IMG/VR virus record: IMGVR_UViG_3300028384_000422
Coordinates: 19,858-83,857 of that record
Reading direction: 5' to 3' (one strand)
DNA length: 64,000 nucleotides
From: a virus
Below, one piece after another: positions 1 to 64,000 of the stretch. Below the pieces are notes generated by a model. It was not told the origin of the DNA and made no database searches. It saw nothing but the letters and a program-made list of their open reading frames with translations. Every line of letters begins with the position of its first letter. Positions within the stretch are counted from its first letter, which is position 1. The translations under genes were made by a program, and so were the position numbers.

Positions 1-3000
1 AATTAAGAAATCGACAATAGTATTCTTTTCTGAGAACTCATACAAATATCCAGCAATACCAACATTAATATTATTCGTATTGAATGGAATAACATCTTGT
101 ACTACCAAGATACCAGTTTGAGCACTCCAAGAAACTACTGTACCTCTCACACCACTAATTGCACCAGTAACAACTTCATTCGTGCTGTAATTTTGACCGT
201 TTCCTGTTGTAAGATCAACAGTAATACTTAAGGTTGCGACGTGTTGAACACCGTCACTCAATCCGCCTGCTTCAATAATAGTTGCATATCTAAATGGGAT
301 CGAAGCATCCTTGATACTGTCACCAACTTGGAACAGAGTAGTGTTTTGACCACCTTGAGTCTCTTCAATACCATACAGGGAACTAAAGATACCACCATCA
401 AGACTAATTTGGTTTTCATAGTCTGTTCCTGTATTTACCAAGTCTGCAATACCATCTCCTAAGAATGTTCCAGGATTATTAGGATCTTCATTTTCATCAT
501 CGTCTTGGAATTTTCTATCTTGTAAAGTAGAGATAGGAACAGTTAATAATGTAATGGTTGAACCAGTTTCGGTTTCGATAATATGTGGTTGATATGAACT
601 ATTAGCACTAGCAGCAACACCAGCGTCAAACTGTACAATAGCATCTTCAGTAGAAGGAATACCCGCATCGATAAAAGCAAGTTCATCAACTTCAAAAGTG
701 ACTAATAGTTCTCTTGAATTTGGATTCCAATCGTATACCTTAGCAACTTTGTTGTTTGCATTGTCAACACGACGAACAACTCGGTCACCAACGTTATACA
801 GGTAAGTAGATACTCCTTCAGGTGTATTCTGTCCTGTATCTAGAACAACTCTCTGATCATAGTTAAAGTTTACACCTCTAGTCAGACCAGTAAATCTACC
901 TTCACTCTTAGCAGTATAAGAAATAGTTTCTGCATCAACAATAATTTCACCAGAACCAGGATATGCATCAGTAGAATCTACATAAATCTCACTATCTGTA
1001 GAACTAAGTGTTTTAACAAGTCCAGTAAGATAGATCGCAGATGCATTAAGTGCCTGACGTGCTCTGGTTTTACGTTTAAGTTGAACTAACTTAGTAAAGA
1101 TAATATTGGGTGGAGAAGTATATCCTTTTCCAGGATCGATAATATTAATTCCAGTGATTTGTCCTTGGAAAATAGTTGCTTCTGCTTTTGCACCAAGACC
1201 ACCGCCACCACTAATAAGAATAAAGGGAGGTTCTTGATAGAACTCACCAGCATCTACGATATTGATATTAGTAACTTTGCCTAAGGTATCGATTTCTGCA
1301 GCACCTTGAGCACCTTGTCCACCACCACCTTCAAAGATAAGTGTCGGAGGTGTGGCGTAGTCTCTACCTGGGTTCAGCAAAGATAAACCAGTAACTGTTT
1401 GAACAGTGGGGGTTCCTGTAGCACCACTTCCCTGCCCACCAAGAATTTTTGCTTTTGCTGAACCAAAGAAGTTATCACCAGTTTTAGTCATCTTAATATA
1501 AGAGACTTGACCTGGATTATCAGTACTTAAAACAACTTCACCTGCAGCTTCGGTTGGGAATTGAGAAACTAAATCAGGGACTGTATCACCCTCAAATAGA
1601 GGAATACCATAATATTCAGGACCAATAGCATATGGATATACTGGATTGCCACTACCATCTTCAGTCATAAAATATGCATAAGTTCCGTCTGGATAATCGG
1701 GAGTAACAGCATATCTACCGTTGTACTGATCAAGAGTTCCTACGGAAGAATCGTAAATAAAATCAGTAATTAAATCACCTAACAAATATCCTTCGCAAAC
1801 ACCTCTAACACCTGCATCCTCTTCATGATATGCATAAACATATATCAGACGATCAGCATCAACAGGAACTTGGAATCTAATTTCTCGTGTTGTTGCTGCA
1901 GAGAATCCAGAAACATATGCAGCATAACTCACGGCAGAACCATCCAAATGATAGGTTACTGAATGAGATGCACCATAAACATAAGAAGTATCACCAACTA
2001 AAGCGCCATGCCAACCATCTTCTGTTGTAGAGAGTAATAAAATCTGAGAAAATAATCCGTCTACGTTACTAGAATCATCTTGATTAAAGACATACGTTTT
2101 TCCTCTCAGGAATTCAATGAATGGTAGTGTTTGACCATCAAATAAGAATTTATCATTTGCAAAAGTAACAGCATAAGTTACTGTTCCTGCAGTAACAACT
2201 TCTGGTCTGGCACCAGATAATTCTGCAGTTGTTTTCAATCTATAAGAACTAGATTCTCTACGAACAGTTCCACTATCCGTCTGACCCCAAGGACCATAGA
2301 TGGGATATCCATCAAAAGACATACCCAAAATTTTAGAGTGCCCATTTATATGTCGAGACTTATCGATTGTATTAAGATCGTTAGAATTGGGTTGATAATA
2401 ATTTTTTGTATAGTAATTATTAGCATGATCCTCTTCTTCTACAGTAGGATCGAGAACCATATATCCTTCATCGCCAGTATAACCCGACATATAGCGATGA
2501 TTTTTACAATAGTAATAGATACGATTTGATTCATCCGAATTCATAATGAATAACGGTTGATATTCGTTTTCGTAATCAGTTGACCAGTTTTCAGTAACTC
2601 CTGTGCTGTTATAGTACAGAGTTCCTCCATTCAACAGACCATCCTGAGTTGTGCTGAACTGCATTGGGTGTCCAACACCATGTTGGTTAGATGAATCAGA
2701 TTGATTCCATCTAATTAAGTAATTTCTTTGAACTCTAATATTTTCTGGTGCAAAATAATATCTACCTGGGATAAAATCACCAAACTCTTCTGCATCAGAT
2801 CCAAAATCAATATAAAAAATACCGTTAGGGAAAGTAATAGGATCATCATCAATACGAAATTGGAATCCATTAGCACCCAACAGTAAATCGTCTTCAGCAA
2901 AAGGACCGTTAACAATATTTCTAATATAAACCTTTGTTGGATTATTCTGAGAGTCTCTAACAATCTTAGCGATAAACCCATAGGCATTACCACCAACTTC

Positions 3001-3870
3001 ATCGACTCTTCTACCAACTTCAAGATTACCTAAACTCTGATCTAATGAGTTGGGAGTAATATTAACTAAAATATTGTCAAATTCTACTTTGATATTCCAG
3101 GTGAAAATTTCAATATCACCCCAATCAAAAACACTATTACCTAATTTAAATTCATCAATTAACTTATTTGTCTGGTAATAATATGTTTGTGAATCATTGA
3201 CAGCACCATAGACATTCATATTCTTCAGATAAGAATATTTTGGTGCGTTGATTGGGAAATTGACCTGTGCATTACCATCAAGACCCCAATCAGGAGTATG
3301 AAGTAAAACACCATTTGACATGATGCCAGTTACTTTATTGCGCTGCTCATCTCTAGTTCCTGGATTAGGAACATCTTTACCGCCTCGGTAAATAAAGGTT
3401 TGGTCAAATGTTCTATCTAAGATAGTAGTAGATCCACCAGGTTCTCTCTCTGCCATAACAAACAGAGATGGTTTGGGATGATTATCAGATACAATACGAA
3501 GTCTATCTGTATCGGCATTAAATGATCCAGTAGTTGGAGAATTTGGATGAGTTTGCCAGATTCTATTAATATTAAAAGAATTTACTACATTAGGTGTTTC
3601 CTGTTCAGGAATAATCTTAAGTCTTAGAGGGTCATAACCTCTACCTCTTGATAAAACACGAACGTGAACAATTCTACCCGATTCTTCATCGATAATTGGA
3701 TATAACAAAGCTTCGGTTGTTGGAGTTCCACAACCTGTAATTGTCAAACGAGGAGGATCTGCTGGATCATATGAGGATCCGCCATTTATAACTCTTACCG
3801 CTCTTACACCAAATACTTCGTCAAAAATTGGTTCAATTACGGCACCAGTACCAGGAACATTTCTTGCCAT
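1..3870 (-). CDS. Large virion structural protein with cupredoxin-like and YHYH-type segments (3' end outside window)
   Basis: Open on the minus strand from ATG at 3870 (MARNVPGTGAVIEP) to the left edge, at least 1290 codons with no stop, so the C-terminus is missing. The sequence shows a cupredoxin-like segment: H401 in GVGHPMQF, then IYYYCKNHRYMSG with C455, H458 and M461. That is the C-x2-H-x2-M ligand loop of amicyanin-type blue copper proteins. About 55 residues later comes a YHYH-family-like motif, GMSFDGYPIYGPWG. Further on are two Gly-rich repeats of the type PPxLIFEGGGGQGAQGAA, and a Thr/Val-rich beta region. Together with the adjacent 412-aa and giant genes it forms the distal part of a baseplate/tail-fibre operon. 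Role inferred: a peripheral tail or fibre protein. Copper binding is predicted from ligand pattern only. Confidence 0.85.
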   Translation of the reverse strand, partial: MARNVPGTGAVIEPIFDEVFGVRAVRVINGGSSYDPADPPRLTITGCGTPTTEALLYPIIDEESGRIVHVRVLSRGRGYDPLRLKIIPEQETPNVVNSFNINRIWQTHPNSPTTGSFNADTDRLRIVSDNHPKPSLFVMAEREPGGSTTILDRTFDQTFIYRGGKDVPNPGTRDEQRNKVTGIMSNGVLLHTPDWGLDGNAQVNFPINAPKYSYLKNMNVYGAVNDSQTYYYQTNKLIDEFKLGNSVFDWGDIEIFTWNIKVEFDNILVNITPNSLDQSLGNLEVGRRVDEVGGNAYGFIAKIVRDSQNNPTKVYIRNIVNGPFAEDDLLLGANGFQFRIDDDPITFPNGIFYIDFGSDAEEFGDFIPGRYYFAPENIRVQRNYLIRWNQSDSSNQHGVGHPMQFSTTQDGLLNGGTLYYNSTGVTENWSTDYENEYQPLFIMNSDESNRIYYYCKNHRYMSGYTGDEGYMVLDPTVEEEDHANNYYTKNYYQPNSNDLNTIDKSRHINGHSKILGMSFDGYPIYGPWGQTDSGTVRRESSSYRLKTTAELSGARPEVVTAGTVTYAVTFANDKFLFDGQTLPFIEFLRGKTYVFNQDDSSNVDGLFSQILLLSTTEDGWHGALVGDTSYVYGASHSVTYHLDGSAVSYAAYVSGFSAATTREIRFQVPVDADRLIYVYAYHEEDAGVRGVCEGYLLGDLITDFIYDSSVGTLDQYNGRYAVTPDYPDGTYAYFMTEDGSGNPVYPYAIGPEYYGIPLFEGDTVPDLVSQFPTEAAGEVVLSTDNPGQVSYIKMTKTGDNFFGSAKAKILGGQGSGATGTPTVQTVTGLSLLNPGRDYATPPTLIFEGGGGQGAQGAAEIDTLGKVTNINIVDAGEFYQEPPFILISGGGGLGAKAEATIFQGQITGINIIDPGKGYTSPPNIIFTKLVQLKRKTRARQALNASAIYLTGLVKTLSSTDSEIYVDSTDAYPGSGEIIVDAETISYTAKSEGRFTGLTRGVNFNYDQRVVLDTGQNTPEGVSTYLYNVGDRVVRRVDNANNKVAKVYDWNPNSRELLVTFEVDELAFIDAGIPSTEDAIVQFDAGVAASANSSYQPHIIETETGSTITLLTVPISTLQDRKFQDDDENEDPNNPGTFLGDGIADLVNTGTDYENQISLDGGIFSSLYGIEETQGGQNTTLFQVGDSIKDASIPFRYATIIEAGGLSDGVQHVATLSITVDLTTGNGQNYSTNEVVTGAISGVRGTVVSWSAQTGILVVQDVIPFNTNNINVGIAGYLYEFSEKNTIVDFLI

Positions 3871-3882
3871 TTAGTGTCAACC

Positions 3883-5121
3883 TTATGCTACGTTAATTGT
3901 GCCTTGCATTTGCGCGTGGAGGGTACACTGATAATACAGCGTTGAGGGAGCATCGAGAGGAACTGTCCAATAAAGAATTGTAGAACCACTACCCGTTTGA
4001 CCTGTCGTATATGCAGTTCCACTCAATCCCTGAGTAGATTGAATTCTAAACGGGTGACCACCACCTTCAACACTATTATCAAATGCGTAAGTGAATCCTC
4101 TATAAACATACAGCGTTGGGTCACGATTGTCACCAGCAGGGAGTCCAGGTCCATTGATCAAATAGTCACTACTAGCATTTTCTACAGGAACGTTCAGTTC
4201 ATACCAAAGCATTGGACTACCACCTGGGGATCTAACCCAATCCGTGCCATTCCAATAAATGTTATCGCCCTGTGTCAGACCAGTAGTATCAGTATCAGTT
4301 AAGTTGGCAAATGTAGTTGTAAGAGTTCCACTAAAATCAACAGTTACAGTATCACCAGAAACTGTTGTTGTAATATTCGTTCCACCCGCAATAGTCAGTG
4401 TATCGGTTTGACTATTAGCAGTTGTATTTCCAGTATCACCTGCAATTGTTTGGAATACGTTAATAGAGGACACACCAGCAACGTCATCACCAGGAACCCA
4501 AGTAGATCCATTCCACTTAAGTACTTGGTTTAATGTAGGAACATTGGTAGTAGTGTCAACATCATTCAAAAGATTGATACTAGAATATTGTGTCAACAAT
4601 GTTGCTCTAGTATCACCAACACCACCCGCAGTAATATTGATATTTACATAGGGATTATCATCACCATCAACAGTGAAGTAATACCCAGGATAAGATGCTG
4701 CAGCTGGTGCTGCGGCAAGACTAGCATATTCATTCTTATATTTTACCGTCGTAGGTAAATCAATACCTTCTCCTGTAGTTCCACCAAACGTAGAAGTAAT
4801 ACCACCTGCCGCCAATGTAATATCACCAGTTCCATTTGCTGCCACAGCAATATTTCCGTTAGACGATGAAATAATTGAATTATTATTTACATCTAACGCC
4901 GCAGTCAGGTTTGTGAAATCGGAAGGTAGAAAACTAGTTCCGTTATATCTCAATACCTGACCAACAGCAGGGTTAGCAACACTTAATTGAGTGTTAGAAC
5001 CATTGCCGATGGCAGTATAAAGTTCAGTGAAATTATCATTGATCTTATCGCCGCCAGCACGGAGGGTGTCCCCCGTGTTGTCATTAGCGGCAGTACCAAG
5101 ATTAAGTGCCTGTTTAGCCAT
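3883..5121 (-). CDS. Virion structural protein with C-terminal cupredoxin-like domain
   Basis: 412 aa. The N-terminus (MAKQALNLGTAANDNTGDTL, then INDNFTELYTAIG) is a common opening of cyanophage fibre and structural proteins. The middle is Thr/Gly/Asn-rich beta sequence with repeated LRYNGTSFLPSD and LKWNGSTWVPGDD units, as in tail fibres. The last 60 residues look like a cupredoxin: H356 in GGGHPFRIQS, then LYYQCTLHAQMQG with C399, H402 and M405. The spacing (C-x2-H-x2-M) equals the amicyanin copper loop, and all four expected ligands are present. A perfect T4-type late promoter lies just upstream. Inferred to be a late tail/fibre component, possibly binding a metal at its tip. Function in infection is unknown. 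Confidence 0.85.
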   Translation of the reverse strand: MAKQALNLGTAANDNTGDTLRAGGDKINDNFTELYTAIGNGSNTQLSVANPAVGQVLRYNGTSFLPSDFTNLTAALDVNNNSIISSSNGNIAVAANGTGDITLAAGGITSTFGGTTGEGIDLPTTVKYKNEYASLAAAPAAASYPGYYFTVDGDDNPYVNINITAGGVGDTRATLLTQYSSINLLNDVDTTTNVPTLNQVLKWNGSTWVPGDDVAGVSSINVFQTIAGDTGNTTANSQTDTLTIAGGTNITTTVSGDTVTVDFSGTLTTTFANLTDTDTTGLTQGDNIYWNGTDWVRSPGGSPMLWYELNVPVENASSDYLINGPGLPAGDNRDPTLYVYRGFTYAFDNSVEGGGHPFRIQSTQGLSGTAYTTGQTGSGSTILYWTVPLDAPSTLYYQCTLHAQMQGTINVA

Positions 5122-5141
5122 TACTCACTAAGTTTTTTAGT

Positions 5142-5149
5142 TATTTATA
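5142..5149 (-). promoter_or_regulatory. T4-type late promoter TATAAATA
   Basis: Exact TATAAATA on the minus strand, 21-28 bp upstream of the ATG at 5121. It overlaps the stop codon of the giant gene, which would let the 412-aa gene be transcribed separately by late, gp55-type sigma-directed RNA polymerase. Confidence 0.75.
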
Positions 5150-8100
5150 GGATCTCTGGATCAACTGCTTCTTCTCCGTAATCCGCAAGATTTGGAGCGG
5201 TCCAATCGTCGGGGACAGTTGTTTCAACATCAATGCCTGGGTTCTGATATCCAGATCCAGCATTACTCATCTCAACACCCGAAACACCAACCAGCGCCTT
5301 AATATTACCATCGAATCCAGAGATAGAGTCGATTCTCACTGTAGGTCTGGAAGTATATCCAGAACCACCACCAGTAACCTGAACATCATCAATAAATCCA
5401 GAAGTGATTTGAGCCTGTGCGAGTGCATCTTGACCAAAGACAGATCCCAGATAATCGAAAGTGATCAAAGAGTTAGAAGACTCAATAACAGCAACTTCAC
5501 GATCATCGGTTTCACCCTGAATTCTGATGAAATCACCAGGTTCAACGGGAGGAACAACTTCAGCAGCATCAACGTCTGCTTCAGAACCAACGTAAGAGAA
5601 GGCAACAAATGTAGATCCGAATCTAGGAATTTCGGAGAAGATGATTCTAGAACCAACAATCTCAAAACCAATTCCAGGTTCCTGGATAACACCATTGAGA
5701 GAAACAATGATGTTATTTTCAGGTCTAATAACACTAGATTGTACACCGTCCGTAAGTGTAAGTGAGTAGAATACTTCGTTACGCTTAAGGTTAAAGGACT
5801 GACGTAAAGAGTCAAACTCAAACGAAATATCGTCAAGTTGTCTCAGTTTACCAACATAGAATCCAGTGAACGATGCACCAATATCGGGTGCTTCAGTGAA
5901 CTGAATTTGATTGGAGAATGCTGTATATGCATTGGTAGCGCCAGGAGGTTGCAAAATACCATTGATGAATACCAACAGATGACCAGCAGGATCTGGTAGA
6001 TAAGATGTTCCGTTTTCAATAGTAAGATCGAAGTTTGTCTGTGTGCCATCGAAACCTTTGGAAGAACGCTTAACGCGAGCCTTAAGATCTTCTTTAGAAG
6101 TAATAACTGACTTATAATTATCGGCAGACTTGATACCATCTCTAGTAGTAAATGTTCCTGCGATATCACTTAGATACAGACGTTTCTGTGTGCCAACCGT
6201 CTTAACGTCTTGAATAAGAGCGGCAGCGGCACCTGCGGTTACGACTCTGGTTGTGATAGAAGCATAACCAACGGGGAAGTTACCAGCAAGACCATAATCA
6301 CCAACAACATCACCATTTGTTAATTCACCCTGGAAATCGACCGCGTAAATGTAGTTATTGTCAAGGTCAACTTCGGTAATAATTGCATATACAGAAGAAA
6401 CTTGATTACCACTAACAACCTTATACAGTCTGTTACCAACGGTGAATGTATTCAGATTACTAATAATACTAATACCGAATCTCACATAACCAGTAGATGC
6501 AATTCTCTGACCAATTTGAGCATTGAAACCATCATATTTGATAACATCGATATATTGTCTGGAACTCTCTGGATATACAACAGAGTTCTTCTCGAAAGTT
6601 CCGAGTAATGTCTCTGTGTCAACTTTAAGAGTACCACCAGTATTAGAAAGAACTGCTGCCTGATTCTTAATGAATCCAGTGGGTTGTGCAGTCTCGCCAC
6701 TAGTGTAACCTTTAAACGGAATATCATTAGAGAACTCGCCTTTAAGGTCGATAATATGAATTCTATTTTCAATTGCACTAATCTGAGCAGATGTGGAGTT
6801 TTCAGCACCAACGATAATATCGGTAATTGCCCAAGGACCAGCGGTAACACGAACATCAAGATACTTATAGTTTTCATCTTCATGGAAACCATATACAACA
6901 CCAGTAACAGATGGAGCACCTTGCTTAGCAACAGTCTCATTCATCGTAAACGGTCCATCAGTGATGTCACCGTCGATACGGAAACGCTTGTAGATTTGAA
7001 CAATCTTACCGCTATTTTCGTTTAATGTTTCTACTTCTGCATATGCATTACTAGACTGACCATAGACAAAATCGGTGGTTTTAAGACCTCCTCCAAGACC
7101 AATGACTTTATCTCTTTCTCCAAATGTTTTGGTCGGCAGAGAAATAGCGTTCTGAATATCGAGAGAAGTGAAGTAAGTTCCAGTCTTGATTTGCTGTCTA
7201 ATAATATTGGTCGCATAACGAGCCAAAGCAGTAATAGAATCTGTAGTGTAATCAGATGCTGCAGTAGAACTGTAGAAACTATAGAAACCTGCATTTGTGG
7301 ACGGCGATGTAAGAGTTCCTGCGAGAGCCTGTGCAATGAATCCATCGAGCAGATCCAGAGCAAAGTTCTTGATATTAAACTCGTTATCAGAGTAGAAGAT
7401 CTTACCACTGGTTGCAGTGTAAGGATCCAAAGCAAACTTGGTGAGTTTTGCACCCCAAAGGTAAATACCTGTGCTGCCATTACCAGTCCAGGACTGAGCA
7501 CCAGAAGCACTATTAGCAATAATATTAGTTCTAAGAACAGAGAAACCAAAGGAGAACGTTGCAGTAATAAAGAGTCGATACCACCCATCACCAAGAGGAA
7601 CCGCACCATAAGCATCACCTGTAATACCACCCTGAGGAATAAAGAGTGATCCAATAGCACCAGTACTGAGATTCAGATCAAAGAAGATATTTTGTTCTGC
7701 AGTAGTTCCATCATCCAAGATAAGACCGAATCTGACAGAAGCAGAACCTGCTGCTTTAACAAAGATGGATGATGTGAATGTTTGTGTTTCAGAAACACCT
7801 ACAGCACCTGTATCAAAAGATTCATTTGTGGTGTCGAAAGTCAGTGTGCTTGAGTCAAATGTCTCAAATGCAGTCAGGTTATAATCTCTGAAAGTATCAT
7901 GAATACCACCATTATTATTTGCAGCGAAAAACTTCTCTGCAGTCAATGTTCCATCAGGAGCAGAGATCGAATTATCAGTGATCAGCAGAGAGTCAACACC
8001 ACCATTACTATTAACTTGCCAATTGACAGCAAGTGCTTCAGGGTTAGTAAACAGATTAGTACCAGAAACTTGACCACTGATGTTAGAAACCAATGTCTTA

Positions 8101-11100
8101 GCATGATCTAATGTCTGAACATTAGTAGGTTCAGAATACCAATCATAACCACTACCAACAGTAGCAACTGTTGCGGTCGCACTAGAAGTTCTACCAGTTA
8201 AGGTATCGGATGCAGACCATGCGGTTCCTGTAAATGCGCCAACAATCAACAGATTAGTTTCTTCATTCCACTCAAGAACGGTAGCATAACCGCCGCCACT
8301 AGAACGAATGACTTCACCAAGTTGGAAATTGCCAGTCAGAGAAGTGAATGTAATCTTATATGCAGTTTCCTTAACTGTAGTGTCAGTTGTAACAACATCA
8401 TGAACCATATCAGTGATAATTCTATCAATGAAAGAGTTGTATACCCATGCTCCAGAACCAAACTGAGAGTTGACCTGATTCTGAATCTCCTCCTTATAAT
8501 AATTGAGGTTATAAAGAATATTCTTAGATGCACTGCGACTAATGTCACCTCCAGGTGCAAGAATACCAATAATAATATCAATAAGATCTTCAAATCTATA
8601 TACAACTTTTTCAATATCAATTACAGTTTCGGTATCGCGATATGCAACATCATCACTGTAAATTGCCGCATAATCAGGAGAAGTAAATCCAGAGTTAAAA
8701 TCATATGCTCTGTTTCTGATTGCAAAAGGACCAATATCCTTCAATTTTTGAAGTGAATAAACAAAAGCGAGAATTTCATCTTCGATATCCTTAATTTGAA
8801 GAGATGCAGTCAGATATTTTTCAATTTCTGCAATGGTGCTATTAGTACCACCTGTCTGCAAGTCAGAAATAATACCAAGAAGAATTGCCTCTATATTTGC
8901 CTGTCTTACCAATTCATCAGCATATGTAAATGCGTTATAAGTAACACCATTCAAATCATATTGGAATTCAGTTCTAGTATAACCAGTTACTTCTTCAGCA
9001 AGATACTGTCTGTTGAAATACAAACGATCTGCAGCAACATGGAAATCATTACCTGTAGGAGCGATAACATCGTTGATAATAGTTACCAAATTATCAATTG
9101 CTGTCTTAACGTTTGCACATCCACCAGCATCCTGAGTAATACCCCAATCACCAACAATGATTGCATCGGTATTATCATAAGTCAAATCACCTGTAATCGC
9201 TTGTTTTGCATAGAATGCAAGACGCTCATGTGCATAAACAGATTGGAATACCTGTAAGCGAATATATAGAAGAATATCATTAGTACCAAGATAGAAGTTT
9301 GCTGCCTGAACAGTCTTCTCATTACCACCATTTTGAATATCATCTGCAATTCCATCCAAGATCTGACCCAAGTCAGTCTTACAACGCACAGTACCATCAG
9401 TGCTACCACCACCTTGGTTACGAGGCATATCCTGTGCAAGATCAGGATAACGCTGCAACATATCAAATGCTGCTTTATCAACGATAGCAGATCTGTTTGC
9501 TCTAATCAGGTTAGCAGCATCTCTAAAGCGATATTGTGCATCGGTGTCAATTCTATTACTATAGAATACATCAGTATTTGCATCATGATAAGAAATATCG
9601 AAAGGAGTCTCTCTAAATGCATTGACTGTTCCACCAAGGAACTTGTAAGCGGGAAGTTTCTTAGTAACAGATCCAAGATAATCAACAGCAGGATCTTGAC
9701 TTGCATTGTCTAATGTATCGCTGACAATAGACATCAAGTTGTCAACTGTATTAATAACATCTGTGCAATCATTGAGATTATATTCAGACTTAGTTATTGC
9801 ACCGCTACTTGCGGATACGAAAGTATGTGCATATTGATCATTCTGACCAGATTTACCAACATTCACAGTGAATGTATTGGTATCAGCAGCAGTAATAACA
9901 AGAACTTGTTTTGCAGCAGGATCAGACTTTCTGGGGTATGATTTCTGTGCAGTATTTCCATCTTCAGTGCAAGTGAATACAATCGACTCAGTTGCAATGA
10001 ATACGGAATCACCAGCAACCGTAATACCATTAGTGGTTGCACTTACGAAGCTATGAGTGTAGTTACCACCAGCAACAACACCATTTGTAGTTGCAGACGC
10101 AAAGGTGTGTGCTGTAGTATCCCCAGAAGTTCCAAGATCAACGGTGATTGTATTGTCTTTCTTAACAATTCCATTTGCTGTTGCACTTACAAATGTATGA
10201 ACATATTGATCAGCAGCAGAAGAAGGACCAACGTTGACAGTAAACGTATTAGTAGATACTGCAGTCGGACGTAACCATCTACCAGAGAAAGGATCGGTAG
10301 AACGAGGATAAGTCTTATTCTCAAAGTTACCATCCTTAGTGCAGGTGAATGTTAAAGAATTATCTTCAATTCTAATCTTATCACTAGTGGTGAATCCATG
10401 GTTTGCAACGGTAACTACAAGTTGACCCGATGCAGGATCATATGTTGCTGCTGTTGCAGTACTTGTTGCACCATTCTGAGTAATTTCATATGAAGTTGCT
10501 GCTGCAGTAGGAGCAGATCCGTTAGATCCAGATCCTCTGCTGAAAGTAAGTGCATTCTGAGCAATTTGAACATTCTGACCAACTTCCAGATTATTCTCAG
10601 GAAGAGTAATTACTGCAATACCTGTAGAAGGATTATATGTTGCAGTAGTCGGAGTGTAATTAACTGTAGGAGACTTACCAACATTAACTTCAAATGTATT
10701 CGTAGCAACGTTAGAAACTTCCAACCAACCCTGAGAAGCAGGATCATTTGCACGAGGATAAGTCTTCTGAGCAGTATTGCCGTCCATGGTGCAAGTGAAG
10801 GTCAGAGAGTTATCTGCCAACTTGATTCTGTCACCATTAGAAAGACCGTGACTGTTAGAAGTGATTTGAAGAACACCTGTAGTTGCAGTATATGTTGCAC
10901 CAGTTGCAGTCTTATTGCTAGGAGCAACTAAACCATGACCATTAGAGGTAAGAACCATGAGACCCGTTGCGGGATCATATGTTGCATCAGAGGGCACAAA
11001 TGTGGTTGCACTTGCGTAAGAAGACTCGGTAATAGAAGTATCAAACTTCTGAGTGAGACCATGATCACCCTGTACTTCCCAAGGTGTGTTGTTAATTACA

Positions 11101-14100
11101 TATTCAACAATCTCTTGAGTCTTTTCTAGAGTATAGAGAGTTTCTGCAATTTCACTTTCAACATGACTCAATGTGATTGGGTTGACTGTTCTATTAACAT
11201 ACAGTGCAGAAGCATCCCAGATTTTATCATTACTACCATTTCTCAAGTCATTTACAAGAGCATCGAGAATATCACGAACATCATCCTCACAATTGATTTC
11301 TCCACCAGGAACAGTGAAATAAGGATAGCGATTCTTCATGATATAAACTGCTTCATTCGCAATAAAGTCCTTATTGAGAATAATGTTATCAGCAGCATTG
11401 ATATAACGATGAGAGTTGCCAGTAAATCCAGTAACTCCAATACCTGTGGAGGACCTAGATGTTGCTAAGATTGCATCATTATTAAAGTACTCATCTGCAG
11501 TGAAGGACTCACCACCAGACCAGTCTTCAACATAAGTTTGACCTTCTTCTCCATCAAAGTGAAGAAGAAGTTTTGTAGTTGCATCACCTTGGAACATTCC
11601 TGTAGGAGCAGTGAATGCTGCGGTATAACGGTTAGTTGTAGAAACACGAAGTTCGTCAATGTAACCAGCAAATTCGTTTGCGCCTGCATAGTCACCACCG
11701 ATTCTGAGAGGTTTAGCGGCATAGTTATTAGCATCAATACCAACACCTCTCTCAACACCATCAATATACAGTTTGGTGCCTCCAGAAGCGGTAGAAGAGC
11801 GAACAACTGCAATATGATACCAAACATTGTTATTAAGCGTGGTAAGACCAGAAGTTGCAATATCTACATTATTTGAATTAAAACGAACTTGACCAGCTTC
11901 AAGATACAAACGACCAGCAACATCAGATGCCTGAGTGCGGAAGTCGAGAAGAGTCTTAGTTCCACTCAAAGAAGCAGAAAGGGGCTTCACCCAAAGTTCA
12001 ATTGTATACGCAGCAGTGCCGAATGCAAATTCACTCGAAGATGGAGTGCTAATGTATTCGTCGATAGGAACAGCACCAACGTTGACTGTAATCGTAGTAG
12101 AAGTTACTGCACTGATAGCAAGTGCTGTACCAGATGCAGGATCAGTAGAACGAGGATACGACTTATTGGAAGTATCTCCATCTTGATCGCATGTGAATGT
12201 AACAGCGTTATCTGCGATTGTGACAGTGTTGGAAGTGGTAAGAGAGTGATTACCAATCTCAAGGGTCATTGCACCCGTTGCAGGGTTATATGACGTGCCT
12301 GTAGCAGCAGTGTATGTGCCTGTAGCACCACCGCCAGCAACAATACCATCGGCAACACCACTTACAAATGTATGATCGGAAAGACCAGCAGAGAGTGCTA
12401 AACAGGAAGATCCAAACTTCTCATTGTAAGTATTAATATAAGCACCTGCTTCCCATGTCCACTGGAAGTAATCTTGACCATTACGTTGTGAGCGACCAAT
12501 CTTACCAACATAAACGGTGTTAATAGCAGAGTTATAACCGATAACTTCTGCTTTTGTATCACGGGTTCTAATAATTTGACCAGCAGCAAAGAAACCATCA
12601 CCAATCTTATCAGTGAATGTTAGTTTTCTAACAACGCCGTTCTCTATTTGGAAATCACCAACATTGTTACCGTAATCAATTTTATAGTTACGAACAATTT
12701 CATCAGCATCAAAATCTCCAGATGCATTATCATAAGGAATTACATAATTATTAATCTGTTCATTTGCAGGGAAGTTAGAGTTAAATGCGGTTGCATTATC
12801 ACCATACTGAACAACATTGACTTGAGAAGAGGAAATATCGTCGAGGATTACGTTAGGATAAGTTTGAGATGCAATTCTGTTGAACAGCAGACCGAAGAAA
12901 GAAGAACCTTCAGAAATATTGACCTGACCAATAAACTCTTGAGTTGTAGGATCTTGATATGTGGCAGTAGCAGTAACTCTTGCAACAACACCCGACTGAG
13001 CACCGATAATGACATCATTAAGTTGAATATCAAACAATCCAGGTGTAGACTGATATGTACCAGCAGTCTTACTTAAAGTAAGTGCATTAGTAACAGAAAT
13101 AGCAGTTCCATATACAGGAGCATCTTCTTGCTGAGGTGCTGCAGCGGTTCCATTTTGACCTCTAGTTACTCCAATAGTAGTAGACTCACTACCATCAGTA
13201 ACAGAGTTAACTAAGAAGATTTCGGAACCGACTTGATAGTTATCGCCAACAACGAATGTTCCTGCAGCAACAGGCGAATCTGTAGCAGCAGATACATCAA
13301 TTACTTCAATATTAGTGGTTGCAGCACCGATAGTGTAGCGCAGTTTTGCAACAGGTGTTTCTTGACCTCTTTCCAGGTTAATCTGTTCAACAATAGCAGT
13401 ATCGCCATCGAAGTTGGTAATTTTCTCACCGAAAACAAACAGACCCAGATTTGTAACTGCTGTGTTAGTTGCTAAGTTAGCATTAAATCCAGTAGTGCTA
13501 CCAGTGATCAATTCACCGATAATAAACGTGCCAGACTCCATGAAACCGTTAACTGTGTCACCAACAACACTAGTAACAATCAATCGTGCAGCAGAACTAG
13601 TACCAACTAATGTATTACCAGCTAACGGGAAAATACCACTCTGATTAGTAAATGTCAGAGAAATAGTATTGATTTGATCAATGGTAATATTTACATACTT
13701 AACACTTGCAGGAGGTGAAGGAGGTTCTTGGAAAACAATAGAATCATTTTGAATTTCAAACGATGTTCCAGGGTTCTGAACGATACCGTTAAGAACAATC
13801 ATTAACTGATTAGCGTTTGCAACAACGTTGTCTCCATCAACAGTTAGAGGGAACGCAATGCGCTCACCATCAAACAGATTAGAAATGTCATCCAATCTTT
13901 GAACAACAGAGGTTAAGATGTTCTCAGAAGAGGTCAGTCTCTTTTGACGGAACAGAACTTCTGTATTATTGAATTCGGAATATACAGGTTCAACCAGAGC
14001 AAAGTTCTGAATATTAGGAACAATTGCAGCTTGTGTAAGTTCAACCGACTTAGTTAACTCGAAGAAAGTCTCTTTATTAGGAACGAATCCATACTCATTT

Positions 14101-17100
14101 AAGTTCAGTTCACCAAAGACCTTGAAGGATGCTGGGTGAACGTTCTTGATAAGAATTTCTTTCCACTCACCAATCGAAACAGCAGACTTAACAGCATAGG
14201 AGAAGTCCTGATAATAGTAAGAGTCTTGAATCTTCTGAATAATTTCAGACGGTTTACCAACGTCATCGATAAACTGACCCGTAGTTTCTGTAATAGAACC
14301 AATTTCAAGAACACCTTTAGCAATCTTCAGATCACTAATAATACCAGAAGATTTAGAAATAACACCTGTGATTCTTTGATTTGCAGAGAAGTCGCCAGTA
14401 TAGTCAACGATCTTGAGAATTCTAGGACCAACTTGCCAACCACTATTTGTAGAAACATAACCAGTTGCTGTTGCAACATCCAGAGAATCACCTTGATATA
14501 CAAGTTCACCCTCAAGGAATGTAGAAGTTCCAACATTTGCCGTTGCAGAACCACCGAAAGATTCAGTCAAGATAGACTGACGACCATTACCTGCATTACT
14601 GAATGTAAGTGCGTCACCCAGTTCTGCGTTAGCAGGAGTGATAGCAAGTTTTAACTGATCATCTTCCAAAGAGTTTGCTGTACCAGCAATTGCATAATAA
14701 GTGGTAGATCCGTTTAAACGACCAGTTGCGCCAGATGACAGAGGGAATTCTGCACCATCACCAGTATCAGTTACCGAAACCGTAACTTCAGCACCATTTG
14801 TAATACCATGAGGGAAGGAGAATTGAAGCAGACCTAAGTCAAGGTTGATAACATAGTTGAAAGAAGATTTCAGACTTACAGTAGGTGTAGAAGAATAACC
14901 AGCACCAGGATCTTTGATCAAAATTTGATCCAAACGACCATTCTTAATTGTTGCCTCAGCAACAGCACCAGAACCGCCACCACCAGAGATAATAACAGCA
15001 GGTGCCTGAGAATAACCCGAACCAGGATCATTGACAGTAATACTAGTAAGAATGCTAGTAGATGTTAACTGTGCGTTGATTGGGAAAGTAATTTCAGGAC
15101 GCAACGTATAGTCATGAGGATAATCATAACCAAAGTTATTGTTCTTAAGTTTCTTGATCTTACCGACCTTATCACCCTTAGTGAAAACAGATGCTCCAGA
15201 ACCGAAGGAGGGAATAACAACCTCAACTTCAGCACCAGAACCAGTCAAACCAGCACCAAGAATACCATCAACAGAATCAATATCAATAGTTGCAGTGGTA
15301 TAACCTTTACCAGGAGAGGTAACCGTAACTGCTTGAATCTGTCCAGGGATTGCATCACCTTCAGAGTCAGTGCCATCAGCAACAGTAATTTCTACTAATC
15401 CACCTTCACCATCACCTGCAATAGGAACACCTCGATATTGACCAACTGCATATTCAGTTCCAGGTTCATTAATTTGAACTCTCTCAATTTGTCTTGTAGA
15501 TTGAATATCAGAAACAATAGGTAATCTCTGATAGAATCCACCAGCGTTAACAACTCTAATGTCACTGATAGAACCAACTGCTTTCTTAGAACTAGTGCTA
15601 TAAGACGCTTGACTGATATCTGCAGGACCTTCAGGCTCATTCAGCAGAGGGAATTTAATAATGTCAGCACCACGAGTAATTGTTGCACCAGCAACACCAC
15701 TGAGTTGGAATGTTCCGACATATGGAGAATCTACAACGTCAAGATAACTACCAGGAATGACAGGAGAATCATCACCCGTTCTAGAAGGATCAAAGTAGTA
15801 CGAGATATTGGTTACAATGTTTCTATCAACCTTGAGTTTAACAGTAGGAGTAGGTTGACCTTCACCAGTAAGACCAGGAGTTCCAACACGTTCAATAGAG
15901 TTGAATGAATATTCCAACTTATACAGGTTATCCTTAGAGAAGGATAAGTTGCCACCTTCAAGAGAGGAATGACTAAGGTCAAACAGATATTGATGACCAT
16001 AATACATCTTCAAGGTAGGAGACTTCGAGAAGATACTAACACCCGATGCTGTTGTAGCAGGATCAGAAACTGCTGCAGCAGTTAACTTGTAAACAAATTC
16101 CAGAGGACTGATTACTTGATTGACTGCGAACGCACCATCATATTCATCATATGTAACTCCACCAACATCTTGAGACGGGTTACCATCAACAAAGATAACA
16201 TCACCAGCATCAAGATAATGATTAGTATCGGTAATTACATAAACTTCATCGCCATTCTCACGAGCAGTGACTTGAAGAATCTTAGTAAGATTTGTAATTA
16301 CAGTAACTTTGGTAACACCAGTCAGACCTGTAATTTGAGCGGTGCTATATGCAGAATTGAATGAAATATTTCCAGAAGCAATCTGAACAACAGATCCAAC
16401 AATATACGGGGAAGATCCGCTAACTTCGTCAATTCTAATGGAATAATCATCATCAGAATATGGTTTGAATACTGCATATTCATCAAGATTATTAGTTCCA
16501 CCTATATCAGTAGGAGCGTTAAAGTCTGCCAGATCAAGATCAAAGGTTCCAGGAGTAGTATTAATTACTTGTGCAAAAGAGTAACTATCAATCTGATTAA
16601 TATCATTAGGAATTACACCAGTAATACCATAAGTAGACTGTTCATTAAACTGCTCTGTAGAGAGACGACCCGTGTTCAGATCGTTAGACCAAGTGTTATT
16701 ATTAACCGCAACAAAAACATGATTGGTTGTAGTATCAACCTTAGTAATATATCCGCTGTTAATAAATGCTCCTGATGTATTCCTCAGTACTAACTTAGAA
16801 CCAACGGTAAATCTAAATGACTGATTAATAGTCAGTTTTTGAATATTATCAATCTTAAGAGTATTTGTTACTTTGAAGAAATATCTATCTTTAACAACTG
16901 CAGTTACCTGCAACTTCTGAGAACCAGGAGAAGGAACAGTTGCAGTTCTGGAACTCCATATATCCTGAGTATAAGTCAATGTCTCAGAATCTTGAGTCAT
17001 TGTAGTATCCGCATCATCAAAGTCAAGTGATTGTAGACCAGCATCACCTAAAGCATACTCGGAAGTAGAAATAGTAAGAGTGGATCCTGTAACAGGAGTT

Positions 17101-20100
17101 ACTGCAGTTCTTGTAAATGCAATACCAGTATTTGTCTGAGTTGCCTTATCACCAAGTCTTACAGCATCAGCATCCTTGTCAACTTTAAGTCCAAAACCAG
17201 CGTAATCAATGTAATCGTAACGACCCAGATAATCAGGGAACCAAGTAAGATCGGTGTATGTGTAGGAAAGTCCAATTGCACCATTAGTTGGAAGAACCGA
17301 GATATCACTAGGTGTAGTAGGAGTAACGGCACGATTTCTCAGACGGAAGTTATCAGTAATATACTGACCTTGCTCATTTACACGGAATGTGCCAGTAGTG
17401 CCATCTTTACCAGAGATTTGACCAACTAAGAAATCTTTGTTTGCAAAATTAGTGTCGGAAAGAGTTGCGGTAATTACTGAAATGCCATTGACATATACAG
17501 TGAATGTATTACCATCTCTCTTAAGACCAATAAACTGCCAAGTGTCATCAGCAAACATCGTAGTTTGCGTAGATTGTACAGCACTTCCTAAGTTGATGGT
17601 TGTAGTGTTATTAGTAACAACTAAGGAGAGTTTACCATCAGCAACGTTGTAATACAACCAAAGACCACCTGTAGCATCGGTGGCATCACCAATAGAGAAT
17701 AAGGTATGTTGAGTGATACCAGAAACAGCAGTGAAATTGGTATCTTTAAAGATCTGCATTTCGGCAGTCCAGTTACCATTCAACTTAGTTCCTAATTGAG
17801 CGCCAGTAACTTTTAGGTTGCCTCTTGTCCAAGTGCTTTGACCAGTCTGATAACCATAGATCTTTGCATATCCACCATCGTAATCCAAAGAACCGCTAGT
17901 AGATTCGGTAGTCAGTGTGTAATGTCCAGTGGTATCAGTAGTTGTAGATCCCGTATTAAAGGGGAAAATAAACTCGTTACGGTTCCAAGAGATCTGACCG
18001 AAGACATGAACGTCTGCAGAGTTGTCTACATCTAAAGAGTGTGCGGTAATACCTTCAATATTTGCTTCGTCGAAGTTATTGGTAGTATGATTTTTAACAA
18101 TACCATTATAACCAATCTTAACTGTATCTACAGTCTTCAACCCAGTTGTATTATCAGTACGATTAAATGCAACGTTCAGATCACCGAAAATGTCGATTTC
18201 TGAATTGCCAACCATATCAACTTCTCTACCAGGAGCAACATAACGATAGTTCCAGATAAGAGCACCGTCAGTATTAATCTTACCAACCCAGAAACTATCT
18301 TTGTTGGTATCATCGGACTTAAGACGACAATTACCTAAAACATAAATTTCATTAAATTCGTCAATACACAGACTAGTATTCAAAGTTGAATATAAGGTGT
18401 TTGTATACTTCTTAATCCAAACACTGGTAATTGCAGATGCTCCGATGGACGCTTTACCAACTGCCACATCGACATCGCCAGCAACGTTAGTGTCAGCAAC
18501 TTCTAGTGAATAATAGATGTCTTCTCCATTGACAATGATGTCAGTGATCTTTTCAGATTTATTTGACGATGCAAACTTTCTCTTAACTGAGAAGTTACCG
18601 CTAGTATCAATAGATGCGATGAATGCATCTTCAGGACTTACCGAGTTTGTATTAGTAAAACCACCAATTAAGAAACGAGTATCAGAATACTTAACAAGAG
18701 ATGTAACAACATCACCACGGGTGCTACCAGAAATACCAGCATAACCTTTCTGAAAAGTCAGTGTTGCACTTAAACCATTATCTGCTTGAGTATACTTAGC
18801 AAGAATAATGTCTGGGTTATAATCAGCAAGAATGCTGCTATTTGGTCTATTTTGTCCAACTACCCAAACCGCGTTACCATCAACAACCAGTTTTGAAAAT
18901 TCTGCTTCCTGTTGTCCAGTACCAAGTTCTAATGTTTTCTGCCATTCTTTAACACCTGTAGCAGAGAGTTTAGCAACAAATGCAACTACATTATCACTAG
19001 CATCTTTTGTCTTGCCACAAATGAATACCTCTTTATTGTCATTGACAAAGGTATCGTTGACCTTTACATAGTCATTGTTATTGATAAAGGAGACATAATA
19101 ATCTGCCTTTTTGAATACCTGTGGGTGAGAAAGAATGACTCTAGGATTACTTGTATATCCAGAACCAGAATTAAGGATATTGACAGTATCGATAGATCCA
19201 ACAGAAGATACGACTGCCTGTAGTCTAGCATCAGCACCACTGTCACTATCAATAACAATTGTGGGAGGAATATCTTCATTATAACCAGAACCAGTCTGAT
19301 TAATAATAATCTCTTCGATACCCGTATATTGACGAACAATAAACTGCTTGTTAGTGTTGTCCATAACAGGACTGTAGTCAACAAATACAGTATCACCAAC
19401 AACCAGGTTATGAGGTTCTTCAGTTGTTAAGACACCATAATTTTGTCCACTAATACTTTCAAAGGTATAAGCTTCTACAGTTTCTCCCTTAATTCTAGAA
19501 ACACGAGCGGAAACACCAGATCCACCAGTATTAGTATTATCAAAGATAAGTCTATCATCGACCTGATAGGAAAGTCCTGGGTTTTCAATTGTAAATCCAG
19601 TTACAGAAGCATCCTCAAACTTAGTAGTCGTTTCAACTTCAATATCAACCTTAGAATCCAGTTTTACCTTCGGGAAATAATCATAAAGTTGCAAAGGAGA
19701 TTCTTCAAAGACCTGATCGGGATCATCAAGTTCTGCCTGTTCAATAACACCACTTCTATCTTCGTCTTCTACTTCAAACAGAAGAATATCACCGTTTTCT
19801 AATGTCAATGCATTTGTAGATGCATTAGGAGCACGCTCAACATCGATGTCAACATTCTCATATGGATCGCGATAACGAACAACACCAGTTGGAATATTCT
19901 GTTGAACTGCATCGGTGCTCAAGTTCCACTTATCAACAACGGAGTTGAAGCTAGGACCAAGAACATATGGGAATACAGGATTACCTGCTTCTGCAGCATC
20001 AATAGTGACAAAATAGCAATATCTACCTTCGGGGAAATCAGGTGTTTTGCAGAAACGACCGTTATATTGGTCTAGATCACCTGAGTTAAAAACATATTGA

Positions 20101-23100
20101 TAGTCTTCAACGAAATTACCTGCCGCTTCTTCAGAAAGTAAGGGACCAGCAGTTCTTACGGGATTTGGATTAGTATCAACGTTGTATACCAATTCGGTCT
20201 TCAGACTATAAGAAGTACGCATTCTGGTAATCGAAGATCCTTGATCCGTAGGATCAGTATATGCATAAGGACCGTAAATCGGGTTACCATCAAACGCCCA
20301 ACCAATAATAGGAGAGTGAACAAGTTGATCTTCTTGCTCAAGAATACTACCAGCAGTGTCTTGGAAAAGATTATCACCGAGAATATATCTCAGTCTTTGT
20401 GGGTTGGAGATGTGTGCATATTCTCCACCATACTGATTATTAAATCCTTCAGCAACAAATCCTTTTGCACTATCAATTGTGGAAGTTTCTTGTAAGTTAT
20501 ATGTCCACTTGAATACTTGTGCTGAGAATTGAGCACCTTGACCAATAGAATTCAAGTTGATAATAGTTTGTCCTTGAGTATATCCAATACCCTTGTTAAC
20601 AATAGTGATACCAGTAACTCTACCAGCATTTTCACCATCAGTATCAATAGTCGCTCTTGCTACAGCACCGAAACCATCACCTTGAATTTGAATCTCTGGT
20701 GCAGTAGTGTATCCAGATCCAGCAGAAATAATAGCAATAGAAATAATTCTACCATTATTAACAATTGGTTGAGCAACTGCACCAGAACCAGAACTCAGTG
20801 TAACAGTAGGAGTTGAAGTATAAGAAACACCACCATTAACGATATTGACAGATTTGATAGGACCTCTAACAAATGCAGTACCAGTAGCACCTGTTCCGCC
20901 TCCACCAACAATAGTAATAGAAGGTTGAGATGTATATCCAGTTCCACCCTCATTGATAAGAATTCTAGAAACTACACCCTTAGTGATAATTGCCGTTGCA
21001 GACGCACCAGAACCGCCTCCACCAACGATAGAGACGAGAGGGGAGGATGTATACCCAGAACCACCAGAATCAACTGTAATCTCGCTAATAGCACCATCAA
21101 CAACTACATCTGCAGTAGCACCAGTTCCTCCACCACCATCAATGGTGATAACAGGGGGATTTGCTGCATCATATCCCTCACCTTTGTTGGGGATATCAAT
21201 TGAAGTAACTGCACCAAAAGTTTTTGTGATAGTAGACTTATAGGACCATACTGAGACACCATTCACCCATGTTCCAATAGGACCAGAAGCAATTGTATTC
21301 TTAGTCGAAATAGTTACAGGTGATGTGGGGAATCTGTTCAGTTTACGCTGATTACCAGGTAAAAGAGCAGATCCAGGGAAAGGACCAATATTATAGTTCG
21401 GAATACCCGTAGATGCAACGTAAACGTAGTTGTCATTAAAGAAAGTATTCTGAATGTTAGTGGTATAAGGTCCAATAGCATTAAGAACAATCTGACTATC
21501 AGATTTACCCTTGTTCAAGTCAATAGAAACAAGAATATTACCTTGAGGAACTGTAGTTGCAGGTTGAGGTAATTGATATTGGAAAACCGTAGAACTATCT
21601 CTGGAAGTTACCAAAAACGTTCCGTTATAGATGATTGGGTTTGCACCATAGACCGTAACTTGGTCTCCAACCAAAAGACCGTGAGGATTAGAGCAAGTAA
21701 CAGTTGCAGACTGGTTATTTACACCACCAAAAGTGATACCAGATACTTCAACCAGTTTTTTAACGTTATACAACCAAGTTGTTAACTGAGAAGACGTTCC
21801 TGTGCCACCCAGTTTAGAAACTGACAGTTTATCACCAGGAAGATAATAAGAACCTGTGTCAGTAAGAGTGGTTTGTTGAGCATCAACAATACCAACAATA
21901 TTCATTACAACTTCTTGAGCAGTGCCCTTGTTTAAGAAGATTGTAAAGTTGGAAGAAACCTCTGTAGCAGAATCCCAGTCTTCTACAGTTCCATTTACAG
22001 AACGGGTACACTCAATGAACTGGTTTAGTGACTTTTCTTTGTATTGAATGACTTCTCTGCCAAGTCCACTACCAATTACAAATTCTCCGTTTCTTTCTGG
22101 CCAACCAATCGTAGAGTCAACGGTGATAATACTATCAGTAGTGTTGAGAGGTTCTGCGAGACGAGTTTTATAAGGAACAGTAAAAGTTCCTGTAATAGTT
22201 TCTTCAGAAAGAACAAGTTCAAAGATTTCTACATCAGAAGTTTTAATCGAAATATAGTTTTCAACCAAAGCACTTGCTGCTTGGACATTAGAGTCTGCAA
22301 TATCCGCTTCTTGAGTAATCAGAGCGTCTCTGATGTCTACAGGATTACCACTAACCAAAGTGGCACGAAGAATTGTGTCAACAGACCAAGTTGCAGCAGA
22401 GGGTTTGATGATTTGGTCTTTCGGATACGAAATAGAGACCGTTTCACCATAAAGTAATTTGAAAAGATATGCAATACTAAACGAAGTTCCTTTTGCTGAA
22501 TAAAAATCTTTAATTGACTTGATTGCGTTACGAACGTCAATCTTTTTATAGTCTAATTGAGGAACATCGGGTAAAAACTGCTCAGTATACTTGTCAAGCA
22601 GTCTTTTAATGAATAAAGCATCCAAACACTTGACTTCTGCGTCTACTGCAGCAGATGCCGCTAACGTATTATTAGAAAACTTGGCATTACCATCTTCGGT
22701 ATAAGAGGTTATGCCACTTGCAGATCTGGCACAACCATTAAACGCCGCTTTATCATATTCTGTTCCTGATTTTTGAACTTCAAAACCAGTTACCTCATTA
22801 AGACCGATTTCAACTGATGCCTGAGCAGAAGGAGGGTCCTGAATGACAATCTTTGGGGGTTGTGTGACGCTGTAACCAGTACCAAACTCAGTTACGTTAA
22901 TATCAGTAATCTGACCATTAAAGATCGATGCTACTGCCTTAGCGCCAGTTCCTCCAGAGTAGTTACCTTGAGCATCAGTGCGAGTGTCAACGATATAAAC
23001 CGAAGGGATCTCATCATATCCACTACCACCATTAAGAAGTTCGATACCGATAACACGACCATTACCATCGACTCTAGTTTCAAGAACTTGAGCACCAACT

Positions 23101-24596
23101 GGGTCAATAATTGCAATTCTAGGAGTTGTGGTATAACCTTGACCAGCATTCAAAATTGAAATGCTAGTAACTAGTCCATCAGCAGAAATATTTGCTCTCA
23201 GAGCTGCTCTAATTGGATTTGTGCCTGTAGGTTCATCAACATAAACCTCAGGAGCAGTAGTATATCCAAAACCGTTATTTGTAACAGAAATAGTTCCTGT
23301 AATTGAACCATTAGTGATTGTGGGAGTTCCTAGAGTAGCACCGCCAGGTTGTCTGAACGTAACTCTAGGAGTAAAAGTATATCCAGAACCAGAACTGGTC
23401 AATTCCAACGCAGTTACCGCACCGTTCTCGACAGTTGCGGTCATGGTTGCTGCTACAGAACCAGGTTTTGTCGGAGATTCGATTTGAACAATAGGTGGAT
23501 TGGTAGAACTATACCCCTTACCACCTTGAAGAAGACTTGTAGACTTAATACCATTAACAAGAGACCTAGCAGAACCGCCAGACCCATTAACAGACTTAAT
23601 TGAAACTTGAGGAGGATATTCAAAACGATATTGACTACCACCAGTGTCAACTTTAATAGAAGTTAGTTCACCATTGTCATTAACACGAGAAAAAGCCTTG
23701 GCACCAGCACCAAAAGAGGGGATAGGTGCTTCGATAAAGTACACCGAGAGTTGACGACCATTGATAGGTGCAGTGTCAAAGATAAACTTATCACCATCAA
23801 TGAAGAAATCGATTCTAGGTTGTAAAAGACGACCATCGTAGATAGCAATTACATATTCATCAACAGTCGGTTCATATTTTTCGCTATTTTCAGTTAAGGC
23901 AAAGGTAGTCTTACCTTCACCAAACGAATTAGAAATATCATCAAGAGAAGCAATGGTATTTTCAATAAAACCATTCAAATAAGTGATGAAAGTTGTTGTA
24001 GTATCATCTGCAGGGAGTTTTGTTCTCGGTGCAGTAGTAAATACAATCTCATCACCAGAAAGAGTGAAATCTGTGCCAGGAATCAGAACTTGTCCATAGA
24101 CACTAACAATCAAATGTTGTGCTGAAGGAGGAGCAATTGGGTTATCCTGAGAAACTAGGGGAAATCTTGTCTGTACACCATTAAAATCATTGATTGGTGT
24201 TGCCAGGTTGGTCCATTTAAGTTTTACCTGCTCATAAGAGATACCAGGAGACAGTGCGATGTTAGGAGAACTAGTTGTGTTCTCATAATAGATGACTTCA
24301 TCGCCAATCATGATTGAACCGTTCTCTTCTAAGAACTGTTCAATACTCTCTACAACAATTTTTGTAGATTTATCGGTAATTGCCTCAACAATCTTGGTTT
24401 TGCCTTCCAAGATACCGATGTCCAACTTGTCAATATCAAGATATTGAAGAAAGTTGTTGATAATATTTTGACCAGCACCTGTTTTTTCCTGTGACTGATA
24501 ATAGTACTCCAGGAATCTATTAAACAGAGGATATTCTTCCTCAAGAAAGTCTGGAGTCTGTTGGACAATCGATTGAGATACCTTGTTAATATTCAT
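5145..24596 (-). CDS. Giant modular virion structural protein (6483 aa)
   Basis: One uninterrupted frame of 6484 codons, starting MNINKVSQSIVQQTPDFLEE eight bases after the gp6 stop. It is a mosaic of beta modules. A helical N-terminus (about 1-60) resembles proteins that follow gp6 in cyanophages. Residues about 155-185, 3590-3640 and 6200-6320 carry 'NGxxQxPG...F' modules. GGSGYTSxPxVxIxGGGG repeats cluster at about 310-600, 1100-1310 and 3180-3240. A YHYH-type GWAFDGNPIYGP lies near 1435. A propeller-like region (about 1820-2200) is followed by LamG-like domains (about 2215-2425 and 4175-4360). Repeats with FTCxxDGNxxxKxYPR occupy about 4140-4950. Alpha-rich stretches with paired 'ILDALVNDLRNG' units recur. 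Position directly after gp6 suggests a baseplate-attached fibre or whisker. Exact role unknown. Confidence 0.9.
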   Translation of the reverse strand: MNINKVSQSIVQQTPDFLEEEYPLFNRFLEYYYQSQEKTGAGQNIINNFLQYLDIDKLDIGILEGKTKIVEAITDKSTKIVVESIEQFLEENGSIMIGDEVIYYENTTSSPNIALSPGISYEQVKLKWTNLATPINDFNGVQTRFPLVSQDNPIAPPSAQHLIVSVYGQVLIPGTDFTLSGDEIVFTTAPRTKLPADDTTTTFITYLNGFIENTIASLDDISNSFGEGKTTFALTENSEKYEPTVDEYVIAIYDGRLLQPRIDFFIDGDKFIFDTAPINGRQLSVYFIEAPIPSFGAGAKAFSRVNDNGELTSIKVDTGGSQYRFEYPPQVSIKSVNGSGGSARSLVNGIKSTSLLQGGKGYSSTNPPIVQIESPTKPGSVAATMTATVENGAVTALELTSSGSGYTFTPRVTFRQPGGATLGTPTITNGSITGTISVTNNGFGYTTAPEVYVDEPTGTNPIRAALRANISADGLVTSISILNAGQGYTTTPRIAIIDPVGAQVLETRVDGNGRVIGIELLNGGSGYDEIPSVYIVDTRTDAQGNYSGGTGAKAVASIFNGQITDINVTEFGTGYSVTQPPKIVIQDPPSAQASVEIGLNEVTGFEVQKSGTEYDKAAFNGCARSASGITSYTEDGNAKFSNNTLAASAAVDAEVKCLDALFIKRLLDKYTEQFLPDVPQLDYKKIDVRNAIKSIKDFYSAKGTSFSIAYLFKLLYGETVSISYPKDQIIKPSAATWSVDTILRATLVSGNPVDIRDALITQEADIADSNVQAASALVENYISIKTSDVEIFELVLSEETITGTFTVPYKTRLAEPLNTTDSIITVDSTIGWPERNGEFVIGSGLGREVIQYKEKSLNQFIECTRSVNGTVEDWDSATEVSSNFTIFLNKGTAQEVVMNIVGIVDAQQTTLTDTGSYYLPGDKLSVSKLGGTGTSSQLTTWLYNVKKLVEVSGITFGGVNNQSATVTCSNPHGLLVGDQVTVYGANPIIYNGTFLVTSRDSSTVFQYQLPQPATTVPQGNILVSIDLNKGKSDSQIVLNAIGPYTTNIQNTFFNDNYVYVASTGIPNYNIGPFPGSALLPGNQRKLNRFPTSPVTISTKNTIASGPIGTWVNGVSVWSYKSTITKTFGAVTSIDIPNKGEGYDAANPPVITIDGGGGTGATADVVVDGAISEITVDSGGSGYTSSPLVSIVGGGGSGASATAIITKGVVSRILINEGGTGYTSQPSITIVGGGGTGATGTAFVRGPIKSVNIVNGGVSYTSTPTVTLSSGSGAVAQPIVNNGRIISIAIISAGSGYTTAPEIQIQGDGFGAVARATIDTDGENAGRVTGITIVNKGIGYTQGQTIINLNSIGQGAQFSAQVFKWTYNLQETSTIDSAKGFVAEGFNNQYGGEYAHISNPQRLRYILGDNLFQDTAGSILEQEDQLVHSPIIGWAFDGNPIYGPYAYTDPTDQGSSITRMRTSYSLKTELVYNVDTNPNPVRTAGPLLSEEAAGNFVEDYQYVFNSGDLDQYNGRFCKTPDFPEGRYCYFVTIDAAEAGNPVFPYVLGPSFNSVVDKWNLSTDAVQQNIPTGVVRYRDPYENVDIDVERAPNASTNALTLENGDILLFEVEDEDRSGVIEQAELDDPDQVFEESPLQLYDYFPKVKLDSKVDIEVETTTKFEDASVTGFTIENPGLSYQVDDRLIFDNTNTGGSGVSARVSRIKGETVEAYTFESISGQNYGVLTTEEPHNLVVGDTVFVDYSPVMDNTNKQFIVRQYTGIEEIIINQTGSGYNEDIPPTIVIDSDSGADARLQAVVSSVGSIDTVNILNSGSGYTSNPRVILSHPQVFKKADYYVSFINNNDYVKVNDTFVNDNKEVFICGKTKDASDNVVAFVAKLSATGVKEWQKTLELGTGQQEAEFSKLVVDGNAVWVVGQNRPNSSILADYNPDIILAKYTQADNGLSATLTFQKGYAGISGSTRGDVVTSLVKYSDTRFLIGGFTNTNSVSPEDAFIASIDTSGNFSVKRKFASSNKSEKITDIIVNGEDIYYSLEVADTNVAGDVDVAVGKASIGASAITSVWIKKYTNTLYSTLNTSLCIDEFNEIYVLGNCRLKSDDTNKDSFWVGKINTDGALIWNYRYVAPGREVDMVGNSEIDIFGDLNVAFNRTDNTTGLKTVDTVKIGYNGIVKNHTTNNFDEANIEGITAHSLDVDNSADVHVFGQISWNRNEFIFPFNTGSTTTDTTGHYTLTTESTSGSLDYDGGYAKIYGYQTGQSTWTRGNLKVTGAQLGTKLNGNWTAEMQIFKDTNFTAVSGITQHTLFSIGDATDATGGLWLYYNVADGKLSLVVTNNTTTINLGSAVQSTQTTMFADDTWQFIGLKRDGNTFTVYVNGISVITATLSDTNFANKDFLVGQISGKDGTTGTFRVNEQGQYITDNFRLRNRAVTPTTPSDISVLPTNGAIGLSYTYTDLTWFPDYLGRYDYIDYAGFGLKVDKDADAVRLGDKATQTNTGIAFTRTAVTPVTGSTLTISTSEYALGDAGLQSLDFDDADTTMTQDSETLTYTQDIWSSRTATVPSPGSQKLQVTAVVKDRYFFKVTNTLKIDNIQKLTINQSFRFTVGSKLVLRNTSGAFINSGYITKVDTTTNHVFVAVNNNTWSNDLNTGRLSTEQFNEQSTYGITGVIPNDINQIDSYSFAQVINTTPGTFDLDLADFNAPTDIGGTNNLDEYAVFKPYSDDDYSIRIDEVSGSSPYIVGSVVQIASGNISFNSAYSTAQITGLTGVTKVTVITNLTKILQVTARENGDEVYVITDTNHYLDAGDVIFVDGNPSQDVGGVTYDEYDGAFAVNQVISPLEFVYKLTAAAVSDPATTASGVSIFSKSPTLKMYYGHQYLFDLSHSSLEGGNLSFSKDNLYKLEYSFNSIERVGTPGLTGEGQPTPTVKLKVDRNIVTNISYYFDPSRTGDDSPVIPGSYLDVVDSPYVGTFQLSGVAGATITRGADIIKFPLLNEPEGPADISQASYSTSSKKAVGSISDIRVVNAGGFYQRLPIVSDIQSTRQIERVQINEPGTEYAVGQYRGVPIAGDGEGGLVEITVADGTDSEGDAIPGQIQAVTVTSPGKGYTTATIDIDSVDGILGAGLTGSGAEVEVVIPSFGSGASVFTKGDKVGKIKKLKNNNFGYDYPHDYTLRPEITFPINAQLTSTSILTSITVNDPGSGYSQAPAVIISGGGGSGAVAEATIKNGRLDQILIKDPGAGYSSTPTVSLKSSFNYVINLDLGLLQFSFPHGITNGAEVTVSVTDTGDGAEFPLSSGATGRLNGSTTYYAIAGTANSLEDDQLKLAITPANAELGDALTFSNAGNGRQSILTESFGGSATANVGTSTFLEGELVYQGDSLDVATATGYVSTNSGWQVGPRILKIVDYTGDFSANQRITGVISKSSGIISDLKIAKGVLEIGSITETTGQFIDDVGKPSEIIQKIQDSYYYQDFSYAVKSAVSIGEWKEILIKNVHPASFKVFGELNLNEYGFVPNKETFFELTKSVELTQAAIVPNIQNFALVEPVYSEFNNTEVLFRQKRLTSSENILTSVVQRLDDISNLFDGERIAFPLTVDGDNVVANANQLMIVLNGIVQNPGTSFEIQNDSIVFQEPPSPPASVKYVNITIDQINTISLTFTNQSGIFPLAGNTLVGTSSAARLIVTSVVGDTVNGFMESGTFIIGELITGSTTGFNANLATNTAVTNLGLFVFGEKITNFDGDTAIVEQINLERGQETPVAKLRYTIGAATTNIEVIDVSAATDSPVAAGTFVVGDNYQVGSEIFLVNSVTDGSESTTIGVTRGQNGTAAAPQQEDAPVYGTAISVTNALTLSKTAGTYQSTPGLFDIQLNDVIIGAQSGVVARVTATATYQDPTTQEFIGQVNISEGSSFFGLLFNRIASQTYPNVILDDISSSQVNVVQYGDNATAFNSNFPANEQINNYVIPYDNASGDFDADEIVRNYKIDYGNNVGDFQIENGVVRKLTFTDKIGDGFFAAGQIIRTRDTKAEVIGYNSAINTVYVGKIGRSQRNGQDYFQWTWEAGAYINTYNEKFGSSCLALSAGLSDHTFVSGVADGIVAGGGATGTYTAATGTSYNPATGAMTLEIGNHSLTTSNTVTIADNAVTFTCDQDGDTSNKSYPRSTDPASGTALAISAVTSTTITVNVGAVPIDEYISTPSSSEFAFGTAAYTIELWVKPLSASLSGTKTLLDFRTQASDVAGRLYLEAGQVRFNSNNVDIATSGLTTLNNNVWYHIAVVRSSTASGGTKLYIDGVERGVGIDANNYAAKPLRIGGDYAGANEFAGYIDELRVSTTNRYTAAFTAPTGMFQGDATTKLLLHFDGEEGQTYVEDWSGGESFTADEYFNNDAILATSRSSTGIGVTGFTGNSHRYINAADNIILNKDFIANEAVYIMKNRYPYFTVPGGEINCEDDVRDILDALVNDLRNGSNDKIWDASALYVNRTVNPITLSHVESEIAETLYTLEKTQEIVEYVINNTPWEVQGDHGLTQKFDTSITESSYASATTFVPSDATYDPATGLMVLTSNGHGLVAPSNKTATGATYTATTGVLQITSNSHGLSNGDRIKLADNSLTFTCTMDGNTAQKTYPRANDPASQGWLEVSNVATNTFEVNVGKSPTVNYTPTTATYNPSTGIAVITLPENNLEVGQNVQIAQNALTFSRGSGSNGSAPTAAATSYEITQNGATSTATAATYDPASGQLVVTVANHGFTTSDKIRIEDNSLTFTCTKDGNFENKTYPRSTDPFSGRWLRPTAVSTNTFTVNVGPSSAADQYVHTFVSATANGIVKKDNTITVDLGTSGDTTAHTFASATTNGVVAGGNYTHSFVSATTNGITVAGDSVFIATESIVFTCTEDGNTAQKSYPRKSDPAAKQVLVITAADTNTFTVNVGKSGQNDQYAHTFVSASSGAITKSEYNLNDCTDVINTVDNLMSIVSDTLDNASQDPAVDYLGSVTKKLPAYKFLGGTVNAFRETPFDISYHDANTDVFYSNRIDTDAQYRFRDAANLIRANRSAIVDKAAFDMLQRYPDLAQDMPRNQGGGSTDGTVRCKTDLGQILDGIADDIQNGGNEKTVQAANFYLGTNDILLYIRLQVFQSVYAHERLAFYAKQAITGDLTYDNTDAIIVGDWGITQDAGGCANVKTAIDNLVTIINDVIAPTGNDFHVAADRLYFNRQYLAEEVTGYTRTEFQYDLNGVTYNAFTYADELVRQANIEAILLGIISDLQTGGTNSTIAEIEKYLTASLQIKDIEDEILAFVYSLQKLKDIGPFAIRNRAYDFNSGFTSPDYAAIYSDDVAYRDTETVIDIEKVVYRFEDLIDIIIGILAPGGDISRSASKNILYNLNYYKEEIQNQVNSQFGSGAWVYNSFIDRIITDMVHDVVTTDTTVKETAYKITFTSLTGNFQLGEVIRSSGGGYATVLEWNEETNLLIVGAFTGTAWSASDTLTGRTSSATATVATVGSGYDWYSEPTNVQTLDHAKTLVSNISGQVSGTNLFTNPEALAVNWQVNSNGGVDSLLITDNSISAPDGTLTAEKFFAANNNGGIHDTFRDYNLTAFETFDSSTLTFDTTNESFDTGAVGVSETQTFTSSIFVKAAGSASVRFGLILDDGTTAEQNIFFDLNLSTGAIGSLFIPQGGITGDAYGAVPLGDGWYRLFITATFSFGFSVLRTNIIANSASGAQSWTGNGSTGIYLWGAKLTKFALDPYTATSGKIFYSDNEFNIKNFALDLLDGFIAQALAGTLTSPSTNAGFYSFYSSTAASDYTTDSITALARYATNIIRQQIKTGTYFTSLDIQNAISLPTKTFGERDKVIGLGGGLKTTDFVYGQSSNAYAEVETLNENSGKIVQIYKRFRIDGDITDGPFTMNETVAKQGAPSVTGVVYGFHEDENYKYLDVRVTAGPWAITDIIVGAENSTSAQISAIENRIHIIDLKGEFSNDIPFKGYTSGETAQPTGFIKNQAAVLSNTGGTLKVDTETLLGTFEKNSVVYPESSRQYIDVIKYDGFNAQIGQRIASTGYVRFGISIISNLNTFTVGNRLYKVVSGNQVSSVYAIITEVDLDNNYIYAVDFQGELTNGDVVGDYGLAGNFPVGYASITTRVVTAGAAAALIQDVKTVGTQKRLYLSDIAGTFTTRDGIKSADNYKSVITSKEDLKARVKRSSKGFDGTQTNFDLTIENGTSYLPDPAGHLLVFINGILQPPGATNAYTAFSNQIQFTEAPDIGASFTGFYVGKLRQLDDISFEFDSLRQSFNLKRNEVFYSLTLTDGVQSSVIRPENNIIVSLNGVIQEPGIGFEIVGSRIIFSEIPRFGSTFVAFSYVGSEADVDAAEVVPPVEPGDFIRIQGETDDREVAVIESSNSLITFDYLGSVFGQDALAQAQITSGFIDDVQVTGGGSGYTSRPTVRIDSISGFDGNIKALVGVSGVEMSNAGSGYQNPGIDVETTVPDDWTAPNLADYGEEAVDPEIL

Positions 24597-24604
24597 CTCT
24601 TATT

Positions 24605-26629
24605 TTAAATACAATCAGACGTGTTTAAGGTGCCACCGTTGGCAACATCAGCGACCGTAACCGTAGATGGTGTCTGGTCGAAAATCGTTGGTGTCAAACT
24701 ATTTAGAGGGATTGACGTAGGTGGTGTTGTTCCCACTGGAGCAATTGTAACTTCAGGGGAAATAATATTGATAATAGTTCCAGGAGTCGATGCAGGGATC
24801 GAAGCGGAGTTAGCGGGGATAAACTGAACAGGAACCTGAAGACTACCAGGCAATGAGTCAGAATCAGTAACAGATCCCTCACCAGAAACACTATTTGTAA
24901 TGTTTACACCAGTTGCTGCAACATTTGAACCTGCACCAATCAAATTAATAGGTCCAAATGCAATTTCACCGTTGTCATAGTTGACAGTTCCCGCACTACT
25001 ATTGGTAATAACCTTTCTAGTACCTGTATTATAGAAAACACGAAGGTTTCCAAACCCATCATCCTCAAATTGTTGGTTTACACCAGGGCGATCTGCGGTT
25101 CTGAACGTTCCAGAGAGCAAAATCGGTTCTTTTGTTGTGTTAGCAGACTGAGATTGTGATGGTGCCGAGTTATAAAGCGGTGATCCAGTCGCAATAATGT
25201 AAGTATTGGTCTGATTAGTGACTGGTTTGATGTATCTGACAACAGTTGTCTGCAAAGATACGTCAGAAACGCACTTAGAAGCGAGTGTAATCGCTTTTTC
25301 AAAGGATTGTGAGCGGAAAGTTGAGTTAAAGTTGTTAATTTCAGTCTGTGTTGCCCATTGATTGATGGCATTTTGCACATCTGTCTTGATTGTGGTTGTA
25401 TCATCACCGCAACCAGTGTCATATTGAACAAAAATCTTGTTATAGATGTAAATATCCTCGGGATCAATGATCACAGGGTCGATAGATGCCATCGCATACT
25501 TCCTTAAATCCGCAGCAATGGACTTTTTGGTCGCATCATTGAGTGATGAACCCGTTTTTGTTTGCACTGCGATGTAAACTTTACCGTAAATTGGCGGATT
25601 TAACGAATCTCCACCATAAGCGACGACGGATTTTGCGTTATCATAGACTTTTTTAGTCAACACAGCGTAATCCTGCGCGGTAACTGCCCGATATTGCGCG
25701 GAATAGTAGCGAGGAGCGTTATATTTGATCGATTCTACGGTCTCTGCAGACGATCCGCCGTAAGCAGTCTCTTTAACAGTCATTGTGGTTGACCCAGCAG
25801 CGTAAGTTGCGCCGTTAGAGTCCTGTATAATACCCTTAAAGGCAAACTGACTGACATCATTTGCTGCAGAACCCTCTGTAGTGAGGTATTCAAGCACAAC
25901 AACCTCACCATCTTTCAGTGATCTGCCGATAGAATCATCACCAAACTTGATTTCGTACTGCATATCCTCACCTTCAGAGAGGAAATACACCCTAGAAGTT
26001 GATGTAAGGTTGGTTACATTCTCAACTTTACTATAGGTATCGGATGTAGTTGATGATTCGTTGGGTTTTACCCTAACAGATAAGGTTGAAATATCAGCAT
26101 CTGCACTAGGAATCTTATAAACCTGTGTTGCAAACGTATTAACAACATAAGAGAAGGTAAGAATATTACCCTCTCTAAACATAATACTCTCAAATGTCGC
26201 TAAACCTGTAGATGGATCAGGTTCTACCGTTACATCTGACAGTCTATTCCAAATATAATTACCACCAGTTGCTACTGCGCCCTTCTTTAATGTGCAAGAT
26301 GTAGGATATACACCTCCGACCGCAGTGGTTTGCAGTTCTAAGTTAAAACATGCTGTGCTCGATGTGACTGACTTCGGCACATAATTCAATAATTTTGCAA
26401 TATTAACAATATTATCACGCACTGTAGCACTCGTAATGAATGCTTCGTTCATTGCCATGTTAGCATTAAACGCCGTATAGTACGTATTATACGCTAACGT
26501 GTCAATTAGATACGATAAACTAGAACCTTGAAAGTCATAATCTGTAAACTCCTCTCTGGTTCTCAGATATGCTTTGATAGATTCTTTGATATCATTAAAA
26601 TCTAATGCTGTTAAGTTATTTGGTTGCAT
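24605..26629 (-). CDS. 6: Baseplate wedge protein gp6
   Basis: 674 aa, close to the length of T4 gp6 (660). The N-terminal stretch with FTDYDFQGSSLSYLIDTLAY followed by NTYYTAFNANMAMNEAF is the characteristic gp6/J-like wedge signature. Gp6 dimers form the iris ring that joins baseplate wedges around the hub. The start codon overlaps the gp25 stop (TAATG), and gp25-gp6 order is the usual T4-type arrangement. The last 60 residues are Pro/Thr/Ser-rich and look less conserved. Confidence 0.93.
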   Translation of the reverse strand: MQPNNLTALDFNDIKESIKAYLRTREEFTDYDFQGSSLSYLIDTLAYNTYYTAFNANMAMNEAFITSATVRDNIVNIAKLLNYVPKSVTSSTACFNLELQTTAVGGVYPTSCTLKKGAVATGGNYIWNRLSDVTVEPDPSTGLATFESIMFREGNILTFSYVVNTFATQVYKIPSADADISTLSVRVKPNESSTTSDTYSKVENVTNLTSTSRVYFLSEGEDMQYEIKFGDDSIGRSLKDGEVVVLEYLTTEGSAANDVSQFAFKGIIQDSNGATYAAGSTTMTVKETAYGGSSAETVESIKYNAPRYYSAQYRAVTAQDYAVLTKKVYDNAKSVVAYGGDSLNPPIYGKVYIAVQTKTGSSLNDATKKSIAADLRKYAMASIDPVIIDPEDIYIYNKIFVQYDTGCGDDTTTIKTDVQNAINQWATQTEINNFNSTFRSQSFEKAITLASKCVSDVSLQTTVVRYIKPVTNQTNTYIIATGSPLYNSAPSQSQSANTTKEPILLSGTFRTADRPGVNQQFEDDGFGNLRVFYNTGTRKVITNSSAGTVNYDNGEIAFGPINLIGAGSNVAATGVNITNSVSGEGSVTDSDSLPGSLQVPVQFIPANSASIPASTPGTIINIISPEVTIAPVGTTPPTSIPLNSLTPTIFDQTPSTVTVADVANGGTLNTSDCI

Positions 26630-27048
26630 TATTCGGGTCTCTGTAATACGAAACTAACACTTTCTGTCAAAGGTAATCCAACAATACGATACTTTATCGT
26701 TACGCCGTATTTACCTGTCTCGAAGTTTGGTTCAATAATTGTATTAATCAGTGATACTCGTGGTTCAAACTTATTAATCGTCGCGGCGATTTCATCCTGT
26801 AATGCATCAGAAATTAATTCATCCATTGGTTCAAACAATAATTCATTTACTCTTGAACCAATACTATTGTCAAATGGCACTTCCCCAGGCACAGTCAATA
26901 CAAGATTCTTTAATGCTTGTTTGATACTGTTATCATTCTTGACATGCGCGACATCATCGGTAAAAGGATTTCTCGCAAAATCAATCTTGATATCTTTAAA
27001 TGCCTTTGAGATGGCAACATCTCTTCCTGTTACCTGCTTAAGTGCCAT
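26629..27048 (-). CDS. 25: Baseplate wedge protein gp25
   Basis: 139 aa; T4 gp25 is 132 aa. It shows the GPW/gp25 family pattern: DIKIDFARNPFTDDVAHVKN, then SIKQALKNLVLTVPGEVPF and the conserved GSRVNELLFEP, where the family has its EPR-like wedge-sheath contact motif. It nucleates sheath assembly on the baseplate by contacting gp6, gp53 and the first sheath ring. It is translationally coupled to gp6 (TAATG overlap). Confidence 0.95.
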   Translation of the reverse strand: MALKQVTGRDVAISKAFKDIKIDFARNPFTDDVAHVKNDNSIKQALKNLVLTVPGEVPFDNSIGSRVNELLFEPMDELISDALQDEIAATINKFEPRVSLINTIIEPNFETGKYGVTIKYRIVGLPLTESVSFVLQRPE

Positions 27049-27074
27049 TTAACTTATAAACTGAACAATGCTAT

Positions 27075-27221
27075 TTAGCGCCCTTGACCCCGATAACGCT
27101 TTTTCGCATTGTTCCGACTTGTGGATGCATACTTGGTATGCTGTCCTGCACCCTGTCTAGTCTTCTTCGGCACTGACTCGATCATGTTCTGACCCGTCAG
27201 TGACTTCTTCATTCTTGCCAT
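27075..27221 (-). CDS. Small basic protein (48 aa), conserved in cyanomyoviruses
   Basis: 48 aa beginning MARMKKSLTGQNMIESVPKK and ending KKRYRGQGR, with about a quarter Lys/Arg. A very strong ribosome site (AGGAGG, 5 bases before ATG) supports it over the overlapping frame. It lies between the early small-gene region and gp25, and its 5' part overlaps the 3' end of the 86-aa gene by 65 bases. I recall similar short basic proteins at this position in other cyanophages. Function unknown; a nucleic-acid-binding role would fit the charge. Confidence 0.75.
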   Translation of the reverse strand: MARMKKSLTGQNMIESVPKKTRQGAGQHTKYASTSRNNAKKRYRGQGR

Positions 27222-27417
27222 TAATGTCCTCCTGATTTAAAGATTGTGGATCGCTCCCATTATACCACATAATATCCCATTTAGCATCCATAATACCCAT
27301 TATAGTGGATACCGCGTTCTCGACCCGCTCCAGGCGCTCTGAGAGGGCAATCAGACCTAATCTGATAGCTTCGTGGGCTTCGGTGTTATCCTGCCATTTA
27401 TTATAATCTTCATTCAT
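27157..27417 (-). CDS. Hypothetical protein (86 aa), coiled-coil like
   Basis: Begins MNEDYNKWQDNTEAHEAIRL, followed by a heptad-like ALSERLERVENAVSTIMGIM and an acidic tail. Its ATG overlaps the stop of the preceding AbrB-like gene by 8 bases (GATGAATGA), suggesting coupling. The acidic C-terminus overlaps the start of the 48-aa basic gene. No family recognised. Confidence 0.65.
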   Translation of the reverse strand: MNEDYNKWQDNTEAHEAIRLGLIALSERLERVENAVSTIMGIMDAKWDIMWYNGSDPQSLNQEDINGKNEEVTDGSEHDRVSAEED

Positions 27418-27574
27418 CTTTCGCTTTTCTTAAAATAAAACTACCCTCTGAAATCTCAAAGTCTAATTTCGTACCTACATCCCATCCTAATTCCTCACAT
27501 GCTTCATACGGAATTGTAAGGATAAGATCTCCGAAATCGTCCTCTTCTAGTTCTGTAATGAATCTGTGTGACAT
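27410..27574 (-). CDS. AbrB/SpoVT-like small protein (54 aa)
   Basis: 54 aa: MSHRFITELEEDDFGDLILT, then IPYEACEELGWDVGTKLDF and a final ILRKAKDE. The order 'strand, IP-x-x-x-C/L-x-x-LGW-x-x-G-x-x-L' is that of swapped-hairpin AbrB/MazE folds, which bind DNA as dimers. An AGAAG ribosome site lies 3-7 bases upstream. Likely a small regulator or a divergent, non-DNA-binding relative. Assignment is by pattern only. Confidence 0.65.
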   Translation of the reverse strand: MSHRFITELEEDDFGDLILTIPYEACEELGWDVGTKLDFEISEGSFILRKAKDE

Positions 27575-27578
27575 ACTT

Positions 27579-27797
27579 CTATAACCTGTTTACTATTTGC
27601 GGGTTATTTGTGGGGTTATCTTCCTTCCACTCCACCCATAGTGTATATAGATCGTTTGTATTCTGTGATGCATAACCTGATGCATAGTAGTCAGCACACT
27701 CATACATGCGAGGATCTAAGAATCCCTCACGACGCAATAATTGCTCTATCGCCCATACTCTCGTCTCCTGTCTCTCTATACGGGTCTCAGAGTCCAT
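27579..27797 (-). CDS. Hypothetical protein (72 aa)
   Basis: Begins MDSETRIERQETRVWAIEQL and is charged and helical, then DPRMYECADYYASGYASQN and a Trp-rich end. The ribosome site TGAGGT lies 7 bases before ATG. It is the first gene of a four-gene unit (72, 54, 86 and 48 aa) reading toward gp25. No family recognised. Confidence 0.7.
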   Translation of the reverse strand: MDSETRIERQETRVWAIEQLLRREGFLDPRMYECADYYASGYASQNTNDLYTLWVEWKEDNPTNNPQIVNRL

Positions 27798-27830
27798 TTT
27801 TTTACCTCAGAAATTTTTTTATACGCCCTT

Positions 27831-27842
27831 GAGTAATTACTC
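27831..27842. repeat. 12-bp perfect palindrome in leader
   Basis: GAGTAATTACTC is self-complementary over all 12 bases and lies 34 bp upstream of the 72-aa gene, within the presumed leader. It could be a dimeric repressor operator. The nearby AbrB-like product is one conceivable binder, but this is inference. Confidence 0.5.
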
Positions 27843-27985
27843 GAATAATATCTAGGGCGTCTGGGAACCTTTGTAGGTTAGGGTAGTGGCCGTTTATAAC
27901 ATTTAGGGGGGCTAATTTAACTGCCCTCAATAACATTTAAAACTGTCTTAGTAGGTGTTACATAGTGACCCTCTTATACCCTCCC
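27843..27985. other. Non-coding leader between small-gene units
   Basis: About 140 bp with no supported gene. It contains two copies of AACATTTA about 35 bp apart and forms the long leader (about 180 nt) downstream of the promoter at 27986-28015. Confidence 0.5.
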
Positions 27986-28015
27986 ATTATACCTCACTGG
28001 GCATATAGTTGTCAA
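27986..28015 (-). promoter_or_regulatory. Sigma70-type promoter TTGACA-N18-TATAAT
   Basis: Minus strand TTGACA (28015-28010), an 18-bp spacer and TATAAT (27991-27986). It is embedded in the last codons and stop of the 67-aa gene and would drive the 27.8-27.1 kb genes. Confidence 0.7.
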
Positions 28016-28190
28016 CACATTCCCACTGCCATCCTATCGTTTTGATATAATCGAAGCATGACATTCTCGGAGTATTTGGGAAATTATCTCCCCTTGCATT
28101 CCGAACACCATCGATGTACCTTTCCATGTCATAAATGCTGCTGAAAGATCCTCTGAGAATCTCTAATTCGTCATAGATGTGAAAATTCAT
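27987..28190 (-). CDS. Hypothetical protein (67 aa)
   Basis: Starts MNFHIYDELEILRGSFSSIY and ends CVDNYMPSEV. A longer start at 28271 exists, but it would run 71 bases into the upstream gene, so the internal ATG at 28190 is preferred. The ribosome site is weak. The 3' end doubles as a promoter. Family unknown. Confidence 0.55.
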   Translation of the reverse strand: MNFHIYDELEILRGSFSSIYDMERYIDGVRNARGDNFPNTPRMSCFDYIKTIGWQWECVDNYMPSEV

Positions 28191-28200
28191 GTGTTCTGAA

Positions 28201-28398
28201 TTAAGGTGAATAAACGTAGTAACAATAACCCTCTGATAGTAGATAACTGGCAGTATAAGAGAGGATCTCACAATCCCAACATTGATCAGTATCTAATAAG
28301 AACTGAAACAGTGCTATTCCATCATCAAGGGAACACTGTTTGTTGTAGTAACTCTCTAAGAGTTGTTGATACTTTGGAGGACCTGTGATTGTTGTCAT
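28201..28398 (-). CDS. Hypothetical protein (65 aa)
   Basis: MTTITGPPKYQQLLESYYNK, then an acidic helical segment and a Tyr/Cys-rich end (SEGYCYYVYSP). It lies 37 bases downstream of a consensus promoter and is the first gene of its unit. No recognised family. Confidence 0.6.
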   Translation of the reverse strand: MTTITGPPKYQQLLESYYNKQCSLDDGIALFQFLLDTDQCWDCEILSYTASYLLSEGYCYYVYSP

Positions 28399-28434
28399 TT
28401 AGTACAGAACCTGTTTCTGAACCTCTACAAGGTT

Positions 28435-28463
28435 ATTGTATCATGTTTCTGATACTTTGTCAA
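28435..28463 (-). promoter_or_regulatory. Sigma70-type promoter TTGACA-N17-TACAAT
   Basis: Minus strand -35 TTGACA (28463-28458), 17-bp spacer and -10 TACAAT (28440-28435), 37 bp upstream of the 65-aa gene. Consistent with transcription by unmodified host polymerase early in infection. Confidence 0.75.
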
Positions 28464-28636
28464 GGGGTGCATTGTGACACTTTCGGAGGTGATCTGAGAG
28501 GGGTTGACATACGTTAGGAAGCGTGCTAAGACTACATCATGAGAGCACATTTAAGGGGAATAAAACACACAAACATGTTTTTTTCCACATTTCCACAGAT
28601 TCCGCATATATTGTGGAAAAGTATCATTTAGGGCGT
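28464..28636. other. Intergenic region with three DnaA-box-like sites
   Basis: About 170 bp with no supported gene. TTTTCCACA at 28581-28589 is followed by ATTTCCACA at 28589-28597 (one mismatch), and TGTGGAAAA (the same box inverted) at 28612-28620. TTTTCCACA is the DnaA box described for cyanobacteria. AT-rich sequence flanks the cluster. A replication or host-factor binding site is inferred, not shown. Confidence 0.5.
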
Positions 28637-28945
28637 TTACGGTTGTTTCTCTGAAATTCTATCATGTGATCTCGCCATGAATTGAATAGGATCGAAGTTA
28701 GTTCCTTCATTGTTAGTTTGATGTATTGGAGTTGTTCTAACAATGTTGTGCCATTCTGATGAGTAGATGAGTAAACAGACGAAGTTTTGTTTGTGTCTGG
28801 AATGTTCTGCGATTTGTTTGGGTTTGTCATAAGTTCTGATGCATAGAGTTATGTACTCTGGGGAGATAAAATTGATGAACCCTTTGTGTTCTTTCCAGGT
28901 GATGTATTCTCCTTGTTTGAAGTCATCAACGGTTAGATTTTTCAT
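28637..28945 (-). CDS. Conserved hypothetical cyanophage protein (102 aa)
   Basis: MKNLTVDDFKQGEYITWKEH, then GFINFISPEYITLCIR and QNFVCLLIYSSEWHNIV look like a small beta-barrel followed by an unrelated tail. I recall this 'YITWKxHxGFINFIxxEYITLCI' pattern in other cyanomyoviruses, also unassigned. Last gene of the 30.06-28.64 kb unit. Its start overlaps the end of the 46-aa gene by 20 bases. Confidence 0.75.
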   Translation of the reverse strand: MKNLTVDDFKQGEYITWKEHKGFINFISPEYITLCIRTYDKPKQIAEHSRHKQNFVCLLIYSSEWHNIVRTTPIHQTNNEGTNFDPIQFMARSHDRISEKQP

Positions 28946-29066
28946 ATGCCCTCATTTCAATATAAAGGTCGTAATCGTCTGGGGATAGGATATCATCCCA
29001 ATCGCCATCATTGTCATCGTTGTATTTACTTTGTTGAGGGATTTGTGAACTGTGAGAGAATGTCAT
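28926..29066 (-). CDS. Small acidic protein (46 aa)
   Basis: MTFSHSSQIPQQSKYNDDND, then an Asp-rich DWDDILSPDDYDLYIEMRAYEKSNR. It is too short for most gene callers. It overlaps both neighbours in another frame, and the patterned acidic C-terminus resembles small proteins I recall in related phages. The ribosome site is poor, so the call is tentative. Confidence 0.45.
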   Translation of the reverse strand: MTFSHSSQIPQQSKYNDDNDGDWDDILSPDDYDLYIEMRAYEKSNR

Positions 29067-29244
29067 CCAGTTGTTGTTTGAGTTCATTTCTGATAGTAAT
29101 GAGGGAAGAATTGTAGAGATGTTTGTTGTCTGTTTTGTAGAGAGATTTTGTGAGTTGGTCTATACTATCGATAGCACGTTCAAGTTCAACGACGTGCTTA
29201 TCTAGTTCCACTAATTCACTCCATTCGTATAAAACATGATGCAC
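29026..29244 (-). CDS. Coiled-coil protein (72 aa, GTG start)
   Basis: Starts at GTG, which overlaps the TAG stop of the membrane-protein gene (TAGTG), so re-initiation is likely. The sequence ELVELDKHVVELERAIDSID followed by regular Leu/Ile spacing suggests a parallel coiled coil through most of its length. No family recognised. Confidence 0.65.
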   Translation of the reverse strand: MHHVLYEWSELVELDKHVVELERAIDSIDQLTKSLYKTDNKHLYNSSLITIRNELKQQLDDILSQFTNPSTK

Positions 29245-29381
29245 TATTCTTTACAGTAACTGTTATCTATTTTACATAGTTTTTGCAATTTTGCATCCTG
29301 AAGTTCTGAAACGTAGTTAATGACAGAAACACCGATGTTTGCACCGATGATGATAACGAGGGCAGCGAGGAATAGTCTCAT
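29244..29381 (-). CDS. Small membrane protein (45 aa)
   Basis: MRLFLAALVIIIGANIGVSV is a clear N-terminal membrane segment or signal anchor, followed by a charged tail with two Cys (KLCKIDNSYCKE). Start overlaps the preceding stop (ATGA) and stop overlaps the next start (TAGTG), which supports translation. Possibly acts at the host inner membrane. Confidence 0.65.
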   Translation of the reverse strand: MRLFLAALVIIIGANIGVSVINYVSELQDAKLQKLCKIDNSYCKE

Positions 29382-29512
29382 TTGTTGATGTGAATGATTG
29401 AAACTTTGAGAGTTTTGGGATCTAGAACTTTGATGTATTTGGGTTGTTTAGTGTTAGGGATAGTTGTGAACTGATTGAACCCAACACGACGAACAATAGT
29501 AGGAGTTTGCAT
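29378..29512 (-). CDS. Small basic protein (44 aa)
   Basis: MQTPTIVRRVGFNQFTTIPN, then TKQPKYIKVLDPKTLKVSII, beta-like and basic. ATGA overlap with the following gene and TGATG overlap with the preceding one place it firmly in the coupled unit. Function unknown. Confidence 0.6.
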   Translation of the reverse strand: MQTPTIVRRVGFNQFTTIPNTKQPKYIKVLDPKTLKVSIIHINK

Positions 29513-29649
29513 CAGAAAGTGATTTTAATTGTGTTGTCAGTGGGGCGGACGAATTCAGCAGCATCGTTGAGTACATCTGCTGTGAAGTGTCTCGCGTCGT
29601 TACTATTCCAGAGGAGAACGCCGATGATAGTGATGAGGACGAATTTCAT
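29512..29649 (-). CDS. Small exported or membrane protein (45 aa)
   Basis: MKFVLITIIGVLLWNSNDAR is a short hydrophobic leader, followed by HFTADVLNDAAEFVRPTDNT. I recall the 'LTADVLxxxAxxxRPTD' pattern in small cyanophage proteins. An upstream in-frame start at 29712 is possible but adds a Cys/Pro-rich, unlikely N-terminus. The stop overlaps the next ATG. Confidence 0.6.
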   Translation of the reverse strand: MKFVLITIIGVLLWNSNDARHFTADVLNDAAEFVRPTDNTIKITF

Positions 29650-29739
29650 TGGAAAGTGATGCAAACAGGGGATGAAATATGTAGAGGGGAGGTCTCGCGG
29701 CAGGAGACACAATTATATAAACCCTCTGTTGTGAATGTA

Positions 29740-30063
29740 TCAGGCGAAGATATAACCTTGCTCGAATTCTCTCACGACGTTGTTATCACGAATGAACCAC
29801 TCATAATTCTTCTGGAAAACACCATCAGTGACGCCATTACAGAACTCATTGATGATAGCATTGAGACGAGATTTAGTTGTAGTTGTTTGCCAACCACCAT
29901 CAAAGATCTCAAGGAAGTCATCACCCAAGACAGCAATTTTGTTACCGTGAAGACGAACAATAGAGGTGTTGTTTTCTTCGTTGAAGTGAACAGAAGTGTT
30001 ACCAGACTGCCAGTTCTTGTTGTTAGCGAGAGCAGCGTTCATTTGAGTTTCGATCTTACGCAT
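29740..30063 (-). CDS. Conserved hypothetical cyanophage protein (107 aa)
   Basis: MRKIETQMNAALANNKNWQS, then GNTSVHFNEENNTSIVRLHG, IAVLGDDFLEIFDGGWQTTT and TKSRLNAIINEFC. This 'NWQSGNTSV...VRLHGNKIA...GGWQTxTTKSRLNA' pattern recurs in cyanomyoviruses without an assigned role. A longer start at 30132 lies only 8 nt or less from the -10 box (almost no leader), so the ATG at 30063 is chosen. First gene of a seven-gene unit. Confidence 0.75.
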   Translation of the reverse strand: MRKIETQMNAALANNKNWQSGNTSVHFNEENNTSIVRLHGNKIAVLGDDFLEIFDGGWQTTTTKSRLNAIINEFCNGVTDGVFQKNYEWFIRDNNVVREFEQGYIFA

Positions 30064-30120
30064 GATGAGAGAGTTGAGTGAATGTTTGGTGGGGTTGGTT
30101 TCCCTCCCCCTGATGTCTTT

Positions 30121-30126
30121 ATTATA
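30121..30126 (-). promoter_or_regulatory. Probable -10 element TATAAT
   Basis: Perfect TATAAT on the minus strand, 58 bp upstream of the 107-aa gene. The 17-bp-distant position is GTATAC, a poor -35. The 21 bases at 30121-30141 match 18 of 21 bases at 56681-56701, where the -35 is perfect, so this looks like a decayed or re-spaced copy. Confidence 0.5.
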
Positions 30127-30176
30127 GGGCATAGGCGGGCGCTGTATACCACCTGTGTGCCAGTTTGTTGACTGTC

Positions 30177-30344
30177 CTAGTGTCGATCAGAAATGTTCCA
30201 CACGCCTGCGGGTGATGGATACGCCTGCCAATTACGCTTGGAGAGTGATTCTAATGCTGCCATGATTGCAGGATCTTTGAGACAATTGGGAGAGACTTTC
30301 ACAGCACCGTTGTACAACGGAATGAGGTTAGTTTTTTCTTTCAT
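30177..30344 (-). CDS. Hypothetical protein (55 aa)
   Basis: MKEKTNLIPLYNGAVKVSPN, then CLKDPAIMAALESLSKRNWQ and AYPSPAGVWNISDRH. Starts one base after the stop of the 53-aa gene (TGATATG), so co-translation is likely. No family recognised. Confidence 0.6.
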   Translation of the reverse strand: MKEKTNLIPLYNGAVKVSPNCLKDPAIMAALESLSKRNWQAYPSPAGVWNISDRH

Positions 30345-30345
30345 A

Positions 30346-30507
30346 TCACATACCATTGAGAAAATCGTGAAGTGCTTCTTCATACTCTTCATAAGAAGAA
30401 TAGCGATCACGCATAGAAGCGGGAATCTCTTTTTTAGCAGGTTTGTAACACTCTCGAACAGTGTAACCTTTGGATTCGATGTAATCAGTCAGATAGTTGT
30501 TTTGCAT
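30346..30507 (-). CDS. Hypothetical protein (53 aa)
   Basis: MQNNYLTDYIESKGYTVREC, then YKPAKKEIPASMRDRYSSYE and EYEEALHDFLNGM. Well-behaved hydrophilic sequence with amphipathic C-terminal helix. Lies between the 76-aa and 55-aa genes with tight spacing. Function unknown. Confidence 0.6.
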   Translation of the reverse strand: MQNNYLTDYIESKGYTVRECYKPAKKEIPASMRDRYSSYEEYEEALHDFLNGM

Positions 30508-30522
30508 AATTCTTGTTAGTTA

Positions 30523-30753
30523 TCAGGCGAAGTTGTATTCGGTGCAGTTACGATTGTCGCAAGATTCCCAGGCATCATAGAACATATCCCATGCTTTATT
30601 ATCACAAACAAAGGAGGAACAATCTGCCATTTCACATACCCAATCGTATGCCATATCTGCATCAGCGTTAGTATCATCAACGAAGGCAGAAAGTTGCGCG
30701 ATTGCATCAACAAATGCAGAATCTTCGATGAGTGATTGGAACTGATTTTTCAT
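30523..30753 (-). CDS. Acidic Cys-containing protein (76 aa)
   Basis: Begins MKNQFQSLIEDSAFVDAIAQ, ends CDNRNCTEYNFA and is rich in Asp, Ala and Cys. An in-frame ATG at 30774 exists but falls only 7-8 nt after the -10 box, about at the transcription start. The second ATG at 30753 is therefore preferred. First gene downstream of the stem-loop promoter. No family recognised. Confidence 0.65.
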   Translation of the reverse strand: MKNQFQSLIEDSAFVDAIAQLSAFVDDTNADADMAYDWVCEMADCSSFVCDNKAWDMFYDAWESCDNRNCTEYNFA

Positions 30754-30780
30754 GTTGTTTGCTTTGTTTTTCATACTAGT

Positions 30781-30809
30781 AGTATGGCACAGATTTGGGC
30801 ATTTTTCAA
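30781..30809 (-). promoter_or_regulatory. Sigma70-type promoter TTGAAA-N17-CATACT
   Basis: Minus strand TTGAAA (30809-30804), 17-bp spacer and CATACT (30786-30781). The -35 overlaps the 3' arm of a nested stem-loop, a promoter/stem-loop cassette. Confidence 0.7.
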
Positions 30810-30850
30810 GGGGTGTTGTGCCAGTTTGTCAACTGGTTTTTTACCCCTTG
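30807..30850 (-). terminator. Nested stem-loop between units
   Basis: Outer 8-bp stem (CAAGGGGT with ACCCCTTG) encloses an inner perfect 6-bp hairpin CCAGTT-GACA-AACTGG. It begins 13 bases after the 120-aa gene stop, so it may terminate that transcript or protect its 3' end. No long T-run follows, so termination efficiency is uncertain. Confidence 0.6.
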
Positions 30851-30862
30851 ATTTCTCTACAC

Positions 30863-31225
30863 TCACATGTAAAGATAACCGCCTGACCAATCACAACGGG
30901 CGAAACATTCTTCGCGGGAGTTATCATCTAGCAGTGTGAAGCGGATGTGCTTAGCGGGCGCTTTCCATGATGCTGGTTTATACACAGCACCAAACTTCTT
31001 CTCTACAAATGCATGAACAGACTTAGAACCGTTCTCACATTCCATCACAATTTTGTGATACTTTCTACCACTTTCAATGTAAAACTTGTAGTCCAGTTTT
31101 CTACCACCTTTGTAGAAATCTTGGGTCAATGCTTCACAAAGCATTTCAGAGTACTTGAGAACGAGTGCGAGATTGTCCATGCGTTGTTGTTGAGTAGCGG
31201 CGAAATCAGCGAAGGATTGTTTCAT
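30863..31225 (-). CDS. Conserved hypothetical protein (120 aa)
   Basis: MKQSFADFAATQQQRMDNLA, then an alpha/beta domain with RKLDYKFYIESGRKYHKIVM, FVEKKFGAVYKPASWKAPAK and HIRFTLLDDNSREECFARCD. Looks like a compact cytosolic protein. It follows the 90-aa gene by 3 bases. I recall relatives in cyanomyoviruses annotated only as hypothetical. Confidence 0.75.
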   Translation of the reverse strand: MKQSFADFAATQQQRMDNLALVLKYSEMLCEALTQDFYKGGRKLDYKFYIESGRKYHKIVMECENGSKSVHAFVEKKFGAVYKPASWKAPAKHIRFTLLDDNSREECFARCDWSGGYLYM

Positions 31226-31228
31226 AAA

Positions 31229-31501
31229 TCAACCCACACATGCCATGGGAGCATACTCTTCACGAGGCATTTTGTCGGTGTTGTAGTCAGTAACCTCAGC
31301 ACCCTTAGCAATACGCGAAGCAACCTCATGTTTGAAGTCAGTTGCACCAATAACGCTGTAGGATTTCATACCATTAGCACGGAAAGTGACACGCTTGATG
31401 AAACGTTTGACGACAACTTTCATGCCCTTAACTTCACATGCCTCAGCAATAAATGCCTCAGGGAAGAAGTCAACAATGGTGGCGGAGTTAGTAAGTTGCA
31501 T
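31229..31501 (-). CDS. Hypothetical protein (90 aa)
   Basis: MQLTNSATIVDFFPEAFIAE, then ACEVKGMKVVVKRFIKRVTF and a basic middle. The ribosome site AAAGGA lies 11 bases upstream in a leader that is almost identical to the one before the 68-aa gene. Function unknown. Confidence 0.7.
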   Translation of the reverse strand: MQLTNSATIVDFFPEAFIAEACEVKGMKVVVKRFIKRVTFRANGMKSYSVIGATDFKHEVASRIAKGAEVTDYNTDKMPREEYAPMACVG

Positions 31502-31508
31502 TTGGTGC

Positions 31509-31537
31509 TGTTCCTTTGACTCTTATAGAATACACGA
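31509..31537 (-). repeat. Duplicated promoter-leader B, copy 1
   Basis: 29 bases matching 32625-32653 at 28 positions. It contains the -10 region and the AAAGGA ribosome site, so the two following genes share a 5' leader. Confidence 0.75.
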
Positions 31538-31554
31538 GATTGACGCGGAATCAA
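31527..31554 (-). promoter_or_regulatory. Sigma70-type promoter TTGATT-N16-TATTCT
   Basis: Minus strand TTGATT (31554-31549), 16-bp spacer and TATTCT (31532-31527), immediately upstream of the 90-aa gene. Four of six and five of six consensus matches. Confidence 0.5.
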
Positions 31555-31559
31555 CCAGT

Positions 31560-31585
31560 AGTGGACACTTTGACCAACTGGCACA
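31560..31585. repeat. 26-bp dispersed intergenic repeat, copy 1
   Basis: Exact match to 33122-33147 in the same orientation. Both copies sit between a gene stop and the next promoter. The half ACCAACTGGCAC resembles the AACTGGCAC beside the stem-loop at 30.82 kb. Confidence 0.8.
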
Positions 31586-31593
31586 CGCGGAGT

Positions 31594-31833
31594 TTAATTC
31601 TCTTCTCTCTCCTCTGTAAGATCAGGAGCGAAGATAAACTCAAAGTCAACATCTTGAGGATCTACACCATCAACAACCCACTCTTCATAGCAGGCGCAAG
31701 CATCAAACTTGTCACCATTTTCAGCATTGTTTACCATAGAACGAAAGTACAATTGTGCCATCTGATCGATCATATGATCACGATCATTGGTGTTGTCGTT
31801 GTGGCAAAAGAGATCGAGAGTTGTGTCAAACAT
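31594..31833 (-). CDS. Acidic hypothetical protein (79 aa)
   Basis: MFDTTLDLFCHNDNTNDRDH, then MIDQMAQLYFRSMVNNAENG and a very acidic end (DFEFIFAPDLTEEREEN). Follows the 70-aa gene by 2 bases; last in its unit. No family recognised. Confidence 0.65.
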   Translation of the reverse strand: MFDTTLDLFCHNDNTNDRDHMIDQMAQLYFRSMVNNAENGDKFDACACYEEWVVDGVDPQDVDFEFIFAPDLTEEREEN

Positions 31834-31835
31834 GA

Positions 31836-32048
31836 TTATTCAGAAAGAGGGGATTCGCGTTTGCAAATTGAGTTTTTACCTTTTAATACGTCATCGACGT
31901 AGTTACTAACGGGATTGCGTGGTTTCATCAATTCTCTCATGGTTTCTTCGTCCAGAGAGTATTCTAAACCCAGATCTTCGTTGAACCAAAAGTCCTGCCA
32001 ATCCTCGGGTAAGTCAGTAACATCTTCGATGTTCTTTTTATCAGTCAT
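31836..32048 (-). CDS. Hypothetical protein (70 aa)
   Basis: MTDKKNIEDVTDLPEDWQDF, then WFNEDLGLEYSLDEETMREL. Acidic N-terminal two thirds and a basic end. ATG overlaps the stop of the 58-aa gene by 8 bases. Function unknown. Confidence 0.65.
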   Translation of the reverse strand: MTDKKNIEDVTDLPEDWQDFWFNEDLGLEYSLDEETMRELMKPRNPVSNYVDDVLKGKNSICKRESPLSE

Positions 32049-32217
32049 TTTTTACATTTAGTGTTTGTTGCATTGTGATACCACGAGCAGCAAAAGCATC
32101 CGAGACGATACCACATAGCGCAGTGATTTCAAAATTACTCAGTTCCCAAACATCTCCCACAAGTTCAATTTGTTCCTGAATTTCGTTGCTGAGTTGTAGT
32201 GCTTCAAAGTTGTTCAT
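32041..32217 (-). CDS. Hypothetical protein (58 aa)
   Basis: MNNFEALQLSNEIQEQIELV, then GDVWELSNFEITALCGIVSD, helical throughout. ATGA overlap with the preceding 62-aa gene and an 8-base overlap with the following gene indicate an operon. No family recognised. Confidence 0.65.
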   Translation of the reverse strand: MNNFEALQLSNEIQEQIELVGDVWELSNFEITALCGIVSDAFAARGITMQQTLNVKND

Positions 32218-32402
32218 TTTAGTGCTTCAACCTCGTAACGAATTTGGTTTGGATAGGTTTTTTGTGCCCATTTTAGCACTCGATTGTTTTGTGCTTTGAT
32301 GCCCTTATGTGTTGTTGGTTTGGTGGGCATTGTCCGAGAGACTTGCATCATTGTGAACTCATCATAGAGTCGCACGAGATACGTTTGAGTGTTACTTTTC
32401 AT
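32214..32402 (-). CDS. Small basic protein (62 aa)
   Basis: MKSNTQTYLVRLYDEFTMMQ, then VSRTMPTKPTTHKGIKAQNN and a basic helix ending YEVEALK. Tight spacing on both sides. Function unknown; basic charge might suit nucleic-acid contact. Confidence 0.65.
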   Translation of the reverse strand: MKSNTQTYLVRLYDEFTMMQVSRTMPTKPTTHKGIKAQNNRVLKWAQKTYPNQIRYEVEALK

Positions 32403-32411
32403 AGGTCGAAA

Positions 32412-32618
32412 TTACCCTCCGAAGTTGTCATCCATAAAGGCAGAGTCTTGTCCGATTCCATCATCATCACCGAACATTTCACGCCAGAGATCCATCGACC
32501 CAGTTTTTTCAGCAACAATTTTGGTGTTTTCAATGAAGTCATCAGTGTTAGATAGTGCGAGAATTTCGGGACCTGAGAGAGTAGAGCAGATGCGACCGTT
32601 TGGACCTTTGAAAAGCAT
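32412..32618 (-). CDS. Hypothetical protein (68 aa)
   Basis: MLFKGPNGRICSTLSGPEIL, then ALSNTDDFIENTKIVAEKTG and an acidic Gly-rich end. The ATG at 32618 is chosen because it has AAAGGA 11 bases upstream. The longer frame from 32651 would begin inside the promoter's -10 region. First gene of a five-gene unit. Confidence 0.65.
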   Translation of the reverse strand: MLFKGPNGRICSTLSGPEILALSNTDDFIENTKIVAEKTGSMDLWREMFGDDDGIGQDSAFMDDNFGG

Positions 32619-32624
32619 GTGTGG

Positions 32625-32653
32625 TGTTCCTTTGACTCTTATACAATACACGA
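32625..32653 (-). repeat. Duplicated promoter-leader B, copy 2
   Basis: Near-identical (28 of 29) to 31509-31537. Minus strand shows TATTGT as -10 (32648-32643) and the same AAAGGA ribosome site. Confidence 0.75.
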
Positions 32654-32680
32654 TTTTAAGGCACCTACAAGCGCCTGTGT
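32654..32680. repeat. 27-bp long-range inverted repeat, copy 1
   Basis: Exact reverse complement of 54481-54507. Here it lies in the intergenic promoter region. The other copy encodes the last codons of the 80-aa protein. Confidence 0.8.
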
Positions 32681-32734
32681 GGCGCTTTGTCAGGTGTCAC
32701 AGTATCAGAAGACCGTTGTCCATTGTTTATGCTT

Positions 32735-32875
32735 TCATTGTGCGAGATTCCAGAAACGTTGAGAAGCGATTGTTGCCTGTTGTTCAATAGGCAATTCAGG
32801 ATATTCTTCCTGAACTTGTTCAAAAAGAGATTCCATGATCTCTTCGTTTGTGTTACATGACATAAGTTTTTCCAT
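32735..32875 (-). CDS. Hypothetical protein (46 aa)
   Basis: MEKLMSCNTNEEIMESLFEQ, then VQEEYPELPIEQQATIASQR and FWNLAQ, an acidic helical protein. Its ATG overlaps the preceding stop (TGATG). Function unknown. Confidence 0.6.
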   Translation of the reverse strand: MEKLMSCNTNEEIMESLFEQVQEEYPELPIEQQATIASQRFWNLAQ

Positions 32876-33063
32876 CAGAAAGGGTTGCTCCATGTCTCGT
32901 ACTGTTTCAGGGTGATGTCACCACTCTTGCAGAGCATATCAGTGAAGTTACCGAACGCAATACGCTTGCGAATCTTATCACTTTTGTAGGAAGGATTGGC
33001 GAGACATTCCACCTTCCAGTTGTAGCGGAACTGTTCGAGAACTTGTGCTTTTGTGTGGCGCAT
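32875..33063 (-). CDS. Conserved cyanophage hypothetical (62 aa)
   Basis: MRHTKAQVLEQFRYNWKVEC, then SDKIRKRIAFGNFTDMLCKS, QYETWSNPF. The opening M-x-x-TKAQ-hydrophobic resembles that of the next upstream 66-aa gene, so the two may be diverged duplicates. The ATG at 33063 is preferred to 33111, which would extend through the promoter. I recall this 'TKxQVxxxFRYxW...WSNPF' pattern in cyanomyoviruses. Confidence 0.7.
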   Translation of the reverse strand: MRHTKAQVLEQFRYNWKVECLANPSYKSDKIRKRIAFGNFTDMLCKSGDITLKQYETWSNPF

Positions 33064-33066
33064 GGT

Positions 33067-33092
33067 TGATTGCTTGACTATGAACATAGTAT
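33067..33092 (-). repeat. Duplicated leader A, copy 1
   Basis: 24 of 26 bases match 34595-34620. It spans most of the -10 (CATACT here) down to about 3 bases before the ATG and includes CTATG-TT-CATAG, a small hairpin. Confidence 0.75.
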
Positions 33093-33093
33093 G
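33088..33093 (-). promoter_or_regulatory. Probable -10 element CATACT
   Basis: Located 25 bp upstream of the 62-aa gene and identical in leader context to the helicase promoter. The -35 position (CCCCAT) does not match consensus, so activity may need another factor. Confidence 0.4.
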
Positions 33094-33121
33094 ACACGGA
33101 ATCGGACCCAATGGGGCGATC

Positions 33122-33147
33122 AGTGGACACTTTGACCAACTGGCACA
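33122..33147. repeat. 26-bp dispersed intergenic repeat, copy 2
   Basis: Exact copy of 31560-31585, directly after the stop of the 66-aa gene (33149). Confidence 0.8.
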
Positions 33148-33148
33148 G

Positions 33149-33349
33149 TCACCCCCAGATTTCCATATACTCTTCTAGGGTAAAATGTTCATCAGTTGAT
33201 GTCTCTTCGATGATTTCTTCGATTGACATGTTAATCAAGTCCTCACGATATTCTTCGGGAGTTTGATCATCAGGATCATAATCATCATGGCAGAGATATT
33301 CCCACTCTGCCACGATTGCATCGATGAGTTGTGCTTTTGTGTAGTTCAT
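33149..33349 (-). CDS. Conserved acidic cyanophage hypothetical (66 aa)
   Basis: MNYTKAQLIDAIVAEWEYLC, then HDDYDPDDQTPEEYREDLIN and a Glu-rich tail. Two bases after the helicase stop, so probably co-transcribed with it. N-terminus resembles the 62-aa neighbour. Function unknown. Confidence 0.7.
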   Translation of the reverse strand: MNYTKAQLIDAIVAEWEYLCHDDYDPDDQTPEEYREDLINMSIEEIIEETSTDEHFTLEEYMEIWG

Positions 33350-33351
33350 AA

Positions 33352-34593
33352 TCAGCAGTAGGCAAGAGGAGGAACGCCCTCCAAGAATATTTGATTGACA
33401 ACATTTTGCAAACGTTGTGCAATAGCGTTGCCCATTTTGTAACCGATAGGCATACTCACAATGCCCTCACTTTTCTTGTAAAGATGAAACGCACCAGCAG
33501 GAATACGTCCCTCAGCAACAGCAGCGCGATCATCTTTATGAACACGGATAACACGACCGATTGTCTGTGCCATCTCAACGATGGGAAGATTACGGAGGAG
33601 AATAGTGTGAGTCAACCCAGGCACATTGATGCCCTCACTGAGAATAGAATAGTGGAAGATCACAAACCTTTTAGTGTCATCAGCACCCCAAGACTGGAGC
33701 ACGTTGAAGAACTCTTCGCGACCAACTTTCTTGCCGTTGATGATAGCACCGAACTTGCTGGTGATGTGCATCACGTCATAACCATTGTTCTTGAAATACT
33801 CAAGAATGTCAGTCTGTCCGAGCATATTACCCAGCACTTTGCTGGATGGTGCAGACACCAAAACTTTGGGGTTCTGAGCATCATCGAGTTGCTCAAACAT
33901 ATCCTTCAAGTTGTCAGCATCAACATCGTGTGCATTATGCTTAGTGCGAATACGATTGGTCTCAAACGGTACAACTTTAGGGGGAACGATTGCACCACTA
34001 GCGATGAGTTCCTGTGCAGGAACATTGCAGAGAGTGCCACCCCAAACATCGGTGTTATTCATGCCGCGAGCAACACTTACACCACGACCAGTTTTAGGTG
34101 TTGCAGTGAAATAATACCTGCGCTTAGCATACTGAGCAGTAGCAAAGACGCTACGGAAGAAACTTTTTGCGGTGCCATTGTGTGCTTCATCAAAATAAAT
34201 GGTGTCGATATTGATACCACTATCTACAACGCGGTGCAGAGAATGGTAGGTTGTGAATATAATGCAGGACTCACTCGCTGCCCACGCAGTGTTAGAGAAC
34301 AGAGCAATCTTATCACTCTTAGTGCTACTGAAATAGTGCGTTTCACCACTGTGAGCATGACAAACATGCGTCCAAGTTGCGCTCACAAACTGCATAAACT
34401 CTTCGCACAATTGATTAGCGAGGAGAATACGCGGAGCAACTACAACAATAGTTTTACGACCAGACTTTAGTTGGTTGATTGTATCGGCAATCATGATATA
34501 GGTCTTGCCGCCACCAGTAGGAACGATGATTTGACCTGCATTGTTTGCTTGCATAGCATCAAATGCACGTTGCTGATGAGGACGAAGGTTCAT
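33352..34593 (-). CDS. Superfamily 2 DNA/RNA helicase
   Basis: 413 aa with ordered SF2 motifs: Walker A PTGGGKT (25-31), DEAH box FDEAHNG (135-138), motif III FTATP (162-166) and motif VI QTIGRVIRVH (about 338-347). The N-terminal LRPHQQRAFDAM is a Q-motif-like region of Res/DEAD proteins. It should couple ATP hydrolysis to strand unwinding or branch migration. T4 UvsW is the functional parallel, but this protein is shorter and I do not see the UvsW N-terminal domain. It is the first gene after a terminator-embedded promoter, so early expression is likely. Confidence 0.9.
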   Translation of the reverse strand: MNLRPHQQRAFDAMQANNAGQIIVPTGGGKTYIMIADTINQLKSGRKTIVVVAPRILLANQLCEEFMQFVSATWTHVCHAHSGETHYFSSTKSDKIALFSNTAWAASESCIIFTTYHSLHRVVDSGINIDTIYFDEAHNGTAKSFFRSVFATAQYAKRRYYFTATPKTGRGVSVARGMNNTDVWGGTLCNVPAQELIASGAIVPPKVVPFETNRIRTKHNAHDVDADNLKDMFEQLDDAQNPKVLVSAPSSKVLGNMLGQTDILEYFKNNGYDVMHITSKFGAIINGKKVGREEFFNVLQSWGADDTKRFVIFHYSILSEGINVPGLTHTILLRNLPIVEMAQTIGRVIRVHKDDRAAVAEGRIPAGAFHLYKKSEGIVSMPIGYKMGNAIAQRLQNVVNQIFLEGVPPLAYC

Positions 34594-34594
34594 G

Positions 34595-34620
34595 TGATCG
34601 CTTGACTATGAATATAGTAT
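34595..34620 (-). repeat. Duplicated leader A, copy 2
   Basis: 24 of 26 bases match 33067-33092. Lies between the helicase -10 and start codon. Confidence 0.75.
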
Positions 34621-34644
34621 CGCATGAAAAAAGACCCCTGTCAA
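34616..34644 (-). promoter_or_regulatory. Sigma70-type promoter TTGACA-N17-GATACT
   Basis: Minus strand TTGACA (34644-34639), 17-bp spacer, GATACT (34621-34616). The -35 hexamer is exactly the loop of the terminator hairpin. Confidence 0.8.
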
Positions 34645-34650
34645 GGAGTC
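34627..34650 (-). terminator. Rho-independent terminator with -35 box in its loop
   Basis: Minus strand GACTCC-TTGACA-GGGGTC (six pairs, one G-U) followed by TTTTTT. It ends the transcript of the 51-aa gene, and the same DNA starts the helicase transcript. Confidence 0.75.
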
Positions 34651-34658
34651 TGTGTCAG

Positions 34659-34814
34659 TTATGCAGGTGTCACATCCCACTCATCCGTGGGCACCATTGT
34701 TTTAATTACATGCTCAACATTGTCAATGCCGTAAACAATAACTGATTGTTTTGAAGTGAATCCATTGACTTTCTTTTGTCGTCTCCATGATACACGCCAG
34801 CGATCTTTGCTCAT
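34659..34814 (-). CDS. Hypothetical protein (51 aa)
   Basis: MSKDRWRVSWRRQKKVNGFT, then SKQSVIVYGIDNVEHVIKTM and VPTDEWDVTPA. Basic start, beta-like body. ATGA overlap with the 62-aa gene; last gene before a terminator. Function unknown. Confidence 0.65.
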   Translation of the reverse strand: MSKDRWRVSWRRQKKVNGFTSKQSVIVYGIDNVEHVIKTMVPTDEWDVTPA

Positions 34815-34999
34815 GATTTAATCTCCCAGTCAGGATCATTTTTAGGGTGAACCCATAGTTCCATTCCACTATTGGGATGGTACAAGTGCCATTTATCTTT
34901 GCGATCAGTCACATAGGCATAAGGATCACGTCTCAAATCATAGGTGAAGATCTTGTTTGCCATGCGACTTTTCGCAATTAACTTAACACGAGATGCCAT
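34811..34999 (-). CDS. Small basic protein (62 aa)
   Basis: MASRVKLIAKSRMANKIFTY, then DLRRDPYAYVTDRKDKWHLY and Trp/Pro-rich ending. Overlaps the end of the 40-aa gene by 17 bases and the 51-aa start by ATGA. No family recognised. Confidence 0.65.
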   Translation of the reverse strand: MASRVKLIAKSRMANKIFTYDLRRDPYAYVTDRKDKWHLYHPNSGMELWVHPKNDPDWEIKS

Positions 35000-35105
35000 C
35001 GATTACCTCTGATTCTTCACCTAATACGGATGCAATCCAATCATCTTCAGGTGCTTGAACCATGTCATGTTCATCCCATTCGATGTCAAATTCTTCATTG
35101 TACAT
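34983..35105 (-). CDS. Small acidic protein (40 aa)
   Basis: MYNEEFDIEWDEHDMVQAPE, then DDWIASVLGEESEVIDGISC. Acidic, with a ribosome site GGAGG about 13 bases before the ATG and an 11-base overlap with the preceding gene. Function unknown. Confidence 0.55.
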   Translation of the reverse strand: MYNEEFDIEWDEHDMVQAPEDDWIASVLGEESEVIDGISC

Positions 35106-35265
35106 ACTGTCCAAAACCTCCACGTTGTTCAATGTTTGCACGGCGTTCAACATCAAGAAATTGACGCCTTTTCTTTTTCAGTGTGTGAATCTCATCCTCA
35201 GTATAGTTCTCAGGATGCTTTAAGCAATGGTTGATTTGTTTCGTTAGTTTCTTTAGCGATGACAT
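35095..35265 (-). CDS. Small basic protein (56 aa)
   Basis: MSSLKKLTKQINHCLKHPEN, then YTEDEIHTLKKKRRQFLDVE and RRANIEQRGGFGQYVQ; basic and helical. Lies 17 bases after the oxygenase gene. No family recognised. Confidence 0.6.
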   Translation of the reverse strand: MSSLKKLTKQINHCLKHPENYTEDEIHTLKKKRRQFLDVERRANIEQRGGFGQYVQ

Positions 35266-35282
35266 TGTTAATATACACGGGG

Positions 35283-35915
35283 TTAGTCTTCTTGTCCAGC
35301 ATCTTGTGCAGGTTGTTGTGCTGGCATAACGTTAAAGTTTGCACTGATTGTAATTCTAGTTTCAGTGCCACGATGAGGTGACACTAAGTGCAAATAATGT
35401 GCTGGAAAAATGATAACATCTCCCTTCTTTACTTCGGGAACTGTTACCTGCTGTGTTGGTGCATTTAATACATCAAGTCCCTGAGATTTATACAGTTGAT
35501 GTTCAGTGTTGATGAACTTAAATGCACATCCATCATCATCATTTATAGTATGGAAGTACACCATACTCAGATTATTTCTTGGATCACAGTGATCGTGTGC
35601 TTCCTGTGAATCGCCTGAGTTATATTTACTAACCCATGCATTCATTGGCAGGATTTCAATATCAGTTTGTGATCCGACTTCTTCGATAAACTTATCAAAG
35701 ATTGGACGAATTACGTCCAACCACTCACCATAAGGTGCAGATTCATCAGGTTGAGTGGACCAAGATGTCTGCACATTACAATTCCAATCCTCAGGTTGAT
35801 GAAAGTTATTTTCGTTTGAGATATACTCACGAAACAACTCATCAATGATTAGTTGAGACCTAGTTCCTAACTGAGATTGGAAATACCACTTAGGATTGAA
35901 AACTTGAATAGTCAT
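35283..35915 (-). CDS. 2-oxoglutarate/Fe(II)-dependent oxygenase
   Basis: 210 aa. The double-stranded beta-helix metal site is visible: H109-x-D111 in HDHCDPRN, distal H176 in HYLHLVSPHRG, and R187 (TRITISANF), the expected 2-oxoglutarate-binding arginine. Such enzymes hydroxylate a substrate using O2 and 2-oxoglutarate, and are frequent in marine cyanophages, where they may act on nitrogen metabolism, proteins or DNA. The substrate is not evident here. Sits among small early genes, overlapping the preceding 63-aa gene by ATGA. Confidence 0.85.
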   Translation of the reverse strand: MTIQVFNPKWYFQSQLGTRSQLIIDELFREYISNENNFHQPEDWNCNVQTSWSTQPDESAPYGEWLDVIRPIFDKFIEEVGSQTDIEILPMNAWVSKYNSGDSQEAHDHCDPRNNLSMVYFHTINDDDGCAFKFINTEHQLYKSQGLDVLNAPTQQVTVPEVKKGDVIIFPAHYLHLVSPHRGTETRITISANFNVMPAQQPAQDAGQED

Positions 35916-36103
35916 CGATAAAGGTCAGTCAAATGTAATTTGTCAACAATACCTTCAACCTCTTTCATTTTGGTAAGGTATGAAGATTCAGGGATCATTT
36001 TATCCCTATAGTATCGTTTCTGCAAGTCAGAGACATAAAGAAACAATGCATCTTTTAAGATCATTTTCTCATCAGAGTCAAGGATTGCGGAGTGAAGTAT
36101 CAT
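35912..36103 (-). CDS. Hypothetical protein (63 aa)
   Basis: MILHSAILDSDEKMILKDAL, then FLYVSDLQKRYYRDKMIPES, helical. Stop overlaps the oxygenase start (ATGA); 3 bases after the 57-aa gene. Function unknown. Confidence 0.65.
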   Translation of the reverse strand: MILHSAILDSDEKMILKDALFLYVSDLQKRYYRDKMIPESSYLTKMKEVEGIVDKLHLTDLYR

Positions 36104-36106
36104 TGA

Positions 36107-36280
36107 TTATCTCCTTAGAGTTTTGAGATAGTCAAGCACATAACTCCTGATGTACATGAGTTCATGGTAACATTTTTGATTGTGAGCACATTGACGCAAT
36201 TCATGATCAGGTTTGTGAACCGATTCCATGAAAAGGTCTAGTCCTCTATTAAATTTTTCGTGTTGAGATTCTCCGTCCAT
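36107..36280 (-). CDS. Hypothetical protein (57 aa)
   Basis: MDGESQHEKFNRGLDLFMES, then VHKPDHELRQCAHNQKCYHE and LMYIRSYVLDYLKTLRR. His- and Cys-containing helical protein; 3 bases after the acidic ORF. No family recognised. Confidence 0.6.
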   Translation of the reverse strand: MDGESQHEKFNRGLDLFMESVHKPDHELRQCAHNQKCYHELMYIRSYVLDYLKTLRR

Positions 36281-36283
36281 GAT

Positions 36284-36385
36284 TCATACTGAGTGAGTGT
36301 AATCGAGGTCGTAGTCTACCTCAGAATAGTCATCAAATTCTAGTTCTTCATATTCTTTTTCCATTTCATAATCAATGCCACCCAT
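36284..36385 (-). CDS. Small acidic ORF (33 aa)
   Basis: MGGIDYEMEKEYEELEFDDY, then SEVDYDLDYTHSV, strongly acidic. A longer frame from 36547 overlaps the 65-aa gene almost completely and is less likely. Start could also be 36364. The short length makes the call tentative. Confidence 0.4.
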   Translation of the reverse strand: MGGIDYEMEKEYEELEFDDYSEVDYDLDYTHSV

Positions 36386-36569
36386 CGTTATCATAGTCTG
36401 TGTCGATGTTCTTTCGACCTTTCTTTGATCCTTTGGTTGAGAAGTTTTCGTCATTGTTGTCTCCCCAGTTTGAACGATTGGTGCCACCTTTTGAACGCTT
36501 GTCACGAATGGATTTGCCGAAGGAATAGTATCCTCGCTCGTCTCCACCCCGCCGATAAGTCTTGCCCAT
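36372..36569 (-). CDS. Small hydrophilic protein (65 aa)
   Basis: MGKTYRRGGDERGYYSFGKS, then Lys/Arg/Gly-rich sequence and an Asp-rich end (DTDYDNDGWH). Looks disordered. I recall similar 'MGKTYRR...' proteins in cyanophages. Preceded by a 44-base gap from the 71-aa gene. Confidence 0.65.
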   Translation of the reverse strand: MGKTYRRGGDERGYYSFGKSIRDKRSKGGTNRSNWGDNNDENFSTKGSKKGRKNIDTDYDNDGWH

Positions 36570-36613
36570 GAGTTTGAAACGTGAACGAATAGTAAACTAC
36601 AGTGTTATATATC

Positions 36614-36829
36614 TCAGTCGATGTTACGATAAATGGATGCATATTCATCCTTATCGCTAGTATCTTCTGGGATAGGGAACACTTGAGTATGCAATTCTTC
36701 AAAGCAATAACCTACACCCTTCAAGAAGTCTTGCGTCTTCTCTACTACTTCAGGGAGCAAAGTTGCTTCAAATTCTTTAGTTGTGACAGTAGAATCCTCA
36801 TCAGTACAGATGAGAGTGAATTGAGGCAT
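36614..36829 (-). CDS. Conserved cyanophage hypothetical (71 aa)
   Basis: MPQFTLICTDEDSTVTTKEF, then EATLLPEVVEKTQDFLKGVG and YCFEELHTQVFPI. The GGAG ribosome site is 5 bases before ATG. It is the first gene after the promoter at 36853-36881, probably heading the unit down to 34.66 kb. Function unknown. Confidence 0.7.
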   Translation of the reverse strand: MPQFTLICTDEDSTVTTKEFEATLLPEVVEKTQDFLKGVGYCFEELHTQVFPIPEDTSDKDEYASIYRNID

Positions 36830-36852
36830 GGTTCTCCGTTGAATACCCCAGT

Positions 36853-36881
36853 ATCATATCACAAAAAAAGGGGGTTGTATA
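36853..36881 (-). promoter_or_regulatory. Promoter TATACA-N17-TATGAT in terminator
   Basis: Minus strand TATACA (36881-36876) lies in the loop of the terminator hairpin, with a 17-bp spacer and TATGAT (36858-36853). Same architecture as the helicase promoter. Confidence 0.6.
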
Positions 36882-36886
36882 CCCCC
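36863..36886 (-). terminator. Rho-independent terminator after structural block
   Basis: Minus strand GGGGG-TATACAA-CCCCC followed by seven T. It lies 19 bases after the 118-aa gene stop and separates the late structural block from the early small-gene region. Confidence 0.85.
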
Positions 36887-36905
36887 TGTGCCACCTCTGT
36901 AAGCG

Positions 36906-37262
36906 TCACTCAGACGGATAGGCGTTCTTAACACTCTTGAGAGCACCAAACCACCTAGATGTATCTTTGCCAGCGATTCTGCCCTCATCCATATCATGCC
37001 AGAGCAAATCTAATTGCTCTTCAACAGTAGGATAATCTAATCGTCTTGATAAATCATACGAAGGAGCAGGAAATGTTCTTTTACTGATAACTTCGGTCTC
37101 TTCACTATATTGATAATCAGGTGGTTGTAATCCTTCCTCAATAGTTTCAGGACCTTCCACCCATGTAAGTTCGGGAGTAACTTCAAATCTTACAGATTCG
37201 TCTCCTTCCTTAAACTCAATTACTTGTCCAGATGGACCGTGAACTAATGCTTGATATGCCAT
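36906..37262 (-). CDS. Fibre-associated protein with XkdW-like C-terminus (118 aa)
   Basis: MAYQALVHGPSGQVIEFKEG, a beta region, then a tail pattern YPTVEEQLDLLWHDMDEGR followed by FGALKSVKNAYPSE. The 'YPSxxxQLDxLYxD...W...VKxxYP' ending is typical of phage fibre or XkdW-like proteins. The ATG at 37262, 5 bases after the stop of the Gly-rich fibre, is preferred over 37295. Probably a fibre tip or chaperone partner. Confidence 0.7.
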   Translation of the reverse strand: MAYQALVHGPSGQVIEFKEGDESVRFEVTPELTWVEGPETIEEGLQPPDYQYSEETEVISKRTFPAPSYDLSRRLDYPTVEEQLDLLWHDMDEGRIAGKDTSRWFGALKSVKNAYPSE

Positions 37263-37267
37263 GAAAC

Positions 37268-38089
37268 TTAGGAATAATTGTATACGATAACGCAACCTGC
37301 ACCGCCGCGACTATTATTGTGTGCAAAACCATTCTGTGAATAGTAACCATAACCTCCACCAGATCCCCACTGACCATGGGTAATCTCTTCTTGGTTGTTA
37401 TAGTAATGGTGTGATGATCCTGCAGAGTGCCAGAATGATGATCCAGCACCACCTTCTCTGTTGTGACCGTGAGACATCTCACCACCACCGCCAGGTACAT
37501 TAATATCACCACCAGAAGCACTTCCGCCAGGTCCACCTTGGTGGGGAACATCAGTTTGTCCACCTTGTCCACCACCAGCAGTACAATAAGAACCGAAAGA
37601 TGAAGTGCCACCTGATGATCCCCTGCCACTATTTCTAGCATAACTACCACCAGCGCCGTAAGTATAAGCGACTGATGATACACCAGAGACATCAATCCAC
37701 TTGATAGCAGTAGCACCACCACCGCCACCTGCGCCACGGTAGCTGTTATCATTAACTCGTGCTCCACCACCACCGCCAGTGACATATACTAAAACATAAT
37801 TACATCCAGCAGGTTTTGTCCATGTTCCACTACCACCAGTAGTAGAGTTAGAGTTCCAAGTTCCATTCTGTGATGTATATACGTTCATGCCTAACAATCT
37901 ACCACCCATAGCAGCGGCAGCATAATTAGTACCATCGAACACCAATGCTTGCCCATTGGCAGCAGACATAACGTTGCTATGCACCCCAGGGACATCAGAT
38001 AGACTATTAATACCTGTAATTTGTGTAGTGGAATCACCCGTAAATGATGTAGTTCCAACATTCAAGGTTCCTACATTTAATTCTGACAT
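37268..38089 (-). CDS. Glycine-rich tail fibre protein
   Basis: 273 aa. N-terminus MSELNVGTLNVGTTSFTGDS, a linker ending LVFDGTNYAAAAMGG, then GTWTKPAGCNYVLVYVTGGG begins a Gly/Ser/Asn/His-rich domain ending GGAGCVIVYNYS. This is the glycine-rich domain found at receptor-binding ends of many phage fibres. Runs of Gly form polyglycine-II-like tips with variable loops. A late-promoter variant lies 24-31 bp upstream. Confidence 0.8.
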   Translation of the reverse strand: MSELNVGTLNVGTTSFTGDSTTQITGINSLSDVPGVHSNVMSAANGQALVFDGTNYAAAAMGGRLLGMNVYTSQNGTWNSNSTTGGSGTWTKPAGCNYVLVYVTGGGGGARVNDNSYRGAGGGGGATAIKWIDVSGVSSVAYTYGAGGSYARNSGRGSSGGTSSFGSYCTAGGGQGGQTDVPHQGGPGGSASGGDINVPGGGGEMSHGHNREGGAGSSFWHSAGSSHHYYNNQEEITHGQWGSGGGYGYYSQNGFAHNNSRGGAGCVIVYNYS

Positions 38090-38098
38090 GAATTATGT

Positions 38099-38434
38099 TT
38101 ATTCTTCACTCTTATTTATCTTCTTTACTTGTCTATTGCTCCAAAATGCCAACAGGATAATAGATGCATAAAAAATAGTATCATCCAACATCACAAGAAA
38201 GAAGATAACTGATCCACCATACTTGATAACATCAGGCAGAGGAGAGATTACCTTTGCAAAGAACTTACGATAGGATTTCTCAAACTTGAAATAACCAAGA
38301 GCACCAAGTGTGACCACAAACTCACTGTATGGAATTACAAAATACAATGACAAAATAATAAACAAGGGCCAATAATGTCTCTCAGGGATCTTAGCGACCA
38401 ATTTGACATAACGACCAATTAAATTCTTAAACAT
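38099..38434 (-). CDS. Integral membrane protein (111 aa)
   Basis: Basic N-terminus (MFKNLIGRYVKLVAKIPERH), then hydrophobic segments WPLFIILSLYFVIPY, FVVTLGALGYF and a pair including GSVIFFLVMLDDTIFYASII, with a Lys-rich C-terminus. Three or four membrane spans and no signal peptide. Overlaps the oxygenase gene by 8 bases. Could act at the host membrane; holin-like function is possible but nothing specific supports it. Confidence 0.7.
   Translation of the reverse strand: MFKNLIGRYVKLVAKIPERHYWPLFIILSLYFVIPYSEFVVTLGALGYFKFEKSYRKFFAKVISPLPDVIKYGGSVIFFLVMLDDTIFYASIILLAFWSNRQVKKINKSEE
38113..38120 (-). promoter_or_regulatory. Late-promoter variant GATAAATA
   Basis: One base from TATAAATA, 24-31 bp before the Gly-rich fibre ATG, inside the 3' end of the membrane-protein gene. 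Confidence 0.45.
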
Positions 38435-38924
38435 AATTTAGATTCAAAACCATACGATATTCATCAGTTGTAGATGTTCCTGTGTGCCTCATTGAGTTAG
38501 GAAACTCTACAAATCTATTGCCGACACTTTCTACTTTAGTGCCATCTTCAAACATTGTGTATCCATCACAGGTGTTCAAATAATAGATCGATGTCTTAAC
38601 ATAAGGGCGATCTTCTGCCTCTGTAATATCATTATGCAGTCCATGTTCAACAATACGATCCGTACCTGTCATAAAGTTTGCTTTTATCTTCACAATCGAC
38701 AGGGGTTGAATCTTATCAAGTAGAGGATAAATGACCTGCATATAATCTGTCTGTGGTGCATGATTTGTATAAAACATATGAATCATTTGAACATTTCTCT
38801 TGTAGTTCTGAGGACTATCACTGACAATCTTTGAACTAAACCAAGGGAAATTAAATGCTAACATCTGATTACGGATGTTATTATATGTTTGTTCAGGTAA
38901 GTAATTATCAATAACGTTGATCAT
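38427..38924 (-). CDS. 2OG-Fe(II) oxygenase, prolyl-hydroxylase type
   Basis: 165 aa. HGLHND carries the H97-x-D99 iron ligands, FPNSMRHTGT the distal H147, and DEYRMVLNLN the R157 that should bind 2-oxoglutarate. Fold and size resemble small prolyl-4-hydroxylase-like enzymes. It overlaps the fusion enzyme gene by ATGA, so the two are translated together, suggesting action on a common substrate. Context between fibre genes hints at modification of virion or surface molecules (inference). Confidence 0.85.
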   Translation of the reverse strand: MINVIDNYLPEQTYNNIRNQMLAFNFPWFSSKIVSDSPQNYKRNVQMIHMFYTNHAPQTDYMQVIYPLLDKIQPLSIVKIKANFMTGTDRIVEHGLHNDITEAEDRPYVKTSIYYLNTCDGYTMFEDGTKVESVGNRFVEFPNSMRHTGTSTTDEYRMVLNLNYV

Positions 38925-40642
38925 TTTTCAACGACTGCAATATACAAACCATTCCACCAATCCTTGTCATCTTCTACGATCTCTGTCCTGATAATTCTGT
39001 CGTAAACAACATCTTTACCCTTCAAGAATTCTTTTGCGTTATCAACAGCACCATTAAAGTTTGCATCATCAACAACTAAGATGTATGAATCTTCTGCTTG
39101 ATTGTGAATATGTTCTAAGTTAGGAATCATATTGTCTTCAATCTCTGCATCATAGAAGATAACATTAGGTTTGAAGTCTGGATTAAACTCCATCTGTAGG
39201 ATAGGTTTAACACAGAAACCAACTGAACAATCTGTATTGAAATACTTCTCAGCGTTCTGAATAAACTCATCGATAGGATTATCAATGGTATATTTGTCAA
39301 ATAGATTCTTATTTTTAGGACGAATACATCCTTCAGAGAAATCATCAATAGCATATGCTTTTACTGCCTCGTTACCCATCAGAGCAGCAAACAACGTGCT
39401 GCCTGTGTAACAACCAACATCTGCATAGATTGTACCACGCTCTGAACATAGATTGTTCAAGAAATGTCTAACTTTATTAGAAGACAGACCAAGAACATTA
39501 TATCCATCGGGTTTGAAGTTGGAGTTATCGTCCACAGCATTATCAATGGCACGGATGACTCTATCTACCAGAGGATTCATTTCACGCTTTTGTTTCTTCA
39601 GTCGGAATTCTACCACAGTTTCACAATAGTTACAATCCCAACAGTCAAACTTACATGTCTTGATCTTTTCACGCCATTTGTTGATAGGTGCATCGGGCAT
39701 ATCAACATCCTGCATGTAATCCTTAAACTCAGGATACATTAAACTACAAGTGGGATCATCCCATCGCTTAATAAGATCCATGGACTCTAATAGTCGCATA
39801 GTATCTTCTCTACCATGTAGTTTGAATACGTCAATAACATCTAAGAATTCTTTCCAATCACTCTTCCATGGGGGAAGATTAGCAACCTTAAGTTCATGTG
39901 CAGGATCAACTGCGTCCCATCGTGAACATGAAATACGACTGATTTCACTGTTGAAGTATTGCGGTTCTGTTCCTTGTCGTGTGCTGTTGTACTGATAATG
40001 TTCAGGCATGATAGGACAACCACCCCAACAATGTTCATTAGCAAGTAATGACAACTCTATAGGAGTTCCTTTCTCTGCACAATATTCTTTTGCTTGTTTG
40101 ATACGATCCAATGCTTCTCTGTCTCGCATAACATCACGATCCAGATTAATATAATTGAATCCAGCACTAGCGAGAGTGACAATCTCGTTAGGTTTGACTA
40201 CCTCACGAATAATAGTATTCTTGATCTTTAGTTCAGGATATTCTTTTTGGATTTGTCCTGTCATCACCCATGATGTATGAGGAATAGTTGCAGTCCTAAC
40301 ACCAGCATCATACAAGAACTTAAAGTTTTTAATAAACTCATCTAAGTTCTTTTGATCTGGACGCACCCAGATGTTATTAAACGTAGCAGACAAAGGAATA
40401 CCAGTCTTCTCACCAATCACCAGAGCATTGATAGCAACCTGCTGTGCATCTGTCTCTGTACGAAATACATCACCCATCGCATCTTGCGAGAATGGTGGCA
40501 TCCTAGAGGTGAAATATAGATCGTAAATTAGATGTTGATGCTGTAAAAGGAAGGGGACTAACCCTTCCTCAATATAATCAAGATCCAGTTTCGGATTTAT
40601 CGGAAGACTGAAGATAGCGGTCTTCAACGTTGTTGTTTGCAT
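38921..40642 (-). CDS. U32-like TIM-barrel/FeS domain fused to SAM methyltransferase
   Basis: 573 aa, two parts. Residues 1-345 resemble peptidase-U32/hydroxylase-like TIM barrels: beta/alpha sequence with LASAGFNYINLDRDVM, then NEHCWGGCPIMPEHYQYN (C205, C209), C239 and C299, followed by a cluster C330-x3-C334-x2-C337-x2-C340. These cysteines could hold an iron-sulphur centre. Residues 395-573 are a class I methyltransferase: motif I YADVGCYTGST (406-416), AIDDFS (431-436), NVIFYDAEI (493-501) and ILVVDDANF (521-529), like TylF/MTase_24 enzymes. No radical-SAM CxxxCxxC at the N-terminus. Predicted two-step modifying enzyme; substrate unknown. Confidence 0.7.
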   Translation of the reverse strand: MQTTTLKTAIFSLPINPKLDLDYIEEGLVPFLLQHQHLIYDLYFTSRMPPFSQDAMGDVFRTETDAQQVAINALVIGEKTGIPLSATFNNIWVRPDQKNLDEFIKNFKFLYDAGVRTATIPHTSWVMTGQIQKEYPELKIKNTIIREVVKPNEIVTLASAGFNYINLDRDVMRDREALDRIKQAKEYCAEKGTPIELSLLANEHCWGGCPIMPEHYQYNSTRQGTEPQYFNSEISRISCSRWDAVDPAHELKVANLPPWKSDWKEFLDVIDVFKLHGREDTMRLLESMDLIKRWDDPTCSLMYPEFKDYMQDVDMPDAPINKWREKIKTCKFDCWDCNYCETVVEFRLKKQKREMNPLVDRVIRAIDNAVDDNSNFKPDGYNVLGLSSNKVRHFLNNLCSERGTIYADVGCYTGSTLFAALMGNEAVKAYAIDDFSEGCIRPKNKNLFDKYTIDNPIDEFIQNAEKYFNTDCSVGFCVKPILQMEFNPDFKPNVIFYDAEIEDNMIPNLEHIHNQAEDSYILVVDDANFNGAVDNAKEFLKGKDVVYDRIIRTEIVEDDKDWWNGLYIAVVEK

Positions 40643-41465
40643 AATCAGTTAATACTCCAGAGGTGTCAAACATTTGAGGTCCTTGACCTTTTAACATATT
40701 CTCTACTTTTTCTTCTGCTGCTGCTTTAATCTTACCGACATTGATATTCATAGCAGTAGAATATGTCATTGCCAGATCAGTCACTGCTGCTTGATCTTCA
40801 GGACTCATCATAAGCATACTATCTAGATTGCCTGCTTGAATCCTACCAGTGGTAAGAAGATCGATGGAGCATTGTTTTGCTAAACGAGCAATCCAATATT
40901 TAACCTCTTCACCTTCCTCATTTTCTTTTGCGAGGATGGTTGCCTTGAGTGTCTCCAGATCTTCGAGATCAACATTCTCTCCTGTGCGCTCTTTGATGAT
41001 ACGCAACAGACCTTCAATCTCTCTCTTACACTGACGCAGTTTGTTGTGCCATACTTGTTTATCGAGAAGCAAAATCTCGATTTCATATTCTTTATCTTGC
41101 TTGAAATATGGATCTTCCTCAGTCTCTATTTCATGGCGAATTCTAGCGATATCGTTGAGTGTTCGCTTATATGAAATGGTTACTTTCTGGAGAGCATTAA
41201 ATCGCGTCTGGATCTCCATAATTGCTTGACGCATTTGACGCCAAGGTGTTACCTGTGAGTTAACAACAAAATATTTGTTTTGATAATCAGTTTGACCAAA
41301 GAATTGAGAATCACTCCATCCGACCAATCCTTCATCAAAATCAGATAAGACCCAGGGATCAATGTTCTCTAGGTCTTCGATTGTTTTAGATAAAGGCAGT
41401 CTCTCAGAATCTAATTCCGTACTCAAAAGGTTCTTTTCTGACGATGAGTCCGTCTTCATTTTCAA
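40578..41465 (-). CDS. Coiled-coil protein of the fibre region (295 aa)
   Basis: Acidic N-terminus with EDLENIDPWVLSDFDEGLVG, then a long heptad region (about residues 75-180: MRQAIMEIQTRFNALQKVTI ... REIEGLLRIIKERTG), and a helical C-terminal part with KYWIARLAKQCSIDLLTTGR. It overlaps its neighbours by 62 and 65 bases. Relatives occur next to fibre genes in cyanomyoviruses, without a known role. A fibre-assembly helper is possible. Confidence 0.7.
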   Translation of the reverse strand: MKMKTDSSSEKNLLSTELDSERLPLSKTIEDLENIDPWVLSDFDEGLVGWSDSQFFGQTDYQNKYFVVNSQVTPWRQMRQAIMEIQTRFNALQKVTISYKRTLNDIARIRHEIETEEDPYFKQDKEYEIEILLLDKQVWHNKLRQCKREIEGLLRIIKERTGENVDLEDLETLKATILAKENEEGEEVKYWIARLAKQCSIDLLTTGRIQAGNLDSMLMMSPEDQAAVTDLAMTYSTAMNINVGKIKAAAEEKVENMLKGQGPQMFDTSGVLTDYANNNVEDRYLQSSDKSETGS

Positions 41466-42159
41466 TACACCTACCGTAATTTAGACATTGTTGATTTGAC
41501 ATTGAGATTCCGAAGTAATCTTCTAGGAATACATTGACATCAGCGACATTTGTGATTGCTTTTAATTTAACAATCAACGTCTGTTCTGCAACAGCGAGAT
41601 CAAAAAGTTTGCCTTTCCACTCACCCTGTTTCTCGACAACTTTACCAGCAAACTGTTCAGTTGTCAACCCACGAAGTTCTGCTAACCTATGAATTAACTT
41701 AGTTTCGTGACTATTGTCTGCCAAATATGCTTGAGATTCTGCAAGTTGGTCTCCCCACGTTGCATCTTCAAGACTACTATATGTAGCACGGAGTTCTTGA
41801 TATCTTTTTTCAAATACTTCTTGCACTGCTAATGCAACTACTTTCTTCATGAAAGGCAATGTATATTGCTGCTGAATAGCAGAATCAACTGCTACTTTAT
41901 CTTTTTGTGTAGTCCCTTCTTCACTCTCACCATACTCAGATCTTTCTGCTCTGTATTCACCCCAGTATCTCTGACCAAAGGTGCCAGTCTTATAATCAAA
42001 TCTAAGATAATGAATGTATTGAGGAATATATTGGAAGTATTGATCTTCCAATTCAAAGACTTCTAGACCTAAGAAGTCACCAATTCTTGTACCCCAGACT
42101 TTAATCTGAGGCCATTTCTCTTCATCGAGAACGATAATATCGGGATTAGTAGTTGCCAT
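41404..42159 (-). CDS. Conserved hypothetical, possible fibre-assembly protein (251 aa)
   Basis: MATTNPDIIVLDEEKWPQIK, then VWGTRIGDFLGLEVFELEDQ and a helical middle (SAIQQQYTLPFMKKVVALAV). The ATG overlaps the stop of the upstream fibre gene (TGATG). Consistent placement behind the fibre genes suggests a chaperone or attachment role, but no motif proves it. Confidence 0.65.
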   Translation of the reverse strand: MATTNPDIIVLDEEKWPQIKVWGTRIGDFLGLEVFELEDQYFQYIPQYIHYLRFDYKTGTFGQRYWGEYRAERSEYGESEEGTTQKDKVAVDSAIQQQYTLPFMKKVVALAVQEVFEKRYQELRATYSSLEDATWGDQLAESQAYLADNSHETKLIHRLAELRGLTTEQFAGKVVEKQGEWKGKLFDLAVAEQTLIVKLKAITNVADVNVFLEDYFGISMSNQQCLNYGRCIENEDGLIVRKEPFEYGIRF

Positions 42160-43553
42160 CAGAAGTTAGGAATAGTTGTGCCGTAGTTGTATTGTGCGAC
42201 GCCATTGTCATCAACACCAGAAATAGCAGATGCAGAAGAACAATGAGCAGAACTCATGCCACCATGACCAGTCGGAGGTGAAGATCCACCAAGGTTAGTA
42301 ACACCATCAGTTTGATAGTTCACCTTGAAGGTGTTGTTATTCTGAGAACCATTATAGTTACCCAAGCAATAACCTTTCCTCATTCCAATTTCAAAGTTTT
42401 CCTCACCCATTCTACCGAAGTCAATACCTCTAACCTGAATACCTGATGTATCATCACACTTTTGATTGCCATTCTGGTTATTGTTACCAGTTCCAACATA
42501 CATGTGACCTAACATAGTACCAAGAATTTTCTTCCATCCATCACCACCAGGTCCATGGTTCCAACTAACCCAAGATTCAGTCTTAAATGTCATTGCTTGA
42601 CGTGTGCCACCACGCTTATACCATCCTTTTGTTCTAGAGTTACCACCCCATGTAGGGTCATCACCACCATCACCATGGTTAGGAGGGAATCCAGATGTTC
42701 TCATAACCTCTGTAACAACATTAAATGCATCAGTTCTAGCGTTACCACCACCCTGTAGATAGGATATTCCACCAGAATGTTCATAATCTTGGAATGAACC
42801 CATCGATCCTCTGTTAACAGTCATATCCCAAGAGTTTTGGTGTGAGATACCAGATTCAGAGGTCATACTGAAACCAGACGTATAGTTAGAAGAACCTCTA
42901 TAAGTGTTCTCCATAGAATGGAAGAAGTGTCTATTATCCGAGAAAGATCCTGCCATATAAGCACCAGATCTATCAAGAGTATCACCTAAGTTTGATGATG
43001 TATCTGTAGCATGAACAGTTCTATTGACGTTTCTCCATGGTGAACCACTTTGATATCCACCACCAACATATCCATGGGTCCAAATTCTTGCCAATCCCCA
43101 ATCATTTAGGACACCTTCAAAAGACCAATATGCTTCAGTTCCATTGGATTTAAGGACAGCACCCTGAGAATAATCAACACTAAATCTATCGGTAGATTGA
43201 TTCGGTGTTCCTCCACCGCTACCAGCAATAGGTCCCCATTCGGGTTGATTTGTGCTGCTATTTAAGGAATATCCCTCAAACGTGCCATCAGTTGTATTAT
43301 ATCGGAACATACCTTGAACAGGTGTTCCAGGGCGTTGAGCAGTTGTACCAACGGGAACAACAACACTACCCGTTCCAGAAATATCTAAGTTTGATCGCGG
43401 ATTTGTAGTGTTAATACCAACTTCATTATTCGCACTATCGACATACAGCGTGCCCGAATCAAAGTTAAAATTGCCACTAGATTCCAACTGGAATTGTGCC
43501 GTTCCGCCACCACCACTTAAAGAAACTACTCTATCTACATTAAGTTGGGACAT
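42159..43553 (-). CDS. Tail fibre-like protein 5 with GTTAQRP module (464 aa)
   Basis: MSQLNVDRVVSLSGGGGTAQ, SANNEVGINTTNPRSNLDIS (a common fibre shaft unit), then VPVGTTAQRPGTPVQGMFRY and NTTDGTFEGY. The last 300 residues are Gly/Ser/Asn/Trp/His-rich with no family I recognise, and end GVAQYNYGTTIPNF. Likely a receptor-contacting fibre. A late-promoter variant lies 23-30 bp before the start. Confidence 0.8.
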   Translation of the reverse strand: MSQLNVDRVVSLSGGGGTAQFQLESSGNFNFDSGTLYVDSANNEVGINTTNPRSNLDISGTGSVVVPVGTTAQRPGTPVQGMFRYNTTDGTFEGYSLNSSTNQPEWGPIAGSGGGTPNQSTDRFSVDYSQGAVLKSNGTEAYWSFEGVLNDWGLARIWTHGYVGGGYQSGSPWRNVNRTVHATDTSSNLGDTLDRSGAYMAGSFSDNRHFFHSMENTYRGSSNYTSGFSMTSESGISHQNSWDMTVNRGSMGSFQDYEHSGGISYLQGGGNARTDAFNVVTEVMRTSGFPPNHGDGGDDPTWGGNSRTKGWYKRGGTRQAMTFKTESWVSWNHGPGGDGWKKILGTMLGHMYVGTGNNNQNGNQKCDDTSGIQVRGIDFGRMGEENFEIGMRKGYCLGNYNGSQNNNTFKVNYQTDGVTNLGGSSPPTGHGGMSSAHCSSASAISGVDDNGVAQYNYGTTIPNF

Positions 43554-43575
43554 ACCTAGTCTTGTACCTTCGTAT

Positions 43576-43583
43576 TATTTATC
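43576..43583 (-). promoter_or_regulatory. Late-promoter variant GATAAATA
   Basis: One base from TATAAATA, 23-30 bp upstream of the ATG at 43553 and overlapping the previous stop. Confidence 0.45.
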
Positions 43584-44598
43584 AGATATCGAAATCATCT
43601 TTGTAGTAATTATAGATCTGCGTTCTTTCCGCCTCTGTAATATGTCTATTGTAATACATGAACACAGGGAAAGAACCGCAGTTCTGAGATGAACTATGAG
43701 GGTTTCTATCACCCTGACCCCATGCACCTACATGGTGAAATCCTCTATTAAATTGTGCATTTCCATTGTTAATGGTTGCTCTAGCACTTGCCTCGTCATT
43801 CAAATAACATTGATAGCAAGGAGAATACTGACCAGAAGTATAGTTAGATAATCTCCAAGTATACATGTTGAACTTACTATCCCAGTTAGGGAATTGATCA
43901 ATATCATATCCACTATCTTGGAAACCAGCATTATTGTTATCATACATGCCTAGACTTCTACCGCCGTCTTGCACAATAATCTGATGGTCGGCATCACGAG
44001 AACGCAAAGGTGTCCTCCACTGACTATTGTCTGTTCTCCACTTCAAGAAGAAAACAACACTAACAGCAGGAAAATACGGGACATCAATGTAATTGGAATG
44101 TGAGAACTTAGCACATCCAGAACCATTCACTGAGAAGTCCATGAACTTAACAGTTTCATTATTGATAGTCTCACTAGCGTATCTATCAGTAGGAATACTG
44201 AAGTGATAGTTTGATCCCGAAATATCATACCAATAATTAGCATCCTGATCGCTTGAATTAGGTTTCAATGATGCAGGATTATTAGCATCCAACCAAATAA
44301 CAAGTCCTCTTCTAGGTACGTCACCAACAACACCAGCAGCAGCAGTCTCGGGTTGCATCAAATTTTTCCATGATCCACCATCATATCCTTCTACAACACC
44401 TAAATCAGAATTATATCTGATCATTCCAGCAGCAGGAGTTGTAGGTCTCTGCGCTGTAGTCCCTACAGGAAGTTTTAATCCTGAACTATCATCAATAGCA
44501 AGATTACCTCTAATATTCAAATGAGCACTAGATGGCATCTTAATCCTGAACTTATGATCAGAATCAGCAGTAATTTTATTTACTTTAATAATACTCAT
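43582..44598 (-). CDS. Tail fibre-like protein 4 with LamG-like C-terminus (338 aa)
   Basis: MSIIKVNKITADSDHKFRIK, then LPVGTTAQRPTTPAAGMIRY and SDLGVVEGYDGGSWKNL. After a linker, GLVIWLDANNPASLKPNSSD starts a concanavalin/LamG-like jelly roll (YWYDISGSNYHFS, VSVVFFLKWRTDNSQWRTPL, ends AERTQIYNYYKDDFDI). LamG folds often bind glycans. ATGA overlap with the next upstream gene. Confidence 0.8.
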   Translation of the reverse strand: MSIIKVNKITADSDHKFRIKMPSSAHLNIRGNLAIDDSSGLKLPVGTTAQRPTTPAAGMIRYNSDLGVVEGYDGGSWKNLMQPETAAAGVVGDVPRRGLVIWLDANNPASLKPNSSDQDANYWYDISGSNYHFSIPTDRYASETINNETVKFMDFSVNGSGCAKFSHSNYIDVPYFPAVSVVFFLKWRTDNSQWRTPLRSRDADHQIIVQDGGRSLGMYDNNNAGFQDSGYDIDQFPNWDSKFNMYTWRLSNYTSGQYSPCYQCYLNDEASARATINNGNAQFNRGFHHVGAWGQGDRNPHSSSQNCGSFPVFMYYNRHITEAERTQIYNYYKDDFDI

Positions 44599-45638
44599 CG
44601 TATGAAGAAATATCCTGGGTTTAAGTTGTTGCTGCCTGTAAATGATGCAGATCCGCCATAGATACCACGACCAGAGTTGGAACCAGTATAACCATAGAGG
44701 ACTCTATTTACACCATAACGAGATGTTTGAAAACTTGATGGATTTGAGTGATAATCAAATACTTTGTATTGATCATTAAACAATCTAATATGATCATGAC
44801 CACCAGGTCTTTCCCAGTTATAGGGATAAACATGGGAGACACTAAATGTGCCTTCACGGCGATCACCTTGGCGACCATCTCCACCAGTATTTGTTGAACT
44901 GAAGTAATGAATACCGTTATTCATACGAATGAACGATGCATAACGCCAGTTACTAGTTTGTCCGCCATTATATGTATCGTATACACCACCAGGAGGATAT
45001 GCTCCATTTTGTGCAATTCTTATATTAATAGTTTCAGCACCACCATTAGCAAATGATCCTAAATCAACAATAAATCTATCATCCCAACGACGACCATCAC
45101 TAGTGCTATATCCTGTTCCTGAGTGTGGAACATATTGTACTGCTCTACCATCAATGGTTTGATTATACAGATTATTTGATTCAAATGTAGACCAATGATT
45201 TGTAGTATTAGATCCAATCGTTTTTACTAAAACCCATCCACCATCATAGTTTGTGTTATCAACAAAACAATATCTTGGTTCGTCATATCCAATAGGAGCA
45301 ATCCAATAATATCCATCACTTAGTCCTGCTTCTTTAAGATCAATACCATTCCTAGCAGGATTTTCAAAGGATCCTATTGTGCCACCAGCAGCGCCACCAC
45401 CGAGTGCCTGCCAAACTCCAACATAAATTTCAAACGCTGATGCATCTGTATTGAAACGTAGTGCTCCCATAGGAGGAGAAGCAGGTCTCGATGCAGTATT
45501 TCCTGATGGAAGTGTATGCGCTCCAGTATGATCGAAGCGAAGATTACCTTCTAATTCTAAGGTATGACCTTGAGTAACATCAACTTGATTAATTGATGCG
45601 GCAATACCACTTAATTCTGATAGTGTTAACTGACTCAT
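44595..45638 (-). CDS. Tail fibre-like protein 3 with fibrinogen-like C-terminus (347 aa)
   Basis: MSQLTLSELSGIAASINQVD, then LPSGNTASRPASPPMGALRF and TDASAFEIYVGVWQAL. From about residue 100: ENPARNGIDLKEAGLSDGYY, WIAP, then YDGGWVLVKTIGS, the order of the fibrinogen C-terminal (FReD) fold 'G-x-SDGxYxI...GGWxxV'. FReD domains bind acetylated sugars. The calcium site was not verified. Confidence 0.78.
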   Translation of the reverse strand: MSQLTLSELSGIAASINQVDVTQGHTLELEGNLRFDHTGAHTLPSGNTASRPASPPMGALRFNTDASAFEIYVGVWQALGGGAAGGTIGSFENPARNGIDLKEAGLSDGYYWIAPIGYDEPRYCFVDNTNYDGGWVLVKTIGSNTTNHWSTFESNNLYNQTIDGRAVQYVPHSGTGYSTSDGRRWDDRFIVDLGSFANGGAETINIRIAQNGAYPPGGVYDTYNGGQTSNWRYASFIRMNNGIHYFSSTNTGGDGRQGDRREGTFSVSHVYPYNWERPGGHDHIRLFNDQYKVFDYHSNPSSFQTSRYGVNRVLYGYTGSNSGRGIYGGSASFTGSNNLNPGYFFIR

Positions 45639-45639
45639 T

Positions 45640-47079
45640 TTATGTGTTGTCGAATGTTACTCCATACATTGCCCATCCACCTCTACTTCCAATATTAGGA
45701 TATGTTAATGCAGATGAGTTGATATCAACCATTTCAATCATATACCATCTATATCCATAAACATTAGAGAAAGATTGTGATCTTTGACCACCTTCACTAC
45801 CAGAACCTTGTCCACCAAAGTGTACACGAGCTATGAAAGTCCAATTAGTGGAAGTGTCAGTAAAATTACTTCGATCTACTTCTCTATTAGTTCCCCAAAT
45901 GTTACAGTTACCGATGGCATTTGTATGTTTGAACCACCTAATTCTATTTAACACCTGACCTTGAGCACGAGTTGACACTTTAACCGCAAGATACTGCGGC
46001 CAAGTAACATTACCAGGGTTAGTATGTCCCGTGTGGAATGCAAAATCGCTTCCACTAGTTGATGAAATATAATCAAGAAATGGTCTGGTATTTGCTGTTG
46101 CACCTAATGTTTCATCACCACTTGTGCCATCATTATATCTCAAACCTTCATGCAATATTCGCATTCCGTTATGAGTGAAGTTCTGATGTGCAGTATCATT
46201 CGCACCTTCAGCAACACTAAACCCACCACCATTTCCTTGAGTTCCTAAGGGAAATACATCTGTTGTGCCTGATGCCTCACCTGCTTTAACATCCCATTCT
46301 AATCTTTCATTCTTTGCTTCAATTCTTTTTTGAATAGCATTATATCTTACATAACCCGTATCGTCATGAGTAGCATATTTACCAGAATCAATCTCATAAT
46401 CGGGTGTAAATCCTTGTAGTGGTCCTCTGTTTAGTTGAAATCCAGACCACCAAAGCGAATGAGCGTTTGAGTTTCCAGTCTGGGCACCATCTACACGAAC
46501 TTGTATATATCTTGTATCACTTTGATTTAATGTTCTTGTTACGCTAATTCTTTGCCAAGATGTTCCAATGTTACTAAATGTTAGAGATGATAGAGTACTA
46601 TATGTTCCGTTTTCTCTTGCTTCAAATAAGTATAACTGAGCACCGATGCCACCACTTTGATTTGATTTTACATATACACTAAACGTCCACTGTTCTCCTG
46701 CTACTGCTTCAGTAATATTCCACTGACTGCCGTTATAAGTTGCTGTATAAGGATCATTATTACCATCCAATGCCATTTTTAATGGTACACCACCAACAGG
46801 AGAATCTGTTACTGATGAATCAGCAGACGTTGTTGCTCGGACAGCATTCGTTCCCCAAGGTTCTAATAGAACAGATCCATCCGAATTATTTACTCCCGTA
46901 TATGGATACAAAGGACTAAACCTCTTAGCAAATGCATTACTAGGAGGTGCGGGAATAGGATGATAACTCTGACCTAAAACACGAAAATCTGCTTCAGTAC
47001 TTAAAGTAGATGTTGCGTCTAACGTGATCTTAAAGTCAGGGGAATTTCCTTGTAACGCCTGAACATTTATGCGACCCAT
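45640..47079 (-). CDS. Tail fibre-like protein 2 with carbohydrate-binding-like domain (479 aa)
   Basis: MGRINVQALQGNSPDFKITL, then a Pro-rich start. Residues about 120-225 (AVAGEQWTFSVYVKSNQSGG ... TSWQRISVTRTLNQSDTRYI) match the CBM-like jelly roll common in phage virion proteins. C-terminal beta region ends GWAMYGVTFDNT. The GTTAQRP unit is absent or degenerate (GYVRYNAIQKRIEAKNERLE). Start overlaps the preceding stop (TAATG). Confidence 0.75.
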   Translation of the reverse strand: MGRINVQALQGNSPDFKITLDATSTLSTEADFRVLGQSYHPIPAPPSNAFAKRFSPLYPYTGVNNSDGSVLLEPWGTNAVRATTSADSSVTDSPVGGVPLKMALDGNNDPYTATYNGSQWNITEAVAGEQWTFSVYVKSNQSGGIGAQLYLFEARENGTYSTLSSLTFSNIGTSWQRISVTRTLNQSDTRYIQVRVDGAQTGNSNAHSLWWSGFQLNRGPLQGFTPDYEIDSGKYATHDDTGYVRYNAIQKRIEAKNERLEWDVKAGEASGTTDVFPLGTQGNGGGFSVAEGANDTAHQNFTHNGMRILHEGLRYNDGTSGDETLGATANTRPFLDYISSTSGSDFAFHTGHTNPGNVTWPQYLAVKVSTRAQGQVLNRIRWFKHTNAIGNCNIWGTNREVDRSNFTDTSTNWTFIARVHFGGQGSGSEGGQRSQSFSNVYGYRWYMIEMVDINSSALTYPNIGSRGGWAMYGVTFDNT

Positions 47080-47495
47080 TATCTAACACTCCATGCACCA
47101 CCAGATTCAACAGTAATAGTATAACCATTGCCAATGGTCATAGGACCAGCACTCATACCATTTGCAAATTCTGATCCAGCACTAGGTCCAACTGTAATGT
47201 TTTCTGAAATTGTATTAGCGTTCGTTCTAATAACACTATCAGTGCCCAATGAAGGACCACCACCAGAGATTGCCGCCCATCCAGCACTACCAGTTCCATC
47301 ATCTGCTTTATAAATCTCAGCAGCGTCCAGATCTGTATTGAAACGAATTGTTCCAACAGAAACACCAGATGGTCTATTTGCTTGAGTTCCAGAAGGAATC
47401 CTCAAAATACTGGTTTGATTCAGGAATGATAATGTAGAGATAATTGCTTCGGTTGAAGTGGAAATCTGATTTCCACTAATTCTTGAAATCGCCAT
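47079..47495 (-). CDS. Short tail fibre-like protein 1 (138 aa)
   Basis: MAISRISGNQISTSTEAIIS, IPSGTQANRPSGVSVGTIRF, NTDLDAAEIYKADDGTGSAG and a small C-terminal beta domain ending TITVESGGAWSVR. It is essentially the shared module alone, without a large head domain. A strong AGGAGG ribosome site lies about 15 bases upstream. Could be a connector or a minimal fibre. Confidence 0.75.
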   Translation of the reverse strand: MAISRISGNQISTSTEAIISTLSFLNQTSILRIPSGTQANRPSGVSVGTIRFNTDLDAAEIYKADDGTGSAGWAAISGGGPSLGTDSVIRTNANTISENITVGPSAGSEFANGMSAGPMTIGNGYTITVESGGAWSVR

Positions 47496-47521
47496 GGCAG
47501 ACTATATAACCTCCTTAGTAT

Positions 47522-50500
47522 TTAGATAGGCAGTTCGAGAATATGAACTGTATCCGATGCCAAAGGTGCATCTCCAGAAGAGAATACAACGTTTGCACCA
47601 TTAGAGTCCACAGTATAATTTGTTCCTGCAATTTGAGCAACACCGTTCAGGAATACCAGAACAGAATCGTCAACGTGCTGAACACCTGTATAGGTAGAAA
47701 TAGCAAAGGTTAGAGTTGTTCCATCACCTGTATATGTCTTAGTAATATATTTGTCGGGACCAACACCACCACGACCAGTGACAACCAAGTCACCATCAAC
47801 TCTTGCACTACCGTTTACATTTATGCGATAATCAGCTGTAGGAGCAACACCAAGACCAATGTGTTGATTGTTATTGAAAGTATCAATATTAATCTGACCA
47901 GTATCTGTGAGACCAAATTCTTTCCATGCTCCACCGTAGTATATCCAACCAAGCGACTTACCTGGTGTCCAATTAATGTTATAAACAAGATCACCATCAG
48001 CGGGCGTAGTGTATCCCGTGATATTATTAAAAGAGGGTTGTCCATTTGCATCTGCTGGTGCCAATAAGGTTTGCTTGACGACCGTGCCATCCTGATTGAA
48101 GTACGAAATCTTCTTAGCAGAGAGGTTATTTGTGAAGGTAGTTAATCCTTGGAATGTAACAGGACCAGCGAAGATAGATTCTAACTGGTTAGATGCACCA
48201 CCGATAACCGTGAGTTTGTCAGTAAGAACCAACTCAGAGAATGTCTCAATAGTTGTATTCTCTTCACCAACAACATTCAGTTGTGCAATATCTTCGTTTG
48301 TGATTTGACCTGTAACAGGGTTGATAACCTGGTTACCAATAAACAGGTCGCCGTTAGAGTTAAGACCAGAGTAGAAAGCAACACCCGCTTCTTCTTTAAT
48401 CGACTGAGAGAACTTAATCTGATCAGAACTCAAAGTTTCTACCTGAGTCTGCGGGAATGCAGTCGAGTAGTTACCAGGACCGAAACCAAGATATTCAAAT
48501 GTATGGTTACCAGATCTAAGGATCGAGTGGCGTCTAAACTCAACAGGGACGGGAGAAACAGTTCCATCATTATTATTACGGATATTAATCTTTCTCTCTT
48601 CTTCATCACCTGCACGAGCAGTCAATTCAACATTAGATAGTCTCGCGGTTGCAGATTCATATCCAGGAGTTGTACCTGGTTGTGTCCATCCAGTATCAGT
48701 CAGCATCTTAACAATTGCTTCCTTAGTGACAGACAACTTAGGATCTTTTGCAGGTGGTGTAGCACCATCAGTAGCATTTACTAGACCGATAGTTTGGTTG
48801 TCAGCGACGGATACAGCAGCAAGAGGGTCAGCAACAGGGTTGTCTCTGTCAAACGTAGGATAGACTTCGTTGACGTTTTGAGAGAACTTCCTGTTGTTGA
48901 AGTTACTTGTGCTAGGAGCAACAGATGCATAAAGGAGGGTAATGTAGTAGATTCCATCGGCAATACCTCGCTCGAACTCTTGTACAACTTCAATATCGTA
49001 GATGTAAAAAGTATTTTGTAGATTATATGATGTCGTATCACTATTCAATGGTTGCATTACATAACCAGAGAGGGGATCACGAGGCAGAGGATTAGTCTTA
49101 TCCTTATCAATAACCAGACGAATACGATACGTTCTATCCTGAAGGTTTCTACCATCAGCAATACGCTTCAGGAATGTAGTAGGAGTAAAGTTTACGTTAT
49201 TATAGTCGTTGTTTGTAGTAAGCGTATTGTAAATTCTATTATAAGTATCACTATTAGGATCAGCATCTGCTGTTACAGACAAATACCAACCACCAACACT
49301 ACCTGTCTGACCGTTGATAGTATAAGTAGCACTATCAAATTGAAGAGGTGAACCATCAACACCTGCTCTTAGACCAGAAACACTAGGTCCATATGGGGAG
49401 ATGGTTGCAGATTGTGTTGTAGCGTTCGCTGCACCATTTGCTACAAGCAAGCAATTAATCTTGTCCGCGACAGCATTAGCGCCCGTGCCGTCTTGACGAG
49501 CACCAACGGTGAAACCTTGGACTTTATTTGTTGGAGGTGATGCCTCAACAGTGTATCCGTAGAGATAGAGTCTAGATCCAGGGGATCCTCCAGATCCTGC
49601 AAGAGATTGGTTGATGACTTTTGTTCTTTGAATGTCAATGTTTACCCAGTTAACTGATGTTTCTTCGCCAAAAATAACGTTACCGTTTATCGCTGCTGTA
49701 TTTGAAGCAGTTAATGTAACAACTCTAGTGTTTGTATTTACAGAACCAACAGTGGCACCAACGCCAACACCAGTTCCTGTAACATTCATGCCTTGAATGA
49801 CACCATTGATCGAACCATCGTTAGCGAGAGTAATCGATGATGCACCAGAAGTACCCGTTGCAGTTGTAGAAATAACCGACAATGCTTTGGGAGGAATGAT
49901 ATGAGTGATTGTGCCTGCCTTATCTTTCGAGAATGATTTTGCTTTGAATCCAGCAGATCTTAAAGCTGTGTTTCCGAAGTTACTGTTAGAGTTCGTAATC
50001 GACATGTCACCGCCACTCTCAGCAGTGAAGTGTGTGTCATATCCAACAGCGAACACCGAAACTGCCTGAATAAAGGAGTCATTAGAGCAGACAATGTGTC
50101 TGTGTCCCCAACCTTTACGATACTCAGCAAAACCATCTAAGTGAGCACCATCACCAGATGTTGCTACATCATAGTTACCAGTAGAAGCATTATATCTTAC
50201 GAACGCTCTATCATCTTTCTGCAAACTCAGACCAGTGAACTGCGCCACAACCATTGATTTGAAACCAGTTGCTTTGCTACCATTAGCGTTCATACCATTC
50301 ATACCCCACACCGAGCGGAGTGACAGGTTAAACGCATATGGAGATGCAGAGTCAACAGTATCAATCTCAGTCTTTACAGTGATGTTTGATCCGACTGCGT
50401 TACCTGTCGGTTCAGATTGCATTTGGTAAGTAAAGACGTTACCAGATGCGGATGTGACTGTGAAAGATCCGTTGTAAACTGACGCATCAAGTTCGGATTG

Positions 50501-51499
50501 CGGTCCAGTAGATCCAGTAACTCCACTAACGTTAATGTTAACACCAACGGAAAATCCATGGTCCCTGGGGTTATCAAACTCGTCAACAGTAACCGCCGTT
50601 GCTGTCTGACCATTTCTTGTGATCTGAAGGACTCTGTACTCATCAGAAATAGGACCAACAATACGGTTTTCTTCAACCCTTGCCTGAATCTGGTCAGTTG
50701 CAGGATCACCAGATGTATCAGGAATTGTAGCGAATGCTTTAGATACCTTTTGATAATAAATCTCTAGGTCAGTTCTTTCTAAGATGTTAGGCACAGCAGA
50801 ATAATCTGCGTTAGGAACACTGCCGTCAGAGATTAACCTAGAAAGAGGATTAAGACCATCAGCAAACTCAAAACAAGTGAGTCTGTGATGTGAAAACTTA
50901 GGTGCTAATGTTTCTGTGCTATCAGGTTTGAAGTATACACCTTCCTCAGCACCATCGAAGAAGGAGAACTGCCAGAAGTATGTTCCACCAGTAACCCTGA
51001 AGATCGAGGTGCGGGGAGGTACTTGATCTTCTGTATTGATACCCTTAGCAGCATAGATCGTAGGATAAGGAACGTACTTAGGAATAATCTTGGTACGACG
51101 AAGATCGGTGCCAACCAGCGAACAACCTCTGGGAACAATGATTCCTCCTTCTATAGAATTGAACTTGTGAAGAACATTATTAGGAGAAGTTAAGTCAAGG
51201 TTTGAGTTTGCATCAATGGGTGCTGTATTAGTATACAGAACTTCACCAGGACGATTATCTACAATATATTCTGCTGGGTACAGCATAATCGAGAAGGCGT
51301 CGAATTCGTCGTTCGACAGACCTACTCGATAGGAGAATCTTGCAACTTCAAGAAATGCTCTCTGGATAGACTTAAACGGTCTCAGTGCAGAGTTACCTCT
51401 GTTGTCAATAGCATCAGAGGCATCGAAGTCGTCAGGGTTGACATAGATGATACGTCCAGTTCTGGACGTAATAATATTCTTAAGTCTAGTAAGGGACAT
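47522..51499 (-). CDS. Large virion structural protein, baseplate/tail-fibre connector type (1325 aa)
   Basis: Starts MSLTRLKNIITSRTGRIIYV, NPDDFDASDAIDNRGNSALR, PFKSIQRAFLEVARFSY. The 'N-GxxxxPFKSIQxA' pattern followed by pectate-lyase-like LYPAEYIVDNRPG and GCSLVGTDLRRTKIIPKY suggests a beta-helix in the first third. C-terminus (VLVFLNGVAQIAGTNYTV) is the 'NGxxQxxGT' module also seen in the giant protein. Cyanophage relatives are annotated as virion structural or gp10-like baseplate proteins. I support the structural role, not the gp10 assignment. Late-promoter variant 22-29 bp upstream. Confidence 0.8.
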   Translation of the reverse strand: MSLTRLKNIITSRTGRIIYVNPDDFDASDAIDNRGNSALRPFKSIQRAFLEVARFSYRVGLSNDEFDAFSIMLYPAEYIVDNRPGEVLYTNTAPIDANSNLDLTSPNNVLHKFNSIEGGIIVPRGCSLVGTDLRRTKIIPKYVPYPTIYAAKGINTEDQVPPRTSIFRVTGGTYFWQFSFFDGAEEGVYFKPDSTETLAPKFSHHRLTCFEFADGLNPLSRLISDGSVPNADYSAVPNILERTDLEIYYQKVSKAFATIPDTSGDPATDQIQARVEENRIVGPISDEYRVLQITRNGQTATAVTVDEFDNPRDHGFSVGVNINVSGVTGSTGPQSELDASVYNGSFTVTSASGNVFTYQMQSEPTGNAVGSNITVKTEIDTVDSASPYAFNLSLRSVWGMNGMNANGSKATGFKSMVVAQFTGLSLQKDDRAFVRYNASTGNYDVATSGDGAHLDGFAEYRKGWGHRHIVCSNDSFIQAVSVFAVGYDTHFTAESGGDMSITNSNSNFGNTALRSAGFKAKSFSKDKAGTITHIIPPKALSVISTTATGTSGASSITLANDGSINGVIQGMNVTGTGVGVGATVGSVNTNTRVVTLTASNTAAINGNVIFGEETSVNWVNIDIQRTKVINQSLAGSGGSPGSRLYLYGYTVEASPPTNKVQGFTVGARQDGTGANAVADKINCLLVANGAANATTQSATISPYGPSVSGLRAGVDGSPLQFDSATYTINGQTGSVGGWYLSVTADADPNSDTYNRIYNTLTTNNDYNNVNFTPTTFLKRIADGRNLQDRTYRIRLVIDKDKTNPLPRDPLSGYVMQPLNSDTTSYNLQNTFYIYDIEVVQEFERGIADGIYYITLLYASVAPSTSNFNNRKFSQNVNEVYPTFDRDNPVADPLAAVSVADNQTIGLVNATDGATPPAKDPKLSVTKEAIVKMLTDTGWTQPGTTPGYESATARLSNVELTARAGDEEERKINIRNNNDGTVSPVPVEFRRHSILRSGNHTFEYLGFGPGNYSTAFPQTQVETLSSDQIKFSQSIKEEAGVAFYSGLNSNGDLFIGNQVINPVTGQITNEDIAQLNVVGEENTTIETFSELVLTDKLTVIGGASNQLESIFAGPVTFQGLTTFTNNLSAKKISYFNQDGTVVKQTLLAPADANGQPSFNNITGYTTPADGDLVYNINWTPGKSLGWIYYGGAWKEFGLTDTGQINIDTFNNNQHIGLGVAPTADYRINVNGSARVDGDLVVTGRGGVGPDKYITKTYTGDGTTLTFAISTYTGVQHVDDSVLVFLNGVAQIAGTNYTVDSNGANVVFSSGDAPLASDTVHILELPI

Positions 51500-51520
51500 T
51501 TCTTACGCTGCTTTTTTAGT

Positions 51521-51528
51521 TATTTATG
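51521..51528 (-). promoter_or_regulatory. Late-promoter variant CATAAATA
   Basis: One base from TATAAATA, 22-29 bp before the ATG at 51499. Confidence 0.55.
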
Positions 51529-51535
51529 AGGGAGA

Positions 51536-53026
51536 TCAACCGCCACCAGACGCTGCGCCAGCAACAGCTGTAGCAGAATAAGTTCTAGTAGTGAATCCTG
51601 TAGATGCATCTTCAAATCCAATCAATACGAATGAACAATCCGCTGCTGCATTTTCAACAATAAGTCTTTCACCAGGACCAATAACTAAAGATTTGATTTC
51701 TTCTGTAGTATTAGCAGTAATTGCATTATCTTTGCGAATTACTTCCTGTGTTTCAAATGCTGTAACAGCAACAGCAACACTGCTGACAGTTACTATGCCA
51801 CGATCACCACCACCCTCTTTGGGGTTATCTTGGAAGGTATCAGATCCTGCAAAATCAGCAGAACCTACACCTTTAATGATGTAAAGGTCGGTGCCACTAT
51901 ATGAACGAACATAACCGTATGGACCAGAAGTCTGAGAACTTACAGTGTAAGTAGTTCCGTTGAATTCAAAACCATCAACGTTATTTGTCCATGTGCCATC
52001 AACATCATACACATAGATTTCACTATACTCATATGATGTAGAGACTGTCAAGAGACGATCAGTACCACCATAATCAGAGTTTGAAGCAGTGCCTGTTCCA
52101 CCATCATAGTAATACAGGTTCTGGTTCAAACCAGAATCCTGACTCAGATCATACTGAACATATGCACCAGTAGAACCAGCAGTTCCGTTGGTTGTTTTAC
52201 CCGTTGTATATTCTACTCCATTATCAGTAGTTTGAGTAAAGTCATTGTCAGGACCATACTCACCGTTAACAGTAATCGATAGTTTAAAGTCTCTACCACT
52301 CATAGTAGAGTCAGATACATCAAAACGATATGCTCTGTCTGTAAAGAGTGTAAGGGTATCCCCCAAGTAAAGGCTTTCTGTTCCACCTTGTTCTTGGAAT
52401 GTAAAATCGTTAGTAGCAGTTGCAATACCACCAGTAGAAATTGTTCCCGTTGCACCACCAGATGCAGTCAGTGCATCACCATCAGCAAACTCTGTTCCAG
52501 TTCCTGCAAGGGTAGAAGGACCAACATAAACGATTGTACTACCAGATCCTTGAGAAACTGAATAAATGGTAGCGGTTGCAGTGTTAGGAGAAGTTCCCTT
52601 TACAATTGTTTCACCGACTGCCAAAGTTCCGCTTACAGATTCTAAGGTAATTGCACGAATCGCTCTAACGCGAACATCAATCTCAGTAAATGCTGGAAGA
52701 TAGAATGATTCAAATCTAGCAGTAGATTCAGCGTCAGACGACGATAATAGTGTTCCTGATGCCAAACCAGCCGTTGCGGGAATAGCAGTGTTCAATGCAA
52801 AGCGATAACCTGTAACTACATCACCTTCATGTAACAAGTGAGTGCTTGCATCGACCACTAATTTTTGATCGTAATTTTTTAGGGCAACATCGAAAGTTGT
52901 GTTACTACCGCCCTGAGCAGTAACATTAAGCACCGTGCTTGCAGAGGAATCAATAGGTGCTGAATACAGCAACGTATTAGTTCCTGCGCTTGGTTTTGCT
53001 TTTGCTAAAATACCTTGCCTAGCCAT
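51536..53026 (-). CDS. Virion structural protein, MARQGILAKAKP family (496 aa)
   Basis: MARQGILAKAKPSAGTNTLL, YSAPIDSSASTVLNVTAQGG and KLVVDASTHLLHEGDVVTGY are the start of a virion protein family widespread in cyanomyoviruses. Rest is Thr/Ser/Gly-rich beta sequence. No enzyme motif. Follows the 440-aa gene by 6 bases. Probably part of baseplate periphery or fibre base. Confidence 0.8.
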   Translation of the reverse strand: MARQGILAKAKPSAGTNTLLYSAPIDSSASTVLNVTAQGGSNTTFDVALKNYDQKLVVDASTHLLHEGDVVTGYRFALNTAIPATAGLASGTLLSSSDAESTARFESFYLPAFTEIDVRVRAIRAITLESVSGTLAVGETIVKGTSPNTATATIYSVSQGSGSTIVYVGPSTLAGTGTEFADGDALTASGGATGTISTGGIATATNDFTFQEQGGTESLYLGDTLTLFTDRAYRFDVSDSTMSGRDFKLSITVNGEYGPDNDFTQTTDNGVEYTTGKTTNGTAGSTGAYVQYDLSQDSGLNQNLYYYDGGTGTASNSDYGGTDRLLTVSTSYEYSEIYVYDVDGTWTNNVDGFEFNGTTYTVSSQTSGPYGYVRSYSGTDLYIIKGVGSADFAGSDTFQDNPKEGGGDRGIVTVSSVAVAVTAFETQEVIRKDNAITANTTEEIKSLVIGPGERLIVENAAADCSFVLIGFEDASTGFTTRTYSATAVAGAASGGG

Positions 53027-53032
53027 TGTTAA

Positions 53033-54355
53033 TTATTGTCCTGCAAAGAAGAATTGTTGTTGTCTGGTCAAACCAGTGAGGTTGTTAGCGCCGATACCAG
53101 CACCAAATGTAACGTCGTCTAGAGTTACGTTCTCGGTAGAGAGAAGGGTCGCATTTGCATCAGGGAATCTGATGGTTCTCGGACCAGTAAGACCTTCCGT
53201 AGAGAAGATGACAGAACCATCTGCATTAGTCGGAGAAGTAATAATAGGATTACTAAGAGTCTTAGAGGAAAGAGTCTGCGTTGCAAGTGCGGTTACAAGT
53301 GTATTTGTTGCACCTGAGTTATTTAGGTCGTTTGTTCCTGGGAATTGAAACGATTCATTAGATAGAGTATTCTGATTAGCAACAGTAAAACTAATCTTCT
53401 TAGTATTATCGGTAGAATCCTGAAGGATCAAACCTTCGATACTTTTATTAGATATAATCTGTGTTGCTTCAGTACCTACAAGAGTCAAACTCTGGTTGGG
53501 AACAGTAATTGTTCTATTCGCATCCAGTGCATCAGTGTTGAACTGTGCGTAGTTTGTATCACTTTCTGCGTTAGTAGCTAATTTTACGTTAACTAATGTC
53601 TTACTAAGAACAGTTTGTTCTGACTTAGTATCAAGTAAAGTAGAAGCAGTAGCAGTAGGTTCAGCAGTTGTAGTTACAGTTCCTGCATCAGGCAAGAAGT
53701 AAGAACGACGTGCATCTTGTGTAGTAGCCCAGTTAATTTGGAAGATTGCTTCTTCATCACCATCAGTAATGACTAAGTTATCTTCATCAATAAGAAGTGT
53801 TTTGTTCCTGAGAGTCTGCGTAGTATCGTCACCAACAACAGTGGTGCCGTTACCAGATGTAATAGCAGGGAATGTAAAGATACGAGTGTTTGTGCCAGTA
53901 CCAACGTTACTAACTTCAAAACGTGCTTTAGGTCCCTGTGCATCTTCAAGAATAAATGCTTGGTCAGAGATAACAAAGTTACCAGTAACCTTAACAGCAC
54001 CTGTTCCTTTAGGAGCAAAAACAACGTCTACGTTTGCAGCAGTGTCATCAACAGCGGTCATATACAGTGAAGCACTGTCATTTCCATTGTCGATTCTAGT
54101 CATATAGAATCCACCATCACCAAAGGCAATACCGATTTGATCGTATGCTGCTTGGTATAGTCCCGTGTCTCGGTCCAGGTCAAAACAAAGTCCAGGAGCA
54201 GATTTTGTGCCCTGAGTTACTCCACGGAAGAGTTGATTGATTTTTGCCTTTCGGTTAGGAATCAATGGGTCGGAAACAACGACTGGAAGAATTGCTTCTC
54301 CAGATAGGTTAGCATCCGAGATTGTATCTAACTGAGAAATTTTACGGGTTCCCAC
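53033..54355 (-). CDS. Virion structural protein, fibre-shaft like (440 aa)
   Basis: MGTRKISQLDTISDANLSGE, then DRDTGLYQAAYDQIGIAFGD, and several copies of a repeat of the form TQTLxNKTL / TQIISNKSIEGL / TQTLSSKTLSNPI with PDAGTVTTT and PDANATLL between them. That repeat is typical of trimeric phage fibre shafts. A perfect late promoter lies 28-35 bp upstream. Confidence 0.8.
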   Translation of the reverse strand: MGTRKISQLDTISDANLSGEAILPVVVSDPLIPNRKAKINQLFRGVTQGTKSAPGLCFDLDRDTGLYQAAYDQIGIAFGDGGFYMTRIDNGNDSASLYMTAVDDTAANVDVVFAPKGTGAVKVTGNFVISDQAFILEDAQGPKARFEVSNVGTGTNTRIFTFPAITSGNGTTVVGDDTTQTLRNKTLLIDEDNLVITDGDEEAIFQINWATTQDARRSYFLPDAGTVTTTAEPTATASTLLDTKSEQTVLSKTLVNVKLATNAESDTNYAQFNTDALDANRTITVPNQSLTLVGTEATQIISNKSIEGLILQDSTDNTKKISFTVANQNTLSNESFQFPGTNDLNNSGATNTLVTALATQTLSSKTLSNPIITSPTNADGSVIFSTEGLTGPRTIRFPDANATLLSTENVTLDDVTFGAGIGANNLTGLTRQQQFFFAGQ

Positions 54356-54382
54356 GAATAATCACACTATTTGCTACAGGTC

Positions 54383-54390
54383 TATTTATA
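54383..54390 (-). promoter_or_regulatory. T4-type late promoter TATAAATA
   Basis: Exact consensus on the minus strand, 28-35 bp before the ATG at 54355. It heads the 54.4-51.5 kb structural genes. Confidence 0.8.
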
Positions 54391-54478
54391 CGGATACAAT
54401 TCATTGTATCGAAGGAAGCGACGCTTGTTAGGTGTTACGTCTAAAGATTCACACGCATCAAGATACGATTGCCATTCA

Positions 54479-54721
54479 TTACACAGGCGCTTGTAGGTGC
54501 CTTAAAAAATCAGATTCAAAGGAATCGATAAGTCTATGTCCTTGGATGAGTTCTCTGAATTCTTCATACTTTTTTGCATGGCGTTGATGATAATCAATCA
54601 TTTCGGAAGTCTCAGCAAGCAGTTCTTCATACAAGAGACGTGCAGAAACTTTTTCATCGTCGAGATAATCTAAAATGATATCTGCTAAACGACATTTCCT
54701 TTGCTGTGCATATGTTTCCAT
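54479..54721 (-). CDS. Conserved hypothetical, helical (80 aa)
   Basis: METYAQQRKCRLADIILDYL, then DDEKVSARLLYEELLAETSE and a coiled-coil-like middle. ATG overlaps the previous stop (TGATG). Its last codons, from AGGCACCTA to the stop, belong to a 27-bp sequence that recurs inverted at 32654-32680. Function unknown. Confidence 0.7.
   Translation of the reverse strand: METYAQQRKCRLADIILDYLDDEKVSARLLYEELLAETSEMIDYHQRHAKKYEEFRELIQGHRLIDSFESDFLRHLQAPV
54481..54507. repeat. 27-bp long-range inverted repeat, copy 2
   Basis: Exact reverse complement of 32654-32680, here coding for the C-terminus RHLQAPV of the 80-aa protein. Confidence 0.8.
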
Positions 54722-55059
54722 CACAGTTTACCTCCAACTAAACCACTATTAACAGTGCGAGTGTAATCATCGAGAGTGCCATCTTGCAGGCATTTAAGAT
54801 GCCAACGGGACATAGTTAGAACTCCTTCGTATGTTGCACCAGTAATAAAATGCTGACCAAGAGGTTCTTTCAAAATAGATGTAAAGAGACCAAACCGAGT
54901 CTTTTTGATATAAAAGACATCATCGATCCACTCAGCATTCTCGGGAATAGTTTTTTCTACAGTTCCACCAAAGGAGGTTTCAAGCACCGTCTTCGGTTTT
55001 GTACTGCCACTCGTCTGTGTGTCCAACTGTCCACCACTTTGGTTCTGTTTCAACGGCAT
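54721..55059 (-). CDS. Hypothetical protein (112 aa)
   Basis: MPLKQNQSGGQLDTQTSGST is a low-complexity start, then ETSFGGTVEKTIPENAEWID and a compact C-terminal part with LYS/Trp residues. An upstream start at 55095 is possible. The first 80 bases overlap the 214-aa gene. No family recognised. Confidence 0.6.
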   Translation of the reverse strand: MPLKQNQSGGQLDTQTSGSTKPKTVLETSFGGTVEKTIPENAEWIDDVFYIKKTRFGLFTSILKEPLGQHFITGATYEGVLTMSRWHLKCLQDGTLDDYTRTVNSGLVGGKL

Positions 55060-55624
55060 AGTTTTGTGTGCAAACTTTGAAATCGGGTTGTTCAAGTTTC
55101 CCTGGGATAAGAGAATTATCTCGCCAGATTACTCGATTGTTTGGTTGGGCAGCGAACTGTCCATTATCGAGGGCGATGACGTTGAACGATTTGTGTTCGG
55201 GATCCAACTCAGAAAAATTAGTGTCAATAACAGACTGATCTGGATGAGCAGAGTCAATCGTAAATTCATACTCTCCTGCGTGCATTTTTTTGTCCTTACC
55301 AAAGAACTCGCAACGTCCCAGAATAGGTTTCCGAACTACGGTGATATTATAGTCGAAACAGTCCCAAAGTTCAAGTACGTCTAATGGTAATTGGTCTTCA
55401 GGATCAAAATCCTTTTTCCATACAAATGCGCTCAATGGTAATTTATCAAATAAAGCACCATATTCGGTGAGAAGTGTCTCAAAGTATAGTGCCTTGGTCT
55501 GAACACTCTTTACAGAGATCCAGATACCAGGCGTAAGTTCACCATGTCCCTTCTGGTGGTCGTATAGATACTCCTTCTTCACCCATACTGGATTCGGTGG
55601 GAGTGGATGTACTAGAAATGCCAT
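54980..55624 (-). CDS. Conserved cyanophage hypothetical (214 aa)
   Basis: MAFLVHPLPPNPVWVKKEYL, then a beta-rich body with LPLSAFVWKKDFDPEDQLPL, CEFFGKDKKMHAGEYEFTID and FNVIALDNGQFAAQPNNRVI. Looks like a folded soluble protein found in other cyanomyoviruses without assigned role. Lies between the tRNAs and the structural block. Confidence 0.7.
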   Translation of the reverse strand: MAFLVHPLPPNPVWVKKEYLYDHQKGHGELTPGIWISVKSVQTKALYFETLLTEYGALFDKLPLSAFVWKKDFDPEDQLPLDVLELWDCFDYNITVVRKPILGRCEFFGKDKKMHAGEYEFTIDSAHPDQSVIDTNFSELDPEHKSFNVIALDNGQFAAQPNNRVIWRDNSLIPGKLEQPDFKVCTQNYAVETEPKWWTVGHTDEWQYKTEDGA

Positions 55625-55712
55625 GTCTTTCTAACCATTCTTTGTTGTGTTTTTTACCCTCAACGACTTTATACCAAGGTGCATAAAGCGGACCATCATA
55701 ATCTTTTTTCAA
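55539..55712 (-). CDS. Small protein with TTG start (57 aa)
   Basis: From TTG at 55712: MKKDYDGPLYAPWYKVVEGK, KHNKEWLERHGISS, then a Ser/Thr/Pro tail overlapping the 214-aa gene by 86 bases. The frame has a stop only seven codons upstream, and the 'PWYKVVEGKKHNKEWLE' pattern recurs in cyanophages as I recall, so a rare TTG start is proposed. Confidence 0.5.
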   Translation of the reverse strand: MKKDYDGPLYAPWYKVVEGKKHNKEWLERHGISSTSTPTESSMGEEGVSIRPPEGTW

Positions 55713-55741
55713 GTCTCTAAGGCAACTACCTTATGTATAAC

Positions 55742-55812
55742 TCCCCTTCTAGGATTTGAACCTAGGACCGAGCGATTAACAGTCGCTTGCTCTGCCGCTG
55801 AGCTAAAGAGGA
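55742..55812 (-). tRNA. tRNA-Asn (anticodon GTT)
   Basis: Minus strand cloverleaf: acceptor TCCTCTT with AAGGGGA, D-arm TAGCTCAGCGGCAGAGC, anticodon loop CTGTTAA and T-arm with GGTTCAAATCC. CCA is not encoded. Fourth in the tRNA array. Confidence 0.9.
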
Positions 55813-55830
55813 TTGTTTCCCTTACAGGAA

Positions 55831-55904
55831 TGGAGAATAGGAGACTCGAACTCCTGACATCCTGCTTGCAAAGCAGGCGCTCTACCAGACTGAGCTAATT
55901 CCCC
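55831..55904 (-). tRNA. tRNA-Ala (anticodon TGC)
   Basis: Minus strand: acceptor GGGGAAT with ATTCTCC, D-arm AGCTCAGTCTGGTAGAGC, anticodon loop TTTGCAA and T-arm GGAGTTCGAGTCTCC. Third in the array. Confidence 0.92.
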
Positions 55905-55979
55905 TGGAGCCTAATGTCAGATTTGAACTGACGACCTACGCTTTACAAAAGCGTTGCTCTACCACTGAGCTAATCAGGC
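55905..55979 (-). tRNA. tRNA-Thr (anticodon TGT)
   Basis: Minus strand: acceptor GCCTGAT with ATTAGGC followed by an encoded TCCA end, anticodon loop TTTGTAA and T-arm with AGTTCAAATCT. The 3' end abuts tRNA-Ala with no spacer. Confidence 0.92.
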
Positions 55980-55981
55980 AA

Positions 55982-56066
55982 TAGGAACGGAGAGACTTGA
56001 ACTCTCACGAGCATAATGCTCAACAGATTTTAAGTCTGGTGCGTCTACCTATTCCGCCACGCTCCC
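55982..56066 (-). tRNA. tRNA-Leu (anticodon TAA)
   Basis: Minus strand class II tRNA with a long variable arm (GAGCATTATGCTC), acceptor GGGAGCG with CGTTCCT and anticodon loop CTTAAAA. First tRNA transcribed. Its 5' end overlaps the 3' end of the 69-aa gene. Confidence 0.92.
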
Positions 56067-56258
56067 ATCAATGTAAAGCACCCCAATTTGTTTGGTGTTA
56101 CCAATTTCCCAGGTAGGAGGATGAAAAGCACAATACTCGTTAAAGGTGATTTTCATCTCCTTGTCTGTCAGATTGCAGTTTCTTGCTGCCTTTGGTAAGT
56201 TCCATTTGGCGGACCAAAGGTTTTCCATTGATTCGCGAGTTTCAGGTCTCATTGACAT
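56049..56258 (-). CDS. Conserved cyanophage hypothetical (69 aa)
   Basis: MSMRPETRESMENLWSAKWN, then LPKAARNCNLTDKEMKITFN and EYCAFHPPTWEI. Resembles a small helical HTH-like segment (LPKAARNCNLTDKEMK). The final codons overlap tRNA-Leu by 18 bases. Start could be 56252. Overlaps the preceding gene by 17 bases. Confidence 0.7.
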   Translation of the reverse strand: MSMRPETRESMENLWSAKWNLPKAARNCNLTDKEMKITFNEYCAFHPPTWEIGNTKQIGVLYIDGSVAE

Positions 56259-56463
56259 CTTCGATAAAGTTTTTACGAAACTCTTCTACCTGATTTTGAA
56301 TTTCTTCAGATACAGGAGGAATTTCGTTAACAGGAACCATCATAACAGATTTACCATCAGAACGAGTAATTTTCCAGATAACTCTTTGAGAATCGGTCAA
56401 ATCCACCATGAATTCTAGATACTGTTCTGCTTGTTCCTCAGTGACTCCGATAGGTCCAATCAT
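56242..56463 (-). CDS. Hypothetical protein (73 aa)
   Basis: MIGPIGVTEEQAEQYLEFMV, then DLTDSQRVIWKITRSDGKSV and MMVPVNEIPPVSEEIQNQVE. Overlaps the 65-aa gene by 4 bases (ATGA). Function unknown. Confidence 0.65.
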   Translation of the reverse strand: MIGPIGVTEEQAEQYLEFMVDLTDSQRVIWKITRSDGKSVMMVPVNEIPPVSEEIQNQVEEFRKNFIEDVNET

Positions 56464-56657
56464 TGGGTCGCAAATGAATATGTAATAAGGTTGTGATCTA
56501 CTTGATCTTGGATCCCGCTGACAGTTTCAGCAAATCCTTCGGATCCTTCATCATCCCATTTCCAGGTTACAGTCTTATCATAACCTTCGTCGTCAACAAT
56601 TGTCACAGAGCGTTTTGAGAAGTTGATGAAGATGTGCTCAACGCTAGTTTCTTGCAT
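56460..56657 (-). CDS. Hypothetical protein (65 aa)
   Basis: MQETSVEHIFINFSKRSVTI, then VDDEGYDKTVTWKWDDEGSE, a beta-rich acidic protein. First gene after the consensus promoter at 56681-56709, with GGAGGT about 14 bases upstream of ATG. Function unknown. Confidence 0.65.
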   Translation of the reverse strand: MQETSVEHIFINFSKRSVTIVDDEGYDKTVTWKWDDEGSEGFAETVSGIQDQVDHNLITYSFATQ

Positions 56658-56680
56658 TGGGTTGCCTTGTTTACCTCCAT

Positions 56681-56709
56681 ATTATAGAGCATAAGCAGGC
56701 GGGTGTCAA
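56681..56709 (-). promoter_or_regulatory. Consensus sigma70 promoter TTGACA-N17-TATAAT
   Basis: Both hexamers and spacing are perfect (TTGACA 56709-56704, TATAAT 56686-56681). The -35 overlaps the stop codon of the gp5-like gene. It should drive three small genes and the tRNA array. Confidence 0.85.
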
Positions 56710-59090
56710 GAGGTCGATTCGGTTGAGAGAGCAGATCCTCCGATGAACTGGCGAAGTTCGCCGTCATTCATCTTTTCATTATATAGTGCCTTTGGATTAG
56801 CAAGAGAAATTCTATAGTCTTTGTACAGATCGATTTGTCCAGTATGGTAATGATGTTCGTAATTACCACCCACAGTAACACTTCTCTTACCTCTAAGTGC
56901 TTTAGGATATGTTGGGTTCTCTACACCAATCAATTCTAAAAGGTGTGGAGTGACAACTTGAATACTACTTTGAGTATGTAAAGAGATATCCAATCCACTC
57001 ATAACCTGAACATCATTAGTGTTCTCATAGAAACTACCAGTGAATCTACTCTTAGTTGCGGATAGATCTAATTCACTGCTCTGGAAATGGAACTTAGCAC
57101 CAACAACACTCATATCAACATCAGATCCAAACTTCAATGCATGACGCTGAATCTTACCCGATGCTTTCGGTGATCCTTCAGCACTGAGGAAGAATCCTCC
57201 ACCAACTTCTAAGTGACAATCACCTGTAATCTTAAGGAAGTAATCACCATCAATAGATACTGCCTGGTGTCCACTAACTAACTTACAGTCATCACCATGG
57301 ACTTCCTGAGTCAATGTGCCAGCGTAAGTGATATGATCTGCAACCAGAGATCCAGTGTCACCTTTACCTCCAGTCTGTTTCTTACGAAACTCTTCTACCG
57401 CTGCTTCAATTTCTGCTGCTGTAGCATTTGGGTTTTCTTTCTTGAATGTATCTCTAGCAATCTTCTCAGCAAAGTGGGAGTTATTTAATACCAATGATGT
57501 ATGTGTTGTGCCATTACATCTTTTACTAACGTCCGCTTGACGACCAGGTGTACCTAACCATACATCATATGAACCGTTGACATGATTCTTTGCTGTAGAT
57601 AAGTATGGATCAGCATCTCTGAAGACTGAGGAGAATAAATCTGTCCCATCAGAAACAGATCCCCTCATCTTATTAAACATCTCCAGTTCCTGCATATCAC
57701 ATCTAGTGATACCAAACAAAGGATACCACCCAGCAGTCTTTGCAGCACCTTCAGGAGTTCTCTGGCACCCAGCGCCAAACTGACCCAACAGTTTGAAAAC
57801 AGGAGTCAGACTGACAAAACCATATTGTCCTCTATTGAATAGTGTTGTCAAGTTTTCAAATATAGTAAATCCTCTTTCCCAAGTGTCTAATAATAAATCA
57901 TCATTAGTATTCAGATCATTGACTTGATCTTTAATTTTCTTTGTAAGATCGCCAATCTCTTTGATAAGGTCTGCTGTATCACCGAGAATCTTTTTATTGA
58001 TGGATTCTACTGCGCGAGCAACCATGGTAGGTTTATCTTGAGCACCAGTCAAATACTTATCGACAGATTCATCAACAACTTTCATCATATCATTTACATA
58101 GATGTTGAGCATATTGTCAACCTCACATGCTCTAGATAATATTTGTGTAATAGCAGCAGTTACTACTTTATACAGATTAAATGGTGTTCCTGTTGTTGAC
58201 AGCATTAACTGTGTCAACTTCAAATCTTCAGTCAGAGAGATCATTCCTTGACGAACTGATGATATTACTTGAGCATAGATGGTAGTAATATAATCTCTAA
58301 CAATACTAGTCAGTTCTTTCTTTGTAATCAGACGACCAGTCGTAAGATCTAAGTATTCACCACCTTCTGCTTTTACAATACTAGAACAACTATTACAAAG
58401 ATCCTCCAGTAGATATGATAACTTGTACTCCAGTGTCTTCCATGGTCCACCAATACCATTTGCAGCAGGAATTGGTTTCTCAGGATCTAATGGTTTGACA
58501 GGGTTCGTTGTGCCACCAGGTATATCAATACCAATATTCTTAGGGGATCCCATGCCACCCGTGATAGTCTTCACCTGTCCAGGATATGCTACAGCATTAC
58601 TATTAGACTGGCGATTGATTCTTGACGGTTTTACAGTATTTTTTTCAGCGGGATGAAGAGTTGAATTATTAATTACAATACCAGCGTCAGGAACAACGTT
58701 GGTAAATGCCATCTTACCTGTAGTTCTTGTAGATTCTGCTTTGTTTACACGCATAACACCCAAGACGACTGGCATTTGTGCCATGTCACCGTCCATAAAG
58801 AAACCCAAGACAATCGCACCAGGTTGCAGTTGACCAGAACTTTCACCCTGACCATCATTGCCAGGTTGAGAGGTGTGCTGCAATACTGTTGCCCAGGGCA
58901 AACTGTTAGTTGGTAAGTCAGCAAGAGTTCCTCCGCCGAAGTTGGTGTAGTATCCAAGACAACGAACTTTTACACGACCCAATTCCATGGGATCTTCGTT
59001 GTCTTCTACTTCTCCAACCCACCAGAAAAATCCGTCTTTACCAATAAAATTGGTATCAGGTTCATTTAGGATACCATCGACGATTGACAT
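56706..59090 (-). CDS. 5: gp5-like baseplate hub protein (OB-fold, no lysozyme domain seen)
   Basis: 794 aa. Residues about 20-130 form the gp5/VgrG OB-fold: FFWWVGEVEDNEDPMELGRV, KVRCLGYYTNFG, LPWATVLQHTSQPG, GAIVLGFFMDGDMAQMPVVL. A long helical middle (about 235-420) has no T4-lysozyme motif. The C-terminus carries HGDDCKLVSGHQAVSIDGDY and similar beta-helix needle-like units. Gp5 trimers form the spike below the hub. Middle cysteines and the TPEGAAKTAGWYP segment are unexplained. Confidence 0.82.
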   Translation of the reverse strand: MSIVDGILNEPDTNFIGKDGFFWWVGEVEDNEDPMELGRVKVRCLGYYTNFGGGTLADLPTNSLPWATVLQHTSQPGNDGQGESSGQLQPGAIVLGFFMDGDMAQMPVVLGVMRVNKAESTRTTGKMAFTNVVPDAGIVINNSTLHPAEKNTVKPSRINRQSNSNAVAYPGQVKTITGGMGSPKNIGIDIPGGTTNPVKPLDPEKPIPAANGIGGPWKTLEYKLSYLLEDLCNSCSSIVKAEGGEYLDLTTGRLITKKELTSIVRDYITTIYAQVISSVRQGMISLTEDLKLTQLMLSTTGTPFNLYKVVTAAITQILSRACEVDNMLNIYVNDMMKVVDESVDKYLTGAQDKPTMVARAVESINKKILGDTADLIKEIGDLTKKIKDQVNDLNTNDDLLLDTWERGFTIFENLTTLFNRGQYGFVSLTPVFKLLGQFGAGCQRTPEGAAKTAGWYPLFGITRCDMQELEMFNKMRGSVSDGTDLFSSVFRDADPYLSTAKNHVNGSYDVWLGTPGRQADVSKRCNGTTHTSLVLNNSHFAEKIARDTFKKENPNATAAEIEAAVEEFRKKQTGGKGDTGSLVADHITYAGTLTQEVHGDDCKLVSGHQAVSIDGDYFLKITGDCHLEVGGGFFLSAEGSPKASGKIQRHALKFGSDVDMSVVGAKFHFQSSELDLSATKSRFTGSFYENTNDVQVMSGLDISLHTQSSIQVVTPHLLELIGVENPTYPKALRGKRSVTVGGNYEHHYHTGQIDLYKDYRISLANPKALYNEKMNDGELRQFIGGSALSTESTS

Positions 59091-59261
59091 CTATTCCGAG
59101 ACTTTTCTAGTATTTATGACATATGACTTAAATGAGTCTGCCATATCTCTATAACCAAGACCAACGTATATTTGACCTGAGACTACTGCAACTGTAGCAG
59201 CGCCCCAAAACCAATAATACCACTGTGTTTTTACTTGATGTAGTTGTTTTCTTTTAGCCAT
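59091..59261 (-). CDS. Small membrane protein (56 aa)
   Basis: MAKRKQLHQVKTQWYYWFWG, AATVAVVSGQIYVGLGYRDM, one membrane span after a basic, Trp-rich start. Overlaps the peptidase-like gene by 31 bases and carries a late-promoter variant near its 3' end. I recall similar proteins in cyanomyoviruses; role unknown. Confidence 0.7.
   Translation of the reverse strand: MAKRKQLHQVKTQWYYWFWGAATVAVVSGQIYVGLGYRDMADSFKSYVINTRKVSE
59111..59118 (-). promoter_or_regulatory. Late-promoter variant CATAAATA
   Basis: One base from TATAAATA, 21-28 bp before the gp5-like ATG at 59090. Confidence 0.55.
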
Positions 59262-59905
59262 TTCTTTGTCAAAGGTGTTGGTTCATAGTCAGTCCACATA
59301 GTACCGCGAGCACAAGACTTTAGGGCTCTCTGTGTCATGCCTTCAGTCTTACCTGCCCAGGTTGCTTCTTTCTCCCAAGGGATAGCATGAGGCATAAGAG
59401 CATATGCTCTCCGTGCCATCTCTGCCCAAATCTCAGGCACATCTTCCTCATTTTTAATGATGGCAATCATATTATTTTTAATAGTGCCTGCCATACAATC
59501 TTGTGCAGCGTGCCAACCTTCGTGTCTGACTACACTCATTAGGACATGAGGACGATACACAAAGCTTTTATTCAAATAGAAGTGATTACTCACAGTATGA
59601 TAAACACCACGATGACCAACAGGGAAATACTTTTCATCAGCAAGGTGAACATCAACACCAATCTGCCTGAAAGCAATCATAATCTGATCGAACTCATCTT
59701 TGACTGCATCCCAATCTGAATCAGGAAATGCTGCACGAAGATCGCCAGATGAGTAGATGCGTTCTATATCTTTAGTACAGTCTTTTACAAGCATACAACC
59801 CATAGCATCCATGGTGTAGTATCCTTTAGTTGGTTCTGCATTTACTGCAACACCATGTGCCAAACCAAACATCAATCCAGAAAGGATTGCATTACGCAGT
59901 TTCAT
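59231..59905 (-). CDS. Secreted HEGWH metallopeptidase-like protein (224 aa)
   Basis: Signal peptide MKLRNAILSGLMFGLAHGVA with probable cleavage after VNA, then EPTKGYYTMDAMGCMLVKDC. VVRHEGWHAAQDC provides H128-E129-x-x-H132, a zinc-peptidase HExxH, with a possible third ligand E180 (EKEATWAG). Conserved Cys pairs suggest disulphides after export. Similar proteins occur in cyanophages. A periplasmic or cell-wall target at lysis or entry is inferred; activity untested. The ATG at 59905 places the signal peptide correctly, while the longer frame from 59929 does not. Confidence 0.7.
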   Translation of the reverse strand: MKLRNAILSGLMFGLAHGVAVNAEPTKGYYTMDAMGCMLVKDCTKDIERIYSSGDLRAAFPDSDWDAVKDEFDQIMIAFRQIGVDVHLADEKYFPVGHRGVYHTVSNHFYLNKSFVYRPHVLMSVVRHEGWHAAQDCMAGTIKNNMIAIIKNEEDVPEIWAEMARRAYALMPHAIPWEKEATWAGKTEGMTQRALKSCARGTMWTDYEPTPLTKKWLKENNYIK

Positions 59906-60362
59906 CAGAGTCTCCTTCGAGGTAATCAAAAATCATGTTATGGTTTTTAGAACCCCAAATCATATTACCATCAGAATCATATCCTTGATCACAAGTATGA
60001 ATTTTGCTGCCAAACAATTTCATTTCAGAGTGAACACGGTTTCCATCAGAACTAATACAACTATCACCAACAACAGAACCTATCCATTGCTCGCCGTTGT
60101 ATACAAACATCATATCACAATTTTCTGATCTAGTCCAGTCAGTATGGTAGTTCTCAACAATTACTTTAGTATCGGATACTTGATTAATCTTATGATATCT
60201 TTCCCTATATGGAGAGTTAGGGGTCTTTCTATAAAAGTTCTTAGAACGCAATCCACCAGGAATCCGATCCCATACAAGTTCTACGGAAGAGAATAATAGA
60301 GGATCGGATTGTGCTTGTGATACGTTAGTCCAATGTCCAAGCAAGTAAGACTCAAAGCTCAT
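59892..60362 (-). CDS. cpeT: CpeT-like phycobilin lyase
   Basis: 156 aa: MSFESYLLGHWTNVSQAQSD, FSSVELVWDRIPGGLRSKNF and RERYHKINQVSDTKVIVENY match the CpeT/CpcT family, which attaches phycobilin to phycobiliproteins in the host antenna. Cyanophage copies are auxiliary metabolic genes, some acting as bilin-binding proteins rather than lyases. It is followed, with a 14-base overlap, by the peptidase-like gene. ATG at 60362 preferred over 60374. Confidence 0.85.
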   Translation of the reverse strand: MSFESYLLGHWTNVSQAQSDPLLFSSVELVWDRIPGGLRSKNFYRKTPNSPYRERYHKINQVSDTKVIVENYHTDWTRSENCDMMFVYNGEQWIGSVVGDSCISSDGNRVHSEMKLFGSKIHTCDQGYDSDGNMIWGSKNHNMIFDYLEGDSDETA

Positions 60363-60409
60363 TTTCTGAACCACTCACATGGTTATTATAAAGGGATATC
60401 AATTAAATG

Positions 60410-60637
60410 TCAATCGTCATAGATCAGACATTCTGGTTCTGAAGGGTTTTGATCACAATAAAGTTCTAGGTAAGTAGGATCGTGATGATCTCCCGCTTCA
60501 ATTTCTTTTTTATGGTGCTCGACGTACTCCTCTAGATCATGCAATTCACCTTCAATGTGACGACGCATTTGAGGATTTGTATTGGGATTATCGAGAATTT
60601 CCTTATCCTTCTCGATGTGTTGTTCGATGTTGTCCAT
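60410..60637 (-). CDS. cp12: CP12-like Calvin cycle inhibitor
   Basis: 75 aa: MDNIEQHIEKDKEILDNPNT, NPQMRRHIEGELHDLEEYVE, then LELYCDQNPSEPECLIYDD. The end C-x8-C-x-x-Y-D-D is the GAPDH-binding Cys loop of CP12. The N-terminal AWD-x-VEEL core of host CP12 is not visible, as expected for the shorter phage type. CP12 binds GAPDH and PRK to inhibit carbon fixation, which would divert NADPH and carbon to nucleotide synthesis. Upstream of cpeT, with a late-promoter variant in front. Confidence 0.78.
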   Translation of the reverse strand: MDNIEQHIEKDKEILDNPNTNPQMRRHIEGELHDLEEYVEHHKKEIEAGDHHDPTYLELYCDQNPSEPECLIYDD

Positions 60638-60663
60638 AGATCTGTATACTAGCGATACGTTAT

Positions 60664-60671
60664 TATTTATT
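60664..60671 (-). promoter_or_regulatory. Late-promoter variant AATAAATA
   Basis: One base from TATAAATA, 27-34 bp before the cp12 ATG and overlapping the gp27-like stop. Confidence 0.4.
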
Positions 60672-62028
60672 TGAGAATAGAGTCTTTCATTAACTCCACC
60701 TCAGTTTGCATTTTACCCACCGTGGCTGAATGTGTCAACCGAACTATCAGATAACGCCCACTATATCGTCTATCAACCTGCATATTTTCACTAGACTTAA
60801 ACGTTGCTGGAAGTGATAAGTCAATTCCAGATCCAACATATAGATCTAAGTTACCAGGCATATGTGCAAGACATTTAATATTTTTCAATGCTTCATAACG
60901 TAAGTATTGATATGCTTGTAATTCTACTAATTCTCTATAGTTAGACTGAGGATTATTTTTATACTTTTGATCAAATCCTTGTGATGGGAGCATACAATAT
61001 CGAACTCTTTTTGGTGTATAATATTCTTTTTGAACATTCCTATCCATCTGAGTAATCGGATTAACTGTAATATCACCATCTAAGTGAGACATCTTATCCC
61101 AAATATCTCCGAGATTATATTCATACGCACCTTTGAGCATATCAGTACTGAGTCCCATAGCAGATCCAGAAATATCAACAGGATCAAATCCCACACTATA
61201 TCCTGCTAAATTACCGTTTCTTAAGGCACGAACTTTATTTGCCTCTTCAGGAAAACTAATACCATTCAATGATAAGTGATCAAGATCTTCAGAAATATTT
61301 TTTGGTGCTAATGAATATCGATATAATTTTCGTTTGTCTACTCTTTCAACAGTTTGTTCCTCATATTGATTATTAATACTATCAATGATATTATCGATAG
61401 ACTTGAAATTATATCCCAAAGCGTTTTCATAAAACATGAATCCATTTTGGAGTTGATTGCCTTTTGCAGATTTACGAATACTTCTTTCAGCAATCCAATA
61501 AATTGTATCTAATGGTCTCCAGTTAGGAATGATGAATGAATGTTGAGAAACAGTTTCCTCAGCAAAAACATTTTTAGTAGTTTTTAAATATTTTTTCATC
61601 AAAGTCGAGACGATCTCCTCAGACTTTGTTTTACCATCAAAAATCAACTCTGATGCACCAAAGACATTCACAGTTTCATTCTTTAGATAATCAGTTGATA
61701 ATCCATTAACCATAAACGTTTGTGAACCAACATCCTGTGTTCTACTAGTAATACCTGTACATCTAAAGAGATATGTTCTATCGATTAAAGATGTGAACAC
61801 CTCTAATTTTATTGTCTCACTACCAGTGAATATTGCTTGAATACCAGCAGCATCAGAAAATACAAATTCTGCTTCCATTGAGGCAAGAGTAATATCCTCA
61901 ACAATTGACCATCCAGAACAGAACTGAGTTAATTGGAAAGCAGCATCATCGTTAGAGAGACGTTCATCATCACGAAAGACACTTAATTTCCATTCGCATT
62001 CTCCTGGGGACTGTCTTTGAATTGTCAT
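60667..62028 (-). CDS. Baseplate hub protein, gp27-like
   Basis: 453 aa. Beta-rich N-terminus (FVFSDAAGIQAIFTGSETIK) followed by SFIIPNWRPLDTIYWIAERS and GFMFYENALGYNFKSIDNII, the hub signature 'P-x-x-x-I-x-W-x-x-x-x-x...F-x-F-Y-E-N-x-x-G-Y-x-F'. This is the tail-tube hub fold of T4 gp27 and Mu gp44. It trimerises around the spike. Position one gene block before the gp5-like spike agrees. Overlaps the upstream gene by 4 bases (ATGA). Confidence 0.75.
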   Translation of the reverse strand: MTIQRQSPGECEWKLSVFRDDERLSNDDAAFQLTQFCSGWSIVEDITLASMEAEFVFSDAAGIQAIFTGSETIKLEVFTSLIDRTYLFRCTGITSRTQDVGSQTFMVNGLSTDYLKNETVNVFGASELIFDGKTKSEEIVSTLMKKYLKTTKNVFAEETVSQHSFIIPNWRPLDTIYWIAERSIRKSAKGNQLQNGFMFYENALGYNFKSIDNIIDSINNQYEEQTVERVDKRKLYRYSLAPKNISEDLDHLSLNGISFPEEANKVRALRNGNLAGYSVGFDPVDISGSAMGLSTDMLKGAYEYNLGDIWDKMSHLDGDITVNPITQMDRNVQKEYYTPKRVRYCMLPSQGFDQKYKNNPQSNYRELVELQAYQYLRYEALKNIKCLAHMPGNLDLYVGSGIDLSLPATFKSSENMQVDRRYSGRYLIVRLTHSATVGKMQTEVELMKDSILK

Positions 62029-64000
62029 GCGAATAAACCTCCACCTTTATTCATACCAGAACTGAGAATTTGAGACATAGCATTGCCAACCGATTGTGCA
62101 ATTTTATTACCAGATCCACCTACAGCACCACCAGCAGATCCTTGACCTGCACCGATGTTAGCAATGGCAGATTGTGCAGCAGCAACAGATGCTCTTACTT
62201 GTGCATTTGCTTGTTCTACTGCTGCCATGGTCTGCTGAACAGTTTGCTGAGAACGTCGATTCATTTCCGCTCTAGCAATAGACCTTTCTCTGGTAACCTT
62301 CATAATCTCATATTTATTTCTCCTATTTTCCTCATCTGGTTTCTTAGCTAGACCAGCACCACCAGTGCCACCTGTTTTTCCACCAAAACCAAATAACTCC
62401 ATCAAAGGACTTCCTGTCATTAGTCTTTCCATACTCGATCCTTGCATTCCATGTTCAGAAACACCACCAGATCCGCCACCTGCGGCTACTAAACTAGTCA
62501 ATGTAGGAAGTCTACCACCACTCTTTCCAGCAGTGCTTCGTCCACCACCACTTTTAGACATTGATGGCATTCTAAACTTAGGTGCAGATGATCCACCACC
62601 AAAACCACCTCCAGCAGTTTGTTGACCTCCTCCACCTAAGAATGGATTTCTCATTGTAATATTATCTCCACCATCCGCTTCATTACTACCAAGTCCAGAG
62701 AAGTTCTTGATTAGGTCCATGTATTTAGTACTACCAAATCCACCTACAGTTCCACCCATCAATCCACCAAGACCTTGACCTTCTATATCTCTCTTTGCTG
62801 CTTGATATTGTGTTTGACTCATTCCACCTGCACCAGCATCTTGTGATCCTCCACCCTCTCCTGTAGCAGCTTCTTGCCCTAAAGGATTAGCAACTTTCGC
62901 CTTTGCAACTGCAACGTGCAGGTGAGGAATTCCATAGTTTCCAGGTGACTTTCTCTTCTTACCATATTGCCAAGCACCCCAATCGTTATACATGATAGAT
63001 TGAAGTTTCAAATTCTGTCTTGCAGAATATAATGATTCGGCAAAACTCTGCATTGCAGACTTCTGCTTTTCTTGGTCACCCTGATAACTTGCAATATCAA
63101 CTGCAAGACCCATCTGGTGAACAGGATTAGCAGATACTGCTTCTCTACCACCAGGGGAGAAACCTTTGCTGTTAGGTCCTTCCTCACTCCAGTTATTTCT
63201 TCTGAAGAATCGGTTGTTGAATACTGTTAAACCTCGTGTCAGTGCATCTTGACCAATTTCTTTTGCCTTGTTTGGTCCAGCACCATCAAGTGCAATCTGC
63301 CCATCTTCACCAGTAGCACCCTCCATGCCATACTGATTTGTCCCCTGAGCAGCTCCAGCAAGTCCACCAAGTGCTTTTTGCTGCCCGCTGGTTAGCAGAC
63401 TCATAGGATCTGCTTGTCCCATAGCAACTGCTAACAGATGGGGGAGTTTTCCACCCATGATTCCTTGCTTACCAAACAGATGGAGACCTCTTGCTACCAG
63501 TTCGGGTAATTTCTCACCAAAAGTCTTACCATCTTGCTTGAATAACAAATCACCGATATTAGTTGCACCATTTATAAAATCTTGTGCATCTCTACCAAAG
63601 ATTTTCTTACCTTTAAGGAAATTAAATGCAACGCCAGCACCACCACGAAGAATATCGTACCAGCTTGCAGAACCATCTTCATTACTTCCGCCACCACCTA
63701 GGATGGTCTGGAATAAATTACCGATAGCATTACCAGTGCCTTGAGCACCAAATAATCCACCGATCATGGATCCAAGTGCGCCACCTTGCTTAGAAAGACC
63801 TTTAATTACACCACCAAAACCACCCTTGATTCCACCATCTTCGTTATAATCAAAACCAAATAACTTATTACCCGTAACCATTGTGGCATACTTGGTTCCA
63901 TTCACCAAAGGACCCAATCCAGAGGTCTCATCACCACTTCTATATCTCTGTTCACCGCCACCAAATATATTGCCAAAATTAAACGATGGTGCCGAACCAC
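62025..64000 (-). CDS. Tail protein with M15-like peptidase motif (5' end outside window)
   Basis: Frame stays open to the right edge (at least 657 codons), so the N-terminus is missing; TTG at 63917 is not the true start. Gly/Ala-rich linkers surround a compact domain with HQMGLAVDIASY (about 63.09-63.13 kb) and GIPHLHVAV (about 62.91 kb). Together they match the SxHxxGxAxD ... HxH zinc signature of D-Ala-D-Ala carboxypeptidase/endopeptidase M15. The C-terminus is a Met/Gln/Ala-rich coiled coil. Predicted tail-associated murein hydrolase, a role left open by the gp5-like protein. Confidence 0.75.
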   Translation of the reverse strand, partial: GSAPSFNFGNIFGGGEQRYRSGDETSGLGPLVNGTKYATMVTGNKLFGFDYNEDGGIKGGFGGVIKGLSKQGGALGSMIGGLFGAQGTGNAIGNLFQTILGGGGSNEDGSASWYDILRGGAGVAFNFLKGKKIFGRDAQDFINGATNIGDLLFKQDGKTFGEKLPELVARGLHLFGKQGIMGGKLPHLLAVAMGQADPMSLLTSGQQKALGGLAGAAQGTNQYGMEGATGEDGQIALDGAGPNKAKEIGQDALTRGLTVFNNRFFRRNNWSEEGPNSKGFSPGGREAVSANPVHQMGLAVDIASYQGDQEKQKSAMQSFAESLYSARQNLKLQSIMYNDWGAWQYGKKRKSPGNYGIPHLHVAVAKAKVANPLGQEAATGEGGGSQDAGAGGMSQTQYQAAKRDIEGQGLGGLMGGTVGGFGSTKYMDLIKNFSGLGSNEADGGDNITMRNPFLGGGGQQTAGGGFGGGSSAPKFRMPSMSKSGGGRSTAGKSGGRLPTLTSLVAAGGGSGGVSEHGMQGSSMERLMTGSPLMELFGFGGKTGGTGGAGLAKKPDEENRRNKYEIMKVTRERSIARAEMNRRSQQTVQQTMAAVEQANAQVRASVAAAQSAIANIGAGQGSAGGAVGGSGNKIAQSVGNAMSQILSSGMNKGGGLFA

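Follow-up and report, generated by a model that had tools for sequence, protein, structure and literature searches.

In bacteriophage T4, gp9 acts as the hinge for the long tail fibres, and it is not known to carry a copper-type cupredoxin at its end. T4-like cyanophages rank among the most abundant viruses of the ocean, and their large baseplate proteins are mostly without known function. In published accounts, the YHYH domain of phage tail proteins is described as a likely metal-dependent hydrolase (Iyer et al., PMC7824862), YHYH domains appear among the putative receptor-binding proteins of pelagimyophages (PMC7029224), and an iron analogue on phage tail fibres has been proposed (PMC11705849). 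The words copper and cupredoxin are absent from the main text of PMC7824862. With regard to cyanophage virions, 41 proteins were detected in those of S-SM1 (Sullivan et al. 2010, PMC3037559), a phage that belongs to the set analysed here, and passages on other cyanophage virions mention neither YHYH domains nor cupredoxins (PMC10665884 and PMC10966104). In the open-licence literature, we found no description of cupredoxins in phage virions, tail fibres or cyanophages.

The window analysed here, a stretch of 64,000 nucleotides of viral DNA, derives from a T4-like marine cyanophage. Over bases 1-5200 it shares 95% identity with Synechococcus phage Syn19, and at least 80% of these bases are covered in 216 of the 297 phage records having a match. 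Three virion genes of the window concern us:

1..3870, minus strand: ORF of the baseplate wedge protein, first 1290 of 1398 residues, stop beyond the window; phrog_708
3883..5121, minus strand: gp9, the baseplate wedge tail-fibre connector; phrog_677, with PF07880 at the N-terminus
19995..20591, minus strand: YHYH domain in a giant 6483-residue virion ORF, a protein without a cupredoxin motif

The wedge ORF (3870..1, minus strand) stays open for 1290 residues within the window and reaches its full length of 1398 residues beyond it, and the profile of phrog_708, “baseplate wedge subunit”, matches residues 1-1290 with 2229 bits. The gp9 gene, which matches phrog_677, “baseplate wedge tail fiber protein connector”, lies upstream of the wedge gene, and the S-RIM8 annotation of these neighbours is gp7, gp9 and gp8. 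The gp9/10 N-terminal domain PF07880 is present in gp9 and gives no match in the wedge protein at E values up to 1. The giant ORF (5145-24596, minus strand) is a single frame of 6483 residues with 18 cysteines; its YHYH domain lies around residue 1433, and the C-x2-4-H-x2-4-M motif is absent from it. The original prediction held that a pairing of cupredoxin and YHYH is repeated in adjacent genes; this does not hold, since gp9 has only the cupredoxin and the giant ORF only the YHYH domain. The “copper-linked fibre system” that it envisaged would consist of a baseplate wedge protein and a fibre connector, as the two proteins are classed.

In the wedge protein, a putative metal site and the segment inserted with it are placed as follows:

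2449..2823, minus strand: cup-1, a cupredoxin-like domain at about residues 350-474, with the ligand set intact, between the YHYH-motif region and RHxxGHSK
2836..3138, minus strand: beta-rich segment, residues 245-345, found only in the cup-1 lineage and inserted together with cup-1
2668..2670, minus strand: ligand His401, within GVGHPMQF
2506..2508, minus strand: ligand Cys455, within YYYCKNHRYMSG
2497..2499, minus strand: ligand His458, within YYYCKNHRYMSG
2488..2490, minus strand: axial ligand Met461, within YYYCKNHRYMSG, lost in S-RIM4-type phages

H401, C455, H458 and M461 constitute a type-1-copper ligand set of the form C-x2-H-x2-M, a spacing that, here and in gp9, we take to be that of amicyanin. 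The residue numbers given earlier for H401 in GVGHPMQF and for C455, H458 and M461 in YYYCKNHRYMSG are exactly right, and DGYPIYGP occupies residues 520-527. All four ligands are invariant in an alignment of 62 distinct relatives (62/62). The original prediction had made its case depend on the conservation of the Cys, His and Met positions, and this check did not refute it: in a larger set of 80 distinct sequences, all with C-x2-H somewhere ahead of DGxPxYG, the His, Cys and His are each kept in 80/80 and the Met in 78/80, while just 21 of the 146 alignment columns are invariant. The Met exceptions are S-RIM4 and a near relative, in which a shortened loop lacks the Met and the His, Cys and His are kept. 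In the subset found by motif-free patterns, the His, Cys and His are present in 39/39 and the Met in 38/39, and none of the complete wedge proteins with a first-position insert lacks C-x2-H. A chance motif is thus ruled out by the conservation in distinct relatives and in the motif-independent set.

Could the conserved residues have nothing to do with copper? Cupredoxins might serve as compact beta-sandwich modules for adhesion or docking, with conserved residues that bind zinc or aid folding and no copper chemistry. The location of the cupredoxins in baseplate and fibre proteins would suit such a role, which we nevertheless regard as rather doubtful, because the Cys and both His (80/80) and the Met (78/80) are retained in otherwise Cys-poor proteins; the in-window part of the wedge ORF has 3 cysteines per 1290 residues. 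Moreover, the site combines a single Cys with a Met and the amicyanin spacing, and this combination is copper-like rather than zinc-like.

The second site is in the neighbouring gene:

3886..4212, minus strand: gp9 C-terminal cupredoxin, residues 304-412, with ligands H356, C399, H402 and M405

All four of these ligands are invariant in 51/51 distinct sequences, and the 412 residues of gp9 include one Cys and two His, which are all three ligands. The last 140 residues were predicted with a mean pLDDT of 89.6. The top match of this model is a three-domain nitrite reductase (6tfo; Z 9.6, 2.7 Å over 96 residues), and rusticyanin is matched both in the same comparison (2cal; Z 9.4, 2.5 Å over 96 residues) and by Foldseek (E 4e-6). 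In the PDB, the gp9 profile also matches amicyanin, though weakly. The model also matches “Beta-sandwich protein” entries of Marseillevirus and Pithovirus in BFVD, with E values of about 1e-6 to 1e-5. The C-terminus of gp9 is accordingly predicted, by modelling, to have a cupredoxin fold. The cupredoxin-like site anticipated in the adjacent gene is borne out to this extent, but the YHYH domain expected beside it is missing from gp9. It is through relatives of these domains that the connection with known copper proteins is strongest. The window gp9 pairs in BLAST with a cupredoxin nested in a YHYH domain of a relative (L214; E 9e-12), which passes the Pfam Copper-bind family PF00127 (29.4 against 21.2 bits) and matches a solved plastocyanin (E 7.5e-4). 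The fibre cupredoxin of P-SSM2 also passes PF00127, with 23.3 bits.

The wedge protein carries a YHYH domain (PF14240) at 59.9 bits, against a gathering cut-off of 25. Its parts are spread over the ORF:

3139..3393, minus strand: first part of the YHYH-family domain, residues 160-244, aligned with canonical YHYH proteins; degenerate motif TYYYQT
2332..2355, minus strand: RHxxGHSK motif of the YHYH family, residues 506-513
2290..2313, minus strand: DGYPIYGP motif of the YHYH family, residues 520-527
1657..1788, minus strand: last part of the YHYH domain, residues 695-738, TPDYPDGTYAYF, the Pfam stretch

The domain is split by two inserted cupredoxins, cup-1 and cup-2. The proposal that a cupredoxin and a YHYH-family domain share one polypeptide is supported. 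The “YHYH-type motif” of the original prediction was right about the family, to which DGYPIYGP belongs, but this is another motif of that family; the name-giving Y-H-Y-H is gone from the window wedge protein, with YYYQ in its place. The counterpart in ACG-2014d is YFFQ, and YHYH is found in five free-standing cyanophage homologues.

The second inserted domain, a third cupredoxin that the original prediction had overlooked, lies between the conserved halves of the YHYH domain:

1786..2199, minus strand: cup-2, cupredoxin fold, residues 558-695; ligands lost here and intact in sister phages

In the predicted model of wedge residues 140-775 (mean pLDDT 87.5), model residues 419-556, corresponding to protein residues 558-695, account for the best solved matches, which are auracyanin A, with Z 8.7 and 2.8 Å over 101 residues, and rusticyanin (Z 8.4). 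On the strength of this model, cup-2 is predicted to have a cupredoxin fold. In the window lineage, the His, Cys, His and Met of cup-2 are all lost. The degenerate and intact versions are clearly one domain (99.9% in profile comparison). The persistence of the cup-2 fold after the loss of its ligands means that the fold alone has a use, which favours adhesion or docking modules devoid of copper chemistry.

How are the three cupredoxins related to each other? In profile comparisons, cup-1 matches the intact cup-2 of sister phages at 92.3% (E 5.6e-7) with the ligands in register, intact cup-2 matches gp9 at 97.3%, and cup-1 matches gp9 at 81%. For each of the three pairs, the real score was reached by 0 of 60 column shuffles. 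When the four ligand columns are masked, the score of cup-1 against cup-2 (27.7) is still over that of the best shuffle (16.7), and the score of cup-1 against gp9 (19.8) falls under it (25.8). The cup-1/gp9 similarity therefore rests partly on the ligands. The window cup-1 also pairs in BLAST with a third-position cupredoxin of another virus (L207; E 6e-8). Against the PDB, the cup-1 profile finds nothing but antibody chains (E 0.19 or worse), the intact cup-2 profile has zero matches, and the profile of the whole domain region has no meaningful match; cup-1 is likewise absent from the solved-structure fold matches of the wedge model (residues 140-775). Judging from its sequence, we infer that cup-1 has a cupredoxin fold.

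The two sites are distributed among lineages in a complementary manner. The window lineage has an intact cup-1 and has lost the cup-2 site, while ACG-2014d, S-RIM14 and S-SSM4 lack cup-1 and carry an intact cup-2. Not one of 106 distinct wedge proteins, a count that includes fragments, carries two intact sites (0/106). With the exception of the S-RIM4 type and S-WAM1, each protein that covers the region has precisely one site. The wedge proteins of S-WAM1 and P-TIM40 have neither the cup-1 nor the cup-2 domain. In a tree of the shared C-terminal core (82 distinct proteins), whose root is weak as S-WAM1 is the single outgroup, the proteins with the cup-1 site form one clade (73/73, support 0.86, two S-RIM4-type members included) and those with the inner site another (8/8, support 0.997). 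As the two site states correspond to two clades, the swap in the wedge family amounts to a single event that was passed on to many sequences.

An independent group of marine viruses (L198 type, proteins of about 2270 residues) shows the reverse pattern. In its 13 distinct members, the first-position cupredoxin is degenerate in 11 and was not found in the other 2, and there are two inner cupredoxins, the first intact in 13/13 and the second intact in 8 and lost in 5. The degenerate cupredoxin of this type is 42% identical to the virion cupredoxin of S-TIM66. The metal ligands are thus kept while the domain that bears them changes, which is best explained by selection acting on at least one metal site per protein and not on a given domain. 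Modules valued for their fold alone leave unexplained why one site survives as the other decays. The relocation of the working site between nested domains provides a natural experiment, in which metal-site selection can be set against fold selection.

We surveyed 141 distinct viral YHYH domains, classed by anchors. The first site is intact and the inner insert siteless in 77; 7 further domains are of the same intact-first-site kind and were mis-scored by the pattern, the three that we checked having HQ for HP after the kept ligand His. The S-RIM4 type accounts for 3 domains, 11 have only the inner site, 3 have a cupredoxin at the third position, and one (L167) has an inner H-C-H site without the Met and an intact YHYH. 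The other 39 are without a cupredoxin site, 3 of them being scored as holding some insert. Phage YHYH domains hence host cupredoxins at three different positions. A rule by which a nested cupredoxin excludes the YHYH motif had been drawn from YHYH being present in 0/17 distinct viral domains with a nested motif, with a motif pattern that misses bacterial variants such as YHHH; we dropped it on two counterexamples, L167 and L207, the latter having the YHYH motif and a cupredoxin at a position other than the inner one. At the inner position of the YHYH domain of L197, there is an insert of about 110 residues without a cupredoxin motif, and the inner loop therefore seems to tolerate different domains.

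The recurrence of cupredoxins at three positions in phage YHYH domains hints at a functional link, and since YHYH is a predicted metal-dependent hydrolase of the tail according to Iyer et al. (PMC7824862), the pair might form a redox or hydrolytic enzyme acting on the host envelope. We consider this the most improbable of the readings discussed here. The motif histidines are gone from the wedge protein, and with YYYQ in place of YHYH its predicted active site is incomplete.

A bacterial origin of the cupredoxin-YHYH fusion was unsupported, as the motif occurs at the inner position in 0/63 distinct bacterial YHYH domains, in a survey in which both anchors were found in 64 of 80 loci. The pattern occurs elsewhere in 21 rows of that survey, and in 20 of these it is the YHYH family's own C-x-K-G-H-P-type stretch or similar. 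The 21st (L320, NZVD01000020.1, labelled as a Rhodopirellula MAG) encodes a 1387-residue wedge protein of cyanophage type, and probably represents phage DNA placed in a bacterial bin.

By tblastn, at E values up to 0.01, the gp9 cupredoxin is matched in 338 phage records, and at least one gp9-type cupredoxin is present in 15/15 phage records searched by profile. Related domains are present in the tail fibre of a Pelagibacter phage, in structural proteins of P-SSM2 and P-HM2, and in S-TIM66. In the Actinomycetia phage DSL-LC01 (L164:3752-5122), a freshwater non-cyanophage, an intact cupredoxin is nested at the same place in the YHYH domain. In ACG-2014d (L083:5293-7056), a separate protein of about 590 residues with a complete YHYH lies between the giant ORF and gp9, and the same is seen in L084, L085 and L165. 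After its YHYH domain, the L083 protein has a stretch with a GTSNGG motif, which we take to resemble an alpha/beta hydrolase.

What, then, might these domains do in the virion? The reading that we hold to be reasonably probable is that the wedge protein has a working type-1-copper-type site, cup-1, inserted in a YHYH-derived domain together with the extinct site of the nested cup-2, that the C-terminus of gp9 bears a further working site, and that the whole probably serves as a rigid, metal-filled docking domain. Each lineage would keep the metal site in one cupredoxin copy, while the other copy decays or is absent. The metal-filled rigid domain would sit at the baseplate periphery, the place of fibre attachment and of contact with the host. 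Copper on Cys-His-His(-Met) would lock the ligand loop, and may thereby help to hold or present a surface for fibre docking or adsorption. We infer that the metal is copper because the ligand set points that way, and its binding in the virion and its role are put forward on the same footing; the location at the baseplate periphery and in the fibre connector points to attachment or triggering. These data suggest the presence of metal, probably copper, at the tail tip of these abundant viruses.

The domains might instead act as a switch. In marine cyanophages, and in several other phages of aquatic habitats, the rim of the baseplate might carry type-1 copper arrays that respond to redox state or metal occupancy: contact with the host surface or periplasm would alter the state of the copper, the fibre and wedge contacts would be released or stiffened, and infection would be triggered, the site being mobile between nested cupredoxins with at least one kept. 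We judge this unlikely. Alternatively, metal borne on the tail could be bait, recognised by the metal-uptake receptors of the host. The copper in cupredoxins is buried, which makes it poor bait, and no receptor is known here. Many marine phages have such sites on their tail and fibre proteins, and an iron counterpart has been proposed for marine phage tail fibres (PMC11705849); we still find this copper version of the iron Trojan-horse idea very improbable. The rigid, metal-locked docking domain is ranked first, ahead of the switch and the bait. A conserved copper-type site in the fibre connector and the wedge would turn the virion tail into an assembly of metalloproteins, and the discussion of iron Trojan horses would extend to copper.

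Compared with T4, the window gp9 shares the PF07880 N-terminus of gp9/gp10, and the wedge protein differs from the gp10 tail pin in lacking PF07880. With the YHYH domain (PF14240) of jumbo-phage tail proteins (PMC7824862), the wedge protein shares DGxPIYGP, RHxxGHSK and TPxYPxGTYAYF; unlike that domain, it is without the name-giving YHYH and is split by two cupredoxins. The plastocyanin of cyanophages (petE, an auxiliary metabolic gene) is likewise a phage-borne blue copper protein, and a PF00127 protein is present in 8 of the 9 phage records searched. Unlike the virion domains, it is a protein of its own, soluble and signal-like at its N-terminus, and its kinship with the virion cupredoxins has a profile probability below 1%, no better than shuffles. 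That the phage recently captured its own plastocyanin gene is therefore unsupported.

As for the type-1 blue copper proteins, the window domains score below the Pfam cut-offs for these families, no Pfam or NCBIfam copper family (PF00127 and PF13473 included) reaching its cut-off in the window proteins, and their copper is putative. They have the same His...Cys-x2-His-x2-Met order as amicyanin, rusticyanin, auracyanin A and plastocyanin (PF00127), and the C-terminus of gp9 and cup-2 have the predicted cupredoxin fold in common with them. Those proteins are soluble electron carriers, whereas the phage domains are built into proteins of the baseplate.

Follow-up and report, generated by a model that had tools for sequence, protein, structure and literature searches.

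The window is a 64,000-nucleotide stretch of an 83.9-kb virus record. Over its first 24 kb it shares 94.5% identity with the T4-like cyanomyophage Syn19, a Synechococcus phage. The features considered here belong to two adjacent genes and are as follows.

3883..5121, minus strand: gp9-like baseplate wedge/tail-fibre connector, 412 aa (PHROG 677, E=1e-192; 97.6% identity to Syn19 gp9)
4834..5115, minus strand: N-terminal T4 gp9/gp10-like attachment domain, aa 3-96 (PF07880, T4_gp9_10_N; 36.3 bits against a cut-off of 25)
3886..4212, minus strand: predicted C-terminal cupredoxin-fold domain, aa 304-412 (~110 residues), from AlphaFold2, Foldseek/VIA and a profile against amicyanin
4054..4056, minus strand: His356, predicted N-terminal copper ligand (in GHPF), invariant and aligned to rusticyanin H85
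3925..3927, minus strand: Cys399, predicted thiolate copper ligand, invariant and aligned to rusticyanin C138
3916..3918, minus strand: His402, predicted copper ligand, invariant and aligned to rusticyanin H143
3907..3909, minus strand: Met405, predicted axial copper ligand, invariant and aligned to rusticyanin M148
2482..2703, minus strand: second intact cupredoxin-like H/C/H/M segment, aa 390-463 of the next protein (H401, C455, H458, M461; HMM E=3.8e-15)
1780..2205, minus strand: predicted third cupredoxin-fold domain, about aa 556-697 of the same protein, lacking the ligand set (AlphaFold2 segment, VIA Z 8.9 to rusticyanin)

The 412-aa open reading frame is assigned by its sequence as gp9 of a cyanomyophage close to Syn19. 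It carries the T4_gp9_10_N domain above cut-off and falls in a PHROG connector family, the two marks of a T4-like gp9 connector; PHROG 677 is annotated as 'baseplate wedge tail fiber protein connector'. The resemblance to the T4 gp9 wedge/long tail fibre connector extends to the N-terminal domain, the annotation, and the gene neighbourhood. In a PDB sequence search, T4 gp10 and gp9 are matched by the N-terminal part of the phage protein only. The gene order in Syn19, giant protein, gp9, T4-GC399, gp8, is a baseplate neighbourhood. The window also has a 6483-aa open reading frame (5145-24596, minus strand), a homologue of Syn19_088 in cluster T4-GC969, which has been described as a virion structural protein (PMC3037559). 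Around 15960-16100 this frame matches half of the cupredoxin domain in degenerate form, and it has a YHYH-like segment. Sequence searches of T4, KVP40, HTVC008M, and P-SSP7 found no match to the C-terminal cupredoxin domain of gp9.

The fold of this C-terminal domain was predicted with AlphaFold2 from a 42-row alignment, giving a pLDDT of 93.7 and a pTM of 0.86. When the model is compared with the PDB using Foldseek, all 24 matches at E<=0.001 are cupredoxins, copper nitrite reductases (CuNIR), or multicopper oxidases, with rusticyanin, nitrite reductase, and amicyanin at the top. VIA-align returns a Z of 9.6 against both CuNIR and rusticyanin, with 96-98 residues aligned. A profile search of the PDB with the gp9 domain recovers amicyanin (E=2.6e-5) as well as CuNIR, plastocyanin, and rusticyanin. 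In cupredoxins, the type-1 ligands lie before a strand, at a strand end, in a loop, and before the last strand. In the model, H356 (model residue 58) sits just before strand 60-63, C399 (101) ends strand 96-101, H402 (104) is in a loop, and M405 (107) immediately precedes the last strand. The predicted domain is therefore a Greek-key beta-sandwich like that of solved cupredoxins, with the His...Cys-x(n)-His-x(n)-Met order in the right loops. The first-pass annotation, which had proposed a cupredoxin copper site here, named two observations that would count against it, a fold unlike a Greek-key cupredoxin and ligands lying far apart. The predicted fold agrees with the cupredoxins by AlphaFold2, Foldseek, and VIA; the ligand positions also agree, a judgment that is based on alignment and strand positions.

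Alignment to individual cupredoxins yields one discrepancy. In a plain HMM alignment to amicyanin, the first His of the phage protein falls two residues early, which counts against the assignment. An hhalign comparison with rusticyanin (E=4.9e-6; sequence identical to PDB 1cur) places H356/C399/H402/M405 on H85/C138/H143/M148 and resolves this point. The domain also lies outside the curated models. The first-pass annotation had suggested a comparison with PF00127 (copper-bind), but gp9 is matched neither by this model nor by any other copper family model in Pfam or NCBIfam, TIGR02657 (amicyanin) included, and no PF00127 match occurs anywhere in the source record. At E<=0.1, PF00127 matches 11 of 42 homologues (best 1.2e-4) and TIGR02657 matches 16 of 42 (best 2.6e-6), and the rusticyanin family model is also scored by some homologues. 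These data identify the gp9 domain, as modeled and aligned, as a copper-site domain of the cupredoxin type that is not included in the curated copper families.

Among known systems, the closest structural relative is rusticyanin from Acidithiobacillus ferrooxidans, which leads the Foldseek matches (E 5e-6) and gives a VIA Z of 9.6. The two proteins resemble each other around the first His (GHSFDI in rusticyanin, GHPFRI in the phage), and their four ligands align. However, rusticyanin has a longer ligand loop (C-x4-H-x4-M) and an extra N-terminal part, and it is a soluble periplasmic electron carrier. Amicyanin from Paracoccus, which led the first profile search of the PDB, shares CT-x-H-x2-M-x-G and a C-x2-H-x2-M loop of the same length, as the first-pass annotation had pointed out for ligand order and spacing. 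It differs in having Asn after the first His, as is usual in plastocyanin, whereas Pro follows H356 in gp9, which also counts against the assignment; moreover, amicyanin is the redox partner of methylamine dehydrogenase and is not borne on a virion. The cupredoxin domain of the three-domain copper nitrite reductase from Hyphomicrobium also gives a VIA Z of 9.6, over 96 aligned residues, but it is the tethered electron-transfer domain of an enzyme. Cyanophages also encode the plastocyanin PetE as an auxiliary metabolic gene. PetE is likewise a cupredoxin with type-1 ligands, yet it is a separate photosynthetic gene, whereas in gp9 the domain is part of a baseplate protein. This fusion, together with the lack of a PF00127 match in the record, rules out an ordinary plastocyanin gene.

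The ligand set predicted by the first-pass annotation, H356, C399, H402, and M405 of the 412-aa protein, is intact and conserved in homologues. Its placement at the tip of a virion protein also holds, in that the domain forms the C-terminal end of the predicted connector. The stretch that it gave, 3883-4140, covers approximately residues 328-412, and the whole domain begins near residue 304 (nt 4212). C399 is the sole Cys in gp9, H356 and H402 are its only His residues, and Met occurs at 1, 304, and 405. The pattern H-x(20-80)-C-x2-H-x2-M did not arise in any of 200,000 composition-preserving shuffles of gp9. A six-frame search of the window turns up three copies of C-x2-H-x(2-4)-M: one in gp9, one in the baseplate protein next to it, and one in a frame of 66 codons. 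A chance motif is ruled out by the shuffles, by this rarity, and by invariance among homologues.

That invariance was found at several depths of sampling. Fifteen divergent homologues share seven invariant columns, four of which are the H/C/H/M set, and in 42 diverse homologues the only six invariant columns are H, C, H, M, a P, and a Y. Among 199 distinct domains spanning all four sites, taken from loci fetched in viral and genome collections, 198 keep H/C/H/M, and the exception, a domain of L160, has lost all four together. The site is intact in every one of 54 distinct gp9 sequences, 52 of which have a single Cys. The conservation of the Cys is partly built in, because the fetching patterns contained YQC; six patterns were used in the gp9 search, one of which also included His and Met. 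The second site, encoded by the adjacent gene, was by-catch outside the fetching patterns, and all of its four ligands are retained throughout 25 homologues. The exceptional domain, at aa 403-483 of L160:3188-5275, is cupredoxin-like but has its four ligands replaced (E/S/S/A); this natural copper-less twin shares its chain with an intact domain. Some marine phage proteins (L178, L140, L129, and L175) have two intact copper-site domains per chain.

The protein encoded by the next gene belongs to PHROG 708, a baseplate wedge subunit family. An AlphaFold2 model of 401 aa of this protein has a mean pLDDT of only 66, so the fold assigned to its second H/C/H/M segment rests on sequence. The third domain is still recognized in this model, with a local pLDDT mostly of 53-92. 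Because this domain keeps the fold without the ligands, the fold alone does not demand the four residues, and their invariance elsewhere thus points to function. The same protein has a YHYH domain (Pfam 4e-16), a predicted Zn-binding hydrolase (PMC7824862). This domain (window 1657-2205, minus strand) is split into two Pfam stretches, with the metal-less cupredoxin-fold domain near or between them; the latter apparently is an insertion in the YHYH domain.

A tblastn search with the gp9 domain gives matches in 330 phage records, almost all of them cyanophages. Proteins with a match include gp9 and, in P-SSM2, the putative proximal tail fibre; a 438-aa frame of the podovirus P-SCSP2 also matches. 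A 168-aa protein of S-SCSM2R that is annotated as PetE (L082:3779-4285) is a virion-type cupredoxin domain beside fibre-like genes and, judging from this sequence, is probably misannotated as a photosynthetic plastocyanin. Some of the bacterial matches (L091, L096, and L097) have an apparent signal peptide, so the module is common to phages and secreted bacterial cupredoxin-like proteins; other genome matches, such as L089, are phage DNA. Weaker fold matches in BFVD (A0A481Z6J5 and A0A481YWX9) are 'Beta-sandwich proteins' of pitho- and marseilleviruses.

The four residues could serve purposes other than copper binding. If the cupredoxin fold were purely a structural or binding module, H/C/H/M would be a hydrogen-bonded core or an incidental metal binder. 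Viral relatives with the same fold and no ligands do exist, namely the third domain of the adjacent protein and a degenerate match in S-PM2, and the virion context is itself structural. However, these ligand-free relatives show that H/C/H/M is dispensable for the fold, and nevertheless the set is invariant in the gp9 domain, down to the Met, a weak axial ligand. In addition, where ligand loss is seen in a full-length domain, it strikes all four together, which fits the expectation for a metal site. We regard a purely structural or binding use of the fold as unlikely. A site for another metal, such as Zn or Fe, is less probable by a wide step: His/Cys sets can bind Zn, and the neighboring YHYH domain is predicted to do so (PMC7824862), but the site matches type-1 copper proteins in the order of its ligands, the length of its loop, and its axial Met, and the best sequence and fold matches of the gp9 domain are copper proteins. 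Display of copper for recognition by a host copper-uptake component is similarly improbable. This arrangement would parallel the proposal, made for iron-binding HxH motifs, of metal-binding tail fibres in T4 and marine phages (PMC11705849), and the domain does recur in proteins whose annotation places them in the fibre or baseplate. Nevertheless, evidence for a copper receptor is absent, and type-1 copper sits too deep in its protein to be easily presented to one.

The site could also be redox active, sensing or exchanging electrons at the surface of the photosynthetic host; a switch that governs light-dependent adsorption would be one example. A full type-1 set with an invariant Met is typical of electron carriers. 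Adsorption of S-PM2 is light-dependent, but S-PM2 lacks an intact site and has only the degenerate match; conversely, P-SSM2 adsorbs in the dark and yet C-x2-H-x2-M is present in its four matches. Dark adsorption fails in P-HM2 (PMC7112961), whose four domain matches include at least three with H/C/H/M, whereas P-SSP7 has no domain match. The phenotypes of P-HM2 and P-SSP7 are taken from PMC7112961, and those of P-SSM2 and S-PM2 are general background. Among these four phages, the presence of the domain does not correlate with light-dependent adsorption, which was set aside as the domain's function for this reason. Furthermore, no electron partner is known. Electron exchange or sensing at the host surface is accordingly doubtful as an explanation of the site. 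Of the roles that the first-pass annotation raised, sensing or exchange of electrons or metal is possible but secondary for gp9, and it seems more doubtful still that blue-copper centers in the tail fibres and baseplates of marine cyanophages act as an electron-transfer or redox switch at host contact, with the virion as an electron carrier.

Our analysis favors a copper-binding cupredoxin head on the connector. The C-terminal ~110 residues of gp9 are quite likely a copper-binding cupredoxin with a complete type-1 (blue) site, as judged from the predicted fold and the aligned ligands, and the models and alignments suggest that many cyanophage particles carry copper. Each gp9 chain would hold one copper. 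If gp9, like its T4 counterpart, is present as six trimers, a virion would have about 18 coppers, in addition to those of the adjacent baseplate protein. The cyanobacterial cytosol holds copper tightly, and the loading of a phage site therefore needs an explanation; copper may be taken up outside the host cytosol, from sea water after lysis or from the host periplasm. Once bound, it would stabilize the ligand loop in gp9, a protein without disulfides. The domain's role is probably structural or adhesive. The chances are roughly even that it is a compact, metal-locked head for holding or docking the tail fibre or for contact with the cell surface.

In the literature searched, no paper was found that mentions a cupredoxin as part of a cyanophage virion, and the virion baseplate is an unusual place for a cupredoxin-type copper-site domain. 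If copper is bound, cyanophage particles would be copper carriers, the assembled phage would contain a redox-capable center, and copper may be needed for the virion to be stable or infectious. The single Cys of gp9 provides a concrete, mutable handle on a baseplate protein of these ecologically important viruses.

Follow-up and report, generated by a model that had tools for sequence, protein, structure and literature searches.

Introduction

In phage T4, the baseplate wedge initiator gp7 (1032 aa) is described as a monomer, present in six copies and placed in the wedge with gp8 and gp6 dimers (PMC3004832). Short gp7 homologues are found in Sinorhizobium phage phiN3 (1006 aa), Pelagibacter phage HTVC008M (1016 aa) and Methylophilales phage Melnitz (896 aa). 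These four non-cyanophage proteins span 896 to 1032 aa, in a sample where host and phylogeny are inseparable.

In the marine cyanomyoviruses, the T4 tail genes listed as absent include wac, g10, g11, g12, g34, g35 and g37 (PMC2984593), and very large virion proteins have been reported. Purified S-SM1 virions yielded multiple peptides of 41 proteins, T4-GC969 among them (PMC3037559), and RefSeq notes assign both SSM1_102 and Syn19_088 to this cluster. Table 1 of PMC9146016 gives S-SZBM1_208, named "Baseplate wedge initiator", as a protein of 724.20 kDa and 6619 aa, with 71 peptides from CsCl-purified virions and 13.5% coverage; the same report describes S-SZBM1 as having no long tail fibres by electron microscopy. 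For the cluster C phage S-CREM2, ORF122 (5,814 bases, directly after the wedge ORF121) is reported as a wedge protein with 91 unique peptides (PMC10665884); going by its gene position and label, it is probably a shorter form of the same giant.

Genes of this kind are already known and in databases, and the gp7 label is not new for them (P-SSM4 is an example). Phages of this kind infect the most abundant marine cyanobacteria, and their host-contact parts are poorly assigned. In one open-access library, we found no title on cryo-EM of a marine T4-like cyanomyovirus baseplate, and no dissection of the core of a giant gp7. The dissection of this scattered core is what the present analysis adds.

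Results

The giant gene and its neighbours

The window, that is, the whole stretch of 64,000 nucleotides analysed here, comes from a virus record of 83,857 bases (IMGVR_UViG_3300028384_000422). Syn19 and Syn2, both Synechococcus phages, are very close to this record; a 24.4-kb query was 92.2% identical in DNA to Syn19 across 99% of its length. Five genes of a baseplate block were placed in it, in the order gp25, gp6, giant, gp9/gp10-like gene and a gene cut by the window edge:

1..3870, minus strand, baseplate wedge subunit cut by the window edge (258 aa align with Syn19_090 at 97.7% identity; its start was derived from the 1290 codons)
3883..5121, minus strand, gp9/gp10-like baseplate wedge protein, directly downstream of the giant (97.6% identity to Syn19 gp9)
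5145..24596, minus strand, giant gene, very probably a gp7-type baseplate wedge gene (frame, Syn19 orthologue, dN/dS)
24605..26629, minus strand, gp6 baseplate wedge subunit, directly upstream of the giant (Syn19 orthologue annotated gp6, same place)
26629..27048, minus strand, gp25 baseplate wedge subunit (Syn19 comparison)

The N-terminal 39 aa encoded by 3883-5121 also match T4 gp10, at 56%.

The initial annotation had described one uninterrupted frame filling about 30% of the window directly after gp6, leaving the strand unstated. The frame check agrees: the ORF, on the minus strand, holds 6483 codons and a single terminal stop, makes up 30.4% of the window, and starts 8 bases past gp6. 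Its product begins with MNINKVSQ and has 6483 aa, a mass of 694.7 kDa and a pI of 4.45. One late-promoter-like motif was found at 5149, at the extreme 3′ end of the gene, and the motif listing contains none deeper inside. Elsewhere in the window, a 359-aa open frame (33391-34470, plus strand) lies antisense to a helicase-like gene (33352-34593); it is probably mechanical in origin.

The giant is one intact gene under purifying selection

The closest relative is Syn19_088 (YP_004323921.1, "virion structural protein", T4-GC969), which has the same neighbours, the same 19,452 bases and no structural difference from the window giant, with 97.0% protein identity end to end over 6483 residues and 94.5% DNA identity. 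The two copies differ by about 858 synonymous and 209 non-synonymous changes (dS 0.214, dN 0.014). Selection on the gene, suggested earlier from its cost, was recovered as purifying selection over the whole length, since dN/dS stayed between 0.04 and 0.11 in every one of 13 blocks, each of 500 codons. Because an isolate genome carries the same frame at the same length, and because this selection is uniform, the giant is not a chance ORF; an assembly join or collapse, the error that the initial annotation had named as a risk, was ruled out on the same two grounds.

Among 19 other cyanophage records examined, 16 contain the giant as one intact ORF. Their lengths, in aa, are:

Syn19 6483; S-SM1 6180; S-SSM5 6171; P-RSM4 6603
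P-SSM3 7312; P-SSM4 7312; Syn9 6076; S-ShM2 6198
S-SSM4 6932; ACG-2014d 6817; S-RIM8 6395; S-MbCM6 7022
P-HM2 4454; P-SSM2 5195; P-TIM40 7351; S-SZBM1 6619

The window giant had been placed at the upper end of the size range, which does not hold, as eight of these homologues are longer, one is equal and seven are shorter.

In S-SSM7, the giant is found as two genes of 3007 and 3001 aa (1562-20656 of the stretch examined), the gp7 core half and the arm half being separated by a 340-aa ORF for a virion protein. Fusion of core and arm is therefore not essential, and this natural split could show what the fusion is for. In metaG-MbCM1, the giant is annotated as three ORFs, the breaks being two single in-frame stops (7800-15780 of the stretch examined) in an otherwise open frame; sequence errors are possible there, the name suggesting a metagenome-derived record. 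The Syn2 record ends inside the giant gene. Both S-SSM7 and metaG-MbCM1 would fit a reading in which the giant frame joins several ORFs by assembly, or is processed into several proteins in the virion, and published mass spectrometry cannot tell. Against it stand the identical length in Syn19, the 16 intact homologues, the even dN/dS and the nature of the metaG-MbCM1 breaks, and we consider this reading very improbable.

That the giant is a virion protein, as first proposed, agrees with the recovery of its orthologues from purified S-SM1 and S-SZBM1 virions, whereas its existence as a single product is unproven by the bottom-up mass spectrometry that these reports contain. In particular, the 13.5% coverage of S-SZBM1_208 does not prove one intact chain. 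The only S-SZBM1 gene of matching length has 19,860 bases (6619 aa); it lies, like the window giant, after gp6, carries both gp7 motifs described below, and is 43-45% identical to it through most of the first 4,000 residues. It differs by 136 additional aa, and by a tandem beta module that the HMM did not find.

In the phage collection, 476 records matched a core stretch of 250 aa, and 385 matched the N-terminal 500 aa. The C-terminal 333 aa matched 309 records, every one of them named Synechococcus, Prochlorococcus, Cyanophage or Marine. The profile phrog_701 (6136 positions) was matched from 1 to 6135 across three pieces of the giant. By this match and its end-to-end identity to Syn19_088, the protein belongs to the cyanophage giant virion protein family PHROG 701 / T4-GC969.

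Gene order and sequence evidence for a gp7 core

In 17 of the 19 cyanophage records, the giant directly follows gp25 and gp6, or two genes labelled "baseplate wedge subunit"; the two exceptions are P-SSM2, which is unlabelled, and S-SSM7, with only gp6 in the stretch examined. T4 gp7 likewise comes after gp6.

A profile of residues 590-960, made from 15 sequences, matched T4 gp7 at 730-760 (E 8.4e-7, probability 91.6%, 48% identity over 31 columns), while the same profile gave E values of 0.55, 0.12 and 0.47 with the T4 gp6, gp8 and gp10 controls. With the short gp7 of phiN3, HTVC008M and Melnitz, the match reached 5.2e-20 over 142 columns. A second motif, KIQDSYYYQDFSY...HPASFKVFGEL, was found at residues 3436-3515. 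An HMM built on 20 such stretches, the window's included, matched T4 gp7 at 865-891 (domain i-E 2.3e-5), and none of the other T4 proteins came above the inclusion line (7 T4 proteins in a set of 24 sequences). The order of the motifs, FYS.KG first and YY...HP.G second, is the same in T4 gp7 and in the giant. Each short gp7 holds both motifs as well, the second following the first at residue 949 of 1006 (phiN3), 773 of 1016 (HTVC008M) and 634 of 896 (Melnitz). These three proteins thus share with the giant the core profile, the motifs and the place after gp6, and are far too short to contain its arms; in a Pfam search with E values up to 1, they showed neither YHYH nor LamG.

Of 15 core sequences, 14 matched the Pfam family Baseplate_wedge (PF23786) with E values no higher than 1, the best being 1.2e-5. 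The three short relatives score above its cut-off, and the giant itself, at 26.8 against a cut-off of 27, falls 0.2 bits under it. Presumably there is also a similarity to P2 gpI-type tail proteins. No counterpart of the N-terminal ~640 residues of T4 gp7 was matched in the giant.

Residues 1-960 were modelled with AlphaFold2 (56 sequences, mean pLDDT 80.2). In the model, residues 734-917 superpose on T4 gp7 762-857 (5iv5_BJ) with a Z of 9.0 over 93 residues at 3.8 A, and on a KP1-like phage baseplate chain (9f4a_A0) with a Z of 9.1. We read both chains as gp7 from their length and residue range rather than from the listing. Foldseek probabilities for the core match were low, 0.25 and 0.10, and phmmer with residues 1-800 gave 0 matches among PDB sequences. 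As the 808-884 part scores equally well or better with other phage proteins (highest Z 10.9), and also matches EF-Tu-like barrels (Z about 5.5), the modelled fold taken alone would not be unique to T4 gp7 and is not decisive.

The gp7 assignment is well supported, as it is favoured alike by the gene order, by two distinct sequence motifs and by the match of one domain. We conclude that the giant is very probably the gp7-type wedge subunit of a T4-like cyanophage very close to Syn19, made of a scattered core, two large insertions and a C-terminal extension, with beta repeats and adhesion-type domains, lectin-like ones included, making up the added parts.

A fusion of gp7 with gp8, or with other wedge genes, into one multi-subunit wedge protein was also considered. 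No gp8 gene comes directly after the giant in the window's clade, unlike in P-HM2, P-SSM2 and S-SSM7, the S-MbCM6 giant is labelled gp8, and weak gp8 matches occur at residues 3027-3166. These internal matches, however, cover only positions about 169-292 of the gp8 profile, many of them falling on GxGY repeats, and Syn19, S-SM1, Syn9 and S-SZBM1 each have a full-length gp8 gene farther along (E of at most 8e-154), as does the record that the window comes from (17964-19493 of the record, outside the window; E 6.3e-157). The chance of such a fusion is close to nil, gp8 fused into the giant being ruled out by the separate gp8 genes. The window's record holds gp25, gp6, gp7 and gp8, the last sitting past the gp10-like gene. 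In T4 and P-HM2, gp8 lies directly after gp7; the window's clade has a different wedge gene order, with gp8 displaced.

Another possibility is that the giant is a separate long baseplate fibre or adhesin, in which the gp7-like stretches merely form a docking piece. Repeats and lectin-like modules make up most of its length, the Syn9 orthologue is annotated "putative fiber", and the C-terminal half is a gene of its own in S-SSM7. Yet the core motifs, their order and the gene position match T4 gp7, and T4 gp7 is described as a monomer (PMC3004832), as opposed to trimeric fibres. Moreover, the core stretch occurs at 477 places in the 476 records, which leaves almost no record with a second gp7 core to take the wedge place. 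We regard a separate fibre as unlikely. Of the "long baseplate fibre" put forward in the initial annotation, the baseplate gene block stands and the separate fibre does not, as the giant contains the T4 gp7 wedge core; its arms may nevertheless act like fibres.

Layout of the core

The putative gp7 core is scattered over residues 1-3515 of the giant, in pieces at 1-110, 590 to about 920, and 3436-3515. The segments concerned are:

24267..24596, minus strand, residues 1-110, helical N-terminal piece of the gp7 core; in P-SSM2, S-SSM7 and P-HM2 the second core piece adjoins it
22830..24266, minus strand, residues 111-589, apparent first insertion, with beta modules at 136-190 and 223-277 followed by GxGY beta repeats
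21717..22829, minus strand, residues 590-960, gp7 core with FYSAKGT at 698 and the domain 734-917 superposing on T4 gp7 762-857
14052..14291, minus strand, residues 3436-3515, C-terminal motif of the gp7 core (short gp7 comparison, HMM)

In the window's clade, residues 111-589 appear to have been inserted, because the core starts almost directly after the N-terminal part in P-SSM2, S-SSM7 and P-HM2 (the match begins at residue 117-138 in P-SSM2 and P-HM2). FYS.KG and HP.G are separated by about 150 residues in T4 gp7, by 465 in the Melnitz protein, by 598 in that of HTVC008M and by 877 in that of phiN3. The spacing is 2262-2429 residues for three other cyanophages, and about 2,790 for the window giant. 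The extra domains are N-terminal in T4 gp7, and internal and C-terminal in the cyanophage giant. In 13 giants of the main clade, the core motifs lie at 697-710 and 3486-3619, and are followed by a tail of 2584-3772 residues. Nearly all the length variation sits in this C-terminal arm of about 3,000 residues.

Modules and the variable arm

The propeller, LamG, YHYH, Gly-rich and Ala/Asp-rich modules proposed from the first reading were all located in the giant, the Ala/Asp-rich one at residues 5001-5250 (11% Ala, 11% Asp). The segments outside the core are:

20508..21245, minus strand, residues 1118-1363, second GxGY beta-repeat block
19995..20537, minus strand, residues 1354-1534, YHYH domain PF14240 (Pfam E 8.6e-31; poorly modelled)
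17979..19103, minus strand, residues 1832-2206, predicted beta-propeller (model; VIA Z 37.7 to CylK)
17310..17942, minus strand, residues 2219-2429, LamG/concanavalin-type sandwich (Pfam Laminin_G_2 and model)
9537..12389, minus strand, residues 4070-5020, variable region with a second LamG (4180-4321), tandem beta modules and a helical module (4396-4492)
5148..7919, minus strand, residues 5560-6483, conserved C-terminal part with two copies of the N-terminal-type beta module

Pfam places LamG at about 2317-2394 and about 4180-4320. A short beta module occurs in five copies (136-190, 223-277, 3573-3626, 6201-6255 and 6277-6343), GxGY repeats form blocks at about 300-590, 1118-1363, 1750-1825, 3090-3250 and 6388-6455, and a further helical module lies at 5022-5125.

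A second model, of residues 1340-2450, had a mean pLDDT of 65.7, its YHYH part being too poor to use. It nevertheless contains a clear propeller: model residues 493-867 match CylK with a Z of 37.7 over 348 residues, while integrin-alpha and WD40 propellers gave a Z of about 27. Foldseek also ranks trans-sialidases and GH43 enzymes, a likeness of fold to which we attach no enzymatic claim. Trans-sialidases and GH43 enzymes are propeller enzymes, some of them with a lectin-like domain.

The YHYH domain is presented as a predicted metal hydrolase with three conserved histidines and one aspartate (PMC7824862). In the giant, only two histidines, 1395 and 1427, are invariant in an alignment of 41 rows, and the Pfam match starts at profile position 47. 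The gp10-like gene at 1-3870 of the window has a YHYH-type stretch too, 50% identical over 58 aa to giant residues 1493-1550, and an extra ORF with such a stretch lies between the giant and gp9 in S-ShM2, S-SSM4, ACG-2014d and P-TIM40. By these resemblances, YHYH recurs in the baseplate gene block.

The tandem beta module of the variable region (about 80 residues) is found in four copies in the window giant (4103-4184, 4569-4650, 4719-4801 and 4844-4925). Counts, partial copies included, ranged from 0 to 11 among single-ORF giants, with 1 each in Syn9 and S-RIM8, 11 in P-SSM4, and 12 in the S-SSM7 C-terminal protein; the HMM found none in S-ShM2 and S-SZBM1. Over 13 giants, the near-duplicates Syn19 and P-SSM3 being left out, giant length and module number gave a Spearman coefficient of 0.63 (p 0.02, a value not to be trusted, the sequences being related by descent). 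Adding P-HM2 and P-SSM2 (15 giants) brought it to 0.18 (p 0.52, subject to the same limit). Only inside the main clade do longer giants tend to carry more modules.

Discussion

If the giant is gp7, each baseplate would, by analogy with T4, contain six copies, one per wedge, with the core in contact with gp6 and gp8. At 695 kDa per chain, the six copies would then bring about 4.2 MDa into the baseplate, compared to about 0.7 MDa for T4 gp7. The types of modules, together with the report of no long fibres in S-SZBM1 (PMC9146016), suggest that the arms could reach outward and contact the host surface, and they might relay host binding to the baseplate switch. A fixed role, in structure or in sensing, may fall to the conserved loop arm (about 920-3436), and reach or binding strength may be set by the C-terminal arm, where the tandem modules vary in number.

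Tentatively, the wedge could be the adsorption organ in marine cyanomyoviruses: six gp7 chains of ~0.7 MDa each, bearing lectin-like arms, would replace the T4 pins and part of the fibres, the module count would tune reach or host preference, and binding would be covalently coupled to the baseplate switch. As a whole, we hold this proposal to be possible and more doubtful than probable. If the arms do bind hosts, the wedge would be a receptor-binding part, and more than a scaffold. This raises the questions of where the arms go, and whether the variable tandem array tracks host range.

An enlarged gp7 tells structural biologists where the core of the giant should sit. It also explains the conflicting labels given to these genes, namely virion structural protein, gp7, gp8, fiber, YadA domain protein and hypothetical. 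Other conflicts were noted along the way. The HTVC008M gp7 homologue (5436-8486 of the stretch examined) and two PHROGs, 460 and 3465, bear the name "head closure Hc2", yet match gp7-type wedge proteins, as do PHROG 701, 19630 and 18802, labelled "head and packaging". In S-ShM2, a 573-aa ORF (21440-23161 of the stretch examined) is labelled gp7 "wedge initiator", and blastp of this ORF against T4 gp7 gave no match. In S-MbCM6, the giant that bears the gp8 label is at 2280-23348 of the stretch examined, and a later gene (24617-27501) is labelled gp7.

Follow-up and report, generated by a model that had tools for sequence, protein, structure and literature searches.

To our knowledge, the substrates of the U32 proteins characterised so far are RNA and quinone precursors. 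These enzymes perform O2-independent hydroxylation and contain Fe-S clusters (PMC11574389, PMC6747719), and the canonical motif of the group consists of four cysteines arranged as CX6CX15CX3C (PMC11574389). In Bacillus subtilis, TrhP and TrmR act one after the other, hydroxylation being followed by O-methylation to give mo5U34 (PMC6599085). A literature search returned, within the terms used, no paper on phage U32 proteins. The locus described here encodes a phage protein in which a U32-like domain and a putative methyltransferase are joined in a single chain. The window (the whole stretch of DNA analysed, 64,000 nucleotides) is part of an IMG/VR virus record of 83,857 bases (IMGVR_UViG_3300028384_000422) and comes from a T4-like cyanophage whose fibre region is 95.6% identical to that of Synechococcus phage Syn19 (Kyanoviridae). 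The locus is a minus-strand run of overlapping genes, in which fibre-like genes are followed by T4-GC 351, 352, 353, and 354, a 2OG oxygenase, a 111-aa protein, and a Gly-rich fibre protein:

42159 to 43553, minus strand, T4-GC 351 / phrog_1417 ('sericin 1 precursor-like'), 464 aa, fibre or adhesin-like, candidate substrate
41404 to 42159, minus strand, T4-GC 352 / phrog_1604, 251 aa, part of the conserved module
40578 to 41465, minus strand, T4-GC 353 / phrog_1409, 295 aa, directly upstream of the fusion and overlapping its start, constant partner
38921 to 40642, minus strand, the fusion, T4-GC 354 / phrog_1458, 573 aa, predicted U32-superfamily-like barrel and class I SAM methyltransferase
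39593 to 40642, minus strand, N-terminal U32-like domain of the fusion, residues 1 to about 350, with C205, C209, C239, and C330/334/337/340
38921 to 39592, minus strand, linker and C-terminal methyltransferase of the fusion, residues 351-573 (methyltransferase about 360-573), PF13578-like
38427 to 38924, minus strand, predicted 2OG-Fe(II) oxygenase, 165 aa, phrog_274 / T4-GC 100, prolyl-4-hydroxylase-like fold, optional neighbour
38099 to 38434, minus strand, hydrophobic protein, 111 aa, phrog_1248, overlapping the 3' end of the oxygenase gene
37268 to 38089, minus strand, Gly-rich fibre protein, 273 aa, PF21722, phrog_863 tail fiber assembly

The gene positions, the minus-strand reading frames, and the ATGA overlap given in an earlier note on this DNA were borne out, as the plus strand reads TCAT at 38921-38924 and ATGA is thus common to the stop of the fusion and the start of the oxygenase. 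The overlaps amount to 65 nt between 353 and 354, 4 nt between 354 and the oxygenase, and 8 nt between the oxygenase and the 111-aa gene, and translational coupling within the run is plausible. A scan for CTAAATA showed no enrichment. The fusion is present in 123 phage records over at least 80% of its length, and in comparison with Syn19 both genes appear to evolve under purifying selection (pS 0.155 and pN 0.007 for the fusion, pS 0.149 and pN 0.029 for the oxygenase); the number of records and the low pN relative to pS indicate that they are not chance open reading frames. In P-SSM3 (HQ337021; L085:8001-9715), the fusion is unannotated and its frame is broken in the methyltransferase half, either by a frameshift or by a sequencing error.

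No convincing relative came from searching Pfam, NCBIfam, and PDB sequences directly with the window copy of the fusion, and hhalign comparisons of the N-terminal half with E. coli UbiU, UbiV, RlhA, and TrhP, made one by one, were not significant; the link to U32 proteins needed EcS1 and bacterial proteins as intermediates. Across 283 columns, the N-terminal profile of phage copies could be aligned to a U32 protein encoded by Escherichia phage EcS1 (28% identity, E 1.6e-8), and the EcS1 protein matches PF01136 at 6e-11. Once extended by EcS1 and a Desulfocapsa relative, the profile found proteins of about 400 aa in 22 of the 297 genomes of the Desulfocapsa phylum, and the extended profile had matches in 8/251 genomes of a second phylum, one of them a phage-like contig. 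The PF01136 cut-off was exceeded by four bacterial relatives of the Desulfocapsa phylum and one more, with scores above it of 52.1, 34.9, 31.9, and 28.4 bits in several of the bacterial relatives, and the Dehalococcoidia relatives tested gave no direct PF01136 match. The AlphaFold model of the fusion, of moderate confidence (pLDDT 68.7), alternates strands and helices over residues 11-295 in a barrel-like manner, and its confidence is low in two stretches that hold most of the cysteines, residues 205-254 and 329-353; a Foldseek search with this moderate-confidence model had a U32 'Peptidase' encoded by phage OLB35 among its matches (E 2.6e-8). The U32-like barrel named in the earlier note is supported through these relatives (EcS1 and the bacterial PF01136 matches), and the sequence of the N-terminal half places it on a divergent branch of the U32 'peptidase/oxidase' superfamily. 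By our judgement, which is not a computed value, this domain identity is highly probable.

The residues conserved in this half also set it apart from the U32 oxidases. Eight cysteines (C188, C205, C209, C239, C330, C334, C337, and C340) do not vary among 16 fusion relatives; N202, C205, C209, K274, and R278 are common to all 33 of 33 aligned sequences, H215, C239, and C330-C340 to nearly all of them, and D262 is also kept by phage and bacterial members with few exceptions. The conserved elements can be written as C205-X3-C209, H215, FK-x-x-GR, and C330-X3-C-X2-C-X2-C. The set C330/334/337/340, which had been put forward as a possible cluster site, stands as invariant but is one of two conserved cysteine sets, and thus half of the pattern, because C205, C209, C239, and others are conserved as well. 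U32 oxidases are further marked by a (beta/alpha)8 barrel, a [4Fe-4S] cluster, and O2-independent, prephenate-linked hydroxylation. A barrel-like modelled fold, FK-x-x-GR, and conserved cysteines are shared with the U32 oxidases (TrhP, RlhA, UbiU/UbiV; PF01136), as are, through the bridging proteins, PF01136 matches. However, the fusion has C-X3-C / H / C and a C-terminal CX3CX2CX2C in place of CX6CX15CX3C, carries an attached methyltransferase, and is viral. Because the canonical four-cysteine motif is absent from its N-terminal half, we place the domain in a divergent superfamily branch, outside the U32 oxidases proper.

The C-terminal half is a predicted class I SAM methyltransferase of the Methyltransf_24/TylF-like type, as had been claimed, and this agrees with both the domain matches of its relatives and its modelled fold. 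PF13578 is matched in 4/16 fusion relatives and not by the window copy itself; the fusion of the distant phage L154 scores 39.1 bits (cut-off 26.3). Residues G410, G414, T416, D433, D525, and D526 are invariant, the first three lying in G-x-Y-x-G-S-T at 410-416. Foldseek matches of this half include macrocin O-methyltransferases and also TrmR (5zw3), while a PDB profile search with it gave nothing meaningful. TylF-like methyltransferases act on sugars.

Relatives of the N-terminal domain are found in different surroundings in bacteria. A standalone relative, 43% identical, lies on a Desulfocapsa contig (L105:1-4316) between the genes of an RTX protein and a C39-peptidase ABC exporter; neither the 258 genomes searched from its order nor plasmids yielded a close copy of it. 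Other Desulfobacterota relatives adjoin molybdenum hydroxylases and UbiD. In the Dehalococcoidia, all five loci (5/5) lie near reductive-dehalogenase-like genes, an assignment that Pfam (PF13486) bears out for one of these genes. Three (L194, L195, L196) hold dehalogenase-like and U32-like genes; in 2/5, the operons L197:6449-10262 and L198:3881-7679, a Methyltransf_2 O-methyltransferase gene stands between the dehalogenase-like gene and a U32-like gene with the phage cysteine pattern. These two operons resemble the phage fusion in the cysteine pattern and the O-methyltransferase neighbour; however, their methyltransferase belongs to PF00891, is unfused, and is encoded beside reductive-dehalogenase-like genes. 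The bacterial surroundings support, as far as gene content can indicate, redox chemistry coupled to O-methylation. As regards the U32-like protein and the methyltransferase, the earlier suggestion of an unusual pairing is weakened by these operons and by B. subtilis TrhP1/TrhP2/TrmR (PMC6599085). The U32-like 'peptidase' of coliphage EcS1 (phrog_5757 of Escherichia phages; L098:4782-5957) has a related C-terminal cysteine motif; it differs from the fusion in lacking a methyltransferase and in its genomic setting, where it is surrounded by genes for sugar isomerases, one resembling a nucleotidyltransferase gene, and one for a thymidylate-synthase homologue, a group that may serve DNA hypermodification. 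The EcS1 U32 protein was considered as the maker of 5-hydroxycytosine and rejected, as in Mosigvirus this step is assigned to a thymidylate-synthase homologue (PMC13390438).

The 165-aa neighbour of the fusion is, by sequence and model, a predicted 2OG-Fe(II) oxygenase with a prolyl-4-hydroxylase-like fold. The residues previously proposed as its active site, H97, D99, H147, and R157, proved invariant in 15 relatives, 10 of which match PF13640 (the window copy itself does not), and the best 50 listed matches of its model (pLDDT 84) are prolyl hydroxylases throughout (PHD2/P4H folds). The closest folds, PHD2 and Pseudomonas putida P4H, share the HxD...H and R arrangement, although identity is only about 15%. 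In many cyanophage records, the phrog_274 family carries the label 'DNA endonuclease V/denV', with which sequence and fold disagree; a DenV identity was rejected because there is no PF03013 match and the predicted fold is a beta-rich 2OG one, and the mislabel is hereby corrected. A second 2OG-Fe(II) oxygenase (PF13759, phrog_81) is encoded in the same region at 35283-35915, and BLASTP gave no significant match between it and the phrog_274 protein.

The constant unit in phages is the four-gene fibre module 351/352/353/354, to which one clade optionally adds the 2OG oxygenase. Gene 353, whose 295-aa product is without any known domain, lies directly upstream of the fusion in 104 of 105 loci, the single exception being S-ShM2, in which it sits farther upstream, and the four genes, counted separately, occur in similar numbers of phage records (130 for 351, 121 for 352, 123 for 353, and 123 for 354). 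In the distant phage L154, whose fusion is 39% identical, genes 351-352-353-354 are followed by a tail fibre gene without the oxygenase, so the placement between fibre genes, correctly described before, is kept there as well. The oxygenase and the fusion had been regarded in the earlier note as a functional pair, a view to be given up should they not be conserved together, and this is in part what was found: the two adjoin in 72 of 95 distinct loci with downstream sequence but in 0/13 loci whose fusion is 40-60% identical, and members of the oxygenase family are present in 251 phage records, compared with 123 that carry the fusion. On the adjacency counts, the pair was rejected as the conserved unit. 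It is fairly probable that the two proteins are functionally untied, cyanophage fibre regions accumulating 2OG oxygenases and the adjacency being confined to one clade, as both sets of counts and the S-SM1 region, with several 2OG oxygenases and T4-GC 354 not listed there, suggest; however, most loci in the other clade have the two genes adjoining, with an ATGA overlap or a few bases between them, which allows a clade-specific tie.

Taken as a whole, the best explanation, which we hold tentatively and at somewhat less than an even chance, is that an Fe-S hydroxylase and an O-methyltransferase are combined in one chain serving the fibre module. The analysis shows the domain identities, the conserved residues, the synteny of the module, and purifying selection; that the protein binds an Fe-S cluster and hydroxylates, which step comes first, and what is modified are inferences. 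The U32-like half would be an Fe-S protein adding a hydroxyl group without O2, which the tethered methyltransferase would cap by SAM-dependent O-methylation; by judgement, not computation, this order has about an even chance of being right. Since the fusion would be an enzyme of the four-gene fibre module, its likeliest substrate would be the 351 protein or another fibre protein of the module, 352 and 353 being possible assembly or presentation factors. A fibre substrate, again by judgement and not computed, is possible rather than probable. The bacterial link to an adhesin consists of one contig (Desulfocapsa), and most bacterial relatives whose surroundings were read adjoin small-molecule redox genes, not surface proteins. 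The latter setting, with molybdenum hydroxylases, UbiD, and reductive dehalogenases, together with the two Dehalococcoidia operons with a neighbouring Methyltransf_2 O-methyltransferase and the action of TylF-like enzymes on sugars, would fit an enzyme whose substrate during infection is a metabolite (aromatic, quinone-like, or a sugar), which it hydroxylates and O-methylates. We consider this unlikely, as it leaves the strict phage linkage to the fibre-cluster genes 351-353 unexplained.

That linkage, here the persistence of the phage fusion with gene 353, also stands against nucleic-acid modification, in which the fusion would hydroxylate a pyrimidine (e.g., tRNA U34) and O-methylate it in the manner of TrhP/TrmR for mo5U. 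Both activities are encoded in one B. subtilis operon (PMC6599085), and the U32 hydroxylase TrhP1/TrhP2 is paired with the O-methyltransferase TrmR much as in the fusion, but as separate proteins and with tRNA as substrate. TrmR is among the fold matches of the methyltransferase half, yet so are many unrelated methyltransferases, and the fusion lacks the canonical cysteine motif of RNA-acting U32 proteins. The EcS1 relative, among thymidylate-synthase and sugar genes resembling a DNA-hypermodification cluster, points toward nucleic acid; nevertheless, we find this explanation quite unlikely. Little probability is given to the N-terminal domain being a scaffold or a different Fe-S enzyme, of redox or radical type, instead of a hydroxylase. 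The U32 cysteine pattern is non-canonical and C330-X3-C-X2-C resembles radical-SAM spacing; however, it sits after the barrel and not after its first strand, the bridging relatives are PF01136 proteins, and no fusion member has a radical-SAM Pfam match (a single NCBIfam radical-SAM match in one member, E 0.011, is weak and far below cut-off use). The preferred explanation in its most specific form, a viral one-chain O2-independent hydroxylase/O-methyltransferase acting post-translationally on the tail-fibre adhesin of the phage itself, is rather doubtful.

The fusion places predicted Fe-S U32-type chemistry inside a fibre gene block of marine cyanophages, fused to a methyltransferase, and its cysteine-pattern subfamily is common to phages and anaerobic bacteria. 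If the proposal is true, a tail-fibre adhesin would be a kind of substrate so far undescribed for U32 proteins, and, with a fibre as the substrate, the fusion would provide a new phage route to altered host recognition.
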